Shown here piece after piece: positions 1-60,400 of a DNA stretch of 60,400 nt. A program made the position numbers and the translations under genes. How positions within the stretch are numbered: the first letter of the stretch is position 1; every line of letters starts with the position of its first letter. The notes under the pieces are model-generated. The model was not told where the DNA came from. It did no database searches and saw only the letters and a program-made list of their open reading frames with translations. Source of the DNA: Gemmatimonadales bacterium (lineage in GTDB: Bacteria; Gemmatimonadota; Gemmatimonadetes; Palauibacterales; Palauibacteraceae); contig VXMR01000124.1 in the NCBI GenBank assembly GCA_009841005.1, positions 1 through 60,400 of the forward strand. Reading direction: 5' to 3'.

Positions 1-74
1 CGGACCCACTCCGTGACGAAGAGGACGACCGCCACCGCGACGATGGCGAGGACGATGATGACGTCGGCCGTCAC
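1..74 (-). CDS. SLC13-like (citrate/arsenite-type) permease, N-terminus only
   Basis: Only the first 24 codons are present; the gene runs off the left edge. Translation from the GTG at 74..72 gives a short polar start (MTADV), one continuous hydrophobic helix (IIVLAIVAVAVVLFV) and then TEWVR. This is the usual opening of SLC13/DASS-type and ArsB/NhaD-like permeases, which move carboxylates, sulfate or oxyanions across the inner membrane. The GTG overlaps the TGA stop of the upstream permease (GTGA), so the two genes are probably translationally coupled. The family call rests on one helix and could be wrong; another polytopic transporter is possible. Confidence 0.5.
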   Translation of the reverse strand, partial: MTADVIIVLAIVAVAVVLFVTEWV

Positions 75-2332
75 GGTGCCGACCTCTGTCCCGGCCTCTG
101 CATCGTCGACACCGCCTGCGCGAGCCCCTGCGCGGCGAGCGTCCCGGCGTGGCGCCGGCGGCCGAGGAGGATGAGCGGCATGTCCGTCCTCCGGGCAACT
201 TCCAGAGCGAAGGCGCCGATCGCCGGCTCGCCCCGGGCGCGGCGCTCCATCCCCATCACCACGAGGTCGCTCCCCTCTCCCATGCGCACGATCGGCTCAA
301 CCGGATCATCGGTGTATTCGAATTCGACGCCGTAGGGACCCGCGGCTTCATCTCTCGCGAGCTGTCGGACGGAGCGCTCGGCCCTTCGCCGCCGGTCGGG
401 GGAAGTGTCGGACGGGAGCGCGCACAGGAACGTGACGGCGGGCTCCGAGGAGCGCGAGAGGCTGCCGAGCAGGCGGGCGCGCAGCTCGCTGTGGTCGCGT
501 CGTCCCTTCACCGTGACGAGGATGCGGGTCGCCTTCTCGATCCGCCAGCGGGGCGGCGCCCGCACGATGACGACGTCCGCGTCGATCCTGGAGATGAGAC
601 CTTCGAGCCGTGACTCCACCCCGGGTTTCGTGAGTCGCGGCAAACCCACCAGCACCGTTTCGCACGTGCGGCTGTTGGCCACGCGGGCGATCTCGCCCCA
701 AACGTCCGACGCGATCGTGAACAGCGTCTCCGGAGACACCGGGTCTTCGATGCCGCGCCCCACGGACTCGCCCAGAACGTCCTTCGCATCCTGGACCGCG
801 GCATCGATGGACAGGGCGGGACGACCCTCCCTCGGAATCACCGACAACAGGAGAATTCGGCCCACGCCCGGCGCGCGAACCGTGTTCGCGATATCTGCGA
901 GACTCGCCGCGCTCGCCGGATTCGCCACGGGAACGACGACGAGCGGGCTGCGCCCGCGGAGCCGCGCGAGGTCCGGATCGCGCGCCTGGGCGCTCGCGTC
1001 CGCCAGGCGGGCGCCCGGGGCGAGCAGCGTCAGGTACAGCACCGCGCCCAGGCCGAGCCACACCGCGACCACGCGCCCCGCCTCGGGAACCGCGATGGCC
1101 TGGAAGATCGCGAGCCCCACGCACAGCGCGGCGCCGACGACCGGAAGCGTGGCGGGACGCGGGTGGCCGGAGCGCATCCGCGCCAGCATCGCCGCCCAAT
1201 GGACCATGGCGAACGAGATCAGGAAGATGAGGCTCGAGGCGGCGCCCGCTGCGGCGACGTTCCCCACCGCGACGGCTATGAGCGTCATCATGGCGCCCGT
1301 CGCGACCACGGCCATCGCGGGCGTCCCCGTGCGCCCCCGCATCTCGCCCACCCGGTGCGGCAGCGTCCGGTCGCGCGCCATCGAGAACGCCACGCGAGAG
1401 GCCCCGAACACGTTCGCGTGGAGCGCCGACATCATCGACAGGAGACCCGCGCCGATGACGAGCCAGTACCCCGCGGGGCCCATGAAACGCTCCGCCGCCT
1501 CGGCCACGAGCCCTTCCGGGTGCGCCCGCGCCGCCGCCTGGATGCCCTCCGGCGGCGCGCCCACGGTCGAGACGACGATGAGCAGCGGGATGTAGATGAC
1601 GAGCGCGATCCCCAGCGAGAGGTACATCGCCCGCGGCACGGTGCGCTCGGAATCCCGTACCTCTCCGCCGACGGCGGCGATGAGATCGAACCCCTGCAGC
1701 GCGATGAAGGTGTAGCCCATCGCCTGGAGGAGACCGAGCGACCCCTCCGGGGCGAACGGGCTCAACCGCTGTAGCGCCTCGCCGGGCGAGCCCGCGAGCC
1801 ACGCAATGAAGCCGCCGACGAGGAGGACGGCGAATACGACGACCTTGCCGATCGTCGCCGCGTTCCCTCCGCCGGCCGTCCGCTGGACGAGCAGGAGCGT
1901 GTAGGCGCCCACGGCGGCGATCGCGAGACCGACCTGGACCCACCCCTGCCCGACCCAGTCCCACCCGAGGCCGAGCGCGGGGGCCAGACGCTCGAAGCCT
2001 TCGACGAGGAAGGCGGCGAAGCCCAGCGCGTAAAGCACGCCCGCGACGATGGAGGCGAACCAGACGACCCAGCCCACGATGAAGGCGACCTCGATCGAGA
2101 GCACCTTCTTCGCGTACGTGTAGATGCCGCCCGATTCCGGGAAGCGGCGCGCGAGGCGGGCGAAGCTCATCGCGGTGAGGAACGCGATCCCCCCGTTGAG
2201 GCCGAAGGCGAGCATGGCGGCGGGGCCCGCGGTGGCGAACGCGACGCCCGCGAGGGCGAGGATCCCGCCTCCCACGATCGCGCCGACGCCAAGCGCCGTC
2301 GCGCCGTAGAGCCCCATGTGCCGTTCGCTCAT
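71..2332 (-). CDS. APC-family amino acid permease fused to C-terminal UspA-like domains
   Basis: A 753-residue protein. Residues 1 to about 440 hold roughly 12 hydrophobic segments with the APC signature near the N-terminus (GVGAIVGGGILALAG). Residues from about 460 onward are soluble and look like two universal-stress-protein units, with motifs such as VVVPVANP, LLLSVIPREG, VVMGMERRARG and LILLGRR. APC-Usp fusions are known in bacteria and archaea and are thought to let a nucleotide-responsive domain tune amino acid or polyamine uptake. The substrate is not predictable. The ATG at 2332 has an AGGGA ribosome site about 8 bases upstream. The next gene (SLC13-like) overlaps its stop, giving a two-transporter operon. 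Confidence 0.85.
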   Translation of the reverse strand: MSERHMGLYGATALGVGAIVGGGILALAGVAFATAGPAAMLAFGLNGGIAFLTAMSFARLARRFPESGGIYTYAKKVLSIEVAFIVGWVVWFASIVAGVLYALGFAAFLVEGFERLAPALGLGWDWVGQGWVQVGLAIAAVGAYTLLLVQRTAGGGNAATIGKVVVFAVLLVGGFIAWLAGSPGEALQRLSPFAPEGSLGLLQAMGYTFIALQGFDLIAAVGGEVRDSERTVPRAMYLSLGIALVIYIPLLIVVSTVGAPPEGIQAAARAHPEGLVAEAAERFMGPAGYWLVIGAGLLSMMSALHANVFGASRVAFSMARDRTLPHRVGEMRGRTGTPAMAVVATGAMMTLIAVAVGNVAAAGAASSLIFLISFAMVHWAAMLARMRSGHPRPATLPVVGAALCVGLAIFQAIAVPEAGRVVAVWLGLGAVLYLTLLAPGARLADASAQARDPDLARLRGRSPLVVVPVANPASAASLADIANTVRAPGVGRILLLSVIPREGRPALSIDAAVQDAKDVLGESVGRGIEDPVSPETLFTIASDVWGEIARVANSRTCETVLVGLPRLTKPGVESRLEGLISRIDADVVIVRAPPRWRIEKATRILVTVKGRRDHSELRARLLGSLSRSSEPAVTFLCALPSDTSPDRRRRAERSVRQLARDEAAGPYGVEFEYTDDPVEPIVRMGEGSDLVVMGMERRARGEPAIGAFALEVARRTDMPLILLGRRRHAGTLAAQGLAQAVSTMQRPGQRSAP

Positions 2333-2497
2333 CCCCGAGTCCCTGGAGGTGCCGGCCGCCGTACCCGGCCGTCGTGTCGGTCACGGTGCTGCTGGCGGTG
2401 CCCGTTGTTTCCGCCGGAGGGCCCGCTAATCTTGGGGCCCACCCCGACAATGTCACCCCGACCCGGACACTGACCCGGCGACGCCGAGGGAGCGCGA

Positions 2498-3748
2498 GTG
2501 AACGCCCCAGCCCTCTTCTCCAGACGGTCTCTCGAGCTCCAGGCGCGCGTGCGCGAGTTCATGGAGGCACACGTCCACCCCCATGAGGAGACCTTCGACC
2601 GGGAGATCGAAGCGGCGGACAACCGGTTCTCCGCGCCTCCGATCCTGGAGACGCTGAAGGGACGGGCACGTGACGAGGGACTGTGGAACCTCTTCCTCCC
2701 ACCCGACGCGGAGCTGGCCGACGGCGCGGACCCCGAGGCTCGCTACGGGGCCGGTCTGTCGAATCTCGAATACGCGCTCATCTGCGAGGTCATGGGACGC
2801 GTGGAATGGGCGCCCGAGGTCTTCAACTGCAACGCTCCCGACACGGGAAACATGGAGACGCTGGCCCGCTACGGGACGCCCGCGCAGCGGAAGGAGTGGC
2901 TCGAACCGCTGCTGTCGGGGGAGATCCGCTCGTCCTTCGCGATGACGGAGCCGGACGTGGCCTCGTCGGACGCGACGAACATCCGCTCGTCGATCGTCCG
3001 CAAGGGGGACGAGTGGGTCATCAACGGCCACAAGTGGTGGGCGACGCAGGCCCCCCGGGCGGAGTGCCGGCTGTTCATCTTCATGGGCAAGACGGACCCG
3101 GAAGCGGCGCGCCACCGGCAGCAGTCGATGGTACTCGTGCCACGCGACGCCGCCGGGATCGAGATCGTCCGGCCGCTCGGCGTGTTCGGCTACGACAGCG
3201 CCCCCGTCGGCCACGGCGAGGTACGCTTCACCGACGTCCGCGTGCCCGCCGGGAACATCCTCCTCGGCCCCGGCCGCGGGTTCGAGATCGCGCAGGGACG
3301 CCTCGGCCCCGGCCGAATCCACCACTGCATGCGGCTCATCGGCGTCGCCGAACGCGCGATCGAGGACATGGCCGAGCGCGCGAGGACCCGCGTCGCCTTC
3401 TCCGGCCCACTGGCCGAGAAGGGCGCACTTCGCCACGCGCTCGCCGAATGCCGCATCGCCGTAGACCAGGCCCGGCTGCTCACGCTCCATGCCGCGCACA
3501 TGATGGACACCGTCGGAAACAAGGCCGCGCGCCGGGAGATCGCGATGATCAAGGTCGTCGCCCCACGCATGGCGTGCGGCGTCCTCGACCAGGCGATCCA
3601 GGTCCACGGCGCCCTCGGCGTGAGCCCCGACACGTGGCTCGCCGCAGCCTACGCGCACTCGCGCACACTGCGCCTCGCCGACGGCCCCGACGAGGTCCAC
3701 CTCGAAGCGCTCGCGAAGCTCGAACTGCGGGCGTCGCGGGAGTCGTAA
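2498..3748 (+). CDS. Acyl-CoA dehydrogenase, ACAD10/11-like
   Basis: A 416-residue FAD enzyme with the full acyl-CoA dehydrogenase fold. There is an N-terminal helical domain, a middle beta domain with [13 protein letters not shown] and INGHKWW, and a C-terminal helical domain with [11 protein letters not shown]. It resembles the ACAD10/ACAD11 branch more than the short-chain enzymes. In eukaryotes that branch acts with an APH-like kinase domain on 4-hydroxyacyl-CoA. A gene for such a kinase ends only 50 bp away on the other strand. The start is GTG at 2498, preceded by GAGGGAG. It is the only plus-strand gene between the APC permease and the catabolic operon. The 165-bp gap before it holds its promoter, but I see no clear consensus. 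Confidence 0.88.
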
Positions 3749-3798
3749 GGGTCGCGGCGGACCTCAGGCTGGCCGGGCTCACGCGGCCGCGGCGCGCC

Positions 3799-4875
3799 TC
3801 AGGCGCGGCGGGCGAAGCTCCAGCCGGCTTCCGCGAGCATCGGCGCCTTCGCACCGACCTCCAGCGCGTTACGCGAACTCGCGTTGCCCTGGAGGGCGCG
3901 CGCGTAGACGCCCTGACAGATCGACGCGAGCCGGAACAGGCCGAACGCCATGAAGAATTCCCAGTCCGGCACTCCGTCGCGCCCCGTCCGCCGGCAGTAG
4001 GCGGCGACGTATTCCTCCTCGGACGGAATCCCCAGCGCCTCGCAATCGATCTCCCCCAACCCCTTCCACAGGGGCCCCTCGGGCAAATGATACGTCATGC
4101 AGTTGTAGGCGAGGTCGGCCAGCGGATGGCCCAGCGTCGACAGCTCCCAGTCGACGATCGCGAGCACCCGCGGCTCGGTCGGGTGCAGGATCATGTTGTC
4201 GAGCCGATAGTCGCCGTGCGCGATCGTCGTCTCCTCCTCGACCGCGTCGCTGGCGGGGACATGCGCGGGCAGCCACTCGACGAGCGCCTCCATCGCAGGG
4301 ATCGGATCGGTGCGGGCCGCCTCGTACTGTCTCGTCCAGACCGACAGCTGCCGCGCCACGTAGCTCGACGGCTTCCCGTAGTCTCCCAGACCGACCGCGA
4401 CCCAATCCACGGCGTGCAGCCGCGCCAGCGCTTCGTTCATCGCATCGTAGATCGCCGCCCGCTCGTCGGGAGAGTCGACCTCCGGGAGCCCCGGCGCCGA
4501 GGGCACCCGTCCCTCCACATGCTCCATGACGAAGAACGCCTGCCCGATCACGCCGGGATCCTCGCACAGGTGAATCATCCCCGGCACGGGGACGTCGGTG
4601 TCCGCGAGCGCCTTCATCACGCGGTATTCGCGCTCGACCAGGTGCGCCGACGGGAGCAGGTCGCCCGGTGGTTTCTTCCTCAGGACGAAGTGCCGACCCT
4701 CCGCTTCGAGACGGTACGTGGGATTGGACTGGCCACCCTGGTACTGAAGCGCCGTCAGTCCGGAAGCGAATTCACGCAGACCCTGAGCGCACAGGTAGTC
4801 GGCGAGCTGCCGCTCGTCGAACCGGTGCACTTCCGCGACGGGACCAAGGGGCAGTGCCCGGCGGACCACGCTCAT
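3799..4875 (-). CDS. APH-like phosphotransferase (ACAD10/11 kinase-domain type)
   Basis: A 358-residue aminoglycoside-phosphotransferase-fold kinase. Visible motifs are the ATP-binding segment (QYQGGQSNPTYRL then HFVLRKKPPG), the Brenner-type catalytic loop IAHGDYRLDNMI, and VLAIVDWELSTLGHPLADLAY for the metal-binding aspartate. This subfamily is the N-terminal half of vertebrate ACAD10/11 and includes the LvaA kinase of levulinate catabolism, which phosphorylates 4-hydroxyacyl-CoA so that an ACAD-like partner can remove the phosphate. It overlaps the TRAP binding-protein gene by ATGA, so it is the last gene of the operon. The nearby ACAD gene is a plausible partner, although it lies on the opposite strand. 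Confidence 0.85.
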   Translation of the reverse strand: MSVVRRALPLGPVAEVHRFDERQLADYLCAQGLREFASGLTALQYQGGQSNPTYRLEAEGRHFVLRKKPPGDLLPSAHLVEREYRVMKALADTDVPVPGMIHLCEDPGVIGQAFFVMEHVEGRVPSAPGLPEVDSPDERAAIYDAMNEALARLHAVDWVAVGLGDYGKPSSYVARQLSVWTRQYEAARTDPIPAMEALVEWLPAHVPASDAVEEETTIAHGDYRLDNMILHPTEPRVLAIVDWELSTLGHPLADLAYNCMTYHLPEGPLWKGLGEIDCEALGIPSEEEYVAAYCRRTGRDGVPDWEFFMAFGLFRLASICQGVYARALQGNASSRNALEVGAKAPMLAEAGWSFARRA

Positions 4876-5870
4876 CGTACGGTGCCGAACAGGCGGATGA
4901 CGTCGCCGACGGTCGCGTCGCCGACCCGGCGCGCAAGGCCCGCCTCGCGGACGCCCGCGATCGCCTGTTCAAAGCGGCTCTTCTCGCTTTCCGCGAGGTC
5001 GATCATCTCGACGCCGGCCTCCTCCGCCAGCCGCAGACCGTCATCACCGGCACGCGCGTACGCCACGGCCCCGGCCCTGGACAGGGAGGCATCGGCAGCT
5101 TCGTCGATCCAGCTCCGTTCCTCGGGCGAAAGGGTCTCGTACACACCCTGATTCATCAGCAGAACGAACGGCAGTCCGGATGCGGGCAGCCAGGTCGTCA
5201 GGTAGGCGGCAGGCTCGTGAAGCTGGAACGTCGCTATGCCCGAAGGGGAGATGGCGACGCCGTCGATCACGCCCGTGGTCAGACTCTGGTGGACGACCGT
5301 ACCGGACTGCATGACGGCGCTGGCCCCGAGCGCTTCGATGAACGGAATGAGGCTCCGCGAGGAGACCCGTATCTTCAGCCCGCGCAGATCCTCGAGCCTG
5401 CGCACGGGCGTGTCGCGCGTGAGCAGCACGGGGGGAGAGTTGGCCCAGATCCCCAGAACCTTCGCTTCGTATTCCCGCTCCAGGACCGGCCGGGCGCGCA
5501 GCAGGGCTTCGGTGCATTCCAGCGCGGTATTGCAGACACCGGGGTATCCGATCAGGTCGGTCTTCGGAAAGAGGTCGGCGGTGTAGGCGGGAATGGCAAG
5601 GGCAATGTCGGCCACGCCGTTGCGCAGAATCGAATATTGCGCCGGAGCCGACGAGTTCAGCGCGCCCGCGGGGAACTGCCTAACGGTCAGTTCGCCTTCC
5701 GAGAGCTCCTCGATTGTCTGCGAGAGCGGGGTGAACACAGCCTCGTTGAGTGGGTGATCCGCTGCCAGGAAATGAGCCAGCGAGAGTTCCTTCGTCTCGG
5801 AAGGGGCGCCACCTCCGCAGGCGATTGACGCGCTGGCCGCGAGGACGAGGATCGGCCTGGTAGCCGCCAC
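4872..5870 (-). CDS. TRAP transporter periplasmic binding protein (DctP family)
   Basis: A 332-residue extracytoplasmic solute receptor. The N-terminus has a short hydrophobic stretch ending in ASIACGGG, which fits a lipobox and would anchor it to the membrane. The body carries TRAP-SBP features: SLAHFLAADHPLN at the start of the mature protein, QFPAGALN, and the LKIRVSSRSLIPFIEALGA region holding the arginine that usually binds the substrate carboxylate. The start is GTG at 5870, three bases after the permease stop. It belongs with DctQ and DctM upstream, but an NCS2 permease gene lies between them, which is unusual. The substrate is probably a carboxylate (family knowledge). Confidence 0.88.
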   Translation of the reverse strand: MAATRPILVLAASASIACGGGAPSETKELSLAHFLAADHPLNEAVFTPLSQTIEELSEGELTVRQFPAGALNSSAPAQYSILRNGVADIALAIPAYTADLFPKTDLIGYPGVCNTALECTEALLRARPVLEREYEAKVLGIWANSPPVLLTRDTPVRRLEDLRGLKIRVSSRSLIPFIEALGASAVMQSGTVVHQSLTTGVIDGVAISPSGIATFQLHEPAAYLTTWLPASGLPFVLLMNQGVYETLSPEERSWIDEAADASLSRAGAVAYARAGDDGLRLAEEAGVEMIDLAESEKSRFEQAIAGVREAGLARRVGDATVGDVIRLFGTVR

Positions 5871-5873
5871 GTG

Positions 5874-7682
5874 TCAGGAGTCGCGCCGGGGGGCCGCGGC
5901 AACGCGGAGCGTCAGGATGTCCATGTCGTGAAACTGCTGGTGTCGGACGGAGGACGCGAGGTGCCTTAGCAGCCGCAGGGATATCTCCTGGTCCACACGG
6001 CCGGCCCGGGTCTCCGTGCCGAGCCATGCCAAGCGGTCCTGGAGATTGAGTTCGTCGCTGCCCGCGGCGCCGACCCTGAACTCCAGCACAGCCTCGCGGT
6101 CCTCCTCGCTTGCCGTCAGGTGCAGTTCGCTCCGCCCACCGCCCGCCGTTTCTTCGGCTTCAGCCAGCTCTTCGCGCGACTCGAGCAGGGTGAGCAGCGC
6201 CTCCTCTCCGGCCGCTTCGAGGCGTTCCGTGATGGCCTCCATCCCGTGCCGCGCCGCAAACGCCTGAATCCATTCCCTCATGCGGGGCACCTCGGCCATG
6301 TCGAGTTCGCCCCTGAACCGATCCCTCCGTGGTGCGGTCAGCGCCGTGAGCAGGAGCGCCACCAGGCCCCCGGTGGTCAATCCGTTGCTCAGCAGGCCAC
6401 CCGCGAACTCCGCGAACCAGGCCGGGAAAATCATGTCGAACTCGAAGGCGACGCCGGTCCAGAATGAGACGCCCGCGATCAGACCGTTGCGGGGGTTCGT
6501 GCCCATGCTCCGTACGACCTCCCGCATCCCGACCGTGAACAGCGTCGCCATGACTACGGCGATCGACGCGGCCACGACGGCGGGGGGGACGGCGAGGATG
6601 AGGGCGAGCGCCTTCGGGAGGAAAGCCAGGACGACGAAGACGATGCCGGCCGCAACACCGACGCTGCGCGCCGCGACGCCGGTGATCTCGACGGCGGCTA
6701 CGGCTCCCGCGTGGGGCGTGCCGGGCATCGTGCCCGCGAGGCCGGCCAGCAGATTCCCGGCCCCTTCCGCCGCCACGGCGCGCTGTACCGCCCGATAGTC
6801 GATCGCGCGTGGGCGGCGCCACGCCACTCGCTGGGTGGAGATCGCGACGGCGACCGATTTCGTCGAACCGATCAGGGCCACGAACAGAAACGCCGGCAGG
6901 AGCCCCCAGAATGCGGGCCCGAAGTCGAGATCCAGCCCGGGCGGCCGACCGGGCGGAATGCCGATCCAGCCGGCATCGGCCACTCGCCCGGTGTCGTAGA
7001 TCCCGAAGAATGCGCCCACCACGGCGCCGGCGACGATGCCGGCCACGGGTGCCCAGAGGCGCAGCGTCCCCTTCCCCTTGAGCGCCATCACGAGGATGGT
7101 GCAGATCGTCACGCCGGCGCTCACCGGCACGGCCATCGTCGGCGCTCCGGGGGGCAACTCGTTGAGCATGCCGAAGAGCACCGGCATCACGGTGACGGGA
7201 AGGAGCATGACCACCGTCCCCGTGACGACCGGTGTGAGAACCCGGTGCAGCAACGAGAGTCTGGCGGAAAGCGCCGCCTGGGCAATCGCCGAGATGACGA
7301 CGAGGGTGGCGAGCAGCCCCGGCCCTCCCTGCAGCAGGGCTTCCGCACAGACGGCGATGAAGATGGCCGAGCTGACATGCGTCAGAGTGAACCCCGCGCC
7401 GATCCGTCCTCTCCGGGAGGCCTGCATGATCGTGGAAACGCCACACGCCAGCACGGAGGCGAACGCCGCCCAGAAGATGAGGTCCTCGGCGGCGCCGGCC
7501 CGGAACACGATCGTCGGCATCAGCACGACCCCGTTCACGCAGAGGGCGGCGAGCTGCAGACCGAGGCCGACGGAGAGCGATGCGGGAATCCGGTCGCCGA
7601 CTTCGTAACGGAGATCGTCCTCGGAGCCCGTTCGAGGCGACGCGCGAGCGCCCGCCGGCTCGTCCCGCGTGTTCGCGCTCAC
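5874..7682 (-). CDS. NCS2 (uracil/xanthine-type) permease with C-terminal soluble domain
   Basis: The start is GTG at 7682, which overlaps the DctM stop (GTGA) and gives 602 residues. Residues 1 to about 440 are a NCS2/SulP-fold permease with repeated hydrophobic segments, GLGLQLAALCVNGVVLMPTIV at the start, and a GNLLAGLAGTMPGTPH segment where the family keeps its conserved glycine/proline motif. About 150 extra residues follow. They are charged, include RLAWLGTE and LRLLRHLASSVRHQQFHD, and end in RVAAAPRRDS. They look like a degenerate anti-sigma-factor-kinase-type ATPase fold, but I cannot confirm this. NCS2 proteins import nucleobases or urate by proton symport. Its place inside a TRAP/oxygenase operon suggests a heterocyclic or aromatic substrate (inference). 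Confidence 0.82.
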   Translation of the reverse strand: MSANTRDEPAGARASPRTGSEDDLRYEVGDRIPASLSVGLGLQLAALCVNGVVLMPTIVFRAGAAEDLIFWAAFASVLACGVSTIMQASRRGRIGAGFTLTHVSSAIFIAVCAEALLQGGPGLLATLVVISAIAQAALSARLSLLHRVLTPVVTGTVVMLLPVTVMPVLFGMLNELPPGAPTMAVPVSAGVTICTILVMALKGKGTLRLWAPVAGIVAGAVVGAFFGIYDTGRVADAGWIGIPPGRPPGLDLDFGPAFWGLLPAFLFVALIGSTKSVAVAISTQRVAWRRPRAIDYRAVQRAVAAEGAGNLLAGLAGTMPGTPHAGAVAAVEITGVAARSVGVAAGIVFVVLAFLPKALALILAVPPAVVAASIAVVMATLFTVGMREVVRSMGTNPRNGLIAGVSFWTGVAFEFDMIFPAWFAEFAGGLLSNGLTTGGLVALLLTALTAPRRDRFRGELDMAEVPRMREWIQAFAARHGMEAITERLEAAGEEALLTLLESREELAEAEETAGGGRSELHLTASEEDREAVLEFRVGAAGSDELNLQDRLAWLGTETRAGRVDQEISLRLLRHLASSVRHQQFHDMDILTLRVAAAPRRDS

Positions 7683-8986
7683 CCGTACATGGCGTTCGGG
7701 AGGAATGTGGCGACGCGCGGGAACAGCGCGATCAGAATCAGCGCCAACAGGAGTGCGAGCCAAAATGGCAGGATGCCCCGGAACATCGTCCGGACCGGTA
7801 CGTCGGGAGCGACGCCCTTCACCACGAAGATGTTCAGCCCGACCGGCGGCGAGATCAATCCCATTTCGAGTGTGATCACGATCATCACGCCGAACCAGAT
7901 CATGTCGATGCCCAGGGACGCGAGGACCGGCTGAACCAGAGGGACGGTCAGCACGAGCATCGCGAATCCGTCGAGAAACGTGCCGAGCACGACGAACATG
8001 AACAATACGAGCGCGACGACCTGGGGACCCGAAAACCCCTGTTCGCCGACCCACTCGGACGCGACGAACGCGATCCCGGTGAGTCCCAGGAAGACCTTGA
8101 ACACGAACGCCCCGAACAGGACCAGGAAGGCCGTGCCGCTCGCCTTCAGCGTGCCGCCGACGATCTCGATCACGGTCCTGCGGTTCAACGCTCGCCGCGC
8201 GCAAGCGGCGACCAGCGTCAGCAACGCGCCCACTCCGGCCGCTTCGATGGCGGAGAAGATGCCGGCGTATATGCCGCCGATGGTCACGACGACGATGCCC
8301 AGGATCCACGCTGCTCTCGCGGTGGCCCGGAAACGCTCCCTCCACGGCAGCGATGTCCCGGCGTGCGGCGCTTTGTGCGGATCGCGCCTGACGACGATCC
8401 AGACGGCGAGAACAAAGAGAAGCGTGAGCAGAACCCCGGGTATCACCCCGGCCATGAACAGGCGGCCGATGCTCTCTTCCGTGATGATCCCGTAGATCAC
8501 GAGGCCCGCCGAGGGCGGAATCAGTATTCCGAGCGTTCCGCCGGCGGCGATGGCACCGGTCGCCAGCGAGTCGTCGTACTTGAACCTGCGCATCTCGGGG
8601 AGGGACACGCGGCCCATGGTCAGCGCGGCGGCCAGCGACGAACCGGAGAGCGCCGAGAATCCGGCGCAGGCAATGATCGACGCGGACGCGAGACTGCCCC
8701 GGACGCGCCCGAGCCAACCGTGGGCGGCACGGTAGAGATCCCGGCTCATCCCGGAGGCCACGGCGAGATTCCCCATCAACATGAACAGCGGCAGGATGGT
8801 GAGGGGATAGCGCGAGGCGACGGCGAACACCTCTCCCGCCAGAACCGGCATCACGGCGCCAGGACGGACCGCGGCGATTCCGGCCACGCCCACGATGAGC
8901 ATCGCCAGCCCCGCGGGCACCCTGATGAACAACAGAACGAAGAGGGCGAGAAAGCCCAGAAGCGCGATACCGCTTCCGTCCATCAT
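7679..8986 (-). CDS. TRAP transporter large permease subunit (DctM)
   Basis: A 435-residue polytopic membrane protein with about 12 helices, the normal length for DctM. It shows the family signatures GNLAVASGMSRDL, GFSALSGSSLAAALTMGRV, ATGAIAAGGTLGILIPPS and LEMGLISPPVGLNIFVVKG. DctM forms the sodium-driven channel and works with DctQ and the DctP receptor. I chose the ATG at 8986 because it overlaps the DctQ stop (ATGA); a second ATG follows directly. An open frame extends upstream to 9472, but that part is an out-of-frame reading of dctQ. Confidence 0.93.
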   Translation of the reverse strand: MMDGSGIALLGFLALFVLLFIRVPAGLAMLIVGVAGIAAVRPGAVMPVLAGEVFAVASRYPLTILPLFMLMGNLAVASGMSRDLYRAAHGWLGRVRGSLASASIIACAGFSALSGSSLAAALTMGRVSLPEMRRFKYDDSLATGAIAAGGTLGILIPPSAGLVIYGIITEESIGRLFMAGVIPGVLLTLLFVLAVWIVVRRDPHKAPHAGTSLPWRERFRATARAAWILGIVVVTIGGIYAGIFSAIEAAGVGALLTLVAACARRALNRRTVIEIVGGTLKASGTAFLVLFGAFVFKVFLGLTGIAFVASEWVGEQGFSGPQVVALVLFMFVVLGTFLDGFAMLVLTVPLVQPVLASLGIDMIWFGVMIVITLEMGLISPPVGLNIFVVKGVAPDVPVRTMFRGILPFWLALLLALILIALFPRVATFLPNAMYG

Positions 8987-9537
8987 TCGTCCGGTTCGTT
9001 GGGGTCTTCGGCGTTCCACGTCGCAAGCCCCAGGAGCAGCTGGGACGTGAGCAGCAGTCCATAGGAGGCCAGTGACGCGCCGAGCACGTAGTAGAAGGGC
9101 AGGTGCGGGATCGACACGCTGCCGGTGACGGCGCCGCAGGGGAGGCCGCAACTGCCGTGCACGAACAGAGCGGCAGCGGCCACCGCGGTCACCCCCACAC
9201 CGAGCAGCCGGGCGGCGGCGTCCGTGACCCGCGTGACCCGCCGGCCCGCAAGGCGCGCGATCAGGTTGACGGAGACGTGAGAGCCCTCGCGAGCGCCGTA
9301 GGCGACCGCCGCCGCAACCACTACGGCCAGCGACATCGTGGAGACGTCCTCGATCCACAGGAGTGAATCGTTCAGGACGTAGCGCCAGAAGACCTCGGCC
9401 ACGGTGACGCCGAGCAGCACCGCGAGGGCGATGCCACCGGCAACGGCGAACGCCGCCGCCACGCGTCCGCAATACGATTCGACCCGCGAGAACCGGTCCT
9501 GGCGTCTCTCGAAGAAGCGCGTTCCAGACGGGGCCAC
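8983..9537 (-). CDS. TRAP transporter small permease subunit (DctQ)
   Basis: A 184-residue protein with four predicted transmembrane helices: about 24-48 (VAAAFAVAGGIALAVLLGV), 60-83, 101-125 and 145-168. This is the topology of the DctQ subunit that scaffolds DctM and docks the receptor. The EVFWRYVLNDSLLWIEDVS segment is typical of the family. The HGSCGLPCGAVTGSVSIPHL loop between helices 3 and 4 is longer and more cysteine-rich than I expect. The start is GTG at 9537, immediately after the stop of the oxygenase beta-subunit gene, and the end overlaps dctM. Confidence 0.88.
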   Translation of the reverse strand: MAPSGTRFFERRQDRFSRVESYCGRVAAAFAVAGGIALAVLLGVTVAEVFWRYVLNDSLLWIEDVSTMSLAVVVAAAVAYGAREGSHVSVNLIARLAGRRVTRVTDAAARLLGVGVTAVAAAALFVHGSCGLPCGAVTGSVSIPHLPFYYVLGASLASYGLLLTSQLLLGLATWNAEDPNEPDE

Positions 9538-10032
9538 TCAGAAGATGATGCTCACCGCACCGTGCCAGGCGAGGTCTTCCAGATCGAGCACCGCGCGGCG
9601 GTACGCTATCCTCAGATTCCCGCCGACCCTTCTGAGGATGTACTCGATCGTGCCGACGTACGGTGCTCCCTCGCCGCTACGGAACCGGTAGACCATGACG
9701 TTCGCGGAGACCCGGAGCTCCCCATCGCCGGCTTCTTCAACGCGCACGTTCGAAACAAAGCGGCGGGTCCGGGACCTCGGACGTTCGCGGTGGGAATGGC
9801 GGCTGCTCAACCGCACGACCCGAGCCCTCAGACGAACGATGTCGTCGTCGATGAACACCAGGTCGCGTCGGGGATCGCCTTCCGGCAGGTCCGTGGAGGG
9901 AACCACGTAACGGGCGTCGTCCGTAAACAGATCGACCCAGTCCTCCAGTTGCCAATCATCCAAGAGCGCCGCTTCCACGAACAGGAACTCCTCCACCATT
10001 CCCCGCAGCGCGGACCTGCCGTTGGCCGTCAT
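9538..10032 (-). CDS. Aromatic-ring-hydroxylating dioxygenase, beta (small) subunit
   Basis: A 164-residue NTF2-like/SnoaL-fold protein of normal beta-subunit length. Typical features are an N-terminal helix (VEEFLFVEAALLDDWQLEDWVDLFTDDARYVVPSTD), a central arginine-rich segment (RLRARVVRLSSRHSHRERPRSRTRRFVSNV) and the C-terminal RIAYRRAVLDLEDL. The beta subunit is structural: it forms an alpha3beta3 hexamer with the Rieske alpha subunit and helps shape the substrate pocket. It overlaps the alpha-subunit gene by ATGA and abuts dctQ with no gap. No ferredoxin or reductase gene is present in the window, so electron supply must come from elsewhere. Confidence 0.85.
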   Translation of the reverse strand: MTANGRSALRGMVEEFLFVEAALLDDWQLEDWVDLFTDDARYVVPSTDLPEGDPRRDLVFIDDDIVRLRARVVRLSSRHSHRERPRSRTRRFVSNVRVEEAGDGELRVSANVMVYRFRSGEGAPYVGTIEYILRRVGGNLRIAYRRAVLDLEDLAWHGAVSIIF

Positions 10033-11402
10033 CGCTCACCCGGCCCGGCAATGCCTCTGTCGTCAGTTTCCGAAACCACCGCGGCTTCCGATTCCGGAGG
10101 CGGCCCGTCCTGTACGTTGGCCCTGTTCAGGCCCTGCATGTGGGCGTGCCACTGCCGCCAGAATCCCCGCATCTGGAGTTCATCCGACGTGCCCGGGCAT
10201 GGATTCAGCATGCCTCTGGAGATGTCGGACCACTCGGTCTCGGTGGCGCGGAAACCGGCCTGGCACGATTCCAGGACTTCCACGTCATCCGGCGTGGCGA
10301 AGCCGCCCGGCCCGAGGAACGTCAGGTAACTGTCGAGCCGGGCGGCCAGCGCGGGACCCGACTCCTCCCTGGGCACGAGATGCCAGGCCGTGACCTCCAT
10401 TCTGTCCGGCGCCACGGGTTCGATGTATCTGATGCTGATGGCCACGAAGTCCATGATCAGCAGGTTCGGATAGATGAGCAGGTTTCGAGAGGTGTCGGCC
10501 ATCCGGTAGGCGCGCGCTTCTCCGTACTTCTCCACCAACCGCCGCCGCACTCGCGAAATGCGCTCCCTGGCCTCCTCTCCGAATATCGGGTGCCAGCGGG
10601 CGATGGGGCGGCCGTTCCGGGATATGTTCTCCGAAACGCAATGGCCGCCGCCCAGGGCTCTCGCGACTCCGGGAGGACGGGCGGAGACCGTGTCCCCACT
10701 GTCGTCCGTCCCAAAACCGGCGATGTAATCCACGTAGGTTCGATGGGTCGGAACCAGGTGGTATCCGTCAAGGCTGTTCTCGGCCAGCAGCTTCCAGTTG
10801 GCCCTGATGGTGTACTTGTTGGAACCGGGAATCACCCGCATCCCGTCCTCGGCCTGGTCGACGACCAGGTCGAGGTAGTCTCGGGCTCCCGCCAGATAGG
10901 TGACCAGGTCTTCGACATGCGGGTTGAAACTCACGAAGAGGAAACCGCAGTAGCTGTCGACCCTGGGTGGTTCCTTGAGGCAGAACTCTTTCCGGTCGAA
11001 GCTCGGCGCGTAGGCATCTTCGCCGGGGACGCCGATCAGATCGCCGTTCGTGTTGAAAGACCAGGCGTGATAGAAGCACTGAAGAACGTTCGCGTTCCCG
11101 GCGTCGCGACGGCAGATCAGGGCGCCGCGGTGCGGACAGGAATTCAGGAACGCCCGTACTCGACCATCCTTGCCGCGTACAAAGAACAGCGGTCGGCCGG
11201 CTACCGTTCGGCGGCGGTAGTCTCCGGGCTTTTCCACCTCCGACTCGTGTCCGAGGTAGACCCAGCAGCGATCGAGAATCCGTGCCCGTTCCTGCTCGAA
11301 CAGATCGACGGACGTCATGGACGACCGGTGGACCCTGAAAACCCCGCGGTCCCGGTCGTCGATGATCAGATCTTTGACGTCCACCGACAGTTCGCCGGCC
11401 AT
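10029..11402 (-). CDS. Rieske non-heme iron oxygenase, alpha (large) subunit
   Basis: A 457-residue catalytic subunit. The Rieske [2Fe-2S] ligands are visible as C89-P-H91-R-G and C109-F-Y-H112. The mononuclear iron site is in ENSLDGYHLVPTH (H215, H220, with D212 as the bridging aspartate), and the third ligand should be an aspartate about 150 residues further on. Such enzymes insert dioxygen into aromatic or other unactivated rings in the cytoplasm, using electrons from a ferredoxin/reductase. The ATG at 11402 directly follows the YciI stop. The neighbouring TRAP genes and the NCS2 permease suggest that substrate uptake and ring oxidation are co-expressed. The exact substrate cannot be read from sequence. 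Confidence 0.92.
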   Translation of the reverse strand: MAGELSVDVKDLIIDDRDRGVFRVHRSSMTSVDLFEQERARILDRCWVYLGHESEVEKPGDYRRRTVAGRPLFFVRGKDGRVRAFLNSCPHRGALICRRDAGNANVLQCFYHAWSFNTNGDLIGVPGEDAYAPSFDRKEFCLKEPPRVDSYCGFLFVSFNPHVEDLVTYLAGARDYLDLVVDQAEDGMRVIPGSNKYTIRANWKLLAENSLDGYHLVPTHRTYVDYIAGFGTDDSGDTVSARPPGVARALGGGHCVSENISRNGRPIARWHPIFGEEARERISRVRRRLVEKYGEARAYRMADTSRNLLIYPNLLIMDFVAISIRYIEPVAPDRMEVTAWHLVPREESGPALAARLDSYLTFLGPGGFATPDDVEVLESCQAGFRATETEWSDISRGMLNPCPGTSDELQMRGFWRQWHAHMQGLNRANVQDGPPPESEAAVVSETDDRGIAGPGER

Positions 11403-11698
11403 CTAGGGACGTCCGGTCATCCAGTCCCACGCGTGGACATGGCATTCGGCGAATACGTTCGCCCTGGCGAAGGGGCTGTCGGCCAGGAACGCGCGCGCCG
11501 CCTCGACCGAGGGAGCCTCCATCACGACCAGCCGCCCGACAACGCTCTCGCCGTCGTCCGCGAGCGTCGGCCCGCCGTGATGCACGACGACACCCGGGTG
11601 GGCCGGATGACTGCGGAGATACTCCAGGAATGCCGCGCGCGTTTCGTCCCGCGCTTGCGCCGCCTAGGCTTATCGGTGATGAATGCCGCCACGTACAT
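11403..11698 (-). pseudogene. YciI-family protein with a one-base frameshift
   Basis: Reading from the ATG at 11698 gives MYVAAFITDKP, a typical YciI start, and then the frame is lost. The shifted frame, which enters after a TAG at 11666..11664, continues as AAQARDETRAAFLEYLRSHP and goes on through HHGGPTLADDGESVVGRLVVMEAPS to the end. Joined, the two parts make a complete YciI/dimeric alpha-beta-barrel protein of about 98 residues with no gap. One missing base near 11665 (CCT-CAG read as CCT-AG) explains the break. A GTG at 11585 could restart a 60-residue fragment, but that would lack the first strand and helix. It is the first gene of the oxygenase/TRAP operon. It may be a true pseudogene, a sequencing error, or recoded. 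Confidence 0.75.
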
Positions 11699-11806
11699 TG
11701 ACGCACCTCTCTGGCCTGTGTCCCATCACGGTTGGTATTCCGCCGCTCAAGCCGTCAAGCTGCGGTCCCGGTTGCGGTTCACGCAACGCTCCCGGAGCGG
11801 CGACCC

Positions 11807-13807
11807 CTACTGGCCGCGGAGGGCATCGATGCGGCGGGCGACCCCCTCTTCATAGCCGGATTCCACGAAGCCTCCGCGCTTGAACTGGATGAACCCCGCC
11901 TGATCCAGGTAGAACGTCGTCGGATAGCCGAGGATCTCGTAGTCCAGGGCAAGGCCCTGTTCATCGAACAGGACCGGGAACGTGAAGCCGCCCTCCTCGA
12001 TCTGGGCGGCAACCTCTTCCCGCGGCGATCCGGCCGTGGCGACGGTGAGGAACACCACATCCTCATCGTCCTCGTACGTCTTCAGGAGTTCGACGAAGTG
12101 CGGGAATTCCTCGATGCACGGACCGCACCATGTCGCCCAGAACTTGAGCACGACGATCTTCCCCTCGAGGTCGCTCAGTCGCCACTCGAATCCGTCCTGG
12201 TCCGCGATCGCGAACTCCGGCGCCTCGCGCTCGATGCGCTGGCCGAGTTCCCGCCGCTCCATCTCCTCCTCCACGACGGGTTGCCGTACCGCGAGCCGCT
12301 CCTCCACGGTCGCCGGGGATAAGTCGGCCGCCGCGGCGGCTTCGTCCGCGAGCGGGCGGAACCGGGATCCGCCGAACGCGATCGCCTCCACGAAGGCATC
12401 CAGAGCCTCCACCGGCCGGTCCGTGCGGAGGAGATGACGCCCGTACTCTCCCAGCGTGGCGGCATCCCGTGACTCGTTCGCCACCTGCTCGAACAACTCG
12501 CCGGCCGCCTCGATCTCCCCGAGTTGGGTGAGCGCGCGAGCCTGGAGGATGAGGGCGCCAGTGATCCCGTCCTGTCGCGACTTCTCCCGCTCATCGCCCT
12601 GGAGACCGGGGTACAGGTATCCCGGGCTGCGGGCGCGAAGGTTCTTCTCGATCGCGATCGCCTCCTCGAGCACGGCCTGGGGCTCGATCCCGAAGTAGAG
12701 CAGGCCACGGAGCGTCGAGAACACGCTCTCCCGCCAGCGGACCGCGTCCATCGAGGCATCGAACAGCTGCCCGGCCGTTTCCGGTTCGAGCGGCGCGTGC
12801 GGCGGTTCGGCCGCGACGGTCGCCGCCCCCCACACGGTCCTGCTGCTCGGTGCATCACCCGTGATCGAAGCGAGCGCGCGCCGTGTCACGACTGTGTGGT
12901 TGCGGTCCATCCACGCGCCGCGTCGCCCGAGGTCCCGTGACTTCAGACCTTCGGCGACGAGACGCGACGGCTCGGCCGTATCGCTTTCGTCAGCATCGCC
13001 GTAGAGGGCCTCCTGGAAATCGAACACCAGGTCCCAGTACCGCGGGTCGTCCGCCAGGTCGCCGCGGTCCGGGGCGGCTTCGAGGCGTTCCAGCCAGCGG
13101 TCCGCGTCGTCTTCCCTCCGAAGCATGCCGAAGTCGTATCCGGCCGCGAGCCGGAACAGGACCGGAGCCGCGATGTCCGGATCGCCTTCGATCTCGGCGG
13201 CGAGCGCGTCGAGCACGACGCCGATCGAATCCCTCACGGCTTCGGCCCGGTCACCCTCCTCCTGATCCGCGAGCGCGACGCGGAGCGCCCCCACCGCGTG
13301 GAGGAGGATCTGGTCGTCCGGCCGAATGGCCTGCACCTCGGCGAGGACCGCGCCGTACGCGTCGAGCTGTCCGAGGTCCGCCGCCGCCTCCTGCCCTTCG
13401 TCGTAGATGACGGGACGGTCCGGCGCGTTCCGGAGCGCTTCGGGGAGGATCTGCAGGATTTTCTCCGCGTACCGCCGGTCCGTCTCGAAGATGCCGGCCC
13501 AGCGAAGGTCGTGGATGTACCCCTCCCAGGCGGCCGAATCGTCGGGTTCGAGCTCAAGCACGCGTTCCCACGCCTGCGCGGCCTCCGCGTGCAGGCTGAA
13601 GTAGCTGGCCAGCTTCGCGTACTGCCGGTGGGCCTGGGCGTCGTCCGGAGCCTCCGTACGCGCCGAGTCGTAGCGGGCCATGGCCTGTTCCAACCGAATC
13701 GCCTCCACGTCCGCGGCCGCGTCCGCCATCAAGTCGGAGTGCGGCCGCGGATCGCCGCACGCCGCAAGCACGGCGAGACTGGCGAGACCGGCCCGGGAGA
13801 GCGTCAT
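11807..13807 (-). CDS. Exported TPR-thioredoxin (TlpA/ResA-like) lipoprotein
   Basis: The ATG at 13807 with a GGAGG site five bases upstream gives 666 residues; an open frame upstream to 13882 is not needed. The N-terminus is a lipoprotein signal ending LAVLAACGD. Residues 30-500 are helical and TPR-like (LEQAMARYDSARTEAPDDAQAHRQYAKLA and similar). The C-terminal 150 residues are a TlpA-type thioredoxin fold with VVLKFWATWCGPC (WCGPC at 560-564) and the cis-proline region LGYPTTFYLD. TlpA/ResA proteins reduce periplasmic disulfides. Here the domain probably receives partners through the TPR region. It is divergent from the sodium symporter gene, and no clear operon partner is visible. Confidence 0.85.
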   Translation of the reverse strand: MTLSRAGLASLAVLAACGDPRPHSDLMADAAADVEAIRLEQAMARYDSARTEAPDDAQAHRQYAKLASYFSLHAEAAQAWERVLELEPDDSAAWEGYIHDLRWAGIFETDRRYAEKILQILPEALRNAPDRPVIYDEGQEAAADLGQLDAYGAVLAEVQAIRPDDQILLHAVGALRVALADQEEGDRAEAVRDSIGVVLDALAAEIEGDPDIAAPVLFRLAAGYDFGMLRREDDADRWLERLEAAPDRGDLADDPRYWDLVFDFQEALYGDADESDTAEPSRLVAEGLKSRDLGRRGAWMDRNHTVVTRRALASITGDAPSSRTVWGAATVAAEPPHAPLEPETAGQLFDASMDAVRWRESVFSTLRGLLYFGIEPQAVLEEAIAIEKNLRARSPGYLYPGLQGDEREKSRQDGITGALILQARALTQLGEIEAAGELFEQVANESRDAATLGEYGRHLLRTDRPVEALDAFVEAIAFGGSRFRPLADEAAAAADLSPATVEERLAVRQPVVEEEMERRELGQRIEREAPEFAIADQDGFEWRLSDLEGKIVVLKFWATWCGPCIEEFPHFVELLKTYEDDEDVVFLTVATAGSPREEVAAQIEEGGFTFPVLFDEQGLALDYEILGYPTTFYLDQAGFIQFKRGGFVESGYEEGVARRIDALRGQ

Positions 13808-13971
13808 GTTTTCCTCCACGCATGGGTTGCGCGCAGAGGGGAACCCGCGCGGGTCCCCCGCCGCCGACACACTAACCGACACCGAATCCTCGGACGATGG
13901 TTGTCAGCGGCCCGTGCGTGCCGGAAGGTAGGTTGCGGGAAGTCGCCCAAACAACGCGAACGGAGGCGTGA

Positions 13972-15477
13972 ATGCCCTCTCCCGTGATCATCGGCGTCGT
14001 GGTCGTCTACCTCCTCTTCCTCCTCGTCATCGGCGTGTGGGGCGGGAAGGAGTCGCACGACGTGAAGGGCTACTACGCGGCGGGCAAGAAACTTCCGTCG
14101 TGGGTCCTCGCGTTCTCGTCCAACGCCACGGGAGAGAGCGCCTGGCTCCTGCTCGGGCTCACGGGAATCGGGTACGCACTGGGCATGCACGCACTGTGGG
14201 TCGTGCTGGGCGAAGTACTCGGCGTCGCGCTGGCCTGGGCCTTCGTGGCGCGGCCGTTCAAGGCGTTCACCGACCGCTACGGTTCGATCACCGTCCCCGA
14301 CTACCTCGAGGACCGCTTCCGGGACAAGACGCACAGCTTCCGCATCGTCGGGGCCGTCATCGTCCTCTCCATGGTCGCCTTCTACGTGGGAGCGCAGCTC
14401 ACGGCGACCGGAAAGGCGTTCGACTCCTTCCTCGGCACCGGCTACGGCGTGGGCGTCGGGCTCGGCCTCGCGGTCGTCCTCTTCTATACCGTCGTGGGCG
14501 GATTCAAGGCCGTGGCGTATTCGGACTTCGCCCAGGGCGTCCTCATGTTCGCGTGCCTCCTCGTCCTGCCGTTCGTCGGCATCGGCGCGGTGGGCGGCTG
14601 GGGCGCGCTGATCGACGGGCTGCGGGCGGCCGAACCGCTCGCCGTGTTCGAGGGCCTGCAGGCGTCCGGCCCGGACCTGCTGCGGCTCGGCGGCGGGCTC
14701 GGATTCACTCCGCTCGGGATCGCGAGCGCGGCCGGGTTCGTGGGCGTCGGACTCGCGTTCCTCGGCGCCCCGCAGCTCCTGGCGCGCTTCCTTGCCGCGC
14801 GCGACCAGCGTGAGATCCGGAAGGCGGGACCGATCGCCGTCGGCTGCATCATCGTGTTCGACATGGGAGCGGTGTTCACCGGGATGGCCGCCCGCGTCCT
14901 CTACCCGGCCCTCGCGGACCCCGAGACGGCGCTCCCCGCCATGGCCGCGGGGCTCCTGCCCGACCTGTTCACGGGCCTCGTCCTCGTCGTGGTCCTCGCC
15001 GCCATCATGTCGACGGCCGATTCCCTGCTCATTCTCGCCTCCGCCGCGGCGGTGCGGGACGTCTATCAGAAGATCTTCCGCCCCGACGCCCGGCAGCGGG
15101 CGCTCTCCGTGCTGGGCAAGGCGGTGACGGTCGTGCTCGGCGTGACCGGACTCCTGCTCGCCCTCACCGCCGAGCGGGCGATCTTCTGGTTCGTCCTCTT
15201 CGCGTGGTCCGGACTCGCGGCGGCGTTCGCCCCGGTCGTCCTGTGCTCGCTCTTCTGGGCCCGAACCACCCGCGCGGGCGCGCTCGCCGGCATGATCGCC
15301 GGTTTCCTCGTGACGATGCTGTGGGTCGTGCTCTTCAAGGAGGGCTTCTACGACCTGTACGAGATGCTCCCGGGCTTCGCGGCGGGCTTCGCCGTCACGA
15401 TCGGCGTCAGCCTGTTCACCCAGCCGCCCGAGGGCGCCCCCGCGGAACTGGCCGCGATCCGCGAGGAGATACGCTAG
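13972..15477 (+). CDS. Sodium:solute symporter (SSS family, PutP-like)
   Basis: A 501-residue integral membrane protein with about 13 hydrophobic helices. Family marks are YYAAGKKLPSWVLAFSSNATGESAWLLLGL near the start, FGSITVPDYLEDRF-like text around residue 105, and the sodium-site region IMSTADSLLILASAAAVRDVYQK. These symporters couple sodium entry to uptake of proline, pantothenate, sialic acid or similar solutes. It resembles the PutP branch, so proline is a reasonable guess but no more. It is followed 35 bp downstream by the large exported propeller gene and may share a transcript with it. The upstream 160-bp region is divergent with the TPR-thioredoxin gene. Confidence 0.87.
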   Translation: MPSPVIIGVVVVYLLFLLVIGVWGGKESHDVKGYYAAGKKLPSWVLAFSSNATGESAWLLLGLTGIGYALGMHALWVVLGEVLGVALAWAFVARPFKAFTDRYGSITVPDYLEDRFRDKTHSFRIVGAVIVLSMVAFYVGAQLTATGKAFDSFLGTGYGVGVGLGLAVVLFYTVVGGFKAVAYSDFAQGVLMFACLLVLPFVGIGAVGGWGALIDGLRAAEPLAVFEGLQASGPDLLRLGGGLGFTPLGIASAAGFVGVGLAFLGAPQLLARFLAARDQREIRKAGPIAVGCIIVFDMGAVFTGMAARVLYPALADPETALPAMAAGLLPDLFTGLVLVVVLAAIMSTADSLLILASAAAVRDVYQKIFRPDARQRALSVLGKAVTVVLGVTGLLLALTAERAIFWFVLFAWSGLAAAFAPVVLCSLFWARTTRAGALAGMIAGFLVTMLWVVLFKEGFYDLYEMLPGFAAGFAVTIGVSLFTQPPEGAPAELAAIREEIR

Positions 15478-15512
15478 TGGTCCGGACTCGACCCTTCGGC
15501 TTCGGAGGCAGC

Positions 15513-18500
15513 ATGTGCGACAGCATTCGCCCACCGGTCGTCCCGCGCCTGGAGCGATTCAGAGCGTCGTTCCTCGCTCTCGCAGCGTTGGGCTTGCTGT
15601 CGTCGGCCGCGAGGCCGGCCGGGCTCGAAGCCCAGGACTACGTCTCGCTCCTGCCTCCCATGGAGTGGCGCTCCATCGGACCGGACCGGGGCGGACGCTC
15701 GATCGCCGTGGCGGGCCACGCCGAGCGGCCGCTCGAGTACTACTTCGGCGCGACGGGTGGAGGTCTGTTCAAGACGACGGATGGCGGGACGACATGGACC
15801 CCGGTGACCGATGGGCAGGTGGGCAGCGCCTCTGTCGGGGCGGTCGCAATGGCCCCCTCCGACCCGGACATCGTCTACATCGGCATGGGCGAGGTGCAGC
15901 TCCGCGCCAACGTCCTCCAGGGCGACGGCGTCTACCGCTCTGACGATGCCGGGAAGACGTGGCGCCACCTCGGTCTCGCCGACACCCACGCGATCGGACG
16001 CATCCGCATCCACCCCACCGACCCGGACCGCGCCTACGTGGCGGCGCTCGGCCATCCCTTCGGTCCCAACCCGGAGCGCGGCGTCTTCCGGACGACCGAT
16101 GGGGGAGACACGTGGGAGAAGGTGCTCTTCCGCGACGAGCGCACGGGAGCCGTCGACCTCGTCCTGGATCCGAGCGATCCGGGCGTCCTGTACGCGACGC
16201 TGTGGCAGGTGTACCGCAAGCCGTGGCGCCTGTGGAGCGGCGGCGAAGGGTCGGGGATCTTCAAGTCCACCGATGGCGGCGACACGTGGACCGAACTCAC
16301 GCGCAGCCCGGGCCTTCCGGACGGCGTGCTCGGCAAGATCACGATTGCCGTGTCCGGCGCGGATCCGGACCGGGTATGGGCGAACCTCGAGGCCGAGCGG
16401 GGCGGGCTGTACCGCTCCGACGACGGGGGCCTGACGTGGACATTCGTCAACGGCCACCGGGACATCTGGCAGCGCGCGTTCTACTTCCAGCGCCTGGTGG
16501 CGGACCCCGTCGACCGGAACACGCTCTACATCCTCAACTTCCGGCTCATGCGCTCGACCGACGGCGGACGGACGCTCGAGAGCGTGCCGGAGACTCACGT
16601 CGACCACCACGACCTGTGGATCGATCCGACGAACCCGCTGCGCATGATCGACGGCAACGACGGAGGTGGCGTCGTCACAGTGAACGGGGGGCGGACGTGG
16701 ACGTCGATGCGGTATCCGACGGCCCAGATCTACCGCCTCGCGACGACTGCCGACTTCCCCTACCACGTGTGCGGCGCGCAGCAGGACAACACCACCGTGT
16801 GCGTGTCCTCCGAGTGGGCGCACCTGCGGGATCCCGCGAGCCCAAGCGCGGAGTGGATGTACCCGGTGGGCGGAGGCGAGAGCGGCTACATCGCGCCGCA
16901 CCCCGCCGACCCCGACATCTTCTACGCGGGCGCGACGAACACGCTCACCCGGTACGACCGCGAGACCGGCGCCGCTACGGACATCCAGCCGTGGCCCCGC
17001 ATCGTCATGGGCGAGCCCGCGCGGGACATGCCCGAGCGGTGGAACTGGACCTATCCGATCGCCGTGTCACCCGTGGCGCCCCACGCGCTGTACGTCGGAT
17101 CCCAACACCTCTGGCGGTCGCTCGATGAGGGTGAGTCGTGGGCGAAGATCAGCCCGGACCTGACCCGCGCCGAACCGGAAACGCTCGACGACTCGGGTGG
17201 CCCGGTCGTGAAGGACCAGGACGGGCCCGAGATCTACGGCACGCTCTACTCGATCGGGCTTTCGCCGCACGACCCGGAAACGATCTGTACCGGATCCGAC
17301 GACGGTCTCGTGCACGTCTCGCGCGATGGGGGTCGCAACTGGCGGGACGTCACGCCGCCCGACATGCCCCCTCACACGCGCGTCATGACCGTGGAGGTGT
17401 CTCCGCATCATCCCGCGAGCGCGCAGGTGGCGGGGATCAGGTACGAGATGGACGACCGGTCGCCGTACGCGTGGAAGACCGACGACTACGGCCGGAACTG
17501 GACCCGGATCGGCGACGGCATTCCCGATGGGGCCTTCGTGCGCGTAATCCGGGAGGATCCGGCGCGCGCCGGACTCCTCTACGCGGACACCGAGCGCGGC
17601 GTGTTCGTTTCCTTCGACGGCGGTTCGAGTTGGAGCGACCTGTCGTTCCGGCTCCCGGATACGCCCGTCACGGGGATATCGGTCGAGGAGCGCGACCTCG
17701 TGATCAGCACGCACGGCCGCTCCTTCTGGGTCCTCGACGACATCGAAACGCTGCGGCAGCTACGGGCGGATGTCGCGACCGCCGACGTACACCTCTTCTC
17801 CCCGGCCAGCGCGGTTCGGCGGTCGATCCCCGCGACGATCGACTTCCGGGTGCGCGCGCCGGAGGTTCACGTGCGACTCGACATCCTGACAGACGACCGC
17901 GAACCCGTCCGCACCCTCGTTGACGAAACGGTAGCCGGAGGCACCCACCGGATCCGCTGGGACCTCCGCTACCCGGGCGCGGTGACGTTCCCGGGGATCG
18001 TCCTCGAGGGCGGCAACCCCGCGTTGGGCCCGTGGGCGCCGCCGGGGCGCTACCTGGCGCTGTTGACGGTCGACGGAACCACGCGAGAGGAGACCTTCGA
18101 GGTGCGCCGCGACCCGAGACTCGGAGACGTGCCCGCCGCTGCCTTCTCCGATCAGTTCCGCCTCGCCATGGCGATCCGCGACGCCGAGAGCCGGGCCAAC
18201 GAGAGCGTCATCCTGGCGCGCGATCTACTCGCCCGGATCGACGCGACCGCCGCGGACATCGAGGACGACGCCCTCCGGGACGAGGCATCCGCCTTCGCGG
18301 CGGCGATCGAGGCGGTCGCGGGAGAACTCTACCAGCTCCGGAACCAGAGCCCGAAGGACAAGATCGCCTTCCCCATCAAGCTCAACGACCGCCTGACCGG
18401 CCTGCGCAGCCACCTGGAGCGGGGAGACGGCACCCCGATCGACGCGTACGAGGCGGTCTTCAACGAGCTGTCCGCGGAGCTGGACGAGCACCTGCGGACC

Positions 18501-18596
18501 CTGGAACGGCTGCTCACCGGCGACCTGCCCCGCCTGAACCGGCACCTCGAGGAAGCGGGTCTCCCGCACGTAGACGTCAGGACCGCGCGCGACTGA
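15513..18596 (+). CDS. Large secreted ASP-box (VPS10/sortilin-like) beta-propeller protein
   Basis: The ATG at 15513 with a GGAGG site gives 1027 residues. The N-terminus has a Sec signal (FLALAALGLLSSAARPAGLEAQ). I count about 11 ASP-box/BNR repeats of the S-x-DGG-x-TW type between residues 80 and 720, for example KTTDGGTTW, RSDDAGKTW, RTTDGGDTW, KSTDGGDTW, RSDDGGLTW, SRDGGRNW and SFDGGSSW. A C-terminal region of about 250 residues has the IRWDLRYPG motif seen in this family and ends in a helical segment. Proteins like this are abundant in Gemmatimonadota and Bacteroidota and are often annotated as glycosyl hydrolases, but no catalytic residues are established. It may act on polymers or in adhesion. 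It is probably co-transcribed with the upstream symporter. Confidence 0.88.
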   Translation: MCDSIRPPVVPRLERFRASFLALAALGLLSSAARPAGLEAQDYVSLLPPMEWRSIGPDRGGRSIAVAGHAERPLEYYFGATGGGLFKTTDGGTTWTPVTDGQVGSASVGAVAMAPSDPDIVYIGMGEVQLRANVLQGDGVYRSDDAGKTWRHLGLADTHAIGRIRIHPTDPDRAYVAALGHPFGPNPERGVFRTTDGGDTWEKVLFRDERTGAVDLVLDPSDPGVLYATLWQVYRKPWRLWSGGEGSGIFKSTDGGDTWTELTRSPGLPDGVLGKITIAVSGADPDRVWANLEAERGGLYRSDDGGLTWTFVNGHRDIWQRAFYFQRLVADPVDRNTLYILNFRLMRSTDGGRTLESVPETHVDHHDLWIDPTNPLRMIDGNDGGGVVTVNGGRTWTSMRYPTAQIYRLATTADFPYHVCGAQQDNTTVCVSSEWAHLRDPASPSAEWMYPVGGGESGYIAPHPADPDIFYAGATNTLTRYDRETGAATDIQPWPRIVMGEPARDMPERWNWTYPIAVSPVAPHALYVGSQHLWRSLDEGESWAKISPDLTRAEPETLDDSGGPVVKDQDGPEIYGTLYSIGLSPHDPETICTGSDDGLVHVSRDGGRNWRDVTPPDMPPHTRVMTVEVSPHHPASAQVAGIRYEMDDRSPYAWKTDDYGRNWTRIGDGIPDGAFVRVIREDPARAGLLYADTERGVFVSFDGGSSWSDLSFRLPDTPVTGISVEERDLVISTHGRSFWVLDDIETLRQLRADVATADVHLFSPASAVRRSIPATIDFRVRAPEVHVRLDILTDDREPVRTLVDETVAGGTHRIRWDLRYPGAVTFPGIVLEGGNPALGPWAPPGRYLALLTVDGTTREETFEVRRDPRLGDVPAAAFSDQFRLAMAIRDAESRANESVILARDLLARIDATAADIEDDALRDEASAFAAAIEAVAGELYQLRNQSPKDKIAFPIKLNDRLTGLRSHLERGDGTPIDAYEAVFNELSAELDEHLRTLERLLTGDLPRLNRHLEEAGLPHVDVRTARD

Positions 18597-18676
18597 TCCA
18601 AACTTGCCATCCGTATGGCGTCATGCGACACTTTACGGAACACGGCTCGAAGATTCCTTCCGGAGGACGTCATCCA

Positions 18677-19222
18677 GTGACCAGGCCGACCCCCGCTCAC
18701 CCGGGGGAATTCGTCAGGACCGAGATCATCGAGCCGCGCGATTTGACTGTGGTCAAGGCGGCAGCGGTGCTCGGTGTCTCGCGGCCCGCCTTGTCGGCCT
18801 TCCTGAATGGCCGCTCCGATCTCTCCGCGACGATGGCGCTGCGCATCGAGCAGGCGTTCGGGGTCGACGTGGAGCAGCTGATGCGGATGCAGGCGGACTT
18901 CGACAGCGCCCGGATTCGGAGACGGGAGGACGAGATCAACGTCGAGCCGTATGGAGTGCGGGCGGTGCGGGAAAGGTCGGCGCCCTACGAAGCTCTTCGC
19001 GTCGACACCGCAGTGCTGCGCCGCCTGCGCGAAGAGGCCGAGCGGCGGCAAACGACCGTGTCCGAACTCCTGGAGGCGGGGCTGAGGCGTGTGCTGGCCG
19101 AGCTTGGCGCGATCGACGCCGATCCCGACGCGCTGAAGCCCCTTCCAACCTGGCGTGGTGGCGAGCCTCTGGTCGACATCGCAGATCGCGACGCGCTGTA
19201 CCGCGTGATGGAAGAGGAGTAA
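18677..19222 (+). CDS. Fused antitoxin: HigA-like HTH domain plus VapB-like C-terminal domain
   Basis: The GTG at 18677, with GGAGG 10 bases upstream, gives 181 residues starting MTRPTPAHPGEFV, which matches how HigA proteins start; an ATG at 18623 is an alternative. Residues 7-90 are an XRE/HigA helix-turn-helix (AAAVLGVSRPALSAFLNGR). Residues 95-181 are different: a helical segment with RRQTTVSELLEAGLRRVL, then LPTWRGGEPLVDIADRDALYRVMEE. That tail looks like the toxin-wrapping end of VapB proteins. The protein would bind its own promoter through the HTH and neutralise the PIN toxin encoded next. Pairing a HigA-type DNA-binding domain with a VapC partner is unusual. Confidence 0.75.
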   Translation: MTRPTPAHPGEFVRTEIIEPRDLTVVKAAAVLGVSRPALSAFLNGRSDLSATMALRIEQAFGVDVEQLMRMQADFDSARIRRREDEINVEPYGVRAVRERSAPYEALRVDTAVLRRLREEAERRQTTVSELLEAGLRRVLAELGAIDADPDALKPLPTWRGGEPLVDIADRDALYRVMEEE

Positions 19223-19226
19223 GACG

Positions 19227-19658
19227 CTGGTCTTCGACACCAACGTACTTGTGTACGCCGCGAGCACGAACTCGGAATTCCATCTCCTCTGCCGGCGGCA
19301 GCTGGACGAAGCGCGTCGCGGGCCCTCACCGTCCTTCCTCACGTGGAGCGTCTGTTACGAGTTCCTGCGCGTGACCACTCACCAGCAGGTGATGCCGTCA
19401 CCGTGGCGAGCTGCGGAGGCCTGGCGCTTTCTCTCGGAGCTCCTGCACGCGCCGAGCGTCGATCTGTTGACCGCGACTCCGCGTCACGCGGCGGTTCTCG
19501 CGCGGACGGTCGAGGAGCTTCCGGAAATCCCCGCCAACCAGATGCACGATCTGCACACGGCCGTCCTGATGCGCGAGCACGGCGTCAGCCGCATATGCAC
19601 GCGCGATGCGGGTTTTCGCCGTTTTCCGTTCCTCACCGTGATCGATCCGGCGGCGTAA
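19227..19658 (+). CDS. PIN-domain (VapC-like) toxin with a non-AUG start
   Basis: The reading frame is a complete PIN domain: FDTNVLVYAAS with the first acidic residue, an acidic residue in SVCYEFLRV, MHDLHTAVLM, and ICTRDAGFRRF near the end. VapC-type PIN proteins are Mg-dependent RNases that cut tRNA or rRNA. The first ATG/GTG/TTG in frame is the GTG at 19251, which lies after the catalytic FDTN and would remove it. I therefore start at CTG 19227, seven bases after GAGGAG; ACG at 19224 is an alternative. Upstream in frame is a TGA at 19206. The coding region begins four bases after the antitoxin stop, so translation is probably coupled and weak. Confidence 0.72.
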   Translation: MVFDTNVLVYAASTNSEFHLLCRRQLDEARRGPSPSFLTWSVCYEFLRVTTHQQVMPSPWRAAEAWRFLSELLHAPSVDLLTATPRHAAVLARTVEELPEIPANQMHDLHTAVLMREHGVSRICTRDAGFRRFPFLTVIDPAA

Positions 19659-19701
19659 ACCCGCGAGAAGCTGCGCGCCGGAACCGACCCCCGGCAGCCC
19701 G

Positions 19702-20967
19702 TTACACGCGGGCGGCGATGACTCCGAGGAGGCGGTCGACGTCGTCGCGGTTGTTGAACATCGCGACGGCGGCGCGGAGCAGCGCCCCTCCCTCCTGATA
19801 CGTGAAGAACACGCCCTCCGCGCGCAGGGCGTCGCCGAGTTCATCCGGATCCAGGCCGTGGTAGAAGCTCACGATCGCCGACGGGTTCGCGGGCGGCGTG
19901 AAGAGCTTCATGCCGAGATCCGCGGCCCCCTCCCGTAGCTGGCCGGCGAGCGCGTGCGTGTGCTTGGCGACCCGCTCCATCCCCACCTCGCCGAGGAAGC
20001 CGAGGGCGGCGTCCATGGCGGCGATCGGGCCGTAGGCCGGGTTCGCGTACTCGTACTTCTGCGCGTCCGTCTTCAGCCGGTACTGGTGCTCGGGGAGCGT
20101 TTCGGCCACGTGCCCGTGCCCGAAGCGGTCGGGCTGCATCCACTCGTGGTGTTCCCGGCGCACGTAGAGCGGCGCGCAGCCGAAGTCGGCGAAGAGCCAC
20201 TTGTAGCCGTTGCCGCACGCGAAGTCGACGCCCTCGTCGTGCAGGTTCGTGGGGAACGTCCCGAACGCCTGGATGCCGTCGGCGAACAGGTATCCGCCGC
20301 GCGCGTGGACGATCTCGGCCAGCGTCGGCAGGTCGTGCCGGAACCCGTTCCGGTTCGAGACCCACGCAACGCTGATCAGGCGCGTGCGTTCGTCCGTATA
20401 GGCGTCGTAATCCTCGGGTTGGGCGCGCCCCTCGCGCGAGGGGATGATCCGGAGCTCGACTCCGTGGCGTCGCTCGAGCTCGCGGTACACGACGAAGGCA
20501 GTGACGAAGTGGAGTTCGTCGATGACCACGTTGTCGCCCGGCTGCCAGTCGATCGCCTTCGCCACCATGTTCTCGCCGTCGCTGGTCGAGAACAGGAGCG
20601 CGATCTCCTCCTCGTCCGCCCCGAACAGGCTCGCGAAGCGGCTGCGGGCGCGGGCCGTGGCCCGTCCGCGGCTCCCCGGATCGTTGTAGCTCAGCTTCTC
20701 GTCCGCATACGCGACGAGCGCCTCATGAACCGGACGCGGGAGCGGCCCCGTGGAGGCCGTATTCAGATACGCGAACTCCTCGGTGACCGGAAACTCGCCC
20801 CGGATCCCAAGCGGATCATCGTCCGAGTGAAGGCGCGGTGCCGGGTCCACCTCGAGCGGAGCAGCGCCGGCCCGCGCGTCGGCGGCGGCGAGGGCTGGGG
20901 CGGCGGGCAGCACGAGCCCCGCGGCAGCGGTCGTCTTGACGAAGTTGCGGCGGCTCCACTCGGTCAT
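19702..20967 (-). CDS. Tat-exported class V aminotransferase (PLP enzyme)
   Basis: The ATG at 20967 with a GGAGGG site gives 421 residues; the open frame continues upstream but is not coding. The N-terminus MTEWSRRNFVKTTAAAG is a twin-arginine signal followed by a hydrophobic stretch and an Ala-rich cleavage region. The body is a fold-type I PLP enzyme of the isopenicillin-N-epimerase/cysteine-desulfurase-like branch: YLNTASTGPLP near the start, STSDGENMVAKA, and GNGYKWLFADFG, in which the lysine should carry PLP. Class V enzymes act on amino acids; the reaction here is not predictable. Export of a folded PLP enzyme fits the Tat route. It is divergent from the cupin gene. Confidence 0.83.
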   Translation of the reverse strand: MTEWSRRNFVKTTAAAGLVLPAAPALAAADARAGAAPLEVDPAPRLHSDDDPLGIRGEFPVTEEFAYLNTASTGPLPRPVHEALVAYADEKLSYNDPGSRGRATARARSRFASLFGADEEEIALLFSTSDGENMVAKAIDWQPGDNVVIDELHFVTAFVVYRELERRHGVELRIIPSREGRAQPEDYDAYTDERTRLISVAWVSNRNGFRHDLPTLAEIVHARGGYLFADGIQAFGTFPTNLHDEGVDFACGNGYKWLFADFGCAPLYVRREHHEWMQPDRFGHGHVAETLPEHQYRLKTDAQKYEYANPAYGPIAAMDAALGFLGEVGMERVAKHTHALAGQLREGAADLGMKLFTPPANPSAIVSFYHGLDPDELGDALRAEGVFFTYQEGGALLRAAVAMFNNRDDVDRLLGVIAARV

Positions 20968-21034
20968 CCGTCCCTCCTGATCCCTCTCGTGCGCGGTCTT
21001 CGCAAACGCCTTGAGCAACCCTCGAAACGTACGT

Positions 21035-21051
21035 CCGCGACCCGTTCGCGG
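21035..21051. promoter_or_regulatory. Inverted repeat in divergent intergenic region
   Basis: TCCGCGA at 21034-21040 and TCGCGGA at 21046-21052 form a 7-bp dyad with a five-base centre, upstream of both divergent genes. It may be an operator or a leader hairpin. No function is assigned. Confidence 0.35.
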
Positions 21052-21080
21052 AACAGCGACACAGCGGTGTTCGGCGTGGA

Positions 21081-21100
21081 GACGTTCCCGCGGGAACGTC
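21081..21100. promoter_or_regulatory. 20-bp perfect palindrome, possible operator
   Basis: GACGTTCCCGCGGGAACGTC is a perfect palindrome with no spacer, in the 229-bp gap between the class V aminotransferase (minus strand) and the cupin (plus strand). Its location suits a dimeric repressor controlling both genes. No regulator gene is adjacent. Function is inferred from symmetry and position only. Confidence 0.45.
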
Positions 21101-21196
21101 CGTCGCCTGCAAGCCGTGGACCGTGACCCTTGAGAACGCCTAGAATCCGGCAGGATGACATAAAGTCCGACGACTCCCAACGCCGGAGCAAAAGCC

Positions 21197-21724
21197 ATGT
21201 CGAAGCTGATCGTCGCCGCCCTCGCGGCGGGTCTCCTCTGGGGCGCGGCGCCGGGCGGCCGTCCGGACAACCCGCCGGCCACATACATCTCCGCGGCCGA
21301 CATCCGCGCCACGATCGCGAACGCGCCCGAGGGCCGGGTCAGCGACCAGCAGATCCGCCACATCGACGCGGGCGGCCACAACGCCGGCATCGGTGTCGTC
21401 CAGCGCCCGCCGACCACGTCGCTCGGAGCCATCCAGCACCACGAGCAGACCGAGGTCTACTACGTCGTCTCGGGCCGCGGCACGCTCGTGACCGGCGGCG
21501 AACTCGCCGACGCGCGGGAACTCGACCCGGAGGGCCGGACGGTGCGAACGCTCACGGGCCCCAGTGCCGTGGGCGGGATCACGGGCGGGGAAAGCCAGGA
21601 GATCGGCCCCGGCGACATGCTTATCATTCCGGCCGGTTCGCCGCACGGCTTCAGCAAGATCACGGAGACGATCACCTACATCGTCGTGCGCGTGGACCCC
21701 GAGCAACTGGTCGAGCTAAAGTAG
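21197..21724 (+). CDS. Secreted cupin-domain protein
   Basis: A 175-residue protein with an N-terminal signal (MSKLIVAALAAGLLWGAAPGG). The rest is a single cupin barrel. Motif 1 is around IQHHEQTEVYYVVSGRGTLVTGG, with two histidines and a glutamate placed to bind metal. Motif 2 is GPGDMLIIPAGSPHGF, with the last metal-binding histidine. Cupins include dioxygenases, isomerases and sugar- or metabolite-binding proteins, so the reaction is not predictable. The two amidohydrolase genes follow in the same direction after 53 bp, so the three probably form one transcript for periplasmic breakdown of a shared substrate (inference). Confidence 0.8.
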   Translation: MSKLIVAALAAGLLWGAAPGGRPDNPPATYISAADIRATIANAPEGRVSDQQIRHIDAGGHNAGIGVVQRPPTTSLGAIQHHEQTEVYYVVSGRGTLVTGGELADARELDPEGRTVRTLTGPSAVGGITGGESQEIGPGDMLIIPAGSPHGFSKITETITYIVVRVDPEQLVELK

Positions 21725-21777
21725 GAAACGCCAGGAGCAGGGGACGCCAACCGATCCACCGTCGGAGGGAGACCGGA

Positions 21778-23505
21778 ATGAGCGACTTCACGCGGCGTGA
21801 CTTCATGGCGATCTCCGGCTTCGCGGCGGGAGGCGCGGCGCTGGCGGGCTGCGGCACGGGAGGTTCCGGCAGCCCCGGGGGCGGATCCCGCACGGCCGCC
21901 GGCACCGCGGCCGGAGGCCACGCGGACATCGTCGTCCGCGACGCGGCCGTCCACACCGTGGACGACGACCTGCCGCGGGCAGAGGCGTTCGCCGTCAAGA
22001 GCGGCCGCTTCCTCGCCGTGGGCTCCAGCGACGACATCTCGAACCTCATCGGCCCCGGCACCGAGGTCATCGAAGCCGCCGGCCAGACCGTCGTCCCCGG
22101 CTTCATCGACGCCCACAACCATCCCTTCTACTCCGGCACGAAGCACCTCAAGCAGGTGAGCCTCAACGTCCGTTCGATCGAGGCCATCAAGAGCGCGCTG
22201 AGCGAGCGCGCCCAGAACACGCCGCCGGACCAGTGGGTGCAGGGTTTCCTCTACGACGACACCAAGCTCGAGGACGGGCGTCCGCTGACCCGCGCCGACA
22301 TCGACGACGCAGTCCCGGACCACCCCGTCTCCGTCACCCACCGCGGCGGCCACACCGGCGTCTACAACTCCCGGGCGTTCGAACTCGCCGGGATCACCGC
22401 CGACACCCCCGACCCGCCGGGAGGCAGGTACTACAAGGAGGACGGCGAACTCACCGGGCGCGTGGCGGAGCACGCCAAGGACCCGATCGAGAGCCTGATC
22501 CCGGCCGGGACGACGCGCGCCGAGCGGCAGGAGAGCATCCGCCTCATCGGCGAGCGCATGGCCGCGGCCGGCCTCACCTCGGTCCACGAGACCGGGGCCG
22601 GCAACGACCTCGTGAGCTACCAGGACGCACACGAGGCGGGCGAACTCCACTTCCGCGCCTACGTCTTCCCCAACGCCGGCGACGCCTCCTTCCTCTTCGC
22701 CAACCTCAAGGCGGCGGGCATCCGGACCGGCTTCGGGGACGAGTGGGTGAAAATCGGCGGGATCAAGTACGTGGCGGACGGCTCCGCCTCCGAGCGCACG
22801 ATGGCCATGTCCACGCCCTACGTCCGACGCCCGGACGACTTCGGGATCCTCACCATGAACCAGGAGCAGATCCATCACGCGGTGGACGACGCGGTCCGGA
22901 ACGGGTGGCAGATCGGGATCCACGCGAACGGCGACCTCGCCATCGACATGTGCCTCACCGCTTTCGAGCGCGCGCAGCGCGAGATGCCACAGGCCGACCC
23001 CCGCTTCCGCCTCGAGCACTGCTCGCTCGTGAACGACGATCTCCTGCGCAGGATCCGGGACGTGGGCGCGATCCCCACCCCCTTCTACACCTACGTCCAC
23101 TTTCACGGGAACAAGTGGGGCGAATACGGGCAGGAGAAGATGGAATGGATGTTCGCCCACCGCCGGTTCATCGACTACGGGATCCCGGTGGCGGGCGCCT
23201 CCGACTATCCGCCGGGCCCGTTCGAGACGCTGATGGGCATCCAGAGCATGGTCACGCGCACGGACATGCAGGGGCGCGAGTGGGGTCCGAGCCAGAAGAT
23301 CACGGTCGAGGAGGCGCTCCGCGTCTGCACCATCAACGGAGCCCATGCCTCCTTCGAGGAAGGGATCAAGGGATCGATCACCGCCGGCAAGCTGGCGGAT
23401 TTCGTGATCCTCGCGGAGGACCCGCACACGGCCGACCCGTTCGCGATCAAGGAAATCGAGATTCTGCGCACCGTCGTCGGCGGTCGCGCGACGTACGAAG
23501 CCTGA
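21778..23505 (+). CDS. Tat/lipoprotein-exported amidohydrolase (YtcJ-like), copy 1
   Basis: The ATG at 21778 with GGAGGGA upstream gives 575 residues. The N-terminus MSDFTRRDFMAISGFAAGG has a twin-arginine signal, and the ALAGCG that follows is a possible lipobox. The body is an amidohydrolase-3/YtcJ-type metal hydrolase: DAHNHPF for the first metal histidines, IHANGDLAID, LEHCSLV and ASDYPPGPFE for the metal-binding aspartate, then a C-terminal KLADFVILAEDPH strand region. These enzymes cleave amides, formamides or related C-N bonds. It is followed 42 bp downstream by a close paralog and preceded by the cupin. Confidence 0.87.
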   Translation: MSDFTRRDFMAISGFAAGGAALAGCGTGGSGSPGGGSRTAAGTAAGGHADIVVRDAAVHTVDDDLPRAEAFAVKSGRFLAVGSSDDISNLIGPGTEVIEAAGQTVVPGFIDAHNHPFYSGTKHLKQVSLNVRSIEAIKSALSERAQNTPPDQWVQGFLYDDTKLEDGRPLTRADIDDAVPDHPVSVTHRGGHTGVYNSRAFELAGITADTPDPPGGRYYKEDGELTGRVAEHAKDPIESLIPAGTTRAERQESIRLIGERMAAAGLTSVHETGAGNDLVSYQDAHEAGELHFRAYVFPNAGDASFLFANLKAAGIRTGFGDEWVKIGGIKYVADGSASERTMAMSTPYVRRPDDFGILTMNQEQIHHAVDDAVRNGWQIGIHANGDLAIDMCLTAFERAQREMPQADPRFRLEHCSLVNDDLLRRIRDVGAIPTPFYTYVHFHGNKWGEYGQEKMEWMFAHRRFIDYGIPVAGASDYPPGPFETLMGIQSMVTRTDMQGREWGPSQKITVEEALRVCTINGAHASFEEGIKGSITAGKLADFVILAEDPHTADPFAIKEIEILRTVVGGRATYEA

Positions 23506-23547
23506 AGACGCACGAAGCCTGAGCACGCGGCGACAAAGGAGACGACG

Positions 23548-25254
23548 ATGAGCGAGGTCAATCGCCGGGAGTTCATGGCCCTGTCCGGGCTCGCGGCCGG
23601 GGGCGCGGCCCTGGCCGGCTGCGGGACGCAGGGCGGGAGCGGCGGGCAAACCGGTGCGGGCGGCTCCGCGCACGCGGACCAGGTCGTGACGAACGCGACC
23701 GTCTACACCGTGGACGACGCGAACCCCCGGGCCGAGGCGCTCGCCGTGAAGAGCGGGCGCTTCCTCGCCGTGGGTTCGAACGACGACATCGCCAACCTCA
23801 TCGGCCCCGGCACCGAGCGGATCGACGCGGGCGGCGGCACCGTCGTCCCCGGCTTCATCGACGCGCACAACCACCCCTCCTCCGCCGGCATGCGCCACCT
23901 CACGCAGGTGGACATGAACATCCGCACGATCGAGGGGATGAAGTCCGCGCTCCGCGAGCGGGCGCAGAACACGCCTCCGGGCGAGTGGGTCGTCGGCTTC
24001 CTGTACGACGACACGAAGATCGAGGAGGGGCGTCCGCTCAACCGGCGCGACATCGACGAGGCCGTCCCCGACCAGCCCGTCCAGGTCACGCACCGGGGCG
24101 GGCACACGAGCGTCTACAACTCGAAGGCGTTCGAACTCGCCGGAGTCACGGTGGACACGCCCGACCCGCCCGGCGGGCACTTCTACCGCGAGGACGGCGA
24201 ACTCACGGGCAAGGTCGCCTCACTCGCGCGCCGCCCACTGCAGCGCCTCGTCCCCGGCGGGAGCACGCGCGAAGAACGCCACGCCGGCGTCGCCCTCATC
24301 GGCGAGCTGATGTCCGCGGCCGGCATCACCTCGGTCCACGAGACGGGCGGGAACAGCCAGGGCCTGACCGCGCTCCAGGACGCCTACGACGCGGCGGAGC
24401 TCCGCTTTCGCATGTACTACTTTCCCTCCGGGGGCAGTCTGCTGTTCTCGGCGCTCAAGCAGGCGGGGGTTCGCACCGGCCTCGGCGACGAGAACCTGCG
24501 CATCGGCGCCGTCAAGTACAGCGCGGACGGCTCCGCCTCGGAGCGGACGATGGCGATGCGCACCCCGTACGTCGGACGCCCGGACGACTACGGCATCTCC
24601 ACGATGAGCCAGGCGGACATCGACGCGGCGGTGGACGACGCGGTCCGCGCCGGCTTCCAGATCGCGATCCACGCGAACGGCGACAAGACGATCGACATGT
24701 GCCTCAACGCCTACGAGCGTGTTCAGCGCGAGATGCCGCAGGCCGACCCCCGCTTCCGCCTCGAGCACTGCTCCCTCGTGGACGACCCGCTCCTCAAGCG
24801 GATCAAGGACCTCGGCGCCATCCCGACCCCCTTCTACACCTACATCCACTTCCACGGGAACAAGTGGGGCGAATACGGGCAGGAGAAGATGGAATGGATG
24901 TTCGCCCACCGCCGCTTCCTTGACTACCACATCCCCGTGGCGGGCGCCTCCGACTATCCCCCGGGCCCGTTCGAGGCGCTGATGGCGATCCAGAGCATGG
25001 TCACGCGCACCGACATGCAGGGGCGCGAGTGGGGCCCGAGCCAGAAAATCTCCGTCCCCGAGGCGCTCCGCATCTGCACGATCAACGGGGCCCACGCCTC
25101 TTACGAGGAGAACATCAAGGGCTCGATCACCGAGGGGAAGCTGGCGGACTACGTCATCCTGGGCGACGATCCCCACACGGCCGACCCGTACGCGATCAAG
25201 GAGATCGAAGTCGTCCGCACCGTCCTCGGCGGCCGCACCACCCACGAAGCCTGA
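23548..25254 (+). CDS. Tat/lipoprotein-exported amidohydrolase (YtcJ-like), copy 2
   Basis: A 568-residue paralog of the preceding gene, with the same order of motifs: MSEVNRREFMALSGLAAGG (twin-arginine), ALAGCG, DAHNHPSS, IHANGDKTID, LEHCSLVDD, ASDYPPGPFE and KLADYVILGDDPH. The two proteins differ mostly in the region after residue 200 (the substrate pocket side) and in linker sequence, so they may have split substrates after duplication. A 62-base stretch is identical in both genes (23104-23165 and 24853-24914), which suggests a fairly recent duplication or gene conversion. The ATG at 23548 follows AAGGAGACGACG. Two hairpins lie just after its stop. Confidence 0.87.
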   Translation: MSEVNRREFMALSGLAAGGAALAGCGTQGGSGGQTGAGGSAHADQVVTNATVYTVDDANPRAEALAVKSGRFLAVGSNDDIANLIGPGTERIDAGGGTVVPGFIDAHNHPSSAGMRHLTQVDMNIRTIEGMKSALRERAQNTPPGEWVVGFLYDDTKIEEGRPLNRRDIDEAVPDQPVQVTHRGGHTSVYNSKAFELAGVTVDTPDPPGGHFYREDGELTGKVASLARRPLQRLVPGGSTREERHAGVALIGELMSAAGITSVHETGGNSQGLTALQDAYDAAELRFRMYYFPSGGSLLFSALKQAGVRTGLGDENLRIGAVKYSADGSASERTMAMRTPYVGRPDDYGISTMSQADIDAAVDDAVRAGFQIAIHANGDKTIDMCLNAYERVQREMPQADPRFRLEHCSLVDDPLLKRIKDLGAIPTPFYTYIHFHGNKWGEYGQEKMEWMFAHRRFLDYHIPVAGASDYPPGPFEALMAIQSMVTRTDMQGREWGPSQKISVPEALRICTINGAHASYEENIKGSITEGKLADYVILGDDPHTADPYAIKEIEVVRTVLGGRTTHEA

Positions 25255-25272
25255 GCCCGGAATCTGAGGCCA

Positions 25273-25312
25273 CTACGGTCCATCCGTAGCCTTCAAGACG
25301 GCATCCTTGAAG
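25273..25312 (+). terminator. Two tandem hairpins after the amidohydrolase genes
   Basis: The first stem is CTACGG/CCGTAG (25273-25289, five-base loop). The second is CTTCAAG/CTTGAAG (25291-25312, eight-base loop). Both stems are perfect. There is no T-run, so this is not a classic intrinsic terminator, but the place (18 bp after the stop) suits transcript end or mRNA protection. Confidence 0.4.
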
Positions 25313-25746
25313 ACCCGGAACCCGGAAGCTGCCCGACGCGTTTTGAGATGGGTCGATGTGGCCACCAATGGTCCGAGCCACTTCCACCTTCCTCAAACCG
25401 TTCTTGAAGTATCCGCGTCGTTTTGAGGATTCTCTCCAAGGCTTCCCAAGTCCGCCTCTTATGGAATCCGGATCACGATAGGCCGCTTGACGCGGGATTC
25501 CGGGTGACACTCGCGGACACGCCTTACATATGCCGGAACGGAGTTGGCGTCGCACGGCTACTTTGAGTAGCAGAGGTCGGCAAGCAGAACGGGAACATCG
25601 AGGAGCTCGGCATAGTCTTTGACGCGCCTCGTAGCTTCGGTCGATTCCCCATGATAGCGTTCGACCCGCGGCGCGTCCCGGACAGCGGGGCTCGCTGGAC
25701 CAACCGACCCGAACCGGAACCAACCAACCTGTAGCCTGGAGTCGTC
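25313..25746. other. Gene-free region with lower GC, possible gene remnant
   Basis: I find no complete gene here. The GC content is visibly lower than in the neighbours. A minus-strand frame ending at 25558 carries VKDYAELLDVPVLLADLCYSK, which looks like the end of a real protein but has no recognisable start or family. Two loosely similar segments share CTTGAAG followed by CGTTTTGAG (about 25306-25350 and 25413-25435), which could mark a decayed repeat or mobile element. The region also holds the promoter of the enoyl-CoA hydratase gene. Confidence 0.35.
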
Positions 25747-26526
25747 ATGAGTGACGTTCTTCTCGTCGAGAAGCTCGACGGACATATCGCCAAGCTCACG
25801 GTCAACCGGCCGGAGAAGCTCAACGCGCTGAACGGCGCCGTCCGCTGCGCCATCTTCGGGGCGCTCGACCGCCTGGCGGCCGACGACGATGTACGCGTCG
25901 TCGTCATCACGGGGGCGGGCGACCGCTCGTTCATCGCGGGCGCCGACATCTCGGAGTTCAAGGACGCGCGTCCGGTCGAGCAGTACCGCAGCATGACGCG
26001 CGGCGATATGTACAGCGCGATCGAATCCTTCCCCAAGCCCGTCATCGCGATGATCAACGGCTTCTGCCTCGGCGGAGGGTGCGAACTCGCCATGTCGTGC
26101 GACATGCGCGTAGCCTCGACCTCGGCCCGCATCGGCCAGCCGGAGATCAACCTCGGGCTCATCCCCGGCGCCGGCGGCACGCAGCGGCTCCCGCGGCTGG
26201 TCGGCGAGGGCTGGGCGATGCGGCTCGTGATGAGCGGACAACTGATTTCAGGCGAGAAGGCCGAGCAGATCGGGCTCGTCGAGGCCGCGGTCGCCCCCGA
26301 GGAACTCGAGGGTCACGTGATGGAACTCGCCTCGAACATCGCGAGCCGCAGCCCCGTCGCGCTTCAGGCCGCCAAGGAGTCCATCCTCGCCGCACGGCGG
26401 ATGCCGCTGGATGAGGGACTGAAGTTCGAGCGGAGCTGGTTCTCGCTCCTCTTCTCGACGGACGACATGGCGGAGGGCGTGGGCGCCTTCCTGGAGAAGC
26501 GGAAGCCCGAGTTCAGGGGCTCCTGA
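25747..26526 (+). CDS. Enoyl-CoA hydratase/isomerase (crotonase family)
   Basis: A 259-residue crotonase. The acyl-CoA oxyanion hole is IAGADISEF plus GGGCELAMSCD. Both catalytic glutamates of true hydratases are present: E in GGCELAM and E in GQPEINLGLIPGAGG. It should hydrate trans-2-enoyl-CoA in beta-oxidation, and its length and motifs are normal. It stands alone: the gap upstream is about 490 bp and the next genes are on the other strand. Start ATG at 25747; no strong ribosome site is visible. Confidence 0.92.
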   Translation: MSDVLLVEKLDGHIAKLTVNRPEKLNALNGAVRCAIFGALDRLAADDDVRVVVITGAGDRSFIAGADISEFKDARPVEQYRSMTRGDMYSAIESFPKPVIAMINGFCLGGGCELAMSCDMRVASTSARIGQPEINLGLIPGAGGTQRLPRLVGEGWAMRLVMSGQLISGEKAEQIGLVEAAVAPEELEGHVMELASNIASRSPVALQAAKESILAARRMPLDEGLKFERSWFSLLFSTDDMAEGVGAFLEKRKPEFRGS

Positions 26527-26622
26527 GCGGGCTCCCGAGGGCGTCGGGCGGGATTTCGGCAGCACCGGGACCGCCCGGCGCGGCTGCAGCCGGTGGCGGT
26601 GCGGCTGCGAGCGCGCGGCGGG

Positions 26623-26895
26623 CTACGTTCCCGGCGTCACCGACTCCGGCGTCACGACGCTGACGAAGCGGCGACCTCGCCGGCGGTGGAATTCGACCTG
26701 TCCATCGGCGAGCGCGAACAGCGTGTCATCCTTCCCCCTGCCGACGTTGCGGCCCGGGTGGAAGGGCGTGCCCCGCTGTCGGATGAGGATATTGCCCGCG
26801 ACCACGTGCTCGCCGCCGTATTTCTTGACGCCGAGGTACTGCGGATTCGAATCGCGTCCGTTGCGGCTGGAGCCGACACCTTTCTTGTGCGCCAT
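26623..26895 (-). CDS. rpmA: 50S ribosomal protein L27
   Basis: A 90-residue bacterial L27. The N-terminal [19 protein letters not shown] is the diagnostic tail that reaches the peptidyl-transferase centre. [28 protein letters not shown] and [10 protein letters not shown] complete the fold. The C-terminus adds a few residues after the usual end ([12 protein letters not shown]). Its start overlaps the end of rplU by one base (TGATG), the standard L21-L27 arrangement. Confidence 0.97.
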
Positions 26896-27464
26896 CAGTC
26901 GCCTTCCTTCGCCGCAATGGCCTTGTCCACGTCGCTCTTGAGGATGCGGCCGTCCTTGCCCGTCCCCTCGATCGCGCCCAGGTCGAGTCCGTGCTCCTCC
27001 GCCAGCTTCCGCGCGACGGGGGTGATGTCCACCGGTGCCGGATCGTCCACCGGTGCCGGATCGGCAGCCTCGGGCTCGGGAGCGGCTTCAGCCTTCGGCG
27101 CGGCCTTAGGCGCCGCGGCCGCGGGCTTCGCCGCCGCTTCCTGCGGCTCATCGGGCAGATCGATGCCGAGGATGCGGATCTCCGTATAACCCTGGCGGTG
27201 CCCCTGCTTCCGCCGGTAGCCCTTCCGCCGCTTCATCTTGTAGACGATGATCTTGTCGCCGCGCCCGTGGCTCACGACCTCAGCCGCGACCGAGGCGCCC
27301 TCCACGCACGGGGCGCCCACATGGACGTCCCCGCCCTGCTCCGCAAGCAGCACGTCGCCGAACGTGACCGTCTCCCCGGGCTCCGCCTCGAGGGAGGGGA
27401 TGCGGAGCACGGCGTCCTCCACCGCGCGGAACTGCTTCCCCTGGGCTTTGAAAATCGCGTACAT
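26895..27464 (-). CDS. rplU: 50S ribosomal protein L21 with C-terminal E3-binding-like domain
   Basis: Residues 1-103 are an ordinary L21 ([12 protein letters not shown], then [23 protein letters not shown]). After that comes an Ala/Pro-rich linker (104-146) and then residues 147-185 ([33 protein letters not shown]). This segment closely matches the peripheral subunit-binding (E3-binding) domain of 2-oxoacid dehydrogenase E2 subunits. Total length is 189, against about 103 for normal L21. The extension is not needed for the ribosome; its role is unknown, possibly tethering a partner to ribosomes. A strong promoter lies just upstream (27508-27536). rpmA follows. Confidence 0.93.
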
Positions 27465-27507
27465 ATCGTCAGATCACTGCTGAAATTCCACAAATTGCGA
27501 GCCGCTG

Positions 27508-27536
27508 AGACTACCCGCGCACGGCGGATGTGTCAA
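27508..27536 (-). promoter_or_regulatory. Sigma-70-type promoter of rplU-rpmA
   Basis: On the minus strand TTGACA (27536-27531) is followed by a 17-base spacer and TAGTCT (27513-27508). The -35 is perfect and the spacing ideal. The rplU start lies about 44 bases downstream of the -10 box, so the leader is short. This is the best promoter in the window by eye. Confidence 0.75.
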
Positions 27537-27569
27537 ACAAAATGGCGCCGCGAGGGCACCGGCAGCGGG

Positions 27570-27635
27570 CCGGTCCGCGGGCCCCGGCGGCCCGGTCGGC
27601 AGGCTCCGGCGGGCCGGTCGGCGGGCTCCGGCGGC
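27570..27635. repeat. Three tandem copies of a 22-bp GC-rich repeat
   Basis: Copies run 27570-27591, 27592-27613 and 27614-27635, each of the form CCGGTCGGCGGGCTCCGGCG plus two bases, with one to four differences. The array ends three bases before the RNase E/G stop codon on the minus strand, so it lies in the 3' untranslated region of rng. It could form nested hairpins and act as a terminator or in slippage. Confidence 0.8.
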
Positions 27636-27638
27636 CCG

Positions 27639-29180
27639 TCAGCTCGAAATATACTTCTTCGTGACGTCGGCGTCCGCGGGCTGGGCGAGGAGCCGGAACT
27701 CGTCGAGACCCAGCAGAGGGTTGTCGCGCAACTCGATCGCGATCCCGCCGCTGTTCCTCATCCGGCTCAGGAACTCGCGCTCGCGCTCCAGCAGGTGGAG
27801 GGCAATCACCGGGTGTGTGAGGATCGTGATCCCGCTCTCCCGGCCGGCCGCGGCGACCCGGTCCAGCGCCCGCTCCAGCCGGCGCACCACCGTCTCGGAG
27901 GCGAGGATTCTCCCCGCGCCCTCGCAGTATGGACACGGTTCCATCATCCGCTGGTGCAGGCTGGGGCTCACGCGCTGCCGGCTGAGCTGGAGCAGGCCGA
28001 GTTCGGAGAGCCCGAACACCTTCGTGCGCGCGCGGTCGTGGCCCAGCAGCGTCCGCATCTGCTGCACGACCTTGTTGCGCGCCTCCTCCTCGTTCATGTC
28101 GATGAAGTCGATGACGATGATCCCGCCCACGTCGCGCAGCCGGAGCTGGCGGGCGATCTCTCCCGCCGCCTCGAGGTTCGTCTTGAGGATGGTCTTCGCC
28201 GGGTCGCGGCGACCCGTGTAGCGCCCCGTGTTCACGTCGATCGAGACGAGCGCCTCGGTCTGCTCGATCACGACGTGGCCGCCGGACTTCAGGTGGACCG
28301 TGCGGCGGAACGCGCGCCGGATCTCCTCCTCGATCCCGAACTCGTCGAAGATGGGCGCCGCGCCCTCGTACCGGGTCACCCGCTCGAGCAGATCCGGGTC
28401 CACCTGTCCCAGGTAGGAGCGGATCTCGTGGTACAGCTCCGCCGAATCCACCGTGAGCAGGTCGATCCGGTCGCTGAAGAGGTCGCGGATGATGCCGGAC
28501 GTCAGCCGCGCGTCCTGGTACACGAGGGCCGGCGCCTTCATCCCCTTCTGCCGGCGCCGCACCTTCCGCCACGTCTTGCGCAGCGACTTGAGTTCCCGCT
28601 CGCAGGCCTCCTTCGTCAACTCCTCGCCGACGGTCCGAACGATAACGCCGCCGTCGTCGCCGAGGATGTCCCGCACCATGCCTCGCAGGCGGGCGCGCGT
28701 CTCCCGGTCGCCGATCTTGCGGCTGACACCGACGCGGGATGAGTCCGGGATGTACACGAGGAAGCGGCCCGGGAGAGAAACCTGCGTCGTGACGCGGGCC
28801 CCCTTCGTGCCGATGGGCTCCTTCACGACCTGGACGAGGAGCCTCTGATCCTTGCGGATCGTTTCCTCGATGCGGGGAGCGTTCTCGCCGCGCGCCCGCC
28901 GACGCCCTCCGTTTCCTTCCCGTCCCCCGTTCCCGTCTTCCTCGGAATCTTCGTCGGATTGCAGGTCGGAGGCGTGCAGAAAGGCGGCCTTCTCGACGCC
29001 GATGTCGACGAAGGCGGCCTGAAGTCCGGGCACGATCGCCTCGACGACGCCGAGATAGATGTCGCCGGCGATGCGGCGCTCGTCGGGCCGTTCGTACATC
29101 AGTTCGACGAGCTTGCGGTCTTCCAAGATCGCGACCCGTTTCTCGCGGGTCGTGGCGTTTACGACGATCTCGCGGCGCAC
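27639..29180 (-). CDS. rng: Ribonuclease E/G family endoribonuclease
   Basis: A 513-residue RNase G-sized enzyme. An N-terminal S1-like RNA-binding part (residues 1-140: GDIYLGVVEAIVPGLQAAFVDIGVEKAAFLHASDL) is interrupted by an acidic/Gly-Arg-rich insertion (about 75-100). The catalytic core has SIDVNTGRYTG and VIDFIDMNEEEAR, with the metal-binding aspartates. The zinc-link cysteines are in EPCPYCEGAG. It processes rRNA and turns over mRNA. It lacks the long C-terminal scaffold of RNase E, so it is closer to RNase G. It is placed directly upstream of rplU-rpmA, a common arrangement. The start is GTG at 29180. Confidence 0.95.
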   Translation of the reverse strand: MRREIVVNATTREKRVAILEDRKLVELMYERPDERRIAGDIYLGVVEAIVPGLQAAFVDIGVEKAAFLHASDLQSDEDSEEDGNGGREGNGGRRRARGENAPRIEETIRKDQRLLVQVVKEPIGTKGARVTTQVSLPGRFLVYIPDSSRVGVSRKIGDRETRARLRGMVRDILGDDGGVIVRTVGEELTKEACERELKSLRKTWRKVRRRQKGMKAPALVYQDARLTSGIIRDLFSDRIDLLTVDSAELYHEIRSYLGQVDPDLLERVTRYEGAAPIFDEFGIEEEIRRAFRRTVHLKSGGHVVIEQTEALVSIDVNTGRYTGRRDPAKTILKTNLEAAGEIARQLRLRDVGGIIVIDFIDMNEEEARNKVVQQMRTLLGHDRARTKVFGLSELGLLQLSRQRVSPSLHQRMMEPCPYCEGAGRILASETVVRRLERALDRVAAAGRESGITILTHPVIALHLLEREREFLSRMRNSGGIAIELRDNPLLGLDEFRLLAQPADADVTKKYISS

Positions 29181-29339
29181 GTTACGTCAGCGCGCACACG
29201 GGGTCGTGGCGCCCGATTGCGCTACCAGAGGGCTGGCATCCTGTAAGACTCGATTCTTCGCTGCGAACCGCCGGCCGCTTGTCCGGGGGTTCGTGTATCT
29301 GTTCGTTACTGCCCGTTTCGTCGTGGCTGCTGACTCAAA

Positions 29340-30566
29340 CTAATCGAGGGAGCCCGCTTCGCGCAGCATCTCCCTCGAAATCACGATCTTGAGGATCTCG
29401 CTCGTCCCCTCGCCGATCTCCGTGATCTTCGCGTCGCGCATCATCCGTTCGACGGGATACTCGCGCGAATAGCCGTACCCGCCGTGCAACTGCACGGCCA
29501 TCGTCGTCACGTCCATCGCCGTCTCCGAGGCGAAGAGCTTGGCCATCGCGGCCTCCTTCTTGTGCCTCGTCCCCGCCATCCGGAGGCGTGCGGCGTGGTG
29601 CATCATCAGCCGCGCCGCGTGAATGCGGGTCTGCGCCTCGGCAAGCATGAAGCGGACCCCCTGGAAGTCGTGGATCTTCTTGCTGAACTGCTTCCGCTCG
29701 CCCGTGTAGCGGACCGTCTCGTCCAGCGCCCCCTGCGCGATCCCGATCGCGTGGGCGGCGATCCCGACCCGTCCGCCGTCGAGGGTGTCGAGGAAGATGG
29801 GAAAACCCCGGTCCACTTCACCGAGCACGTTCTCCTCCGGGACCTCCACATCCTCCAGCGTGAGTTCGCGCGTATCGGACGCGTTCCATCCCAGCTTGCG
29901 CAGCTTCTGCCCGGCGGTGAAACCCGGCATCGGGTCGAGGTCCGCGGAGTGGCCGAACCCGACGCGCGCGGCATCTTCGAGATCGCACGTCTCCTTGGTG
30001 AGGATGAACGCCGTAATGCCGCGCGAGCCCTTCTCGGGCGACGTGAGGGCGCCGACGACGAACACTTCGCCGACCCCGCCGTGCGTGATCCACGTCTTGC
30101 GGCCATTCAGAATCCACCGGTCGCCGGCCTTCCGGGCCGTCGTCCGCATACCCCCCGCATCGGAACCCGACCCGGGTTCCGTGAGCCCGAATCCGCCGAG
30201 CACGCGGCCGCTCGCGAGGGGCCGGAGGAAGCGTTCCTTCTGTGCCTCCGTCCCCCAGCGCGCGATCGGAGTCGCGGCGAGGCTCGTGTGCGCCCCGATC
30301 ATGATCGAATGACTCGCGTCCACGCGGGCGAGTTCCTCCACGGCGATCGACGCGGCGAGAAGGTCCATGCCCGCGCCGCCCAGCCCCTCGTCGAAGGGAA
30401 TCCCGAACAACCCCAGTTCCGACATGAGGGCTCCGGTGTCCCACGGAAAATCCTCCGACTCGTCGTAGCGGGCGGCGACGGGAGCGATCTCCGCCTCGGC
30501 GAACTCCCGCACCATCTCGCGGATCATCTCGTGGTGGTCTTCCAGGTAGAAACTCGGGTCTCCCAT
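29340..30566 (-). CDS. Acyl-CoA dehydrogenase (short/branched-chain type)
   Basis: A 408-residue flavoenzyme with all three ACAD domains. The FAD/substrate segments are GGFGLTEPGSGSDA and LNGRKTWITHG, and the C-terminal signature is VQLHGGYGYSREYPVERMMRDAKITEIGEGTSEI. The catalytic glutamate of the short-chain enzymes should be the E in TEIGEG. It would oxidise acyl-CoA to trans-2-enoyl-CoA and pass electrons to ETF. It is not clustered with other acyl-CoA genes. The 159-bp gap after it leads to rng, and the 265-bp gap before it is shared with the sigma factor gene and holds a GC-rich hairpin (30695-30711). Confidence 0.92.
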   Translation of the reverse strand: MGDPSFYLEDHHEMIREMVREFAEAEIAPVAARYDESEDFPWDTGALMSELGLFGIPFDEGLGGAGMDLLAASIAVEELARVDASHSIMIGAHTSLAATPIARWGTEAQKERFLRPLASGRVLGGFGLTEPGSGSDAGGMRTTARKAGDRWILNGRKTWITHGGVGEVFVVGALTSPEKGSRGITAFILTKETCDLEDAARVGFGHSADLDPMPGFTAGQKLRKLGWNASDTRELTLEDVEVPEENVLGEVDRGFPIFLDTLDGGRVGIAAHAIGIAQGALDETVRYTGERKQFSKKIHDFQGVRFMLAEAQTRIHAARLMMHHAARLRMAGTRHKKEAAMAKLFASETAMDVTTMAVQLHGGYGYSREYPVERMMRDAKITEIGEGTSEILKIVISREMLREAGSLD

Positions 30567-30694
30567 TCACTCCTCGGTTCGGTGTGTGCAGCCGGCGTCG
30601 CAAGCGGCCGGGGTCGGTTGCGCGCCGGGCTCGGGTGCATGGCCCGGCGGCGGGCGGGCTGTGACTTGGGGACGCCGCGCGCCTAACGTACCGG

Positions 30695-30711
30695 GGGCGG
30701 GCCTCCCGCCC
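30695..30711. promoter_or_regulatory. GC-rich hairpin between divergent genes
   Basis: GGGCGGG-CCT-CCCGCCC is a perfect 7-bp stem with a three-base loop, in the gap between the acyl-CoA dehydrogenase (minus) and the sigma-factor gene (plus). It is not followed by a T-run. It could be an operator or leader structure; the function is not known. Confidence 0.35.
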
Positions 30712-30831
30712 AAACTGGCGGCAGGCCGGCCGCGTCACGATCGGGCCCCGGCAGGCGTTGACCCTATGGATGGCAAGGGTGCAAGTCCGCGGCGCTCTTC
30801 GCGTACCGGCAACGGTGTTGAAGGGAGAACC

Positions 30832-31347
30832 GTGGACTTCGAGGCAGCATACAAGAGCCACTGGACACCACTCCTTCGGTATGTCGACCGGATGGTGGGT
30901 GACGCCGACCTTGCGGCGGACGTCGTGCAAGAGGCGTTCATTCGGTTGATGGACCAGGCTCTTCCGGACGAGGAGGTACGACGCTGGCTGTTTACGGTGG
31001 CGACGAACCTGGTGCGGGACGACGCTCGCATGACCGCGCGACGACGGCGGTTGCTGTCGCAGCGCTACCGGCAGGCCGACCTCGCACACGATCCGGTGGA
31101 GTTGCCGGACGAGTCGGTCGTGCGGGCTGAACGGGTCGCGGCGGTGCGCGCCGCGCTGGCGGAGATGCCCGAACGCGACCGCGAATTGCTGTTGATGAGA
31201 GAGGAAGGATTCCGGTACGCGGAGATCGCCGAGGTGATCGAAGTCGCGCCGGGATCGGTGGGAACGCTGCTTGCGCGGGCGCTGCGCCGGTTCACCGAGG
31301 TGCTGGATCCGCGGATCGTGGAGGACGAGACCGGGCGGGGCCGGTGA
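30832..31347 (+). CDS. ECF-type RNA polymerase sigma factor
   Basis: The GTG at 30832, five bases after AGGGAGA, gives 171 residues; an ATG at 30766 is an alternative with a poor N-terminus. Region 2 is visible as FEAAYKSHWTPLLRYVDRMVG and DVVQEAFIRLM, and region 4 as MPERDRELLLMREEGFRYAEIAEVIEVAPGSVGTLLARALRRF. ECF factors redirect RNA polymerase to a small regulon and are held by an anti-sigma partner. The next two genes encode that partner and a TonB-type receptor, so the set looks like a surface-signalling or nutrient-sensing unit. Confidence 0.9.
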   Translation: MDFEAAYKSHWTPLLRYVDRMVGDADLAADVVQEAFIRLMDQALPDEEVRRWLFTVATNLVRDDARMTARRRRLLSQRYRQADLAHDPVELPDESVVRAERVAAVRAALAEMPERDRELLLMREEGFRYAEIAEVIEVAPGSVGTLLARALRRFTEVLDPRIVEDETGRGR

Positions 31348-31414
31348 GGGGGGATGATGGGTGACCGGTCGGGATGCGACTGGAAATCTGCGTTGAAAAT
31401 AGTGAGGATTGAGT

Positions 31415-32188
31415 ATGTCTACGCGTGAACGGCCACATGTCGACGACGGAGCGCTGCTCGCTCTGCTCGACGGTGAGCTGACCACAGCAGAACGGAGATC
31501 CGTCGAGAAGCAAGTGGCGGCGTGCCCGGAATCCGCGGCGCGCCGCGACGAACTGCGCTTCTTGTCGCGGCGTGCGACCGCGGCGCTCGACCTGCTCTCG
31601 GTGCCGGAATCGCGGCCCGAGATGCCGGCGGCGCTGCGGGAAGCGGCGCGCAGGGCGCCGGCGCCTCTCGCAAGCGCGAGGGCGCGACGCTGGGCGAGGC
31701 TGAGCCGCCGCTCCGTCGCGGTGGCTGCGGGGATCACGCTTTTCGTCGCCGCGGGTGCCTACGCGGTGCCGGGGTCGCCGGTCAGGGGCTGGGTCGACGG
31801 CGGCATCGATGCGGTTGCGGCCTGGATCGCGGACGATCCCCAGGTCGCCGGAGATTCCGGACCTTCCCAGGTGTCGGTGGCCCCCCGCGAGGGCGCCGTA
31901 CGCATCATGATCGTCGGCGGGCACGAAGGCACGCGGTTGACGGTCGAACTGTCCGACGAGGAGACGGCGACGGTGGCGGCCCGTGACGCGAGCTTCCATG
32001 TGGAGCCGGGCGTCATCGAGGTCGCGGGAGCGGTGGATGAGATCCGCGTGACCTTGCCGCGGGACGCCGCGATCGGTTCTGTAGTCATCGACGAGCGCGA
32101 GGTCGTCCGCCTCGAAGGAGGCGAGTTGCGACGCACGGATTCGGCGGCTGCGAGTCCCGTGGAGATCTTTCTCGGCGCCGACGGGTAG
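31415..32188 (+). CDS. Membrane anti-sigma factor with degenerate zinc-finger motif
   Basis: The ATG at 31415 gives 257 residues; a TTG two codons earlier is possible. Residues 10-45 match the anti-sigma zinc-finger helix-turn (LLALLDGELTTAERRSVEKQVAACPESA). The usual ligands H-x3-C-x2-C read Q-V-A-A-C-P-E-S here, so zinc binding is probably lost. A transmembrane helix lies at about 97-115 (SVAVAAGITLFVAAGAYAV). The C-terminal 130 residues, with beta-rich text, would be outside and act as the sensor. It should tether the upstream sigma factor to the membrane. Confidence 0.8.
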   Translation: MSTRERPHVDDGALLALLDGELTTAERRSVEKQVAACPESAARRDELRFLSRRATAALDLLSVPESRPEMPAALREAARRAPAPLASARARRWARLSRRSVAVAAGITLFVAAGAYAVPGSPVRGWVDGGIDAVAAWIADDPQVAGDSGPSQVSVAPREGAVRIMIVGGHEGTRLTVELSDEETATVAARDASFHVEPGVIEVAGAVDEIRVTLPRDAAIGSVVIDEREVVRLEGGELRRTDSAAASPVEIFLGADG

Positions 32189-32267
32189 CAGCGCAGGTAA
32201 CGGACGCCGCAGTGGTGGACGACGGTGACCTGACGATCTGAGCCAGCCTCGAGGGGTGGATCCCGGG

Positions 32268-34589
32268 ATGACGAAGCCCATGTACCGAAGGCCGGGGCCC
32301 GTCTCCCACGCGTGGCGTTTCGCCCTGCTCCTCGGTCCGATCTCGACCTGCTTCTTCGCTCCACCGCTTCTCGCCCAGGATTCCCCGCCCTCCCCCTCGT
32401 CGGAGGACGCTCCGGCCGTCGGCACCGTCTTCGGCCGCGTGCTGCGCGCCGAAACCCAAACGCCGATCGCGGCCGCTTCCGTGGAAATCCGCCTGCCCGC
32501 GTTTTCGTGGTTCCTCGTGACGGACGACGACGGCTTCTACCGGGCGGAAGGGATTCCGGCGGGACCCATCTTTCTCGTCGCGCGGGCGCTGGATCGCGAC
32601 CCGCTCTCCGCCAGCGTCGTGGTCCCCGCGGGCGGCGACGTCCCGCTCGACCTGGCTCTGGAGCGGCGGCCCGTCGCGATGCCGAGCCTGTTCGCCCACA
32701 TCGTCGCACGGCGGTTGCCCGCTCCCGGCCTCACGCGCGCCGGGTTTCGGGAGGAGGGAGAAACGGAACTCCGCGCGCTGGATTCGTCTCCAGGCGTGGC
32801 GGAGGCGGGTCTGACGCTGGACGACTCCGGCATCGATCCCGCGGATCCGACAAGCGTGCTCTACGTGCGGGGAGCCGCATCGGACCTCAAGCTCGTGCTG
32901 CTCGATGGCGCGCCGGTCTACGCGCCCTTCCACCTCAGCGGACTCCTCGACGCGTTTCCCGATGGCGTGCTCGACGAGGCGTCCCTGTACATCGGCGGAA
33001 CACCGGCCCGGTACGACGGGGGACTCTCCTACGTCCTCGACCTCAAGATCCGGGAGGGAGACGGGGAGCGCTTCCGTCTCGCGGGCGCGGCCGACCTGCT
33101 GGGCGGCACCCTGCGGGCGGAGGGCCCGATCGGACCCGCAGGGCGGCTGCTCCTCAGCGGCCGGGCACTTCACGGACTCGGCTACCCGATCATCACGAAC
33201 GAGCAGGAAATGCCGTATGGGTACGGCGATGTCCTGGGACGGCTCGATTATCGCCTGGGGCCCGGGAAGTTCACGGCCACCGGGTTCTGGAACCGCGAGT
33301 CCGTGCTGCTCGACATCGGGCGGCTGGAAGACGCGGGGGCCGTGGAGTCGGCCTACTGGGGCAACCTGGCGGGGTCCGCGAGCTACCGCGTCCCGCTGGG
33401 CGACGGCACGTTCACGCTGAGGGGCGCTCACGGGCGGTTCGGCACGGGTCTGCCGTTGCCGCGCGACAAGGAACTGGACTTCGAGGTCTCCTTCGCGGAC
33501 GTCATCGCACGGACCGTACGAACCCGCACCGAGGCGCTGTTCGAGTCGGGAGGCCGCGAGCTTCGCTGGGCCGCGGGCGGCGGCTTCGACTCGTACGAGA
33601 CCGTGGTGGACCGGCGGACGGTCCTCGGCGGCCGGACGGCGCACGACCTGACCCACGCGGTGCGGCGCGCTGACGTAGTGGCCGGCTGGGGCGAGGCCAT
33701 CTGGAAAGTGGCCCCCCAGGTCGAGGTGAGGGGGGGATTCCGGACCAGCTACTTCGCCTCCTCCCGCCGCGCGAAGTTCGCGCCCCGGGGCACCGTGACC
33801 TGGCACCCGACGGAAGCGGCGGACCTCCGCGTCTCCGCCGGAAGGTTCTTTCAGGTCGTGCGCGGGCCCGAATCCATCCTCTCGGGAGACCTCACCGGAC
33901 CCACCATCGGCGGCGTCCTGCCGACGCTGAATCGCGACGGGATCCCGCTGACGACCCCGGGGTCCAGCATCGCGGATGCCTCCCACCTTGTGCTCGGGCT
34001 CGAGAACTCGCTCGAAAACGGCGTCGATATCGGCGTCGAAGCCTACTTCAAGTCCTTCGACGATCTCCCCGACGCCAATCAGCTCCACTCCTGGGGTCTG
34101 GATCTGTGGGCGCAGGCGAAGGAGGGTCCGGTCCGGGGCTGGGTCGGCTACTCGGTCGCGTTTGTGTGGACGACCGACCCGGAAGAAGACACCCCGTTCG
34201 TGGGCCGGCAACTCCTGAGCGGCGGCCTCTCCTCGGGCGTCCGCGAGTTCGACTTCGGAATCCGGCTTGCGTACGGGGCCGGGCTCTCCTTCGCGTCGGT
34301 GACGGCGGGGCCCGAGGAGAAGGGCGCCCCGAGCGGCAACGATCTGCCGGTGCTCTCGGGCGCGCCGGAGGACTCGTACCTCCGGGTCGACGCGGAGATC
34401 TCGCGACGCTGGATCGCGAGCATCGGCCGCTCATCCATCGAGATCGCCCCGTACGTGCGCGTGCTCAACGCGCTCGATCGCCGGGACGCGCTCTTCTATC
34501 AGACGACGGCGGACCAGCCGCTCACGCGTCCCGCCCCGCTCGCCTCCCTGCCCGTGATCGCCATCTTCGGCGTGTCGTGGTCGTTCTGA
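32268..34589 (+). CDS. TonB-dependent-type outer-membrane receptor with N-terminal carboxypeptidase-like domain
   Basis: The ATG at 32268 gives 773 residues. A Sec signal (LLLGPISTCFFAPPLLAQ) is followed by a CarboxypepD_reg-like domain (about 40-130: GTVFGRVLRAETQTPIAAASVEIRL and DDGFYRAEGIPAGPIFLVARA). Then comes a TonB plug (VLYVRGAASDLKLVLLDGAPVYAPFHLSG, with the PARYDGGLSYVLDLKI segment) and a barrel of alternating strands to the C-terminal aromatic SWSF, as expected for outer-membrane insertion. It imports an unknown ligand using TonB energy. It is the third gene of the sigma/anti-sigma operon. Its last 68 bp overlap the convergent recQ gene. Confidence 0.85.
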   Translation: MTKPMYRRPGPVSHAWRFALLLGPISTCFFAPPLLAQDSPPSPSSEDAPAVGTVFGRVLRAETQTPIAAASVEIRLPAFSWFLVTDDDGFYRAEGIPAGPIFLVARALDRDPLSASVVVPAGGDVPLDLALERRPVAMPSLFAHIVARRLPAPGLTRAGFREEGETELRALDSSPGVAEAGLTLDDSGIDPADPTSVLYVRGAASDLKLVLLDGAPVYAPFHLSGLLDAFPDGVLDEASLYIGGTPARYDGGLSYVLDLKIREGDGERFRLAGAADLLGGTLRAEGPIGPAGRLLLSGRALHGLGYPIITNEQEMPYGYGDVLGRLDYRLGPGKFTATGFWNRESVLLDIGRLEDAGAVESAYWGNLAGSASYRVPLGDGTFTLRGAHGRFGTGLPLPRDKELDFEVSFADVIARTVRTRTEALFESGGRELRWAAGGGFDSYETVVDRRTVLGGRTAHDLTHAVRRADVVAGWGEAIWKVAPQVEVRGGFRTSYFASSRRAKFAPRGTVTWHPTEAADLRVSAGRFFQVVRGPESILSGDLTGPTIGGVLPTLNRDGIPLTTPGSSIADASHLVLGLENSLENGVDIGVEAYFKSFDDLPDANQLHSWGLDLWAQAKEGPVRGWVGYSVAFVWTTDPEEDTPFVGRQLLSGGLSSGVREFDFGIRLAYGAGLSFASVTAGPEEKGAPSGNDLPVLSGAPEDSYLRVDAEISRRWIASIGRSSIEIAPYVRVLNALDRRDALFYQTTADQPLTRPAPLASLPVIAIFGVSWSF

Positions 34590-35889
34590 CGGTCCGGCGG
34601 GTGGCGCGCGCGGGCGCGGCCCGGGCGCGGTCGCAGTTGTCGCATCCATCGCAGACCGGAGCGCGTTCGCCGAAGTAGGCGGCGATGGCCGCCCGGCGGC
34701 AGGCGGCGGTCTCGATGTAGGCGCGGATCCCGGCGCGCCGTTCGGCGTCGACGGCGGCCCGGTCGGAGCCGGGCGGCGGGCTGCCCGGTCGGGGGCGCTC
34801 GCGCCGGCCGAACGTACGGGCGCGGCGGCGCTTCTCGCGGATCGCAACCATCACGCAGCGCGCGGGTTCGCCGTCGCGGCCGGCGCGACCCGCTTCCTGG
34901 ACGTACTCCTCCAGCGACCCCGGGGCCCCGAGATGCGCGACGAGACGCACGTGCGGGTGGTCGATCCCCATGCCGAACGCGGTCGTGGCGCAGACCACGC
35001 GAATGCTCCCGTCCAGGAAGGCCCGCTGCGTCGCCTGGCGCCGCTCGATCGGCAGACGCGCATGGTACGGCGCGCTCGGCACCCCCGTCCTCGAGAGCGC
35101 GATCGCAAGCTGCGCGCTCAGTCCCCGGGTGCGCGCGTAGACGACCGCCGACGCTCCCCGGCACGCCGTCACCTCGCGCCGCACGCGCCGGTAGGCTTCG
35201 CGCGTATCGGAGGCCATCTCCACGGAGTAGCGCAGGTTCGGGCGGTTCGAGGGCACGAAGATGCGAATCGCCCCTTCCATCCCCAGGAACCGCTCGATCT
35301 CTCGCCGCGTCCGCCACGTCGCGGTGGCGGTGAGGGCCGTCAGCGGCGGGCCCCCCATCCTCGCCCGCGCGCGCCCGATCCGCAGGTACGAGGGGCGGAA
35401 GTCGTGCCCCCACTGGGAAACGCAGTGCGCCTCGTCCACTGCGATGCCCCCCACGCCGACCTCGCGCAGGCGATCGCAGACGGCCCGGCTCTCGAGGCGC
35501 TCGGGCGCGAGATACAGAAGATCGAGTTCGCCCCGGCCGGCGCGCTCGAGCGCCTCGTTCACCTCTTCGCGCGGTGTGGCGCTCGTCCAGCCGAGCACCC
35601 GCATGCCGCGGCGCGCGGCCCCGGCGACCTGATCCTCGATGAGCGATATGAGCGGCGAAACGACGAGGGTCGCCCGCGGACGCAGCAGCGCCGGGATCTG
35701 GAAGCACACCGATTTCCCGAAACCCGTCGGGAGGACCGCGAGCGTGTCCCGGCCGCTGAGAACGGCCTCCACCACGCGCGATTGGGCGGGGCGGAAGTCG
35801 TCGTAGCCGAACCGGTCCCTCAGGAGGTCGCGCGCGTCCTGGAGCGTGGCCGCGGGGCGGCCCGAAGCGGTGCCTTCATCGGTATTCAC
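34522..35889 (-). CDS. recQ: RecQ-family ATP-dependent DNA helicase
   Basis: A 455-residue superfamily-2 helicase. Motif 0/I are FRPAQSRVV and AVLPTGFGKSVCFQIP (Walker A), motif II is AVDEAHCVSQWGHDFRP, motif III is LTATAT, and motif V/VI are TTAFGMGIDHPHVRLVAH and QEAGRAGRDG. The C-terminal zinc-binding helix pair has CRRAAIAAYFGE and CDGCDNC. The HRDC domain is absent, as in many short RecQ proteins. RecQ unwinds forked and recombination DNA. The last 68 bp overlap the TonB-receptor gene tail to tail. Start is GTG at 35889. Confidence 0.93.
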   Translation of the reverse strand: MNTDEGTASGRPAATLQDARDLLRDRFGYDDFRPAQSRVVEAVLSGRDTLAVLPTGFGKSVCFQIPALLRPRATLVVSPLISLIEDQVAGAARRGMRVLGWTSATPREEVNEALERAGRGELDLLYLAPERLESRAVCDRLREVGVGGIAVDEAHCVSQWGHDFRPSYLRIGRARARMGGPPLTALTATATWRTRREIERFLGMEGAIRIFVPSNRPNLRYSVEMASDTREAYRRVRREVTACRGASAVVYARTRGLSAQLAIALSRTGVPSAPYHARLPIERRQATQRAFLDGSIRVVCATTAFGMGIDHPHVRLVAHLGAPGSLEEYVQEAGRAGRDGEPARCVMVAIREKRRRARTFGRRERPRPGSPPPGSDRAAVDAERRAGIRAYIETAACRRAAIAAYFGERAPVCDGCDNCDRARAAPARATRRTVRTTTTRRRWRSRAGRRAGRDA

Positions 35890-35979
35890 ACCCCTCGATG
35901 CGCCGCGCGATCAACGCGTGATCAACGCGGGGGCGGCGAGCGCGGCCCCGGGGCCGGGCCCACCGGCGCTGCGGCCGGG

Positions 35980-36168
35980 TCAGGCGTTCGTGCGCCCCAG
36001 GCGGAGGACGACGGCCGCGACGAGGAGGCCACAACCCGCGCCGGCCACGAAATCCTGCTCCGTGAGCGCGCCGATGAACCACGTGGCGCCCCCGGCCAGG
36101 CCGAGTCCGATCTGCAGCCGCAGCCACCAGTCCCGGCTCGACGTCGGCGCCTCCGCCCGGTCGTCCAA
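35980..36168 (-). CDS. Small membrane protein, function unknown
   Basis: A TTG at 36168, five bases after the preceding stop, gives a 62-residue protein with two hydrophobic helices (LQIGLGLAGGATWFIGAL and FVAGAGCGLLVAAVVL) joined by a short polar loop. No family is recognisable. It could equally be an artefact of the open frame, but the coupling to the upstream gene and the membrane-like text support it. It precedes recQ by 90 bp. Confidence 0.5.
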   Translation of the reverse strand: MDDRAEAPTSSRDWWLRLQIGLGLAGGATWFIGALTEQDFVAGAGCGLLVAAVVLRLGRTNA

Positions 36169-36173
36169 GTCCG

Positions 36174-36860
36174 CTATTCGTCGATCGCGCGGGCGACCGG
36201 CGTCTCGTCGCCCGCTTCCCCCCAGCCCAGCGTCGCACCGGCGATCGCCCCCCACAGCACGTTGACCGCGAGGATGGAGAAGACGACGAACACTCCCCGC
36301 CCCGCGTAGAGCCCGAGCGCGGACACCAGCGGGAGTTCCCCTCTCACGAAGTCCAGCGCGGGCTCGCCGATCGCGAGCCGGATGACGACGTAGAAGGTCG
36401 GCGCCAGGGCGAACATCGCGCCGCGAGCGGCCGGCGATCCCGGCATGTGCGTGTAGAGCACGCCGAGCATGAGGCCCCAGACCGCGCCGCTTCCGAGGTG
36501 CGACAGGAACTCCGCCCCCGTCCACCCCGAAGTCAGTCCCATGCTCAGCGCTCCGACGGAGCCGAACGTCGCCACCACCGAGCGCGCCGTGGCGGACACC
36601 GCGGCGCCGAGGAGTCCGCCGAGCAGTCCGAGGCCGAGGCGGGCGCTCAGATCGAGTGGGCCCTCGGCCTCCGCGCCGTACGCGCCGCCTCCGAGGAGCA
36701 CACCCGCCGCGGCGAGCCCCGCGATGAGCAGGAGCACGGCGAGCGTGAGCGGTGCCGCGTCCGTCCCGAGGAGGACGATGCCCGACGCGCCGGCGCCCAG
36801 CGCCGCGACGCGCCACAGGAAGGCCGACCCCGCCGTCGAAGCCGCACCCGTTTCGCTCAT
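36174..36860 (-). CDS. Polytopic membrane protein, function unknown
   Basis: The ATG at 36860, after GGGAGGGAG, gives 228 residues with about six hydrophobic segments (for example FLWRVAALGAGASGIVLLGTD and GLYAGRGVFVVFSILAVNVLWGAIAG). Length and text do not match a transporter family I know. It overlaps the enoyl-CoA hydratase gene by ATGA, so it is the distal part of the acyl-CoA operon, but no role there is evident. Confidence 0.7.
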   Translation of the reverse strand: MSETGAASTAGSAFLWRVAALGAGASGIVLLGTDAAPLTLAVLLLIAGLAAAGVLLGGGAYGAEAEGPLDLSARLGLGLLGGLLGAAVSATARSVVATFGSVGALSMGLTSGWTGAEFLSHLGSGAVWGLMLGVLYTHMPGSPAARGAMFALAPTFYVVIRLAIGEPALDFVRGELPLVSALGLYAGRGVFVVFSILAVNVLWGAIAGATLGWGEAGDETPVARAIDE

Positions 36861-37669
36861 GCTCCCTCCCTTTTCTCCCGTTTCCCGCCCTTCTCCCGTT
36901 TCCCGCCACGCTCGAGAAACCGGCGGATCCCTGCCTGGCAATCGTCCGTCATGCGGGCGACGGCGTTCACGCGGGCGCCGGTCGCGACCGCGGCCTCGAA
37001 GCTCTGCCCCTCCGTGCCGTAGAGCAGCTTCTTCGTGAGCGCGAGCGCGGAGGCGCTCCGCCCCGCGAGTTCGGCCAGGAAGGCGGCGCTCTCCGCCTCG
37101 AACTCCGCGTCCGCGCAGACCCGGTTCACGAGCCCCAGCCGCGACGCCTCCGCCGCATCGATCGTGTCCCCGAGCGACATCAACTCGAAGGCGCGCTTCT
37201 CCCCCAGGTTCCGGCGCAGGATCGCCGTCACCATCGCGGGCACGAAACCGAGCCGCACCTCCGGGTAGCCGAAACGGGCGCTCTCCGCCGCGAGCACGAG
37301 GTCGCACGCCGTCGCGAGGCCGCACCCGCCCGCGAGCGCCCGGCCGTGCACGATCGCGACGACCGGCTTCGAGAGCTTCCTCAGCAGCGTGAAGAGTTCG
37401 CCCAGCGCTTCCGCCTCCCGCAGGCTCGCCATGACCCCTTCCTCGACCGAAGCCTGCACCTCCGCCAGGTCGGCCCCCGCGCAGAAGTCCGGGCCGCGCC
37501 CCCCGATCCCGACCACTCGCACGCGGGCGTCCGCCTCGGCGAGCGCGAGCGCCTCCTTCAGTTCCGCGACGAGCGCCCCGCTCAGCGCGTTGCGGCGTTC
37601 CGCACGGTCGAGGCGGATCCGGTTCACGCCGGTCCGTTCGTCGATTTCTATCTCGAGGTATTCGAACAT
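36857..37669 (-). CDS. Crotonase-family protein (enoyl-CoA hydratase/isomerase type)
   Basis: A 270-residue crotonase. The oxyanion-hole segments are FCAGADLAEV and ALAGGCGLATACDLVLAAE. Only the second catalytic glutamate is present (GYPEVRLGFVP); the first, usually in GGCEL, is glycine (GGCGL). This fits an isomerase or a methylglutaconyl-CoA-hydratase-like enzyme rather than a classic hydratase. The C-terminus ends in a basic repeat (RGGKREKGGKREKREGA). It sits in the AtuA/carboxylase run, where it could hydrate the carboxylated enoyl-CoA. Confidence 0.87.
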   Translation of the reverse strand: MFEYLEIEIDERTGVNRIRLDRAERRNALSGALVAELKEALALAEADARVRVVGIGGRGPDFCAGADLAEVQASVEEGVMASLREAEALGELFTLLRKLSKPVVAIVHGRALAGGCGLATACDLVLAAESARFGYPEVRLGFVPAMVTAILRRNLGEKRAFELMSLGDTIDAAEASRLGLVNRVCADAEFEAESAAFLAELAGRSASALALTKKLLYGTEGQSFEAAVATGARVNAVARMTDDCQAGIRRFLERGGKREKGGKREKREGA

Positions 37670-37696
37670 GAGCCTCTCGGAATCCCTGACCGCGCC

Positions 37697-38038
37697 TCAG
37701 TCCGCCGACCCGTCCACGAGATGGTCCGGCACGTCGATCTCCATTCTGAGCAGGGCCGTGGCGAACGTCTTCCCCTGTGCATCGAGCATCAGCGACACCG
37801 TCCCGCCCCCGCCCAGCGAGCGGTGGAGGAGGAAGTTGAGCGCACTCAGGTTGGGAAGCTCGAAACGCTCGACCTCGCCCTCGCAGATTCCCTTGAAGTG
37901 ATACCTCACACGTTCCGCAGTAACTTCTTTTACCAAAAATGGATAAATGGATGGACGAAAAGCGATGAGTCCCACGTTCGCCGTGTCTCCCTTGTCGCCC
38001 GAACGGGCAAACGCGATCTCCCTCAGGCGCACTCTCAC
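37697..38038 (-). CDS. AtuA C-terminal-domain-like protein
   Basis: A 113-residue protein (GTG start at 38038) with MRVRLREIAFARSGDKGDTANVGLIAFRPSIYPFL, matching the small C-terminal domain that is fused to AtuA in some bacteria and encoded separately in others. AtuA proteins belong to the acyclic-terpene utilisation (Atu) pathway, but their exact reaction is not known. The start overlaps the AtuA stop (GTGA), so the two are translated together and probably form one complex. Confidence 0.8.
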   Translation of the reverse strand: MRVRLREIAFARSGDKGDTANVGLIAFRPSIYPFLVKEVTAERVRYHFKGICEGEVERFELPNLSALNFLLHRSLGGGGTVSLMLDAQGKTFATALLRMEIDVPDHLVDGSAD

Positions 38039-39507
38039 AGCTCCATCGTCTCCACTTTCACGTTGGCCTCCACGACCCCGCGATCGATGAGCGCGGGCCA
38101 GTATGCGACGACCTCCTGCACGCGCGGACGGCCGCCCGCGAAGCCGGTGACGGTGGGCGGGCCCGCGAGGATGAGGGGCGCGATCTCCCGGCTGAAGCGC
38201 GACACGGCGTGGCGATCCGGACTGCGGACGCCGACCCGCAGCGTGACTTCGGGCAGATCGTCGGAGGGAGGACCGGCCAGCGGCCCGTGACAGGCGCCGG
38301 CGCCGACGAATTCCGTTCGGATCTCGTCGAACTCGAGCCCCAGGTGCCGCAGTCGACCCCGGAGGATCTCATCCGCGCGCCGCGCCTTGTCCACCGCGTC
38401 GGGCCAGGCGTACGTCAGGGCGCCCACCGCCTTGAAGCCGTCGTGATACGCGATGGACACCTTGAGCTTGTCCGTGCGCGAGCGGCCGGCGACGCCTTCG
38501 ACCCGGACCCGGTCCTTCCCCAGGTCGCGAAGACGGATGGTCGAGAAGTCCGCGACCACATCCGGCGTGATATACTCGCGCGGGTCGCCGAGTTCGTACA
38601 CGATCTGCTCCGCGACCGTCGCCCACGTCACCCGTCCGCCGAGCTCCGGGTGCTTCGTCACCACGAAGGTCCCGTCCTCCTCCGCTTCGATGATGGGATA
38701 GCCCGGGAGGGTGAGGTCGATCTCCCGCCAGTCGACGAGCGAGTTCCCGCCGGAGGCCTGGCACCCGCATTCGTTGATGTGTCCGGCGACGACCCCGTGT
38801 GCGAGCCGGTCCCAGTCGTCCGTCGGCCAGGAGAACTCGTGCATGAGGGGCGCGTAGGTGAGCGCCGTGTCCGTCGAGCGCCCGGCCACGACGATGTCCG
38901 CCTCCTGCCGCAGCGCCTCGATGATCGGTTCGGCGCCGAGGTACGCGTTCGCGGCGGCCACCCGGTCGCGGACCGTCGAGAGGGGCTCGCCCGTCTCCAT
39001 GTGGCGGAGTTCGTGTCCCGCCGCGAGGAGGTCGTCGAGCGAGTCCATGAGGTCGTCGCCCGTGATCACGGCCACGCGGGGCCGGCGGGGCAGCGATTGA
39101 TCCGCGAACGCGAACCCGAGTTCGGCCCGGCACCCCTCCGGGTTCACGCCGCCCGCGTTGGAGACCACGCGGACCTCCTTCTCGAGGAGATCGCCGATGA
39201 GGTCGTCCATCAGGGACACGAAGTCGCGTGCGTAACCGGCGGCCGGGTCCCGGTCCCGCTGCTTCTGCATGATCGACATCGTGATCTCGGCCAGGTAGTC
39301 GAGCATCAGGTAGTCGATCGCGCCGCGACGCACCTGCAGCTTGGGCGCTTCCTGCCAGTCTCCCCAGAACCCCTGCCCCGCTGCGACGCGCACCCGGCGG
39401 CCGCCGTCGGGCGCCACGCGGGCCGGGAGCGGCTGCTCCTCGAGTCCCACCGCGGCCGACGCCTCTTCGAGCGCGAGGGCTTCCGGCGCCCCGGGCTGCG
39501 CGTTCAC
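38035..39507 (-). CDS. AtuA-family (acyclic terpene utilisation) protein
   Basis: The start is GTG at 39507, overlapping the carboxylase stop, and gives 490 residues. Diagnostic text is VRVAAGQGFWGDWQEAPKLQVRRG, LMLDYLAEITMSIMQKQR, VSNAGGVNPEGC and VVAGRSTDTALTYAPLMHEF, followed by HINECGCQASGGN. This is the DUF1446/AtuA family. In Pseudomonas the Atu genes break down citronellol and geraniol through acyl-CoA carboxylation, but the role of AtuA itself is open. The order carboxylase beta-AtuA-AtuA_C-enoyl-CoA hydratase supports a branched-chain acyl-CoA route here. It may also be used in leucine degradation. Confidence 0.87.
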   Translation of the reverse strand: MNAQPGAPEALALEEASAAVGLEEQPLPARVAPDGGRRVRVAAGQGFWGDWQEAPKLQVRRGAIDYLMLDYLAEITMSIMQKQRDRDPAAGYARDFVSLMDDLIGDLLEKEVRVVSNAGGVNPEGCRAELGFAFADQSLPRRPRVAVITGDDLMDSLDDLLAAGHELRHMETGEPLSTVRDRVAAANAYLGAEPIIEALRQEADIVVAGRSTDTALTYAPLMHEFSWPTDDWDRLAHGVVAGHINECGCQASGGNSLVDWREIDLTLPGYPIIEAEEDGTFVVTKHPELGGRVTWATVAEQIVYELGDPREYITPDVVADFSTIRLRDLGKDRVRVEGVAGRSRTDKLKVSIAYHDGFKAVGALTYAWPDAVDKARRADEILRGRLRHLGLEFDEIRTEFVGAGACHGPLAGPPSDDLPEVTLRVGVRSPDRHAVSRFSREIAPLILAGPPTVTGFAGGRPRVQEVVAYWPALIDRGVVEANVKVETMEL

Positions 39508-41114
39508 AGGCTGTCCGGGAGGGTGAAGGGTCCGAGATGCGGGCCCGGATTGCCGAGCGAGCAGCGGAGCGCGAGCGCCAGCACCGCCCGCGTGTCCTCC
39601 GGGGTCACGATCGCGTCCACGAAGCCTCGCGCCGCCGCGTATTTCGCATCGAGTTGCTCCTCGTAATTCTGCCGCGTCCGCTCGATCGCGGCCGCCGTCT
39701 CCTCGTCCAGCTCTCCGCCCGCCGCCTCCTCGAGCTTGCGCCCGAACGCGGCCTGCACGGCAGCCTCTCCCTCCATCACCCCCATCCGCCCCGTCGGCCA
39801 GGTGAAGATGAAGTCGGGATCGAACCCCTGCGCCGCCATCGCGTAGTACCCCGCCCCGCTCGCGTGGTTGACCGTGAGCACGATCTTCGGCACGCGGGCC
39901 GTCGCCATCGACTCGACCATGCGCGCGCCCGCACGGATGATCCCGGACTGCTCCGCCTTCGGCCCGACCATGAACCCGCTCACATCCTGCACGAAGAGGA
40001 GCGGCGTGTCGTGCCGGTCGCACAGGTCCATGAAGTATGCCACCTTCTCCGCGCTCTCCGTGTATACGATCCCGCCGAACTTGGGCGGTTCGCCCGCCTC
40101 TCCCCGGAACATCCCCCGCCGGTTCGCGATGACCCCCACGCGGAAGCCGTCGATGTGCCCCGTGCCCGTGAGCATCTCCTGCGCGCGGTCCGCCTGGAAC
40201 TCCTCGAACAGACCCTCGTCGAGGATCATCTCGAGGACCGCCTCCATGTCGAAGGGCTGGCGGTGGTCGCCGGGCAGGAGCGCGTAGGCTTCCTCCGCGG
40301 AGCGCGCCGCCTCCCGCGCATCGATGGCGGGGTCCGGACGGAGGCCGGCGGGGAGTCCGGCGACGAGCGAGCGGACCTTCTCGATGCACGCGTTGTCGTC
40401 CTCCACCCGGTAGTGCGCCACGCCGCTCACCCGGTTGTGCATGAGCGCCCCGCCGAGTTCCTCGGCTTCGACCTCCTGCCCCGTCGCCCCCTTCACGAGG
40501 TTCGGGCCCCCGAGACCCATGAAGCTCGTCCCCTCGACCATCACGATCACGTCCGAGAGGGCGGGAAGATACGCGCCCCCCGCGATGCACTGTCCCATCA
40601 CGGCGGAGATCTGCGGCACCTCGAGGTAGTGTCGCATGATCGAGTTGTAGTAGAAGATGCGGCTCGCGCCGTATTGCCCCGGGAAGACGCCGCCCTGGTA
40701 CGGCAGGTTCACGCCGGCCGAGTCCACGAGATAGACGATCGGCACGCGGCACCGCATCGCGATCTCCTGCGCCCGCAGGATCTTCACGATCGTCTCGGGC
40801 CACCAACTCCCGGCCTTCACAGTCTGGTCGTTCGCGACGATGACGACCTCGCGTCCGCAGACCTCGCCCACCCCGGTGACGACGCCGGCGGCCGGCGCCT
40901 TGTCGTCGTACCGGTCGTGCGCGATGAGGAGGCCGATCTCGAGGAAACCGCCGCCCTCGTCTATGAGGAGGTCGATCCGCTCGCGGGCCGTGAGCTTGCC
41001 CTGGGCGTGCTGCCGGGCCACCCGCTCTTCCCCGCCGCCGCGCTGGATCCGGGCTTCGAGCTCGCGCAGTTCGGCGACGAGCGCGCCCATCCGGCTGTCG
41101 TCGTTATCCCCCAC
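39504..41114 (-). CDS. Acyl-CoA carboxylase, carboxyltransferase (beta) subunit
   Basis: A 536-residue biotin-dependent carboxyltransferase of the methylcrotonyl/geranyl/propionyl-CoA type. The N-terminal half has RVARQHAQGKLTARERIDLLIDEGG and VYLVDSAGVNLPYQGGVFPGQYG, and the C-terminal half has FVQDVSGFMVGPKAEQSGIIRAGARMV and ASGAGYYAMAAQGFDPDFIFTWPTGRMGVMEG. It needs a biotin carboxylase/carrier subunit, which is not in this window. The neighbours (AtuA, AtuA_C) favour methylcrotonyl- or geranyl-CoA as substrate. The start is GTG at 41114; an ATG at 41090 is also in frame. Confidence 0.92.
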   Translation of the reverse strand: MGDNDDSRMGALVAELRELEARIQRGGGEERVARQHAQGKLTARERIDLLIDEGGGFLEIGLLIAHDRYDDKAPAAGVVTGVGEVCGREVVIVANDQTVKAGSWWPETIVKILRAQEIAMRCRVPIVYLVDSAGVNLPYQGGVFPGQYGASRIFYYNSIMRHYLEVPQISAVMGQCIAGGAYLPALSDVIVMVEGTSFMGLGGPNLVKGATGQEVEAEELGGALMHNRVSGVAHYRVEDDNACIEKVRSLVAGLPAGLRPDPAIDAREAARSAEEAYALLPGDHRQPFDMEAVLEMILDEGLFEEFQADRAQEMLTGTGHIDGFRVGVIANRRGMFRGEAGEPPKFGGIVYTESAEKVAYFMDLCDRHDTPLLFVQDVSGFMVGPKAEQSGIIRAGARMVESMATARVPKIVLTVNHASGAGYYAMAAQGFDPDFIFTWPTGRMGVMEGEAAVQAAFGRKLEEAAGGELDEETAAAIERTRQNYEEQLDAKYAAARGFVDAIVTPEDTRAVLALALRCSLGNPGPHLGPFTLPDSL

Positions 41115-41123
41115 CGGTCGCGG

Positions 41124-41552
41124 CTAGCCCTTCGCCCCGGAGGCTTCGCGCCCGCTCTCCTCGAACCAGGCGCGGATGTAGTCGACGGCATCGGAGGTCG
41201 AGGTTCCCGGGCCGAAGAGGCGGCCGACGCCGAGGTCCGTCAGCGCCTCCATGTCTTCGGCGGGGATGATCCCTCCCCCGGTGAGAAGGACCCCGTCCAT
41301 GCCCTGCCCATCGAGGAGCGACTTCACGCGCGGGAAGAGCGTCATGTGCGCCCCCGACAGGATCGAGAGCGCCACGACGTCCACGTCCTCCTGGAGCGCG
41401 GTGGCGGCGATCATCTCGGGCGTCTGGTGGAGTCCGGTGTAGATGACCTCCATCCCCGCGTCCTGGAGGGCGGCCGCCATCACCTTCGCACCCCGGTCGT
41501 GTCCGTCGAGCCCCGGCTTGGCCACGAGCACACGTATCTTCGGTTCGATCAA
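41124..41552 (-). CDS. Cobalamin-binding (methylmalonyl-CoA mutase small-domain-like) protein
   Basis: I take the TTG at 41552, six bases after GGGAAG; the resulting 142 residues match the family length. The B12-binding fold is clear: [25 protein letters not shown] with the D-x-H-x-x-G cobalt-ligand motif, [12 protein letters not shown], and [10 protein letters not shown]. Upstream GTG starts (41618, 41606) are alternatives. It would be the coenzyme-binding part of methylmalonyl-CoA or a related acyl-CoA mutase; the large substrate-binding subunit is not encoded here. It is first in the carboxylase operon, linking carboxylation to rearrangement. Confidence 0.85.
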
Positions 41553-41731
41553 GCGCTTCTTCCCGGCAGTTCGTTTCGGGAGTTCATCCCGGTAATTCGC
41601 GGTCACCTTCGCGGTCACGAGGGAACGGTCGAAAGTATCCGCGGAAAGGCGCGCGCTGCAACGACGATCCGGCGTCGACGCCCGCCGTCTCCGGGGTTGC
41701 CTTCGCCCGCTCCGGCCCACACCCTCGTTCC

Positions 41732-42838
41732 ATGCGCGACGACGCGACACGAGTACACCGGACCCTCCTGAACCTGGCGGCCTTCGTCATCATCGTGGCC
41801 GGGATGCGGGCCGCCAACTGGCTCATCGTCTCCTTCGTGCTCGCGCTCTTTCTCACCATCCTCTGCTCCACCCCGCTCCGCTGGATGACGGCCCGCCGGG
41901 TTCCCAAGTCCGTCGCGGTCCTCGCCCTGGTGCTCGTCCTCCTCGCCCTCGGGACCGTGGCGGGGGGCCTGATCGCGACCCCCCTCGTCGAACTCGGGCG
42001 TACGGAGGCGCAACTCGACCGACTCTTCGCCGAGCAGGTCGAGACGGTGGAGGCCACGCTGAGCGACTACATGGTGCGCTTCGGGCTCCAGTCGCCGCTG
42101 CTCGACACCAACGAACTCATCTCGATCTCGCCGAGCTGGGTGCTCGGCCTCATGCGGCAGCTCGTCGAGAACCTGGGGTTCATCCTCGCCAACGGGTTCC
42201 TGATCATCCTCACGATGGTCTTCATGCTGCTCGAGATCTCGAGCTTCCCCACCAAGGTGCGGGTCGCCCTCGGCGAGGCCGATGCGACGGAGGCACGGGA
42301 GAACTGGGAGAAGGTCGGGACCGCGGTCCGGCGCTACGTCGTGCTGAAGACGATCGTCAGCCTCGGCACCGGACTCTGCATCGGGGGGCTCATGGCGCTC
42401 CTGGGCGTCAACTACCCGATTCTGTGGGGCGTGCTCGCCTTCCTGCTGAACTACGTGCCCAACATCGGGTCCTTCATCGCGGCCGTGCCGGCGGTGCTCG
42501 TCGCGTGGCTCACGATGGGGGTCGGGACGGCGGTCGCCGCCGCGGCCGGGTTCCTCGTCGTCAACGTCCTCTGGGGAAACCTCATCGAGCCGAAGGTCAT
42601 GGGATACAGCGTGGGCCTGTCGACGCTCGTCGTCTTCGCTTCGCTCGTCTTCTGGGGCTGGGTCCTGGGGCCCGTGGGGATGCTGCTTTCGGTGCCGCTC
42701 ACGGTGATGTTCCGCATCGTGCTCGGGACGAACGAGTCCACCCGCTGGATCGCGGTGCTGCTCGGCTCGGAGCGGTCGGACGAGATCACGCAGGCGATCG
42801 ACGCCGAGGTCGCCATCGCGCTCGGGAAGGGCAGCTAG
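41732..42838 (+). CDS. AI-2E-family transporter (PerM/TqsA-like membrane protein)
   Basis: A 368-residue integral membrane protein with about eight helices. The family marks are [24 protein letters not shown] near the start and [26 protein letters not shown] plus [41 protein letters not shown] near the end. Members export autoinducer-2 or move sodium or protons; most are uncharacterised, so no substrate is assigned. It stands between two minus-strand operons and has no clear ribosome site at the ATG (41732). Confidence 0.88.
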
Positions 42839-42895
42839 CGGGCCTCAGCCAGGCGGCTGGGGCCAGGCGGCCGCGGGGGGGCCAGGCGGCTGAGC

Positions 42896-43963
42896 CTACG
42901 CGGCGGCCCGGCGGAAGATGTCGAGCGCCACCCCCACATCGTCATCCGTCGTGTGGAGGTGGGGGATGACCCGCAGATCCCGCCGGCTGTAGGCGTTCAG
43001 CAGGACGCCCGCCTCCCGGCAGCGTCCGGCGAACTCCGGGGCGTCGACCGCGGTCGTCCGGAAGCGGACGATGTTCGTCTCCACGCCTTCGACATCGACC
43101 TCCAGTCCGGCGATCGCGGCGAGTCCGCCGGCCAGCCTCCTCGCCCGGGCGTGATCCTCCGTGAGCCGCTCGCGGTGGTGCTCGAGCGCGTACAGGGCGC
43201 CGGCGGCCACGATCCCCGCCTGCCGGAAGCCTCCGCCGTAGAGCTGCTTGAACCGGCGGGCGCGCTCGATGAGATCGGCCGGGCCGGCGAGGGCGGAACC
43301 CAGCGGGGCGCCGAGCGCCTTGGAGAAGCAGACGTTCACCGTGTCGAAGCCGGCGGCGAACTCGGCTTCGGGGATGCCGGCGGCCGCGGTCGCGTTCCAC
43401 AGCCGGGCGCCGTCGAGGTGGGGCGCGAGGCCGGCCTCGCGCGCGGCGGTGAGCATCTCGCGCAGGAGGTCGAGCGGCCACACGGCGCCGCCCGCCCCGT
43501 TGTGCGTGTTCTCGGCGCAGACGAGCCGCACGGGCGACTGCATGCGCGCGCGCACGGTCCCCATGTCGAGGTTGAGCGCCGCCCGCAGCGTCGCCGCGCC
43601 GAAGATGCCGCGTTCGCCCTCGAGCGGCCGGATAACGACCCCGGAGATCGGCGACGGCGCGCCCCCCTCGCCGAACCAGATGTGCGCCCCCGGGCCGATG
43701 AGGACGGTGTCGCCCGGCTCCGTGTGCGCGCGCAGGGCGAGCTGGTTGCTCATCGTGCCCGTCGGCACGTACATGGCGGCTTCCTTGCCGAGGACCGCCG
43801 CCGTCCGCCGCTCCAGTTCGAGCACCGTCGGGTCGTCCCCGTAGCAGTCGTCCCCCACGGGTGCCGCCGCCATCGCCGCCCGCATCGCCTCCGTCGGGCG
43901 CGTAACCGTGTCGCTGCGGAGATCGATGATCTTCCCGGCCCCGTTCCCGGCCGCCGGGCTCAC
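42896..43963 (-). CDS. Low-specificity threonine aldolase family protein
   Basis: A 355-residue PLP-dependent fold-type I enzyme. Clear marks are IDLRSDTVTRPTEAMRAAMAAAPVGDDCYGDDPTV at the N-terminus, ENTHNGAGGAVWPLD, HLDGARLWN and the PLP lysine in VNVCFSKALGAPLGSAL. It should cleave threonine or allo-threonine to glycine and acetaldehyde; related hydroxy-amino-acid aldolases are possible. The start is GTG at 43963, overlapping the amidase stop, so the two are co-expressed. Confidence 0.92.
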   Translation of the reverse strand: MSPAAGNGAGKIIDLRSDTVTRPTEAMRAAMAAAPVGDDCYGDDPTVLELERRTAAVLGKEAAMYVPTGTMSNQLALRAHTEPGDTVLIGPGAHIWFGEGGAPSPISGVVIRPLEGERGIFGAATLRAALNLDMGTVRARMQSPVRLVCAENTHNGAGGAVWPLDLLREMLTAAREAGLAPHLDGARLWNATAAAGIPEAEFAAGFDTVNVCFSKALGAPLGSALAGPADLIERARRFKQLYGGGFRQAGIVAAGALYALEHHRERLTEDHARARRLAGGLAAIAGLEVDVEGVETNIVRFRTTAVDAPEFAGRCREAGVLLNAYSRRDLRVIPHLHTTDDDVGVALDIFRRAAA

Positions 43964-45735
43964 GACGCGAACTGCGGCGGACGCCGCAGGTGGTGCTCCG
44001 TCGCGTCCTGCACCGCCTTCGCGAGCCGCAGCGCCCCCGCGTCGCCGAACAGCCCTCCCACGAAGGAGATGCTCGTCGGCGTCCCGTCCTCAGACCGATA
44101 CCCGTTGGGGATCACGACCTGCGGGTGCCCCGTGAGGTTCGTCAGCAGGAGCATCGGCCCCCCGAAGCTCGGCGTGACGACGACGTCGATCCCCTCCATC
44201 GCCCGCTCGAAGCGGTGCATGGCGATCGTGCGCAGCCGGTTCGCCTGGATGTACTCCACCGCGGGGATCATGCGCGCCTTGCGGAAGGTGTTGGGCCACG
44301 CGCCGCCCGTCTGGCGGACGAGCAGGTCGTCCCGCCCGCTCCGCGTGAGCTCGTCGAAGGCGGCCCCGGCTTCCGCGCTGAGGATGATCCGCATCGCGCC
44401 GTAGGGGATGTCGTCGGGGAGTTCGAGCGGCATGGGGTCGATCCCGAGTCCGCGGACGACCTCGAGCGAGGCTTCGTCGAACGCCTTCCACTCCTCATCC
44501 TCCCGCTCCCCCTCGAAGGCGGAGGGCACGTACGCGACGCGGAGGTCGGAGAGCGGCCGCTCCGCGTCCCAGTCGAAGGCGACATCGCGCGCCGTGGGGT
44601 CCATCCCGTCCGCCCCGTGGATCGCATGGAGGACGAGGGCGCAGTCCTCCACGCCGCGGCAGATCGGCCCCAGCTTGTCCATCGACCACGAGAGCGCCAT
44701 CGCCCCGGCCCGGCTCACGCGCCCGAAGGTGGGCCGGAGCCCGGAGGCGCCGCAGCGGGTGGAGGGAGAGACGATCGAACCCAGCGTCTCGCTCCCGATC
44801 GTGAAGCCGACGAGTCCCGCCACGACCGCCGAGGCGGAGCCGGCCGACGAACCGCTCGACCCCTGCTCCAGGTTCCACGGGTTCTTCGTCTGCCCGCCGT
44901 ACCAGCGGTCTCCCTGTGCGAGCGCACCCAGCGTGAGCTTCGCCACGAGCACGGCGCCCGCCTCCTCGAGCCGCCGGCCCACCGTGGAGTCATCGGGGAT
45001 GTGCTGGTCCTCGTACGGCTTGGCGCCCCACGTCGTGCGGTAGGAGTCCTCGGCGAGGAGGTCCTTCGCCCCCCACGGTATCCCGTGCAGCGGACCCCGG
45101 TAGTAGCCGCGCGCGATCTCCGCGTCCGCGCGCGCCGCCTGCCGCAACGCGAGTTCCTCGGTGAGCGTGATCAGGCACTCGAGCGTCTCCCCGTGCGCCT
45201 TCAGCCGCCCCAGGTACATCTCCGTGAGTTCGGTCGACGTCACCTGGCGGGAGCGGACGAGTTCGGCCAACTCCGTGACGGGCGCAAAGGCCAGCGCTTC
45301 GAGGTCCGGCGGGCGCTCGAGCCCCTGCGGGCGCGTGTAGCGAAGAACGCTCGACTCGACCGGGTACGAGGCGCCCGGCAGCGCGGGCTCGAAGTGGAGG
45401 GCGGGGACGACGGAGTTAGGGATCTCGACCGTGCGCAACTCGTCGTAGCTCTCCCGGGTCCCGTTCAGGTCCTCCACCATGAGGTCGAGTTCCTCGTCCG
45501 TGAACTCGAGTCCCGCCACGCGCGCGGCGGCGGAGATATCGGCCTTGGTGAGCGCCTCCTGCCCGTCGCGGGTGCGCGCCCAGAGGACCGCCGGGAGCGC
45601 CGTGGCCCCCAGCCCGAACGCCGAAGCCGACGCCATGAACGCGCGGCGATCCAGCGCAGGGCGGCCGGAATCACGTGATTCACTTCCGTGGTGAGCAGAC
45701 AATCCCGAACTCCCGTCTTCAGTTGTCAGTGTCAT
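43960..45735 (-). CDS. Tat-exported amidase (amidase signature family)
   Basis: A 591-residue amidase. The N-terminus DRRAFMASASAFGLGATALP is a twin-arginine signal. The catalytic triad of the family is visible: Lys in GIPWGAKDLLAED, Ser in QGSSGSSAGSASAV (cis-Ser and nucleophile Ser region), and the flanking GFTIGSETLGSIVSPSTRCGASGLRPTFGRVSRAG. It would hydrolyse an amide or aspartyl/glutamyl ester in the periplasm. The extension before the amidase core is longer than in most family members. It is upstream of the threonine aldolase gene with an overlap of four bases. Confidence 0.9.
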   Translation of the reverse strand: MTLTTEDGSSGLSAHHGSESRDSGRPALDRRAFMASASAFGLGATALPAVLWARTRDGQEALTKADISAAARVAGLEFTDEELDLMVEDLNGTRESYDELRTVEIPNSVVPALHFEPALPGASYPVESSVLRYTRPQGLERPPDLEALAFAPVTELAELVRSRQVTSTELTEMYLGRLKAHGETLECLITLTEELALRQAARADAEIARGYYRGPLHGIPWGAKDLLAEDSYRTTWGAKPYEDQHIPDDSTVGRRLEEAGAVLVAKLTLGALAQGDRWYGGQTKNPWNLEQGSSGSSAGSASAVVAGLVGFTIGSETLGSIVSPSTRCGASGLRPTFGRVSRAGAMALSWSMDKLGPICRGVEDCALVLHAIHGADGMDPTARDVAFDWDAERPLSDLRVAYVPSAFEGEREDEEWKAFDEASLEVVRGLGIDPMPLELPDDIPYGAMRIILSAEAGAAFDELTRSGRDDLLVRQTGGAWPNTFRKARMIPAVEYIQANRLRTIAMHRFERAMEGIDVVVTPSFGGPMLLLTNLTGHPQVVIPNGYRSEDGTPTSISFVGGLFGDAGALRLAKAVQDATEHHLRRPPQFAS

Positions 45736-45765
45736 GGTGCCGGCAACTACTCACGATCGCGTATC

Positions 45766-46971
45766 TTACGGCGCCTTCTCCCGATCCGACTGACCATACC
45801 GTGTCCGGGCACACCACGCTTGAGCCGCTTCGACGACGCGGTCGATGTCGCTCTGGTCGTTGTAGACGCCGATGGAGAAGCGGAGCATGCCCGTGCGGAT
45901 CGCGAGGCGGATGCCGGCGGCGGTCAGGTGTTCGTAGAGCGAGTTCATGGCGGGGTCGTCGGCCGTGTAGTGGCGTCCGCCGCCGCTCTCTCCCACCGAG
46001 ACGATATGCGCGAGGCGGGGCCCCGGCCGTCCCACCACCGGGAGGCCGAGGTCGCGGAGTCGGTTCGAGAGGTTCGCCGCCAGCCCCCGCACGTGCGCCT
46101 CCACGCGGGCCACGCCCCAGGCGGAGAGGAGGTCCAGCGCCGCGTCCGTCGCCGCCGCGCCGAGGTAGTTGTAGTTGCCGACATCGAAGCGCAGGGCGCC
46201 CGCCCGGAAGCGGAGTTCGTCGTCCGAGTACGCCGTCTCGTGCGCGTCGAGTTCGATCCCGAAGCGCGCCACGTGCACGGGCGTCATCGTCTCCGCCACG
46301 TCGCGCCGGACGTACAGGAATCCGAAGCCGTACACCGAGAGGAGCGCCTTCTGCGCCGCGACGGCGAGCGCGTCGACGCCCAGTTCGTCCACATCGGTGT
46401 GCTGGGCGCCGATCGACTGCGCCGCGTCCACCAGCGTGAGCGCCCCGACCTTCCGGGCCGCCGCCGAGATCGCCGCGACGTCGGTCACGAACCCCGGCGC
46501 AAAGGTGATTGTCGGGAGGGTCACGAGCCGCGTGCGTTCGTCCATCGCGGCGGCCGTCGCCGCCACCGGGATGTGCCCGTCCTCCGGCGCGACCGACCTC
46601 ACCTCGATCCCGTGCGTGCGGGCGAGACTGTACCAGAGATAGATGTTGTTCGGGTGCTCGAGCGCGGGGCACAGCACGACGTTGTCTCCCGCCTGCCACG
46701 GGAGGCTCGCGCCGAAGAGGTTGAGGCCGTCGGAGACGTTCTTCGTGATCGCAACCTCGTCGGGGGCCGCTCCAATGAGCGCTGCGAACGAGGACCGGGC
46801 GCGGTCGACGGTGGCGACCATCTCCTTCTTGTCGCCCCGGCCCGACGTTCGCCCGCCCAGGTGCTGCTCGATCGCTTCCCGAACGGGCGCCGCCATCAGG
46901 GAATTCGCCGAAATGTCGAAGTAGGGCTGCTCGTCCGCGCCGGGGAAAAGCGCTCTCACGTCCGGATTCAC
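45766..46971 (-). CDS. Class V aminotransferase (cysteine-desulfurase/epimerase-like)
   Basis: The GTG at 46971, overlapping the symporter stop, gives 401 residues. It is a cytoplasmic fold-type I PLP enzyme: YFDISANSLMAAPVREAIEQHLGG at the start, EHPNNIYLWYSLAR, LVDAAQSIGAQHTDVDELG, and AVAAQKALLSVYGFGFLYVRR, in which the lysine should bind PLP. It belongs near isopenicillin-N epimerase and kynureninase-like proteins. The neighbouring dicarboxylate symporter suggests it acts on an imported amino acid (inference). There is no signal peptide, unlike the paralog at 19702. Confidence 0.87.
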   Translation of the reverse strand: MNPDVRALFPGADEQPYFDISANSLMAAPVREAIEQHLGGRTSGRGDKKEMVATVDRARSSFAALIGAAPDEVAITKNVSDGLNLFGASLPWQAGDNVVLCPALEHPNNIYLWYSLARTHGIEVRSVAPEDGHIPVAATAAAMDERTRLVTLPTITFAPGFVTDVAAISAAARKVGALTLVDAAQSIGAQHTDVDELGVDALAVAAQKALLSVYGFGFLYVRRDVAETMTPVHVARFGIELDAHETAYSDDELRFRAGALRFDVGNYNYLGAAATDAALDLLSAWGVARVEAHVRGLAANLSNRLRDLGLPVVGRPGPRLAHIVSVGESGGGRHYTADDPAMNSLYEHLTAAGIRLAIRTGMLRFSIGVYNDQSDIDRVVEAAQAWCARTRYGQSDREKAP

Positions 46972-48164
46972 GCTCGCCTCGCTTCGGAACGGGCGACGAG
47001 CGATGCGCCGACCATGTCGCCCATGATGTTCACCGTCGTGTTGCTCATGTCCACCAGACGGTAGATCCCCCCGACGATCGCCGCGACCTCGATCGGCAGG
47101 TTCAGCGCCTGCACGTAGATGAGCGCGACCACGAAGCCGCCGCCCGGGACCCCGCCCGTGCCGTGCGAGAGCAGCAGGCCCAGAAGCAGGATCGTGACGA
47201 AGTCCGCCGCGGAGAAGGTGACACCGGCCGCCTGCGCCGTGAAGAGGAGCACCGCCGCCAGCATGACCGAGGTCCCGTCCTTGTTGAGCTGCGCCCCGAG
47301 CGGAAGGACGAAGGAGTAGACGCGGCGCGGGAGGTCGAGACGCCCGGCCGTCTCCAGTCCGACCGAGAGCGAGGCGAGGCTGGACGTCGTCGCGGCGGTC
47401 GTGGCCCACAGCGAACCCGTGGTCCGCAGGAAGCGGGCCGGCCGGTAGTCGCTGAAGAACCTGAGCAGGAGCATGTACCCCGTCACGATGACGATCTGCG
47501 CTCCCCACACGCCCGCGAGGAACCGCGCCGTCGGGCCGATCAGGTCGGTCCCGTAGCGGCCCACCGTGACCGCGACGAGGGCGCCAATGCCGACCGGGGC
47601 GATCCACAGAATCATGTGGACGAGCCGGCGGAAGAGCGCCGCCAGATCCTCGAACAGGGTGGCGAGGCGAGCGCGCGGGCCGTCCCCCAGAGCCAACGTC
47701 GCGATCCCCAGCACCAGCGCGAGGATGACGATCTGCACCACGTTCCCCTCGGCGAAAGCGCGGACGACGTTCGTCGGGATCATGTCGAGGAGGACATCGA
47801 CCGCTGAAGGGGCCTCCCCCACCGCCCCCGAGACGGTCTCCGGCACCTGCTCCGCGAGCCGCATCCCGACACCGGGGCGCAGGAGTGCCATGGCGCCCAG
47901 TCCGAGCGAGAGCGCGACCAGTTCCGTCGTGAGGAAGAAGCCGACAGTCTTGCCGGCGAGCCGCCCCAGCGTGCGCAGGTCCGCCAGCGAGGTCAGACCC
48001 GCCAGGAGATTGAAGAAGACGAGGGGGGCAGCTGCCAGTATCAAGAGCGTGATGAAGAGGTCGCCGAGCGGCTGGATCGCGGCGCTGCGCTCGCCGAGGA
48101 CCGCCCCCAGGACGACGCCGGCGAGCATCCCGATCAGTATCCGCCCGCCCGGCCCCGCCTTCAT
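46968..48164 (-). CDS. Dicarboxylate/amino acid:cation symporter (GltP/DctA family)
   Basis: A 398-residue membrane protein of the DAACS family. Typical segments are LIGMLAGVVLGAVLGE, FFNLLAGLTSLADLRTLGRLAGKTVGFFLTTELVAL, the serine-rich TTAATTSSLASLSVGLE motif (hairpin 1), FVLPLGAQLNKDGTSVML, and GIYRLVDMSNTTVNIMGD (ligand site). It takes up glutamate, aspartate or C4-dicarboxylates with sodium or protons. It follows the VapC gene without a gap and overlaps the aminotransferase gene, so the operon starts with a toxin-antitoxin pair. Confidence 0.92.
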   Translation of the reverse strand: MKAGPGGRILIGMLAGVVLGAVLGERSAAIQPLGDLFITLLILAAAPLVFFNLLAGLTSLADLRTLGRLAGKTVGFFLTTELVALSLGLGAMALLRPGVGMRLAEQVPETVSGAVGEAPSAVDVLLDMIPTNVVRAFAEGNVVQIVILALVLGIATLALGDGPRARLATLFEDLAALFRRLVHMILWIAPVGIGALVAVTVGRYGTDLIGPTARFLAGVWGAQIVIVTGYMLLLRFFSDYRPARFLRTTGSLWATTAATTSSLASLSVGLETAGRLDLPRRVYSFVLPLGAQLNKDGTSVMLAAVLLFTAQAAGVTFSAADFVTILLLGLLLSHGTGGVPGGGFVVALIYVQALNLPIEVAAIVGGIYRLVDMSNTTVNIMGDMVGASLVARSEARRA

Positions 48165-48581
48165 TCAGCGAACTTCGGCGAACGGATTGATGATCCGCAG
48201 ACCGCCGTAGTCCTGCTCGGCGCTCAAGTCTTCCGAATACACGATGTCGCAGCCACCGGTGCGGGCCGCAGCCAGAATTGCGCCGTCCCGGTACGACAGT
48301 TGAAAGCGTCGGCTGATGGCAGCGGCGGCGCGGAACAGGTCGAACGTGATTTCCTGGATGGGAAAACGTTCGAGCGATTCGATGAACCTCAACGCCTGTG
48401 AGGATGCGAGGGCCTGAGGCCGGCCGGGTCTGGTCACCTGATGGTAGAACTCCTGGAGAACCTGCACGGACAGGGTCAGGTCCTCGCGGTCCAACAGGTC
48501 GTTGGCCGCCCGACATTTCTCGTCTTCCCCGGACGCCGGGCTTACCGCATAGATCAGAACGTTCGTATCAACGAAGCGCAC
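48165..48581 (-). CDS. vapC: VapC-family PIN-domain toxin
   Basis: A 138-residue PIN domain with the standard four acidic positions: FVDTNVLIYA (D5), VLQEFYHQV, SYRDGAILAAA and DIVYSEDLS. It should be a magnesium-dependent RNase. The gene begins 14 bases inside the antitoxin gene and ends exactly where the symporter gene begins. That makes it part of a four-gene transcript with a transport and amino acid function, which is an unusual place for a TA pair. Confidence 0.9.
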   Translation of the reverse strand: MRFVDTNVLIYAVSPASGEDEKCRAANDLLDREDLTLSVQVLQEFYHQVTRPGRPQALASSQALRFIESLERFPIQEITFDLFRAAAAISRRFQLSYRDGAILAAARTGGCDIVYSEDLSAEQDYGGLRIINPFAEVR

Positions 48582-48858
48582 GACGCTCGTAGAGTTCTTC
48601 GCGGGAAACGTTGTCCGACGCCCGGAATCCGCCGCGCGTGGCGCGAATTTCGTCGAGCAGTTCCTCCCGGATTCTGCGACTGCGCTCGCGGGACGTCTCT
48701 ACGACCTGCGATGTCCGGCCGACGGACGCACCACGCTTCCCGGCAAGATCTCTCAGGTATTCCCTCACGAGGGCGGAAACCGACGTATCCAGTTCCGCGG
48801 CCCGGATGCGCGCCAGCCGATGTGTCTGTTCATCGACGGATACGGTGATGTTCCTCAT
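48568..48858 (-). CDS. vapB: VapB-like ribbon-helix-helix antitoxin
   Basis: The ATG at 48858 gives 96 residues. The N-terminus MRNITVSVDEQTHRLARIRAAELDTSVSALVREYL is a ribbon-helix-helix DNA-binding unit. The C-terminus is charged and flexible (SRERSRRIREELLDEIRATRGGFRASDNVSREELYERR) and should wrap the toxin. It overlaps vapC by 14 bases and is expected to repress the whole operon through conditional cooperativity. Confidence 0.87.
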   Translation of the reverse strand: MRNITVSVDEQTHRLARIRAAELDTSVSALVREYLRDLAGKRGASVGRTSQVVETSRERSRRIREELLDEIRATRGGFRASDNVSREELYERRALR

Positions 48859-48958
48859 GAACACAGTCTCACAGTTAATGTGGCCCACAGCCTACCGGAC
48901 TGCGGAGCTTGACGCAATGAGACCCAGGGGAATCGCGCTTGCGGCCAATACTCCGCGC

Positions 48959-50170
48959 TCACGGCCTCCGTTCGAAGCGGACGCGGGCCGCGCGCTCCAC
49001 GCCGAGTTCGTCGGCAGTGATGCCGTAGAGCGCCGTTTCCGTCGCCCAGGGCACCGCTCGCGGATCCACGCGGCTCGGCCAGCGGTAGCGGGCGACGAGG
49101 GTCGCGCCCTCATAGACGTCCGCCTCGACCATCTCCGCGCCGTCGGCCGCGGCCCTCTCGACCCACAGCCGACCCGCCTGATCGAAGAAGATGTCCGCGA
49201 GGGGCCCCTTCCTCCCGGGAATCTCGAACGCCGGCTCGTCGAGATTCCCCCGCTCCATGTCCCGCTCGAGGCGGCTCCGGGCGTACTCCCGCTCCTCCGG
49301 GCTGAGGGGCGGGCCCGGGTCGGGCGGACCGGTGATCTCCGTCACGGAACCATCCGCGGCGTGAAGTTCGACCGCGTAGAGGGAACGCGAGGCGCTGGCC
49401 CAGGCGCCCCCCGGCCCGTGGGCGCGCAGCCAGAGAGGCCCGTACGGCTGGTAGAGGTACAACTCGGCGGTGCCGCGGAAACCTTCCCCGAACCCGCTCA
49501 TGTCGACGACCACGGTCCGGTGTCCCGCCGCCGCGGTTTCCGGCTCCCTGAGCACGACCGTGTCCGCGCTCCCGTCCGCGTTCACGTGGACGCGACCGTG
49601 GACGAAGGGCTCGCCGGAACTCTGGAGCGAGCCGACGTCGACGAGCCTCCCGTCAGCGTCGAAGGTCACGGGGGCGGCTCCTCCCTGCCCGCCGAACGGC
49701 CGGCGCTGGACGCGCAGGTAGGCGGCGGCCGCGTCGCCCAGTTCGAACGCCGTGTAACGCGCCGCCTGGCGCACCCAGAGCTCTCCCTCCGGCGAGAACC
49801 CGAGGCAACAGGGACCCCTGAACTCCTCGGGTCCGTCACCTTCCCCGCCGAGCCGGAAGAGGAACGCACCGTCGGGATCGAAGACGCGGACCTCGCTCGC
49901 CTCCCGGTCGACGACAAGGATCCTCCCCAGCGGATCCTCGGCCACCGAGGCGATGCGGCTGAACAGATACGCCTCGTCCCCGTCGAGTTCTCCGATCTCC
50001 AGGTCTACGGTCCCTTCAAACGTGGGAACACCGGTCGACGGCTCCGGGGCATCGCCATCGGTGCAGGCGGTGACGCAGAGCAGAATGGCCGCGCACAGGG
50101 GAACGGCGACCCACGAGACGGGTCGGCGCGACCATCGTGGCTTCGGGGAAAGAAACGGTGCGTCCGACAT
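48959..50170 (-). CDS. 6-bladed beta-propeller lipoprotein
   Basis: The ATG at 50170 with GGAG upstream gives 403 residues. The signal ends in AAILLCVTACTDG, a lipobox. The body has repeated propeller blades (for example LGRILVVDREASEVRVFDPDGAFLFRLGGEGDGPEEFRGPCCLGFSPEGELWV). Proteins of this type are common in Gemmatimonadota and Bacteroidota and are usually of unknown function. It is the last gene of the dipeptidase-amidohydrolase run, with a 31-bp gap. Confidence 0.85.
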   Translation of the reverse strand: MSDAPFLSPKPRWSRRPVSWVAVPLCAAILLCVTACTDGDAPEPSTGVPTFEGTVDLEIGELDGDEAYLFSRIASVAEDPLGRILVVDREASEVRVFDPDGAFLFRLGGEGDGPEEFRGPCCLGFSPEGELWVRQAARYTAFELGDAAAAYLRVQRRPFGGQGGAAPVTFDADGRLVDVGSLQSSGEPFVHGRVHVNADGSADTVVLREPETAAAGHRTVVVDMSGFGEGFRGTAELYLYQPYGPLWLRAHGPGGAWASASRSLYAVELHAADGSVTEITGPPDPGPPLSPEEREYARSRLERDMERGNLDEPAFEIPGRKGPLADIFFDQAGRLWVERAAADGAEMVEADVYEGATLVARYRWPSRVDPRAVPWATETALYGITADELGVERAARVRFERRP

Positions 50171-50201
50171 GACAAGACTCCGTTCAGGTCGCGCCCGGCC
50201 G

Positions 50202-51707
50202 TCAGGGCCGGCGCGCGGGCGGGGTTCCGAGTTCGAATTCGTCGCGGTCGAAGCGGCGGCCGCGCTTGAGCGTGAAGCGTATGGACTTGACGTTGTCGAC
50301 GCCTGCCGTGGGATCCTCTTCCAGGAAGACGAGGTTGGCGTACTTCCCTTCCTCGACCGTCCCGATGTCCTCCGCGAGACCAAGCGCGAGCGCGCCGTTG
50401 CGCGTGGCGGCCTGAATGACGTCGGCCATGGGCATGCCGACGCGCTCGTGAAGGTAGGCCAATTCATCGTAGAGGGCGGGCCATTCGGAGCCGGGGGCCG
50501 GCGGGGCGTCGGTTCCCGCCGAGATCGGGACGCCGGCCTCGTACGCGCGGCGGGTGAGGGCGACGCTCTCCTCGGCGCTGCATGCGGCCCGGACGCCTCG
50601 CCGGCGCGGATCGGGAGGCGGTGCGTCCGGCCCCTCCCTCGGGCCGTCCGGCCTCGGCGCGGGGGGTGCGGGAGGCGCGGCGGCGCTGTCCCGGGCCAGC
50701 GTCATCTGCTCGCGGAAGAAGCCGACCGTGAGCGTCGCGTCGAGCACCGTGCCCCGGCGCTTCATCTCCTCGAGAACCGCATCGATGCGGGGATCATCCA
50801 GATCCACCTCGACCATGCCGGAGCGGCGTCCGGCGAGCGCTTCCGCCACCACGTCGTCGGGGATCGCGGCGCTCGCCAGACTGCACACATGCGACATCGA
50901 GGTGACCCCCGCCCTCGCGACGTCCAGCGGCAGGGCCGGGCCGACGTGGGTGTGGGACCACACCGGGATTCCCTGGCGCCGGGCCTCCGCCGCGATCCTG
51001 GCCAGGAGGGGGCCTTCGATCGAGGCGTAGATCTTCAGTCCCGTCGCCCACGTGCCCCGGGCCAGCGCGATCGTTTCCACCAGATCGGTCTCGTCATCGA
51101 CGATCTGCAGCCAGGGGACGCGGCCGGGCACTTCACCCATCGACGAAGACCGCGTGCGCGGGTCGATGAAGAAGGACTCCCCGGCGACGAGGGCCGCGTA
51201 GTGGATGTCGGGCGACGGGATCTCGCCGACCAGCGCCGCCCGCTGGAGTTCCGCGAGCGCGCGCACGTCGCCCGCCATGTCCCGTGCCGTCGTCACGCCG
51301 CCGTAGATTAACCGGTTGAGTTCGAACTCGGCCGCCGTCCGGTCCGCGCGCGTGGCGAGGTGCGTGTGGCTCTCGATGAGTCCGGGGATGACGTACAGCC
51401 CCCGCGCATTCTCGATCTCGGCTTCGGGCCAGTCTTCGGGGGACAGTTCGTCCGCCGCCGCGAGCGCCGCGATCCGTCCGTCGCGGACGACGATCGACAT
51501 GTCCGGCATGAACGGCGGGCCGGTGCCGTCCAATACCGAGACCCCTTCGTAGATGGTCGTCTCGGGCTCCGCGTTCGGATTCCGCGGCGGTTCCCCGCTC
51601 CGCGACTGGCCTGCGAGGGGAGCGGTCAGCGCGGAGAGCATCGCGAGCGCCACCCGCGCCGGATGGGTCGCCTGCGCCCCCGTGGTCGGCCGGCCCCGCG
51701 GAGCCAC
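50202..51707 (-). CDS. Exported amidohydrolase (imidazolonepropionase-like)
   Basis: The GTG at 51707, seven bases after GGGGAG, gives 501 residues. A short signal (ALAMLSALTAPLAGQ) precedes an amidohydrolase-1 fold: GLYVIPGLIESHTHLA (first metal histidines), WATGLKIYASIEG with the lysine, WSHTHVGP, SHVCSL, and SAGTDAPPAP (metal aspartate). A Pro-rich segment near residue 330 interrupts the barrel. It would act on a cyclic amide or peptide in the periplasm. It follows the M19-like dipeptidase after two bases, suggesting peptide or cyclic-dipeptide use. Confidence 0.87.
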   Translation of the reverse strand: MAPRGRPTTGAQATHPARVALAMLSALTAPLAGQSRSGEPPRNPNAEPETTIYEGVSVLDGTGPPFMPDMSIVVRDGRIAALAAADELSPEDWPEAEIENARGLYVIPGLIESHTHLATRADRTAAEFELNRLIYGGVTTARDMAGDVRALAELQRAALVGEIPSPDIHYAALVAGESFFIDPRTRSSSMGEVPGRVPWLQIVDDETDLVETIALARGTWATGLKIYASIEGPLLARIAAEARRQGIPVWSHTHVGPALPLDVARAGVTSMSHVCSLASAAIPDDVVAEALAGRRSGMVEVDLDDPRIDAVLEEMKRRGTVLDATLTVGFFREQMTLARDSAAAPPAPPAPRPDGPREGPDAPPPDPRRRGVRAACSAEESVALTRRAYEAGVPISAGTDAPPAPGSEWPALYDELAYLHERVGMPMADVIQAATRNGALALGLAEDIGTVEEGKYANLVFLEEDPTAGVDNVKSIRFTLKRGRRFDRDEFELGTPPARRP

Positions 51708-51709
51708 CG

Positions 51710-52891
51710 TTATTCTCCCCACACGTCGCGCAGCACGCGCAGCGCGTTCATCCCCAGGATCCGCTCGATGCGCTCCGACGAGTGTCCGCGCGCCCCGAGC
51801 ATGCCGGCTAGTTTCCGGAACTGGTCCGGGCCCTGAAGATCGGGGATGAAGGGGACGACGCCGGGGCGCTCGCCCGCCGCGCTGATCCCCGCCCTGCGCC
51901 GGGCCTCGACCTCCCGGCGCGTCGCCTCGTACGCGGCATCGAGATCGTCCACGGCCGTCGTGCCGCCATCGGTGCCGATGCCGACGTGCTCCTCGCCGCA
52001 CACCTGCACCGCGTGCTCGATGTGCCGCACGACATCCTCCGCCACGGCCATGCCGTCGGCCGCGAGGAAGGGCATGAAATATATGCCGACGATGCCGCCG
52101 CCCTCGGCGACGAGCCTCAGTTCCCGGTCCGTCTTGTTGCGGGGAAGGTCCGTTACCGCCCGGCAGCCGGTGTGCGTGATCGCGACCGGCGCCGCGGAAG
52201 CATCGATCCCGTCCAGGCAGGTCTGCTCGCCGCTGTGGCTGAGGTCCACCAGCGTCCGGGTGGCGTTGAGTTCGGCGACCACGTCCCGCCCGAAGCCCGT
52301 GAGCCCGCCGTTCTCCGGCACCATCGATCCGTGTCCGAGCTGGTTGGAGCCGTTGTAGGTGAGCTGGATGATCTTGACGCCGAGGCCGGCGAAGACGCCG
52401 ACCCGCCCGGCGTCGTCTCCCATCATGGCCCCGTTCTGGAACCCCTGGATGATGCCGACTCTGTTTTGGCGTTCCGCGCTCTCGATGTCGCTCGCCACCC
52501 GCACCTTGAGGAGCGCCTCCGGATGGTTCCGGATGATCCGGTTCCAGCGCGCGACCTCGGCGACGGAGTACTCGAACGGCTCCTGCAGGCCCGCCACGTA
52601 ACCGATCGTCGTGTTGACGGCGGCCGTGCCCGAGTCGAGGGCGTCGGAGAGCGCCCGCTCATCCAGCGTGAGCGGCCCGTCCGCCGGGTCGCCGCCGAGC
52701 GGACCCCGCGAACCCCGGCGATTGGGGTTCCGGATGCCGCCGAGCATGTTGATGACGAACAGGTCGGCCTGAGCGCGCCGCACCGCCGGCATCCGCACGC
52801 GAGCCGCCACGCCGGTGGCCGCAAGCGCAAGTCCGGCGGCGACTCCGAGAAACGCTCGGCGCGCGATGTGCATCGGGCTCGCAGTCTCCAT
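51710..52891 (-). CDS. Membrane-dipeptidase-like (M19) protein with altered metal site
   Basis: A 393-residue protein of the renal dipeptidase family. The N-terminus (MHIARRAFLGVAAGLALAATGVAA) is a Tat/Sec-like signal. The first metal motif (H-x-D, normally in DGHND) reads VINML here. The bridging glutamate region, normally IEGG, reads QGFQNG. The later histidines are kept in VDLSHSG and ITHTGCRAV. So part of the binuclear zinc site is lost and dipeptidase activity is doubtful. It may be a binding protein or act with another chemistry. It starts an operon with the amidohydrolase and propeller genes. Confidence 0.82.
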   Translation of the reverse strand: METASPMHIARRAFLGVAAGLALAATGVAARVRMPAVRRAQADLFVINMLGGIRNPNRRGSRGPLGGDPADGPLTLDERALSDALDSGTAAVNTTIGYVAGLQEPFEYSVAEVARWNRIIRNHPEALLKVRVASDIESAERQNRVGIIQGFQNGAMMGDDAGRVGVFAGLGVKIIQLTYNGSNQLGHGSMVPENGGLTGFGRDVVAELNATRTLVDLSHSGEQTCLDGIDASAAPVAITHTGCRAVTDLPRNKTDRELRLVAEGGGIVGIYFMPFLAADGMAVAEDVVRHIEHAVQVCGEEHVGIGTDGGTTAVDDLDAAYEATRREVEARRRAGISAAGERPGVVPFIPDLQGPDQFRKLAGMLGARGHSSERIERILGMNALRVLRDVWGE

Positions 52892-53002
52892 GTGTCAGCG
52901 TCCTCGGATTCCTCAAGCCTCCCCGTTGCAACTCTCGTTGGGCCCTTCCGCGATGCCGTGCCCGGCCGCGGAAGCACGGCTCAACCCCTCCGGCAAAAGA
53001 AA

Positions 53003-53021
53003 GGGGATCATACACGAGAGT
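53003..53021 (+). repeat. Left terminal inverted repeat
   Basis: GGGGATCATACACGAGAGT, the left end of the 1.12-kb element. It is followed by TTGACCTCTCG, so a 6-bp dyad (CGAGAG/CTCTCG, 53015-53031) straddles its inner edge. Confidence 0.75.
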
Positions 53022-53077
53022 TGACCTCTCGAATTGTGGTACCTTCGATTAGCGGTAAGAGCATTGTAGATAACGAG

Positions 53078-53310
53078 ATGAAGCAACACCGAAACGCTCC
53101 CGGAAGATCCAACAGACACGGAATCAGCCTGCGCGAACTCACCCGCAAGTTCCCCGACGAAGAGGCCGCGCGCCAGTGGTTCGAGGACGAGCTGTGGGGT
53201 GGCGAGAGTTGCTGCATGCGCTGCGGGTCGCTCAACACTCATGAGGCCAGCTACAAGACGATGCCCTTATCGCTGCCGCGACCGCCAGAGCTATTTCAGG
53301 GTGAAAAGTC
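53078..53310 (+). pseudogene. Truncated, frameshifted IS1595-family transposase
   Basis: The ATG at 53078 begins with a text typical of the IS1595 transposase N-terminus: SLRELTRKFPDEEAARQWFEDELW, then a zinc-ribbon part CCMRCGSLNTHEASYKTMP. One extra T at 53267/53268 shifts the frame. In the next frame the protein continues YRCRDRQSYFRVKS, where the family has a C-x-x-C and then the catalytic domain. The second zinc-ribbon pair is damaged (CRDR instead of CRDC) and the DDE-like catalytic domain is gone. Only about 75 of roughly 300 residues remain. Confidence 0.8.
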
Positions 53311-53450
53311 TGGTTCATGCTGCGCCGGCCCCGCACCTAGCGCGCACCCTGTTACGCTATCCGGTGTTGAAAGGGCGGCAGGTCAAGAAACGGGGGACGC
53401 CCGGCCCGAGCCAGACGCCCCCCAAAGAGCGCGACCGGAACACCTGACCG

Positions 53451-53885
53451 TCAGTCCTCCTGGAACATGGCCCAGCCGTTCTCGTCGGCCAGCTGCGCCA
53501 AAGGTGTGTCCGGATCCTCGGGGAGACCCACGTTGCACGAGTCCTCTCCGATTCCCTTCCAGTCGCCGGTGGCGGCGTCGATGATGATCGGGAGCAGACC
53601 ACCGAGGAGGTCGAGCAGGACCCAGCCCGCACCGACGTTTGAACTCAGTTCGCACACCACATCCTCGTAGCCGTCCTTCCGGAAGATCACCGTGTGGGAA
53701 TCCTGGTTGTCGAGCGGCAGGGAGAGTGGCGTGACGCCGCGCATCGTCCCATCGATCCAGACCTCGGCCTGGGCGGGCGTCGAGGTCATCGCAATGGTTT
53801 TGACCTTGGTGTTGAACAGCGCTCCGCAGCCCGCAGTGGCGACGATGAGAATCAGCAATACGAGATGTTTCAACGTCCGGGACAT
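53451..53885 (-). CDS. PEGA-domain lipoprotein (passenger gene)
   Basis: The ATG at 53885, six bases after GGAGG, gives 144 residues. The signal (LVLLILIVATAGCGALF) has a lipobox. Residues 30-75 are a PEGA-like domain (MTSTPAQAEVWIDGTMRGVTPLSLPL then HTVIFRKDGYED). After that comes a hydrophobic turn (VLLDLLGGLLPIIIDAATGDWKG) and an acidic tail. PEGA domains bind surface or cell-wall components; the role here is unknown. The gene lies inside the inverted repeats, opposite to the transposase remnant, so it may be carried by the element. Confidence 0.8.
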   Translation of the reverse strand: MSRTLKHLVLLILIVATAGCGALFNTKVKTIAMTSTPAQAEVWIDGTMRGVTPLSLPLDNQDSHTVIFRKDGYEDVVCELSSNVGAGWVLLDLLGGLLPIIIDAATGDWKGIGEDSCNVGLPEDPDTPLAQLADENGWAMFQED

Positions 53886-54293
53886 CTGCAACCTCCGTCG
53901 CACGAGAGACGTGAAGGCCCGCTCGGATGGGAGTCGGGCCGTGTCACGATCGCACATGAGGCATGCAGAAAGCCCCGCCTGTTCACCGGGCCTCGGGGAG
54001 CTACCCCTCGGCGCTTGATCGGCTGTGGTATTCAGCGGGAGGCCCGACGCGGGGCCTCATGTGCTTCGTGACGATTCGGAAGGTACGGCTTGCTGCGGAT
54101 GCCGTCCACTCTCGTGTATAATCCCCACCAGTAACGGCACGCTGCGGCACATGATCGTGGGATCTGGAAGCCCGGGAGTCGGAGGAGTCAACGGGAAACA
54201 GTGAAGACGGCAGCCTGACGCGCTGACCTCGGCGAGGCGGGCGTCAGGTGAATACTGTACTTGTACACCCTGCAAGCTTACTTACGATATTTC
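53886..54293. other. Gene-free region with hairpins
   Basis: No gene is seen. The region contains a minus-direction terminator-like structure (CCCCG/CGGGG then TTT, about 53998-53969), a perfect stem GAGGCCC/GGGCCTC (54039-54058), the right inverted repeat, and a long nested stem CCTGACGC/GCGTCAGG (54214-54248) with an inner CCTC/GAGG. A perfect TATAAT on the plus strand (54117-54122) falls inside the inverted repeat. A small RNA from there to 54248 is possible but unproven. Confidence 0.4.
54108..54126 (-). repeat. Right terminal inverted repeat
   Basis: Read on the minus strand it is GGGGATTATACACGAGAGT, which differs from the left end by one base. It contains TATAAT on the plus strand, which could act as a -10 box for outward transcription. 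Confidence 0.75.
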
Positions 54294-54707
54294 TTAGCCA
54301 TCTCTCGGTTCCACAACATAAGTTAGTCGATAGTGGGCCTCATCTAGATCGAACGTCCTTTGACTTTCGCCTGCACCCGACTCGGAATCGTTGATCGTGG
54401 CCACACCGAGCAAATCGTGGTCATCCCCTATCCACGGTGTGTCTTCATCGTACAGTTCTACTCGAACATTGGTATCGAACGGTATGGCTTCCATCCCTCG
54501 CAAATCCCTCGTGTCCCCATTGTTCATGGACCAAACAGAAAAGCGATTTCCGTTGACTACCAGAAAGGCTTCATCCGCTCCACTATCCTCTGGTTCGATG
54601 CAATGCAGCGAAATCAACCGGAGTTGTACATCCACCTCTTGCGCGCTTATGGATGAGGTACTTAACGCTATTCCCACGAGCCCCAGAACAACGAGCGCCT
54701 GATTCAT
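54294..54707 (-). CDS. Small secreted protein, C2-like acidic loops, AT-rich gene
   Basis: The ATG at 54707 gives 137 residues; the first 23 are a Sec signal (MNQALVVLGLVGIALSTSSISAQ). The mature part has VDVQLRLISLHCIEPEDSGADEAFLVVNG, NGDTRDLRGMEAIPF and VELYDEDTPWIGDDHDLLGVATI. The last, an acidic loop between strands, resembles calcium-binding loops of C2 domains. I do not recognise a named family. The gene is clearly less GC-rich than most of the window and has its own AT-rich promoter, so it was probably acquired by transfer. Confidence 0.72.
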   Translation of the reverse strand: MNQALVVLGLVGIALSTSSISAQEVDVQLRLISLHCIEPEDSGADEAFLVVNGNRFSVWSMNNGDTRDLRGMEAIPFDTNVRVELYDEDTPWIGDDHDLLGVATINDSESGAGESQRTFDLDEAHYRLTYVVEPRDG

Positions 54708-54811
54708 GACCTTAGTCCTTTCTTGGAAGACGTTACGAGACACCCTTGCCAGGGGCCCTGCCGTGCTCGTTCTCAATCTCAGGCTCATGCGCGGGGTTGG
54801 GACAGATGTCG

Positions 54812-54833
54812 ATTATATGAATAAGATATTATA
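54812..54833 (-). promoter_or_regulatory. Double TATAAT promoter region of the secreted-protein gene
   Basis: On the minus strand two perfect TATAAT boxes lie at 54833-54828 and 54817-54812, in a short AT-rich stretch about 105-126 bases before the ATG at 54707. No strong -35 is seen for either; TTGACG lies further upstream. AT richness alone could produce these matches. Confidence 0.5.
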
Positions 54834-54915
54834 TTAGATGGTACAGAGACATTGTCGATAGGTGCGTCAACGCGAGGGAGAAGGGCGGGACAGCGGGCTG
54901 TCCGCAGGCCCCCGA

Positions 54916-55242
54916 TCAGCCTCCGGCGTCGGAGCGCGGTGCGTCGAGCAGGGGGGCGAAATGCTCGGAGGCGAAGGCGGCCAGAAGTTGGTCCGGGGGG
55001 ATGCGTTCAAGATCCAGGAGATTGCAGCCGGGCCACCGCTTCGCCTTCCGGCGGAGGGTTTCCCGCGGGAGTCCGAGTTGCGCGCCCACTTTCTTCCACT
55101 TTGCGCCGGCGGCGCGGAGTTGCAGCGCCCTGAGGATGGCGAGGGCGCCGAGGAACCGGTTGAGCGTCGTCCGGCCCCGGGCGCGGGCCCGAAACTGCTG
55201 AAACAACGGATTGCCCAACGCCAGAATCACGGCAAAAATCAC
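54916..55242 (-). CDS. Small helix-turn-helix protein, function unknown
   Basis: A 108-residue protein (GTG start at 55242). The middle reads LRALQLRAAGAKWKKVGAQLGLPRETLRRKAKRWPG, which has the shape of a helix-turn-helix of the transposase/homeodomain type, preceded by a helical RFLGALAIL and followed by PPDQLLAAFASEHFAPLL. No family name is certain. It lies between the secreted-protein gene and the protease gene, in a region with other mobile-element traces, so it may belong to such an element. Confidence 0.5.
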   Translation of the reverse strand: MIFAVILALGNPLFQQFRARARGRTTLNRFLGALAILRALQLRAAGAKWKKVGAQLGLPRETLRRKAKRWPGCNLLDLERIPPDQLLAAFASEHFAPLLDAPRSDAGG

Positions 55243-55539
55243 GTAAGTCTAACCAGGGCTGCACGATCTGCCACTCTTGCCGCTGGGACGGAGCAGGTAC
55301 CATCGTTCCAAGATATCCGGATTTGTAGTGATGAATGGCGGGAGTCTACACCGACAATTCCCGCCAGCGGTTGAGCGCTCAGAGCAGACCGCGCACGCGG
55401 GACGCTCCTTACTCCCAATCCCGCCGCCAACCACCGTGCGAACGCCGCTTGGATGGTGTGCTGGAGCCGGTCACCGGTCACACTGTCCTCGACCTCGACA
55501 TAAAGGCCGCGCTGGACTCAGCGTCCCAACGCTCAGCGG
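55243..55539. other. Intergenic region, nothing recognised
   Basis: I see no convincing gene, RNA or repeat here. Open frames exist on both strands but lack a start, ribosome site and protein-like text. It separates the HTH gene from the end of the restriction cassette. Confidence 0.4.
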
Positions 55540-56607
55540 TCAATCGAAGGTCTCGTACGGCACATGTACTCCTAGGTTCATTTCCTTGACCGCTTGCGCA
55601 ATGACGTGGGCAGGGATACCAGCGTAGTGCGGCGAAAATGGCGATGTGTCGAGGTATTGCCCTTCGATGACGTCGGTTGCCATGCCAACGACATACCCCT
55701 CGTCAGACACGATCGCACCTCCGCTGTTGCCTGGGCGAGCAATCGCCGAGTATAGGAAGAGGTCCGTGGCGGCGATCACGGAGACCGCGTCGTTGGTCAC
55801 CTCACCGCGCTGGACGATAAGGGGCGAGTTGCCGTCCTCCGTAGGCAGCGCGCACGGGAGCCGGGGATACCCGAACGTGTAGACCGTTTGCGTGACAAAC
55901 GGTTCCAAGAACGCAAGCCCTGCAACGGCGTGAAGCGGTTCTGTTACGCGCAGGACGGCAACATCGAGAGCCTCGTGCTCGACGATAGCCCTTGCTTCAA
56001 TCGCGATTTGATTGCCTTGGAAGCGTTGCGTCCGGTTGACCTCCATTCCCGAAACGACATGGCCGCACGTCAAGATGTGATGAGGGTCGAAGACGATTCC
56101 GCTACCGGCGCTGTCATCACCATCAGCGTTCTTGCCGGAGATTTGTACGATCGCGGGTGAAATCTGGCGGTGAAGGAATCGACCACCGAGTGTCTTTCCG
56201 AGCCAGAGCGTGCCCATGCTGCGTATCCTAGAGACCTCGCTCAGGGCATAGTAGCTCTTTGGAATCATGACGTAGCTTGAGTCTGCGCCGGGCATTTCGA
56301 CGAGGATGTTGTGCGCTGCCATTCGCCCAAGTAGGTGTCGCACTTGGTAGATGTGTTGGTCAGGTTCTTCCACACTGTTGGTAGCCTTCAGGAATTCCAT
56401 GAAGTCGCGACCTGACAAGGGAAGAATCGAGCCGGATGCCGGGACCTTTCCGATAACTTGGCAGCTCTCCCGGTAGTTTGCCGGAGAGAAAAACGCCCGA
56501 GCAGCAAGAGCGAGGGCCATCTCCTGATCCACATCCAGCGGGGCAAGCCTCGCGTATCGATCACGTGGCTCGGTTATAGTGGTTGATCGAGGTCGCCCAT
56601 GTGCCAT
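55540..56607 (-). CDS. Trypsin-like serine protease with N-terminal helical domain, restriction-cassette linked
   Basis: I take the ATG at 56607, 11 bases after the preceding gene, giving 355 residues (a longer start at 56649 overlaps that gene). Residues 150-340 are an S1-type protease: LTCGHVVSG (H183), ALDVAVLRV (D215) and ARPGNSGGAIVSDEG (S295) supply the triad. Residues 1-150 are predicted helical, have no signal peptide, and include LLGRMAAHNILVEMPG, which might be a winged-helix part. A cytoplasmic trypsin next to a methyltransferase and nuclease is not a housekeeping pattern. It may cleave a host or phage protein when the restriction system fails or senses infection (inference). Confidence 0.8.
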   Translation of the reverse strand: MAHGRPRSTTITEPRDRYARLAPLDVDQEMALALAARAFFSPANYRESCQVIGKVPASGSILPLSGRDFMEFLKATNSVEEPDQHIYQVRHLLGRMAAHNILVEMPGADSSYVMIPKSYYALSEVSRIRSMGTLWLGKTLGGRFLHRQISPAIVQISGKNADGDDSAGSGIVFDPHHILTCGHVVSGMEVNRTQRFQGNQIAIEARAIVEHEALDVAVLRVTEPLHAVAGLAFLEPFVTQTVYTFGYPRLPCALPTEDGNSPLIVQRGEVTNDAVSVIAATDLFLYSAIARPGNSGGAIVSDEGYVVGMATDVIEGQYLDTSPFSPHYAGIPAHVIAQAVKEMNLGVHVPYETFD

Positions 56608-56618
56608 GACGGTGTAGC

Positions 56619-57389
56619 CTAGCGCAATCGGTGCGGTGTGAGTTGCCACGTGCCTTCCATCCTACACACCCTCTTGTCGATGTTCGCCAACGTCACCTTC
56701 GCGTCGGATCTGTCGAGCTTCAGCGTGAAGTCCGGCGGGTCCTGGCCAATCGGAATCCCGATGGATGGGCCTTCCGGCTTGAACTTGGCACGAGGGACAT
56801 CGGCGACTTGAGCCAAGACGGAGGTTGGAATTCTGACCATTTCGTAGAACGCCTTCTTCCTGAACAGCCGCAGTTGAATGATGGCGTCCACCGTGGCCGT
56901 GTACTCCTCGAACAACCGCTTGGTCTTCTCTTCTCGGTAGGTCGCAATGCGAGCGTCTTGAATCCATGCCGCCTCGCACAACTTGGAAATGTGGAGTGAC
57001 CCTATTCGCAGATTCGCCGCCGCCGTGGACTTCAGGCTGATCCGCCGCCCGTCCAGCTCGACATCCCAGAAGCGCTGACCGGCGGGTGCCTTCCGAATCT
57101 CGTGGCCTCCGCTCCGCGCGGCGCGAATGAACGCCGCTTCAAACGAGTTGGTCGCCAGTGGTGCTCTCAGGAAGTAATGGTGGATGAGCAGTGTCGTTCG
57201 GAACTCCTTCTCGAATCGGGCGCTGAGGAATGGCGGGCGTGAGGCGAACGTGGGGTCGGAAGGAAGGGCCAGTCCGCCACGCTCGTCAGCGGACGGGAAG
57301 GCTGCGAAGGTACCGTCGCACGGCCCACGCATCGCTGCGAGCAGTTCGTCAAGGTATCTCTGTTCCGTGGGGTCCGGTGGGCTCGTCAT
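56619..57389 (-). CDS. Restriction-endonuclease-like protein (PD-(D/E)xK-type, putative type II)
   Basis: The ATG at 57389, overlapping the methyltransferase stop, gives 256 residues. A candidate nuclease core is FWDVELDGRRISLKS (D109 and S118-x-K120, in place of D/E-x-K), preceded by a helix with E84 (NSFEAAF) and followed by LHISKLCEAAWIQD. This order of segments reminds me of SmaI-type restriction enzymes, from memory only. It has no other similarity I can name. The position directly after dcm and vsr supports a nuclease partner of the methyltransferase. The recognition site is unknown. Confidence 0.72.
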   Translation of the reverse strand: MTSPPDPTEQRYLDELLAAMRGPCDGTFAAFPSADERGGLALPSDPTFASRPPFLSARFEKEFRTTLLIHHYFLRAPLATNSFEAAFIRAARSGGHEIRKAPAGQRFWDVELDGRRISLKSTAAANLRIGSLHISKLCEAAWIQDARIATYREEKTKRLFEEYTATVDAIIQLRLFRKKAFYEMVRIPTSVLAQVADVPRAKFKPEGPSIGIPIGQDPPDFTLKLDRSDAKVTLANIDKRVCRMEGTWQLTPHRLR

Positions 57390-58570
57390 GCCGCTTCGCG
57401 AACGAGATCGGAGACTTGTAGGCTCGTTCCGGCCAAGACGAGTGCTGGGATGCTGGGCCGCTCGTTCGTCAGGATCCAACGGCAGAGGTGCGCGAGCTGA
57501 TAGGAAATCAGCGGGGGAACCGCATCCCCGATATGACGGTAAGTGTTTGCCAGCGACGAGCCGTTGAACCGGTAGTTGTGGGGGAACCCGTTGAGGACTG
57601 CCATTTCCGCAACCGTGCAAAGCCGGTCCCGTTCCGGGTGGGCGTACCTCCCATTCCCGATATGGGCACACTCGCGCTTGATCGTAGGGGCGGGCCTGTC
57701 CCAAGCCATCCGACCGTAGACGTCCGGATAAGACCCGAATCTCTCGGCTGCCGCAATCCTCTTCATGGATCCGGTCAGCAGTTCTTCGGCTTCAGGATGG
57801 TCCAACAGGTCCATCCAAGAGCCGCCGTCACGGGGAATGGCGGCTAGTCGGCGCTTGACCGTTTCCGATCCGAATCCTGGGTAACGGTGGTCTGCGTCCT
57901 TCGCTCCCGAGGCGACCGAGAGCGCCCGACGAACCGTGCTGGCGCTTTCCTTCACGCTCCAGCCGTCCCACAAGCTCTCCAGCGTGTAGAGGGGCAGCCC
58001 TTCCCGGGCAGCGATGACGATGGCCCGCTCGCGGATTTGTGGGAGCCCGAACCGGCTTAGCATGTAGTTCCGCCCGTACACGCGGTAGCCGCTATCCTCC
58101 AGACATTCGCGGAAGGCGCGGTAGTGGTGCCGGAAGTTGCCGCGAATGAGTTCGCGCGCGTTCTCCATCACTACGATGTCTGCGTCCAGGGCCACCGCGA
58201 AGCCTGCGGCCTTGGGAACGAATCCGTTGCGGCAATCGTCCCGCAGGTGATTCCGGGGATTGGTTCGGGTGAAGCCCGTGCAAGGTGGACACACGCTCAA
58301 GACATTGACCGCGCGCTCGCCGATGCCCAAGACGCCGCGCACGTCGGTCGGAGCAACCTCCCCGAGGTCGATCCGCTTGGGGTCGATTCCGATGTTGTTT
58401 CGATAGGTGGTGTTGCACTGCAACCGCCCGTTGCCGGAAGTGGGCTTGCCGATCTCCGCATCGGCCGCGCCGATCATCTCGAATGCGCCGTGCGCCTTGA
58501 AGCCAAAGGACATACCCCCGGCCCCGGAGAACAGATCTACGACCGCAATCGGCTGGTCCGAACCCCTCAT
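57386..58570 (-). CDS. dcm: DNA (cytosine-5-)-methyltransferase
   Basis: A 394-residue C5 methyltransferase with ordered motifs: I DLFSGAGGMSFGF (12-24), IV VCPPCTGFTR with catalytic C97, VI VMENARELI (E136-N137), VIII QIRERAIVIA, and the final GDAVPPLISYQLA (motif X). The target-recognition region lies between motifs VIII and IX (about residues 185-330). It protects host DNA by methylating one cytosine in an unknown site. It overlaps vsr on one side and the endonuclease on the other (ATGA at both ends), so the cassette is translated as a unit. Confidence 0.95.
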   Translation of the reverse strand: MRGSDQPIAVVDLFSGAGGMSFGFKAHGAFEMIGAADAEIGKPTSGNGRLQCNTTYRNNIGIDPKRIDLGEVAPTDVRGVLGIGERAVNVLSVCPPCTGFTRTNPRNHLRDDCRNGFVPKAAGFAVALDADIVVMENARELIRGNFRHHYRAFRECLEDSGYRVYGRNYMLSRFGLPQIRERAIVIAAREGLPLYTLESLWDGWSVKESASTVRRALSVASGAKDADHRYPGFGSETVKRRLAAIPRDGGSWMDLLDHPEAEELLTGSMKRIAAAERFGSYPDVYGRMAWDRPAPTIKRECAHIGNGRYAHPERDRLCTVAEMAVLNGFPHNYRFNGSSLANTYRHIGDAVPPLISYQLAHLCRWILTNERPSIPALVLAGTSLQVSDLVREAA

Positions 58571-59004
58571 GGTGCGCCATTCCGGCTAGGATCGCGGGTT
58601 CGATCCACAGCGAGCCAAGAGGCGATACGATCCACCGCACCCGGTTGCCGTAGGTCACATTCCCACACCACAAGGACGCTCCACCCGCCCGCTTCAAGCT
58701 CGCCCCGGTTCTTGGCGTCGCGATCCTTGTTGCGGTCGATCTTCGCCTTCCAGAATGCTCGTCTGGTGGCAGGTAGTGAGCCTGACGGACACGCATGTCC
58801 GTGCCAAAAGCAGCCGTTGACGAAGATCACAGACTTCCGGGACGGGAATACGATGTCGGGGGTGCCCGGCAAATCGCGGCGATGCAGCCGGAATCGGTAG
58901 CCTCGGGCGTGTAGCTTTCTGCGAACGAGGAGTTCCGGCTTGGTGTTCTTGGAGCGAACCGCCGCCATCATCCTGCTCCGCTGCTCACGTGTTACGCGAT
59001 CCAC
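58567..59004 (-). CDS. vsr: Very-short-patch repair (Vsr) endonuclease
   Basis: A 145-residue Vsr protein. Clear marks are MMAAVRSKNTKPELLVRRKLHARGYRFRLH, LPGTPDIVF (catalytic aspartate), and VNGCFWHGHACP. Vsr nicks beside T:G mismatches that arise when 5-methylcytosine deaminates, so it repairs the damage caused by the neighbouring methyltransferase. Start GTG at 59004. It overlaps dcm by four bases, the usual Vsr-Dcm arrangement. Confidence 0.95.
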   Translation of the reverse strand: MDRVTREQRSRMMAAVRSKNTKPELLVRRKLHARGYRFRLHRRDLPGTPDIVFPSRKSVIFVNGCFWHGHACPSGSLPATRRAFWKAKIDRNKDRDAKNRGELEAGGWSVLVVWECDLRQPGAVDRIASWLAVDRTRDPSRNGAP

Positions 59005-59053
59005 GACTCAACCCCTCCGACCACCGACGCCTGCCGAGGGCCGTAGTAGCGTT

Positions 59054-59386
59054 TCACCGGCGACCCCTTGTCGGAGCGAACAGGACTTGTTGCGGGCCAT
59101 CATCGGTCACCGGCGAGACTCTTCCGTGACCGGCTTCCCGCTCAGCGGCCCGGATCAACTCGAAGCCAATCCGTCGGATCCGATCCCCGCGGAGCAGCAG
59201 GGCGTGACCGACTGCGCGGATGCTCTCGGCACGGGGCTTTCGGGTTCCGGCCTTCCATGCAGCGAGGGACTGCCAACTCAGGCCAGCGGACTCCATCATC
59301 TTTCTTCCCGAGTAGGAAGCGGCGTCGGCCGCTCTTGTCAGGAGAGACCTCAGGTCTGCGTCGTGGTTCAGCGGTTCGGGCTGCAA
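59054..59386 (-). CDS. HTH regulator of the restriction cassette (possible controller protein)
   Basis: I start at the TTG at 59386 because GGAGGAG lies six bases upstream; this gives 110 residues. The helix-turn-helix is in YSGRKMMESAGLSWQSLAAWKAGTRKPRAESI. The N-terminus is short and helical, and the C-terminus is charged. An open frame runs further upstream to 59464 but crosses two perfect dyads, which suits operator sequence rather than coding sequence. It ends 49 bp before vsr. A role as controller of the cassette fits but is inferred. Confidence 0.65.
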   Translation of the reverse strand: MQPEPLNHDADLRSLLTRAADAASYSGRKMMESAGLSWQSLAAWKAGTRKPRAESIRAVGHALLLRGDRIRRIGFELIRAAEREAGHGRVSPVTDDGPQQVLFAPTRGRR

Positions 59387-59409
59387 CAAGCTCCTCCAGA
59401 AAAGAAGTT

Positions 59410-59457
59410 GTAGATCAACATATCTACGAATCCCCCTGTAGACAAGAACTGCTACAG
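59410..59457. promoter_or_regulatory. Two perfect dyads upstream of the HTH gene, probable operators
   Basis: GTAGAT-CAACAT-ATCTAC (59410-59427) and CTGTAG-N10-CTACAG (59436-59457) are both perfect 6-bp dyads, centred 28 bp apart. They share the core TGTAG(A). They lie 24-71 bases before the TTG start. On the minus strand TAGATA with TTCTTG 16 bases before it could be a promoter overlapping them. Confidence 0.6.
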
Positions 59458-59464
59458 ACCGCAA

Positions 59465-59846
59465 CGGTGGTCGCGTCGGACGCTACGGGGATCGCCTCCG
59501 TAGCCTCGTCTCCATTCCTGCCCGTAGCTTTCTGGAGGGCGTTGGCGAAGGAGACGAGGATGAGTAGATCGCGTTCAGGAAGGTCAAGGCAATTCGTGCG
59601 CACCTACGCCTTCCTCTCCCCGCTGCGACCCGCAACACGTGAGGCTTGGCGGGGCGGTGGCCGGGGGGCATGGTGTCCCGGCTGACGCAGGGGTGACGGT
59701 AACCTTCCAAGCGGTGCCGATGACACGCCGCTGGCGGCCGCGTGCGGCCGGTTGGATACCTTCCGGGACAGCATGGGAAGACGTGAGATCGCAAGACGCA
59801 CTCCGCCGGTTGACTCGCCTCTGGGCCTGCCCTCACCGTACGGGGC
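59465..59846. other. Gene-free region between the cassette and the right-edge gene
   Basis: No gene is seen. A perfect stem GCTACGG/CCGTAGC (59482-59504, nine-base loop) lies at its left end, close to the two operator dyads, and could be a third site or a leader hairpin. The remainder is GC-rich and contains open frames that look like shadows only. It should hold the promoters of both divergent genes. Confidence 0.4.
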
Positions 59847-60400
59847 ATGGAGACGCCGAAGCAGCAGGTCAACTCCCAGATCGCCCAACTCACGGAACGC
59901 GCAAGGGCGCTGGAGCCTTTGGGCTGGAGGGGACGCCGCGCCGAATGGATCGCGCTCGCCTGCTGCCACGGCGGCGTGTTCACGCGGGTGCAGTGGACGA
60001 GCTTCCTCCGGTGCCACCACGAAAAGGTGGGCCGCGCCGTCCGCAAGCTCGTCGCCCAGGGCGTGGCCATCGAGGAGAAGCCGCCCGGCATCAAGGGCAT
60101 CGGCCGGATATGCCGGATCCACGGTCGCCCGATCTACAAGGCGCTCGGCTTGGGGGACCGCCGCCGCCGGAGGATCACCTCGCCGGAGGTGGTGATGCGG
60201 CGCCTGCTCGGACTCGACTACGTGCTCGAACATCCCCGCCTGCCGTGGCTTCCCACCGAAGCCGACCGGGTGGCCGCCTTCGAGGCGCTCGGGATCGAGC
60301 GGGGGCTTCTTCCCCAACGGGTCTACCGGGGCGCGCTCGGGGGTATCCGGCGCTTCTTCCCGCTCGGGCTGCCCATCGCGCTGGACGCGGAGCGCGCCGT
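59847..60400 (+). CDS. Partial gene, mobile-element-type winged-helix-like protein (runs off right edge)
   Basis: From the ATG at 59847 the frame stays open to the end of the window (184 codons, no stop). It reads METPKQQVNSQIAQLTERARALEP, then WIALACCHGGVFTRVQWTSFLRC with RAVRKLVAQGVAIEEK, which looks like a winged-helix/replication-relaxation-like DNA-binding part. PIYKALGLGDRR, MRRLLGLDYVLEHPRLPWLP and RGLLPQRVYRG follow. I recall this text from integrative-element or plasmid proteins, but I give no name. The rest is beyond the window. Confidence 0.65.
   Translation, partial: METPKQQVNSQIAQLTERARALEPLGWRGRRAEWIALACCHGGVFTRVQWTSFLRCHHEKVGRAVRKLVAQGVAIEEKPPGIKGIGRICRIHGRPIYKALGLGDRRRRRITSPEVVMRRLLGLDYVLEHPRLPWLPTEADRVAAFEALGIERGLLPQRVYRGALGGIRRFFPLGLPIALDAERA

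What the first reader, a model, noticed from the sequence alone, without database searches (positions are those of the whole stretch)
55540..59464. Five-gene restriction cassette that includes a trypsin-like protease
The order is regulator - vsr - dcm - endonuclease - protease, with three ATGA-type overlaps or short gaps, so they form one unit. The first four are a known pattern; the fifth is not. The protease has a complete H-D-S triad, no signal peptide and a 150-residue N-terminal domain that I cannot name. A protease under the same control as a restriction system could act as a second weapon (cleaving a host target if restriction fails) or control the endonuclease. I know of trypsin-like proteases in other conflict systems but not of this architecture with a Vsr/Dcm type II system; this is from memory.
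Basis: partly seen in the sequence, partly recalled or inferred. Interest (0 to 1): 0.72.

Follow-up and report, generated by a model that had tools for sequence, protein, structure and literature searches.

The report
Restriction operon carrying a roaming protease
A mobile DNA-cutting defence operon in this bacterium carries as its last gene a protein-cutting enzyme from an unnamed family that, in other genomes, usually stands alone and often lies near unrelated antiviral systems, which suggests a movable second line of defence whose job still has to be tested.

Summary
The five genes are real and form one unit: regulator, Vsr, C5-methyltransferase, SmaI-like endonuclease and a trypsin-fold protease with an intact H-D-S triad. 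One other genome (G279) carries the same 4-kb block at 88% DNA identity, ending at the same genes between unrelated flanks, so all five can move together; there the protease is under purifying selection (Ka/Ks 0.23). The link is not general, however. G061 and G064 carry the four-gene operon without the protease, and none of the other 39 protease loci of a genome-contig scan holds any of these four genes. Most of those proteases are free-standing; at least 13 of 40 loci have clear defence neighbours (Hma, type I, IIG and III restriction, CRISPR I-G, Lamassu, TIR). Control regions on the same contigs matched none of these. The N-terminal domain models as a winged helix (weak matches). Best-supported reading: a mobile, partner-independent defence-island protease (winged helix plus HtrA-like catalytic domain) captured by a regulated type II operon, probably a second effector rather than a controller of the endonuclease. 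Activity, trigger and target are inferred, not shown.

The parts
55540..56607 (-). Protease, 355 aa (369 aa if GTG 56649 is the start): winged-helix-like N-domain plus HtrA-like trypsin-fold domain, triad intact
56619..57389 (-). SmaI-family type II endonuclease
   Evidence: Pfam PF17411 above cut-off; PADLOC REase_II 8.9e-14
57386..58570 (-). C5-cytosine DNA methyltransferase
   Evidence: Pfam PF00145; PADLOC MTase_II
58567..59004 (-). Vsr mismatch endonuclease
   Evidence: Pfam PF03852; TIGR00632 154.8 vs 97.85 bits; PDB 1cw0 3.8e-27
59054..59386 (-). Small regulator, XRE-like by eye; no family match
   Evidence: start context conserved in four copies
59409..59457 (-). Two inverted repeats (59457-59436 and 59428-59409), operator-like, conserved in window, G279, G061 and G064
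55443..59467 (.). Mobile block shared with G279 at 88% DNA identity
55204..55290 (.). Short repeat with many partial copies in genomes of the genus, at the chromosome side of the insertion
59808..60400 (.). Sequence with several copies in some relatives (11 long matches in G072), probably mobile-element backbone

Best explanation
A horizontally acquired, probably self-regulated type II restriction-modification operon (small regulator, Vsr, C5-methyltransferase, SmaI-like endonuclease) has captured, as its last gene, a member of an unnamed family of cytosolic proteases: a winged-helix-like domain followed by an HtrA-like trypsin-fold domain. The family is mostly free-standing and recurs in defence islands and on mobile elements next to unrelated systems. 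Most likely mechanism, inferred: the protease stays idle until its N-domain meets an infection-related ligand (a protein, less likely DNA); it then cleaves a host or phage protein after a small or aliphatic residue and stops growth or phage production, so it is a second, restriction-independent layer. Placing it under the restriction operon's promoter would delay its expression in a new host until methylation protects the genome. Shown: gene identities, co-mobility of the five genes in two genomes, purifying selection, intact triad, defence-gene context of many relatives. Inferred: winged-helix function, trigger, target, abortive outcome.
For: Five genes collinear with G279 over 59467-55443, flanks unrelated. 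Endonuclease and protease have the same synonymous divergence (Ks 0.56 and 0.55) while regulator, vsr and methyltransferase have 0.12-0.16, so the last two genes appear to share a history; protease Ka/Ks 0.225. Low-GC block: protease 0.579, first 50 kb of the window 0.693. Relatives recur near unrelated defence systems, while same-contig control regions matched only six PADLOC names, none of them restriction, Hma or CRISPR. Triad invariant in 38 of 38, S1-pocket position Ile in 34 of 38. Winged-helix-like N-terminus. Free-standing copies with GC well below their surroundings (L027 0.52 vs 0.64, L078 0.41 vs 0.58) and one with recombinase-like genes on both sides (L024, by eye).
Against: No assay exists. 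Only two copies of the five-gene version are known, one on a 7.9-kb metagenome contig titled Gammaproteobacteria although the search tool puts its genome in the window's class. Operon membership is unusual: of 37 loci counted, 5 have a co-directional upstream neighbour within 60 bases and 6 a downstream one. The individually scanned genes of L024, L036, L037, L041, L044, L052, L054, L055, L057 and L058 gave no PADLOC match. Control regions also had some PADLOC matches (24 families). The N-domain is not basic (net charge -4 in the window, median +0.5). The winged-helix match has Z below 8 and no significant Foldseek E-value.
Confidence: 0.5

Rival explanations
1. The protease serves the restriction system itself: it processes or degrades the regulator, the endonuclease or the methyltransferase and so sets the timing or level of restriction.
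For: Last gene of the operon, 11 bases after the endonuclease stop; endonuclease and protease share Ks.
Against: The same four-gene operon lacks it in G061 and G064; 39 of 40 scanned protease loci have none of these partners; other neighbours share no enzyme with them.
Confidence: 0.15
2. It is a mobile-element maintenance or stress protease, for example an addiction toxin like the reported serine protease/AAA-ATPase pair of plasmid pTiC58, that sits in islands because islands collect mobile cargo.
For: Copies on plasmids and viral contigs; between recombinase-like genes in L024 (by eye); AAA-type ATPase genes nearby in L027 (by eye) and L078. The pTiC58 precedent was seen only as a reference title.
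Against: No constant partner that could be an antitoxin; clear defence systems beside at least 13 of 40 loci.
Confidence: 0.2
3. Chance neighbour: a mobile gene landed behind the endonuclease and is being carried along without function in defence.
For: Only two five-gene copies known; operon context differs in most relatives.
Against: Ka/Ks 0.225 over a Ks of 0.55; block kept intact across two genomes placed in different families; contrast between protease loci and same-contig controls.
Confidence: 0.12

Closest known systems
Regulator-controlled type II restriction-modification systems with a SmaI-like endonuclease and Vsr
   Same: Gene set, order and overlaps; small regulator first; operator-like repeats upstream; C5-methyltransferase with Vsr
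   Different: A protease is appended; recognition site unknown; the regulator matches no family model
HtrA/Deg serine proteases (DegS, DegQ, MarP)
   Same: Catalytic domain fold (best Foldseek row DegS, 5.1e-12); triad; Ile at the S1-pocket position (HtrA-likeness of that position is general knowledge)
   Different: No PDZ hit, no signal-like segment, N-terminal winged-helix-like domain; far below NCBIfam cut-offs (MarP 59.5 of 250, degP 35.3 of 416.2)
Trypsin-like effectors of bacterial conflict systems: CARD-NLR/LypABC (PMC13236601, passages); vWA-MoxR-VMAP and NucA/EAD1 systems (PMC7159879, passages)
   Same: Trypsin-fold protease with an N-terminal adaptor-like domain in defence loci; in LypA the active-site serine is needed for lysis
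   Different: No ATPase/NLR partner gene constant across the loci seen here; the N-domain models as a winged helix; no Pfam adaptor-domain match at E<=0.1
Winged-helix fusion endonucleases that read adenine methylation (PMC11037411, abstract and passages)
   Same: A winged-helix domain joined to a degradative enzyme, sometimes beside methyltransferases
   Different: The enzyme here is a protease; the domain is not basic; no methyl reading shown
Hma / DUF499-centred restriction-like systems (PMC12839542, passage; PMC8565338, search listing)
   Same: Relatives of the protease sit beside Hma genes in L020, L045 and L047
   Different: No Hma gene was found in the window cassette; PMC12839542 has no occurrence of 'trypsin' or 'serine protease'

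Membership tests
Type II restriction-modification system | Endonuclease and DNA methyltransferase genes side by side | tested here: met
   PF17411 and PF00145 above cut-off in overlapping genes
Type II restriction-modification system | Methylation and cleavage of the same site | not testable with these tools
   Needs DNA cleavage and methylome assays
C-protein-regulated operon | Small HTH regulator acting on repeats in its own promoter | tested here: inconclusive
   Conserved inverted repeats, but the regulator matches no model; HTH by eye
SmaI endonuclease family (PF17411) | Profile score above the curated cut-off | tested here: met
   32.4 bits vs 27.3, residues 55-198 only; no PDB sequence match at E<=1
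Vsr endonuclease (TIGR00632) | Profile score above the curated cut-off | tested here: met
   154.8 vs 97.85 bits
Trypsin_2 / chymotrypsin-fold peptidase | Profile score and intact H-D-S triad | tested here: met
   69.6 vs 27.6 bits; triad 38 of 38
HtrA/DegP family (TIGR02037) | Family score and PDZ domain | tested here: not met
   35.3 vs cut-off 416.2 bits; no PDZ among Pfam hits at E<=0.1
MarP family (NF033740) | Family score above cut-off | tested here: not met
   59.5 vs cut-off 250 bits
CARD-NLR protease (LypA type) | CARD-like N-domain, trypsin domain and C-terminal ATPase domain in one protein | tested here: not met
   Only trypsin models match; the protein ends with the protease domain, no ATPase domain
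CARD/death-like adaptor fold of the N-domain | Death-fold helical bundle | tested here: inconclusive
   Listed rows are mainly winged-helix proteins, but an unlisted family is not excluded
Winged-helix domain (N-terminus) | Helices followed by a two-stranded wing, matching solved winged-helix folds | tested here: inconclusive
   Helices then two short strands; H1/H5, IscR, PadR, Zur among the listed rows at Z 6.1-7.9, below the level the tool calls safe; best Foldseek E 0.37
Known PADLOC defence protease | Match over the whole protein | tested here: not met
   RT-Protease_XI 2.7e-12, LmuA 1.3e-8, PDC-M35A 3.3e-4 and Avs1b 9e-4 match only within residues 162-335, the protease domain

The most novel reading that the evidence does not exclude
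The winged helix reads the state of DNA, for example unmethylated or foreign DNA that escaped restriction, and switches the attached protease on. The family would then be a plug-in failure alarm for methylation-based immunity that turns lost DNA discrimination into proteolytic cell shutdown. This would explain its recurrence beside methylation-based systems (type II, IIG, III and Hma) and behind C5-methyltransferase genes on two viral contigs (L077, L078). The uncharged N-domain speaks against it but does not exclude it.
Probability: 0.1. Interest if true: 0.85.

Novelty: new variant of a known kind. Interest (0 to 1): 0.52.

Why it matters
The defence-linked trypsin-fold proteases met in the papers seen here are parts of fixed multi-gene systems. 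Here a compact protease with a winged-helix-like domain roams, mostly as a free-standing gene, among unrelated immune systems in several bacterial phyla and can be wired into an ordinary restriction operon. If it is an effector, it would be a portable second layer that genomes add to restriction. The genomes give a natural test: the same four-gene operon with (window, G279) and without (G061, G064) the protease.

Tried and rejected
Single-protein scan of viral contigs found no relative; the alignment-based scan found six loci, of which L081 (26% identity, E 3e-4) was left out and L076 has a stop inside the matched frame. The annotated phage collection gave no match. PDB sequence search found no relative of the endonuclease. 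Foldseek with the full model aligned only about the protease half in the 50 rows shown; with the N-domain alone nothing below E 0.37; no CARD/death-fold entry was recognised among the 50 rows listed by VIA-align, which does not exclude one. A class sample (394 genomes) and the family of G279 (121 genomes) gave no endonuclease carriers beyond the six of the phylum sample. No RNA family at gathering scores in 48000-60400 and no tRNA in 45000-60400. I tried to read the cargo slot of the same mobile element in relatives, but contigs end at the repeats; G060 shows other genes (a response regulator by eye) between a partial repeat and the backbone sequence.

Literature searches for this protease: searches returned 0 papers; others (20 of 74 listed; 2 of 2; 8 of 14; 5 of 5) listed no paper whose title or opening abstract describes it. 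Passages of five papers were read; none was read whole. The library lacks most subscription papers and preprints, so absence there is weak evidence.

Limits of the context test: PADLOC/Pfam scans covered selected genes, not every gene of every locus; the gene caller was a simple script that missed the protease region in some loci (L027, L051). Loci range from 3.4 to 17 kb (median 16.9 kb). It is a contrast, not a formal enrichment test. In one search the window, G279, G309, L028, L041 and L047 were not counted. Rejected as the main reading: a dedicated regulator of the endonuclease, because neighbours change along the protease tree within well-supported groups.
Full report
What is there. The window holds five - strand genes between 59464 and 55540. 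Pfam names four: Vsr, C5-methyltransferase, a SmaI-family endonuclease and a Trypsin_2 protease, all above curated cut-offs. The first gene has no match in Pfam, PADLOC or NCBIfam; by eye it looks like a small XRE regulator. Four aligned copies (window, G279, G061, G064) share a GGAGG and a TTGCAG start context for it and two inverted repeats just upstream, at 59457-59436 and 59428-59409, while sequence further out diverges. This fits control by a C protein, which binds an operator through an HTH (passages of PMC3874152), but binding is not shown. The protease most likely starts at ATG 56607, 11 bases after the endonuclease stop; residue numbers here follow the longer 369-aa frame.

The unit is real and mobile. 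Window and G279 align at 88% DNA identity over 59467-55443, which is the five genes and nothing else; both flanks are unrelated. The search tool places the two genomes in different families of one class, although the G279 contig carries a Gammaproteobacteria title, so mis-binning cannot be excluded. The block is poorer in GC (0.58 for the protease to 0.66 for the regulator) than the first 50 kb of the window (0.69). Four of seven relatives of the genus that were searched share the chromosome on the left up to about 55208, where a short repeat begins that has many partial copies in these genomes; the right flank belongs to a sequence with several copies in some of them (11 long matches in G072). 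The same-species genome G060 has no match to the protease at E<=1e-12 or to the endonuclease at E<=1e-5.

The protease is optional. In the phylum sample of 395 genomes the endonuclease was found in 6 and the protease in 3. G061 and G064 carry regulator, vsr, methyltransferase and endonuclease with collinearity ending at the endonuclease stop; other small genes follow. G139 has a shortened endonuclease in one frame with the methyltransferase, and G233 a 41% relative with a different upstream gene. G309 has a 37% protease without these restriction genes. A scan of genome contigs gave 40 protease loci; tblastn with the other four proteins (E<=1e-5) hit only the G279 locus among them, and none of two Rhodococcus plasmid loci or six viral loci.

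Divergence pattern. Between window and G279, Ks is 0.12 (regulator), 0.16 (vsr), 0.15 (methyltransferase), 0.56 (endonuclease) and 0.55 (protease), with the change near 57400-57500. Endonuclease and protease therefore appear to share one history, and the front half seems to have been exchanged more recently. Ka/Ks of the protease is 0.225, so it is maintained.

The protease family. An alignment of 38 members shows H197, D229 and S309 invariant. Position 303, six before the serine, is Ile in 34 of 38, which from general knowledge of the fold suggests small or aliphatic P1 preference as in HtrA rather than trypsin's basic one. AlphaFold2 gives a confident model (pLDDT 87.2, pTM 0.84). Foldseek puts the catalytic half with DegS/DegQ. 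The N-domain folded alone (pLDDT 87.1) has no significant Foldseek match, but most listed rows of the second look are winged-helix proteins (H1/H5, IscR, PadR, Zur; Z 6.1-7.9), below the level the tool calls safe. Its net charge is -4 in the window and +0.5 at the median, which is not what a plain DNA-binding domain would show. NCBIfam has no model for the family (best MarP, 59.5 bits against a cut-off of 250), and PADLOC matches only the catalytic domain.

Where relatives live. Clear defence neighbours within the fetched flanks: L020 HmaB and HmaC; L047 HmaA and HmaB; L045 genes 90% and 72% identical to those of L047; L022 type III restriction genes (Res, HepT-like, Mod) ahead of the protease and a UvrD helicase after it; L053 a DpdE-like helicase and a DrmMI/IIG-like methyltransferase; L032 a type IIG enzyme; L039 type I-G Cas genes; L021 a ThsB-type TIR protein, an 8xMP protein and a second trypsin; L029 LmuB (convergent); L040 PprDinG (divergent); L023 type I HsdR (convergent); L056 Avs2-like (about 3.7 kb away). 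With G279 that is 13 of 40 loci. Weaker cases are L025 (AriA-like), L027 (HamB-like), L030 (GajB-like and a TIR-pentapeptide protein) and L048 (RecD-like). The genes scanned individually in L024, L036, L037, L041, L044, L052, L054, L055, L057 and L058 gave no PADLOC match. L028 lies next to a TrkA gene and its protease frame is broken. On viral contigs, L077 and L078 have C5-methyltransferase genes 122 and 350 bases upstream. As a control, 17 regions at least 44 kb away from the protease on the same contigs were fetched; 15 gave genes of at least 355 aa. Their 91 proteins matched 24 PADLOC families at 1e-25, under six names (mad3, IetA, PD-T4-6, mad6, C3a189, MkoA), none of them restriction, Hma or CRISPR. 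The 71 proteins of the 17 protease loci matched 69 families; the 25 shown are led by Hma, GajB, type IIG, PprDinG, PtuA and type I enzymes. This is a marked difference, not a formal enrichment test.

Usually a free-standing gene. Of 37 loci counted, 5 have a co-directional upstream neighbour within 60 bases and 6 a downstream one. The tree places window and G279 with L020 (Hma), L021 (TIR), L023 and L024 (recombinase-like genes on both sides, by eye) at support 100/99, so neighbours change quickly among close relatives.

How it likely works. Because the neighbouring systems share no enzyme, a protease dedicated to one restriction enzyme is unlikely. A self-contained effector that adds a layer to whatever system it sits beside fits better. 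Precedents are LypA, where a helical N-domain and trypsin domain belong to a lysis system and the active-site serine is needed (PMC13236601, passages), and the predicted trypsin peptidases of NTP-dependent conflict systems (PMC7159879, passages; that paper also notes that nearly all trypsin domains in its 'effector position' are inactive, unlike the intact triad here). Sitting last in a regulator-controlled operon would hold expression back until methylation is established. Trigger and target are unknown; the winged helix is the candidate sensor, more probably for a protein than for DNA given its charge.

Verdict. The new element is a mobile, unnamed protease family often found in defence islands, so far without any experiment known to me.

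Noticed in passing
L021:1397-5787: Compact co-directional cluster with an 8xMP membrane protein, a ThsB-type TIR protein, the winged-helix protease and a second trypsin-fold protease; may be an undescribed multi-gene system.
   Followed up: partly
L077:5653-8993 and L078:5848-8969: On viral contigs the protease follows a C5-methyltransferase gene; in L078 an AAA/NACHT-type ATPase gene lies on the other side.
   Followed up: partly
window 55204-55290: Short repeat with many partial copies in genomes of the genus, at the edge of the insertion; may mark an insertion site.
   Followed up: partly
window 52870-54907: Segment between two stretches of chromosome shared with relatives that is largely unmatched in them; holds a PEGA-domain gene.
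   Followed up: no
L018:3843-5542: A 41% relative of the SmaI-like endonuclease overlaps a gene that by eye is an SPPYW-type (N4/N6) methyltransferase instead of C5.
   Followed up: no
L017:3295-5088: In G139 a methyltransferase and part of the endonuclease read as one frame, with stretches of both missing.
   Followed up: no
L022:212-9625: Type III restriction genes with a HepT-like gene between Res and Mod, then the protease, then a UvrD helicase, all co-directional with short gaps.
   Followed up: partly
L028:8001-9030 and L041:7983-8992: Two relatives with broken reading frames.
   Followed up: no
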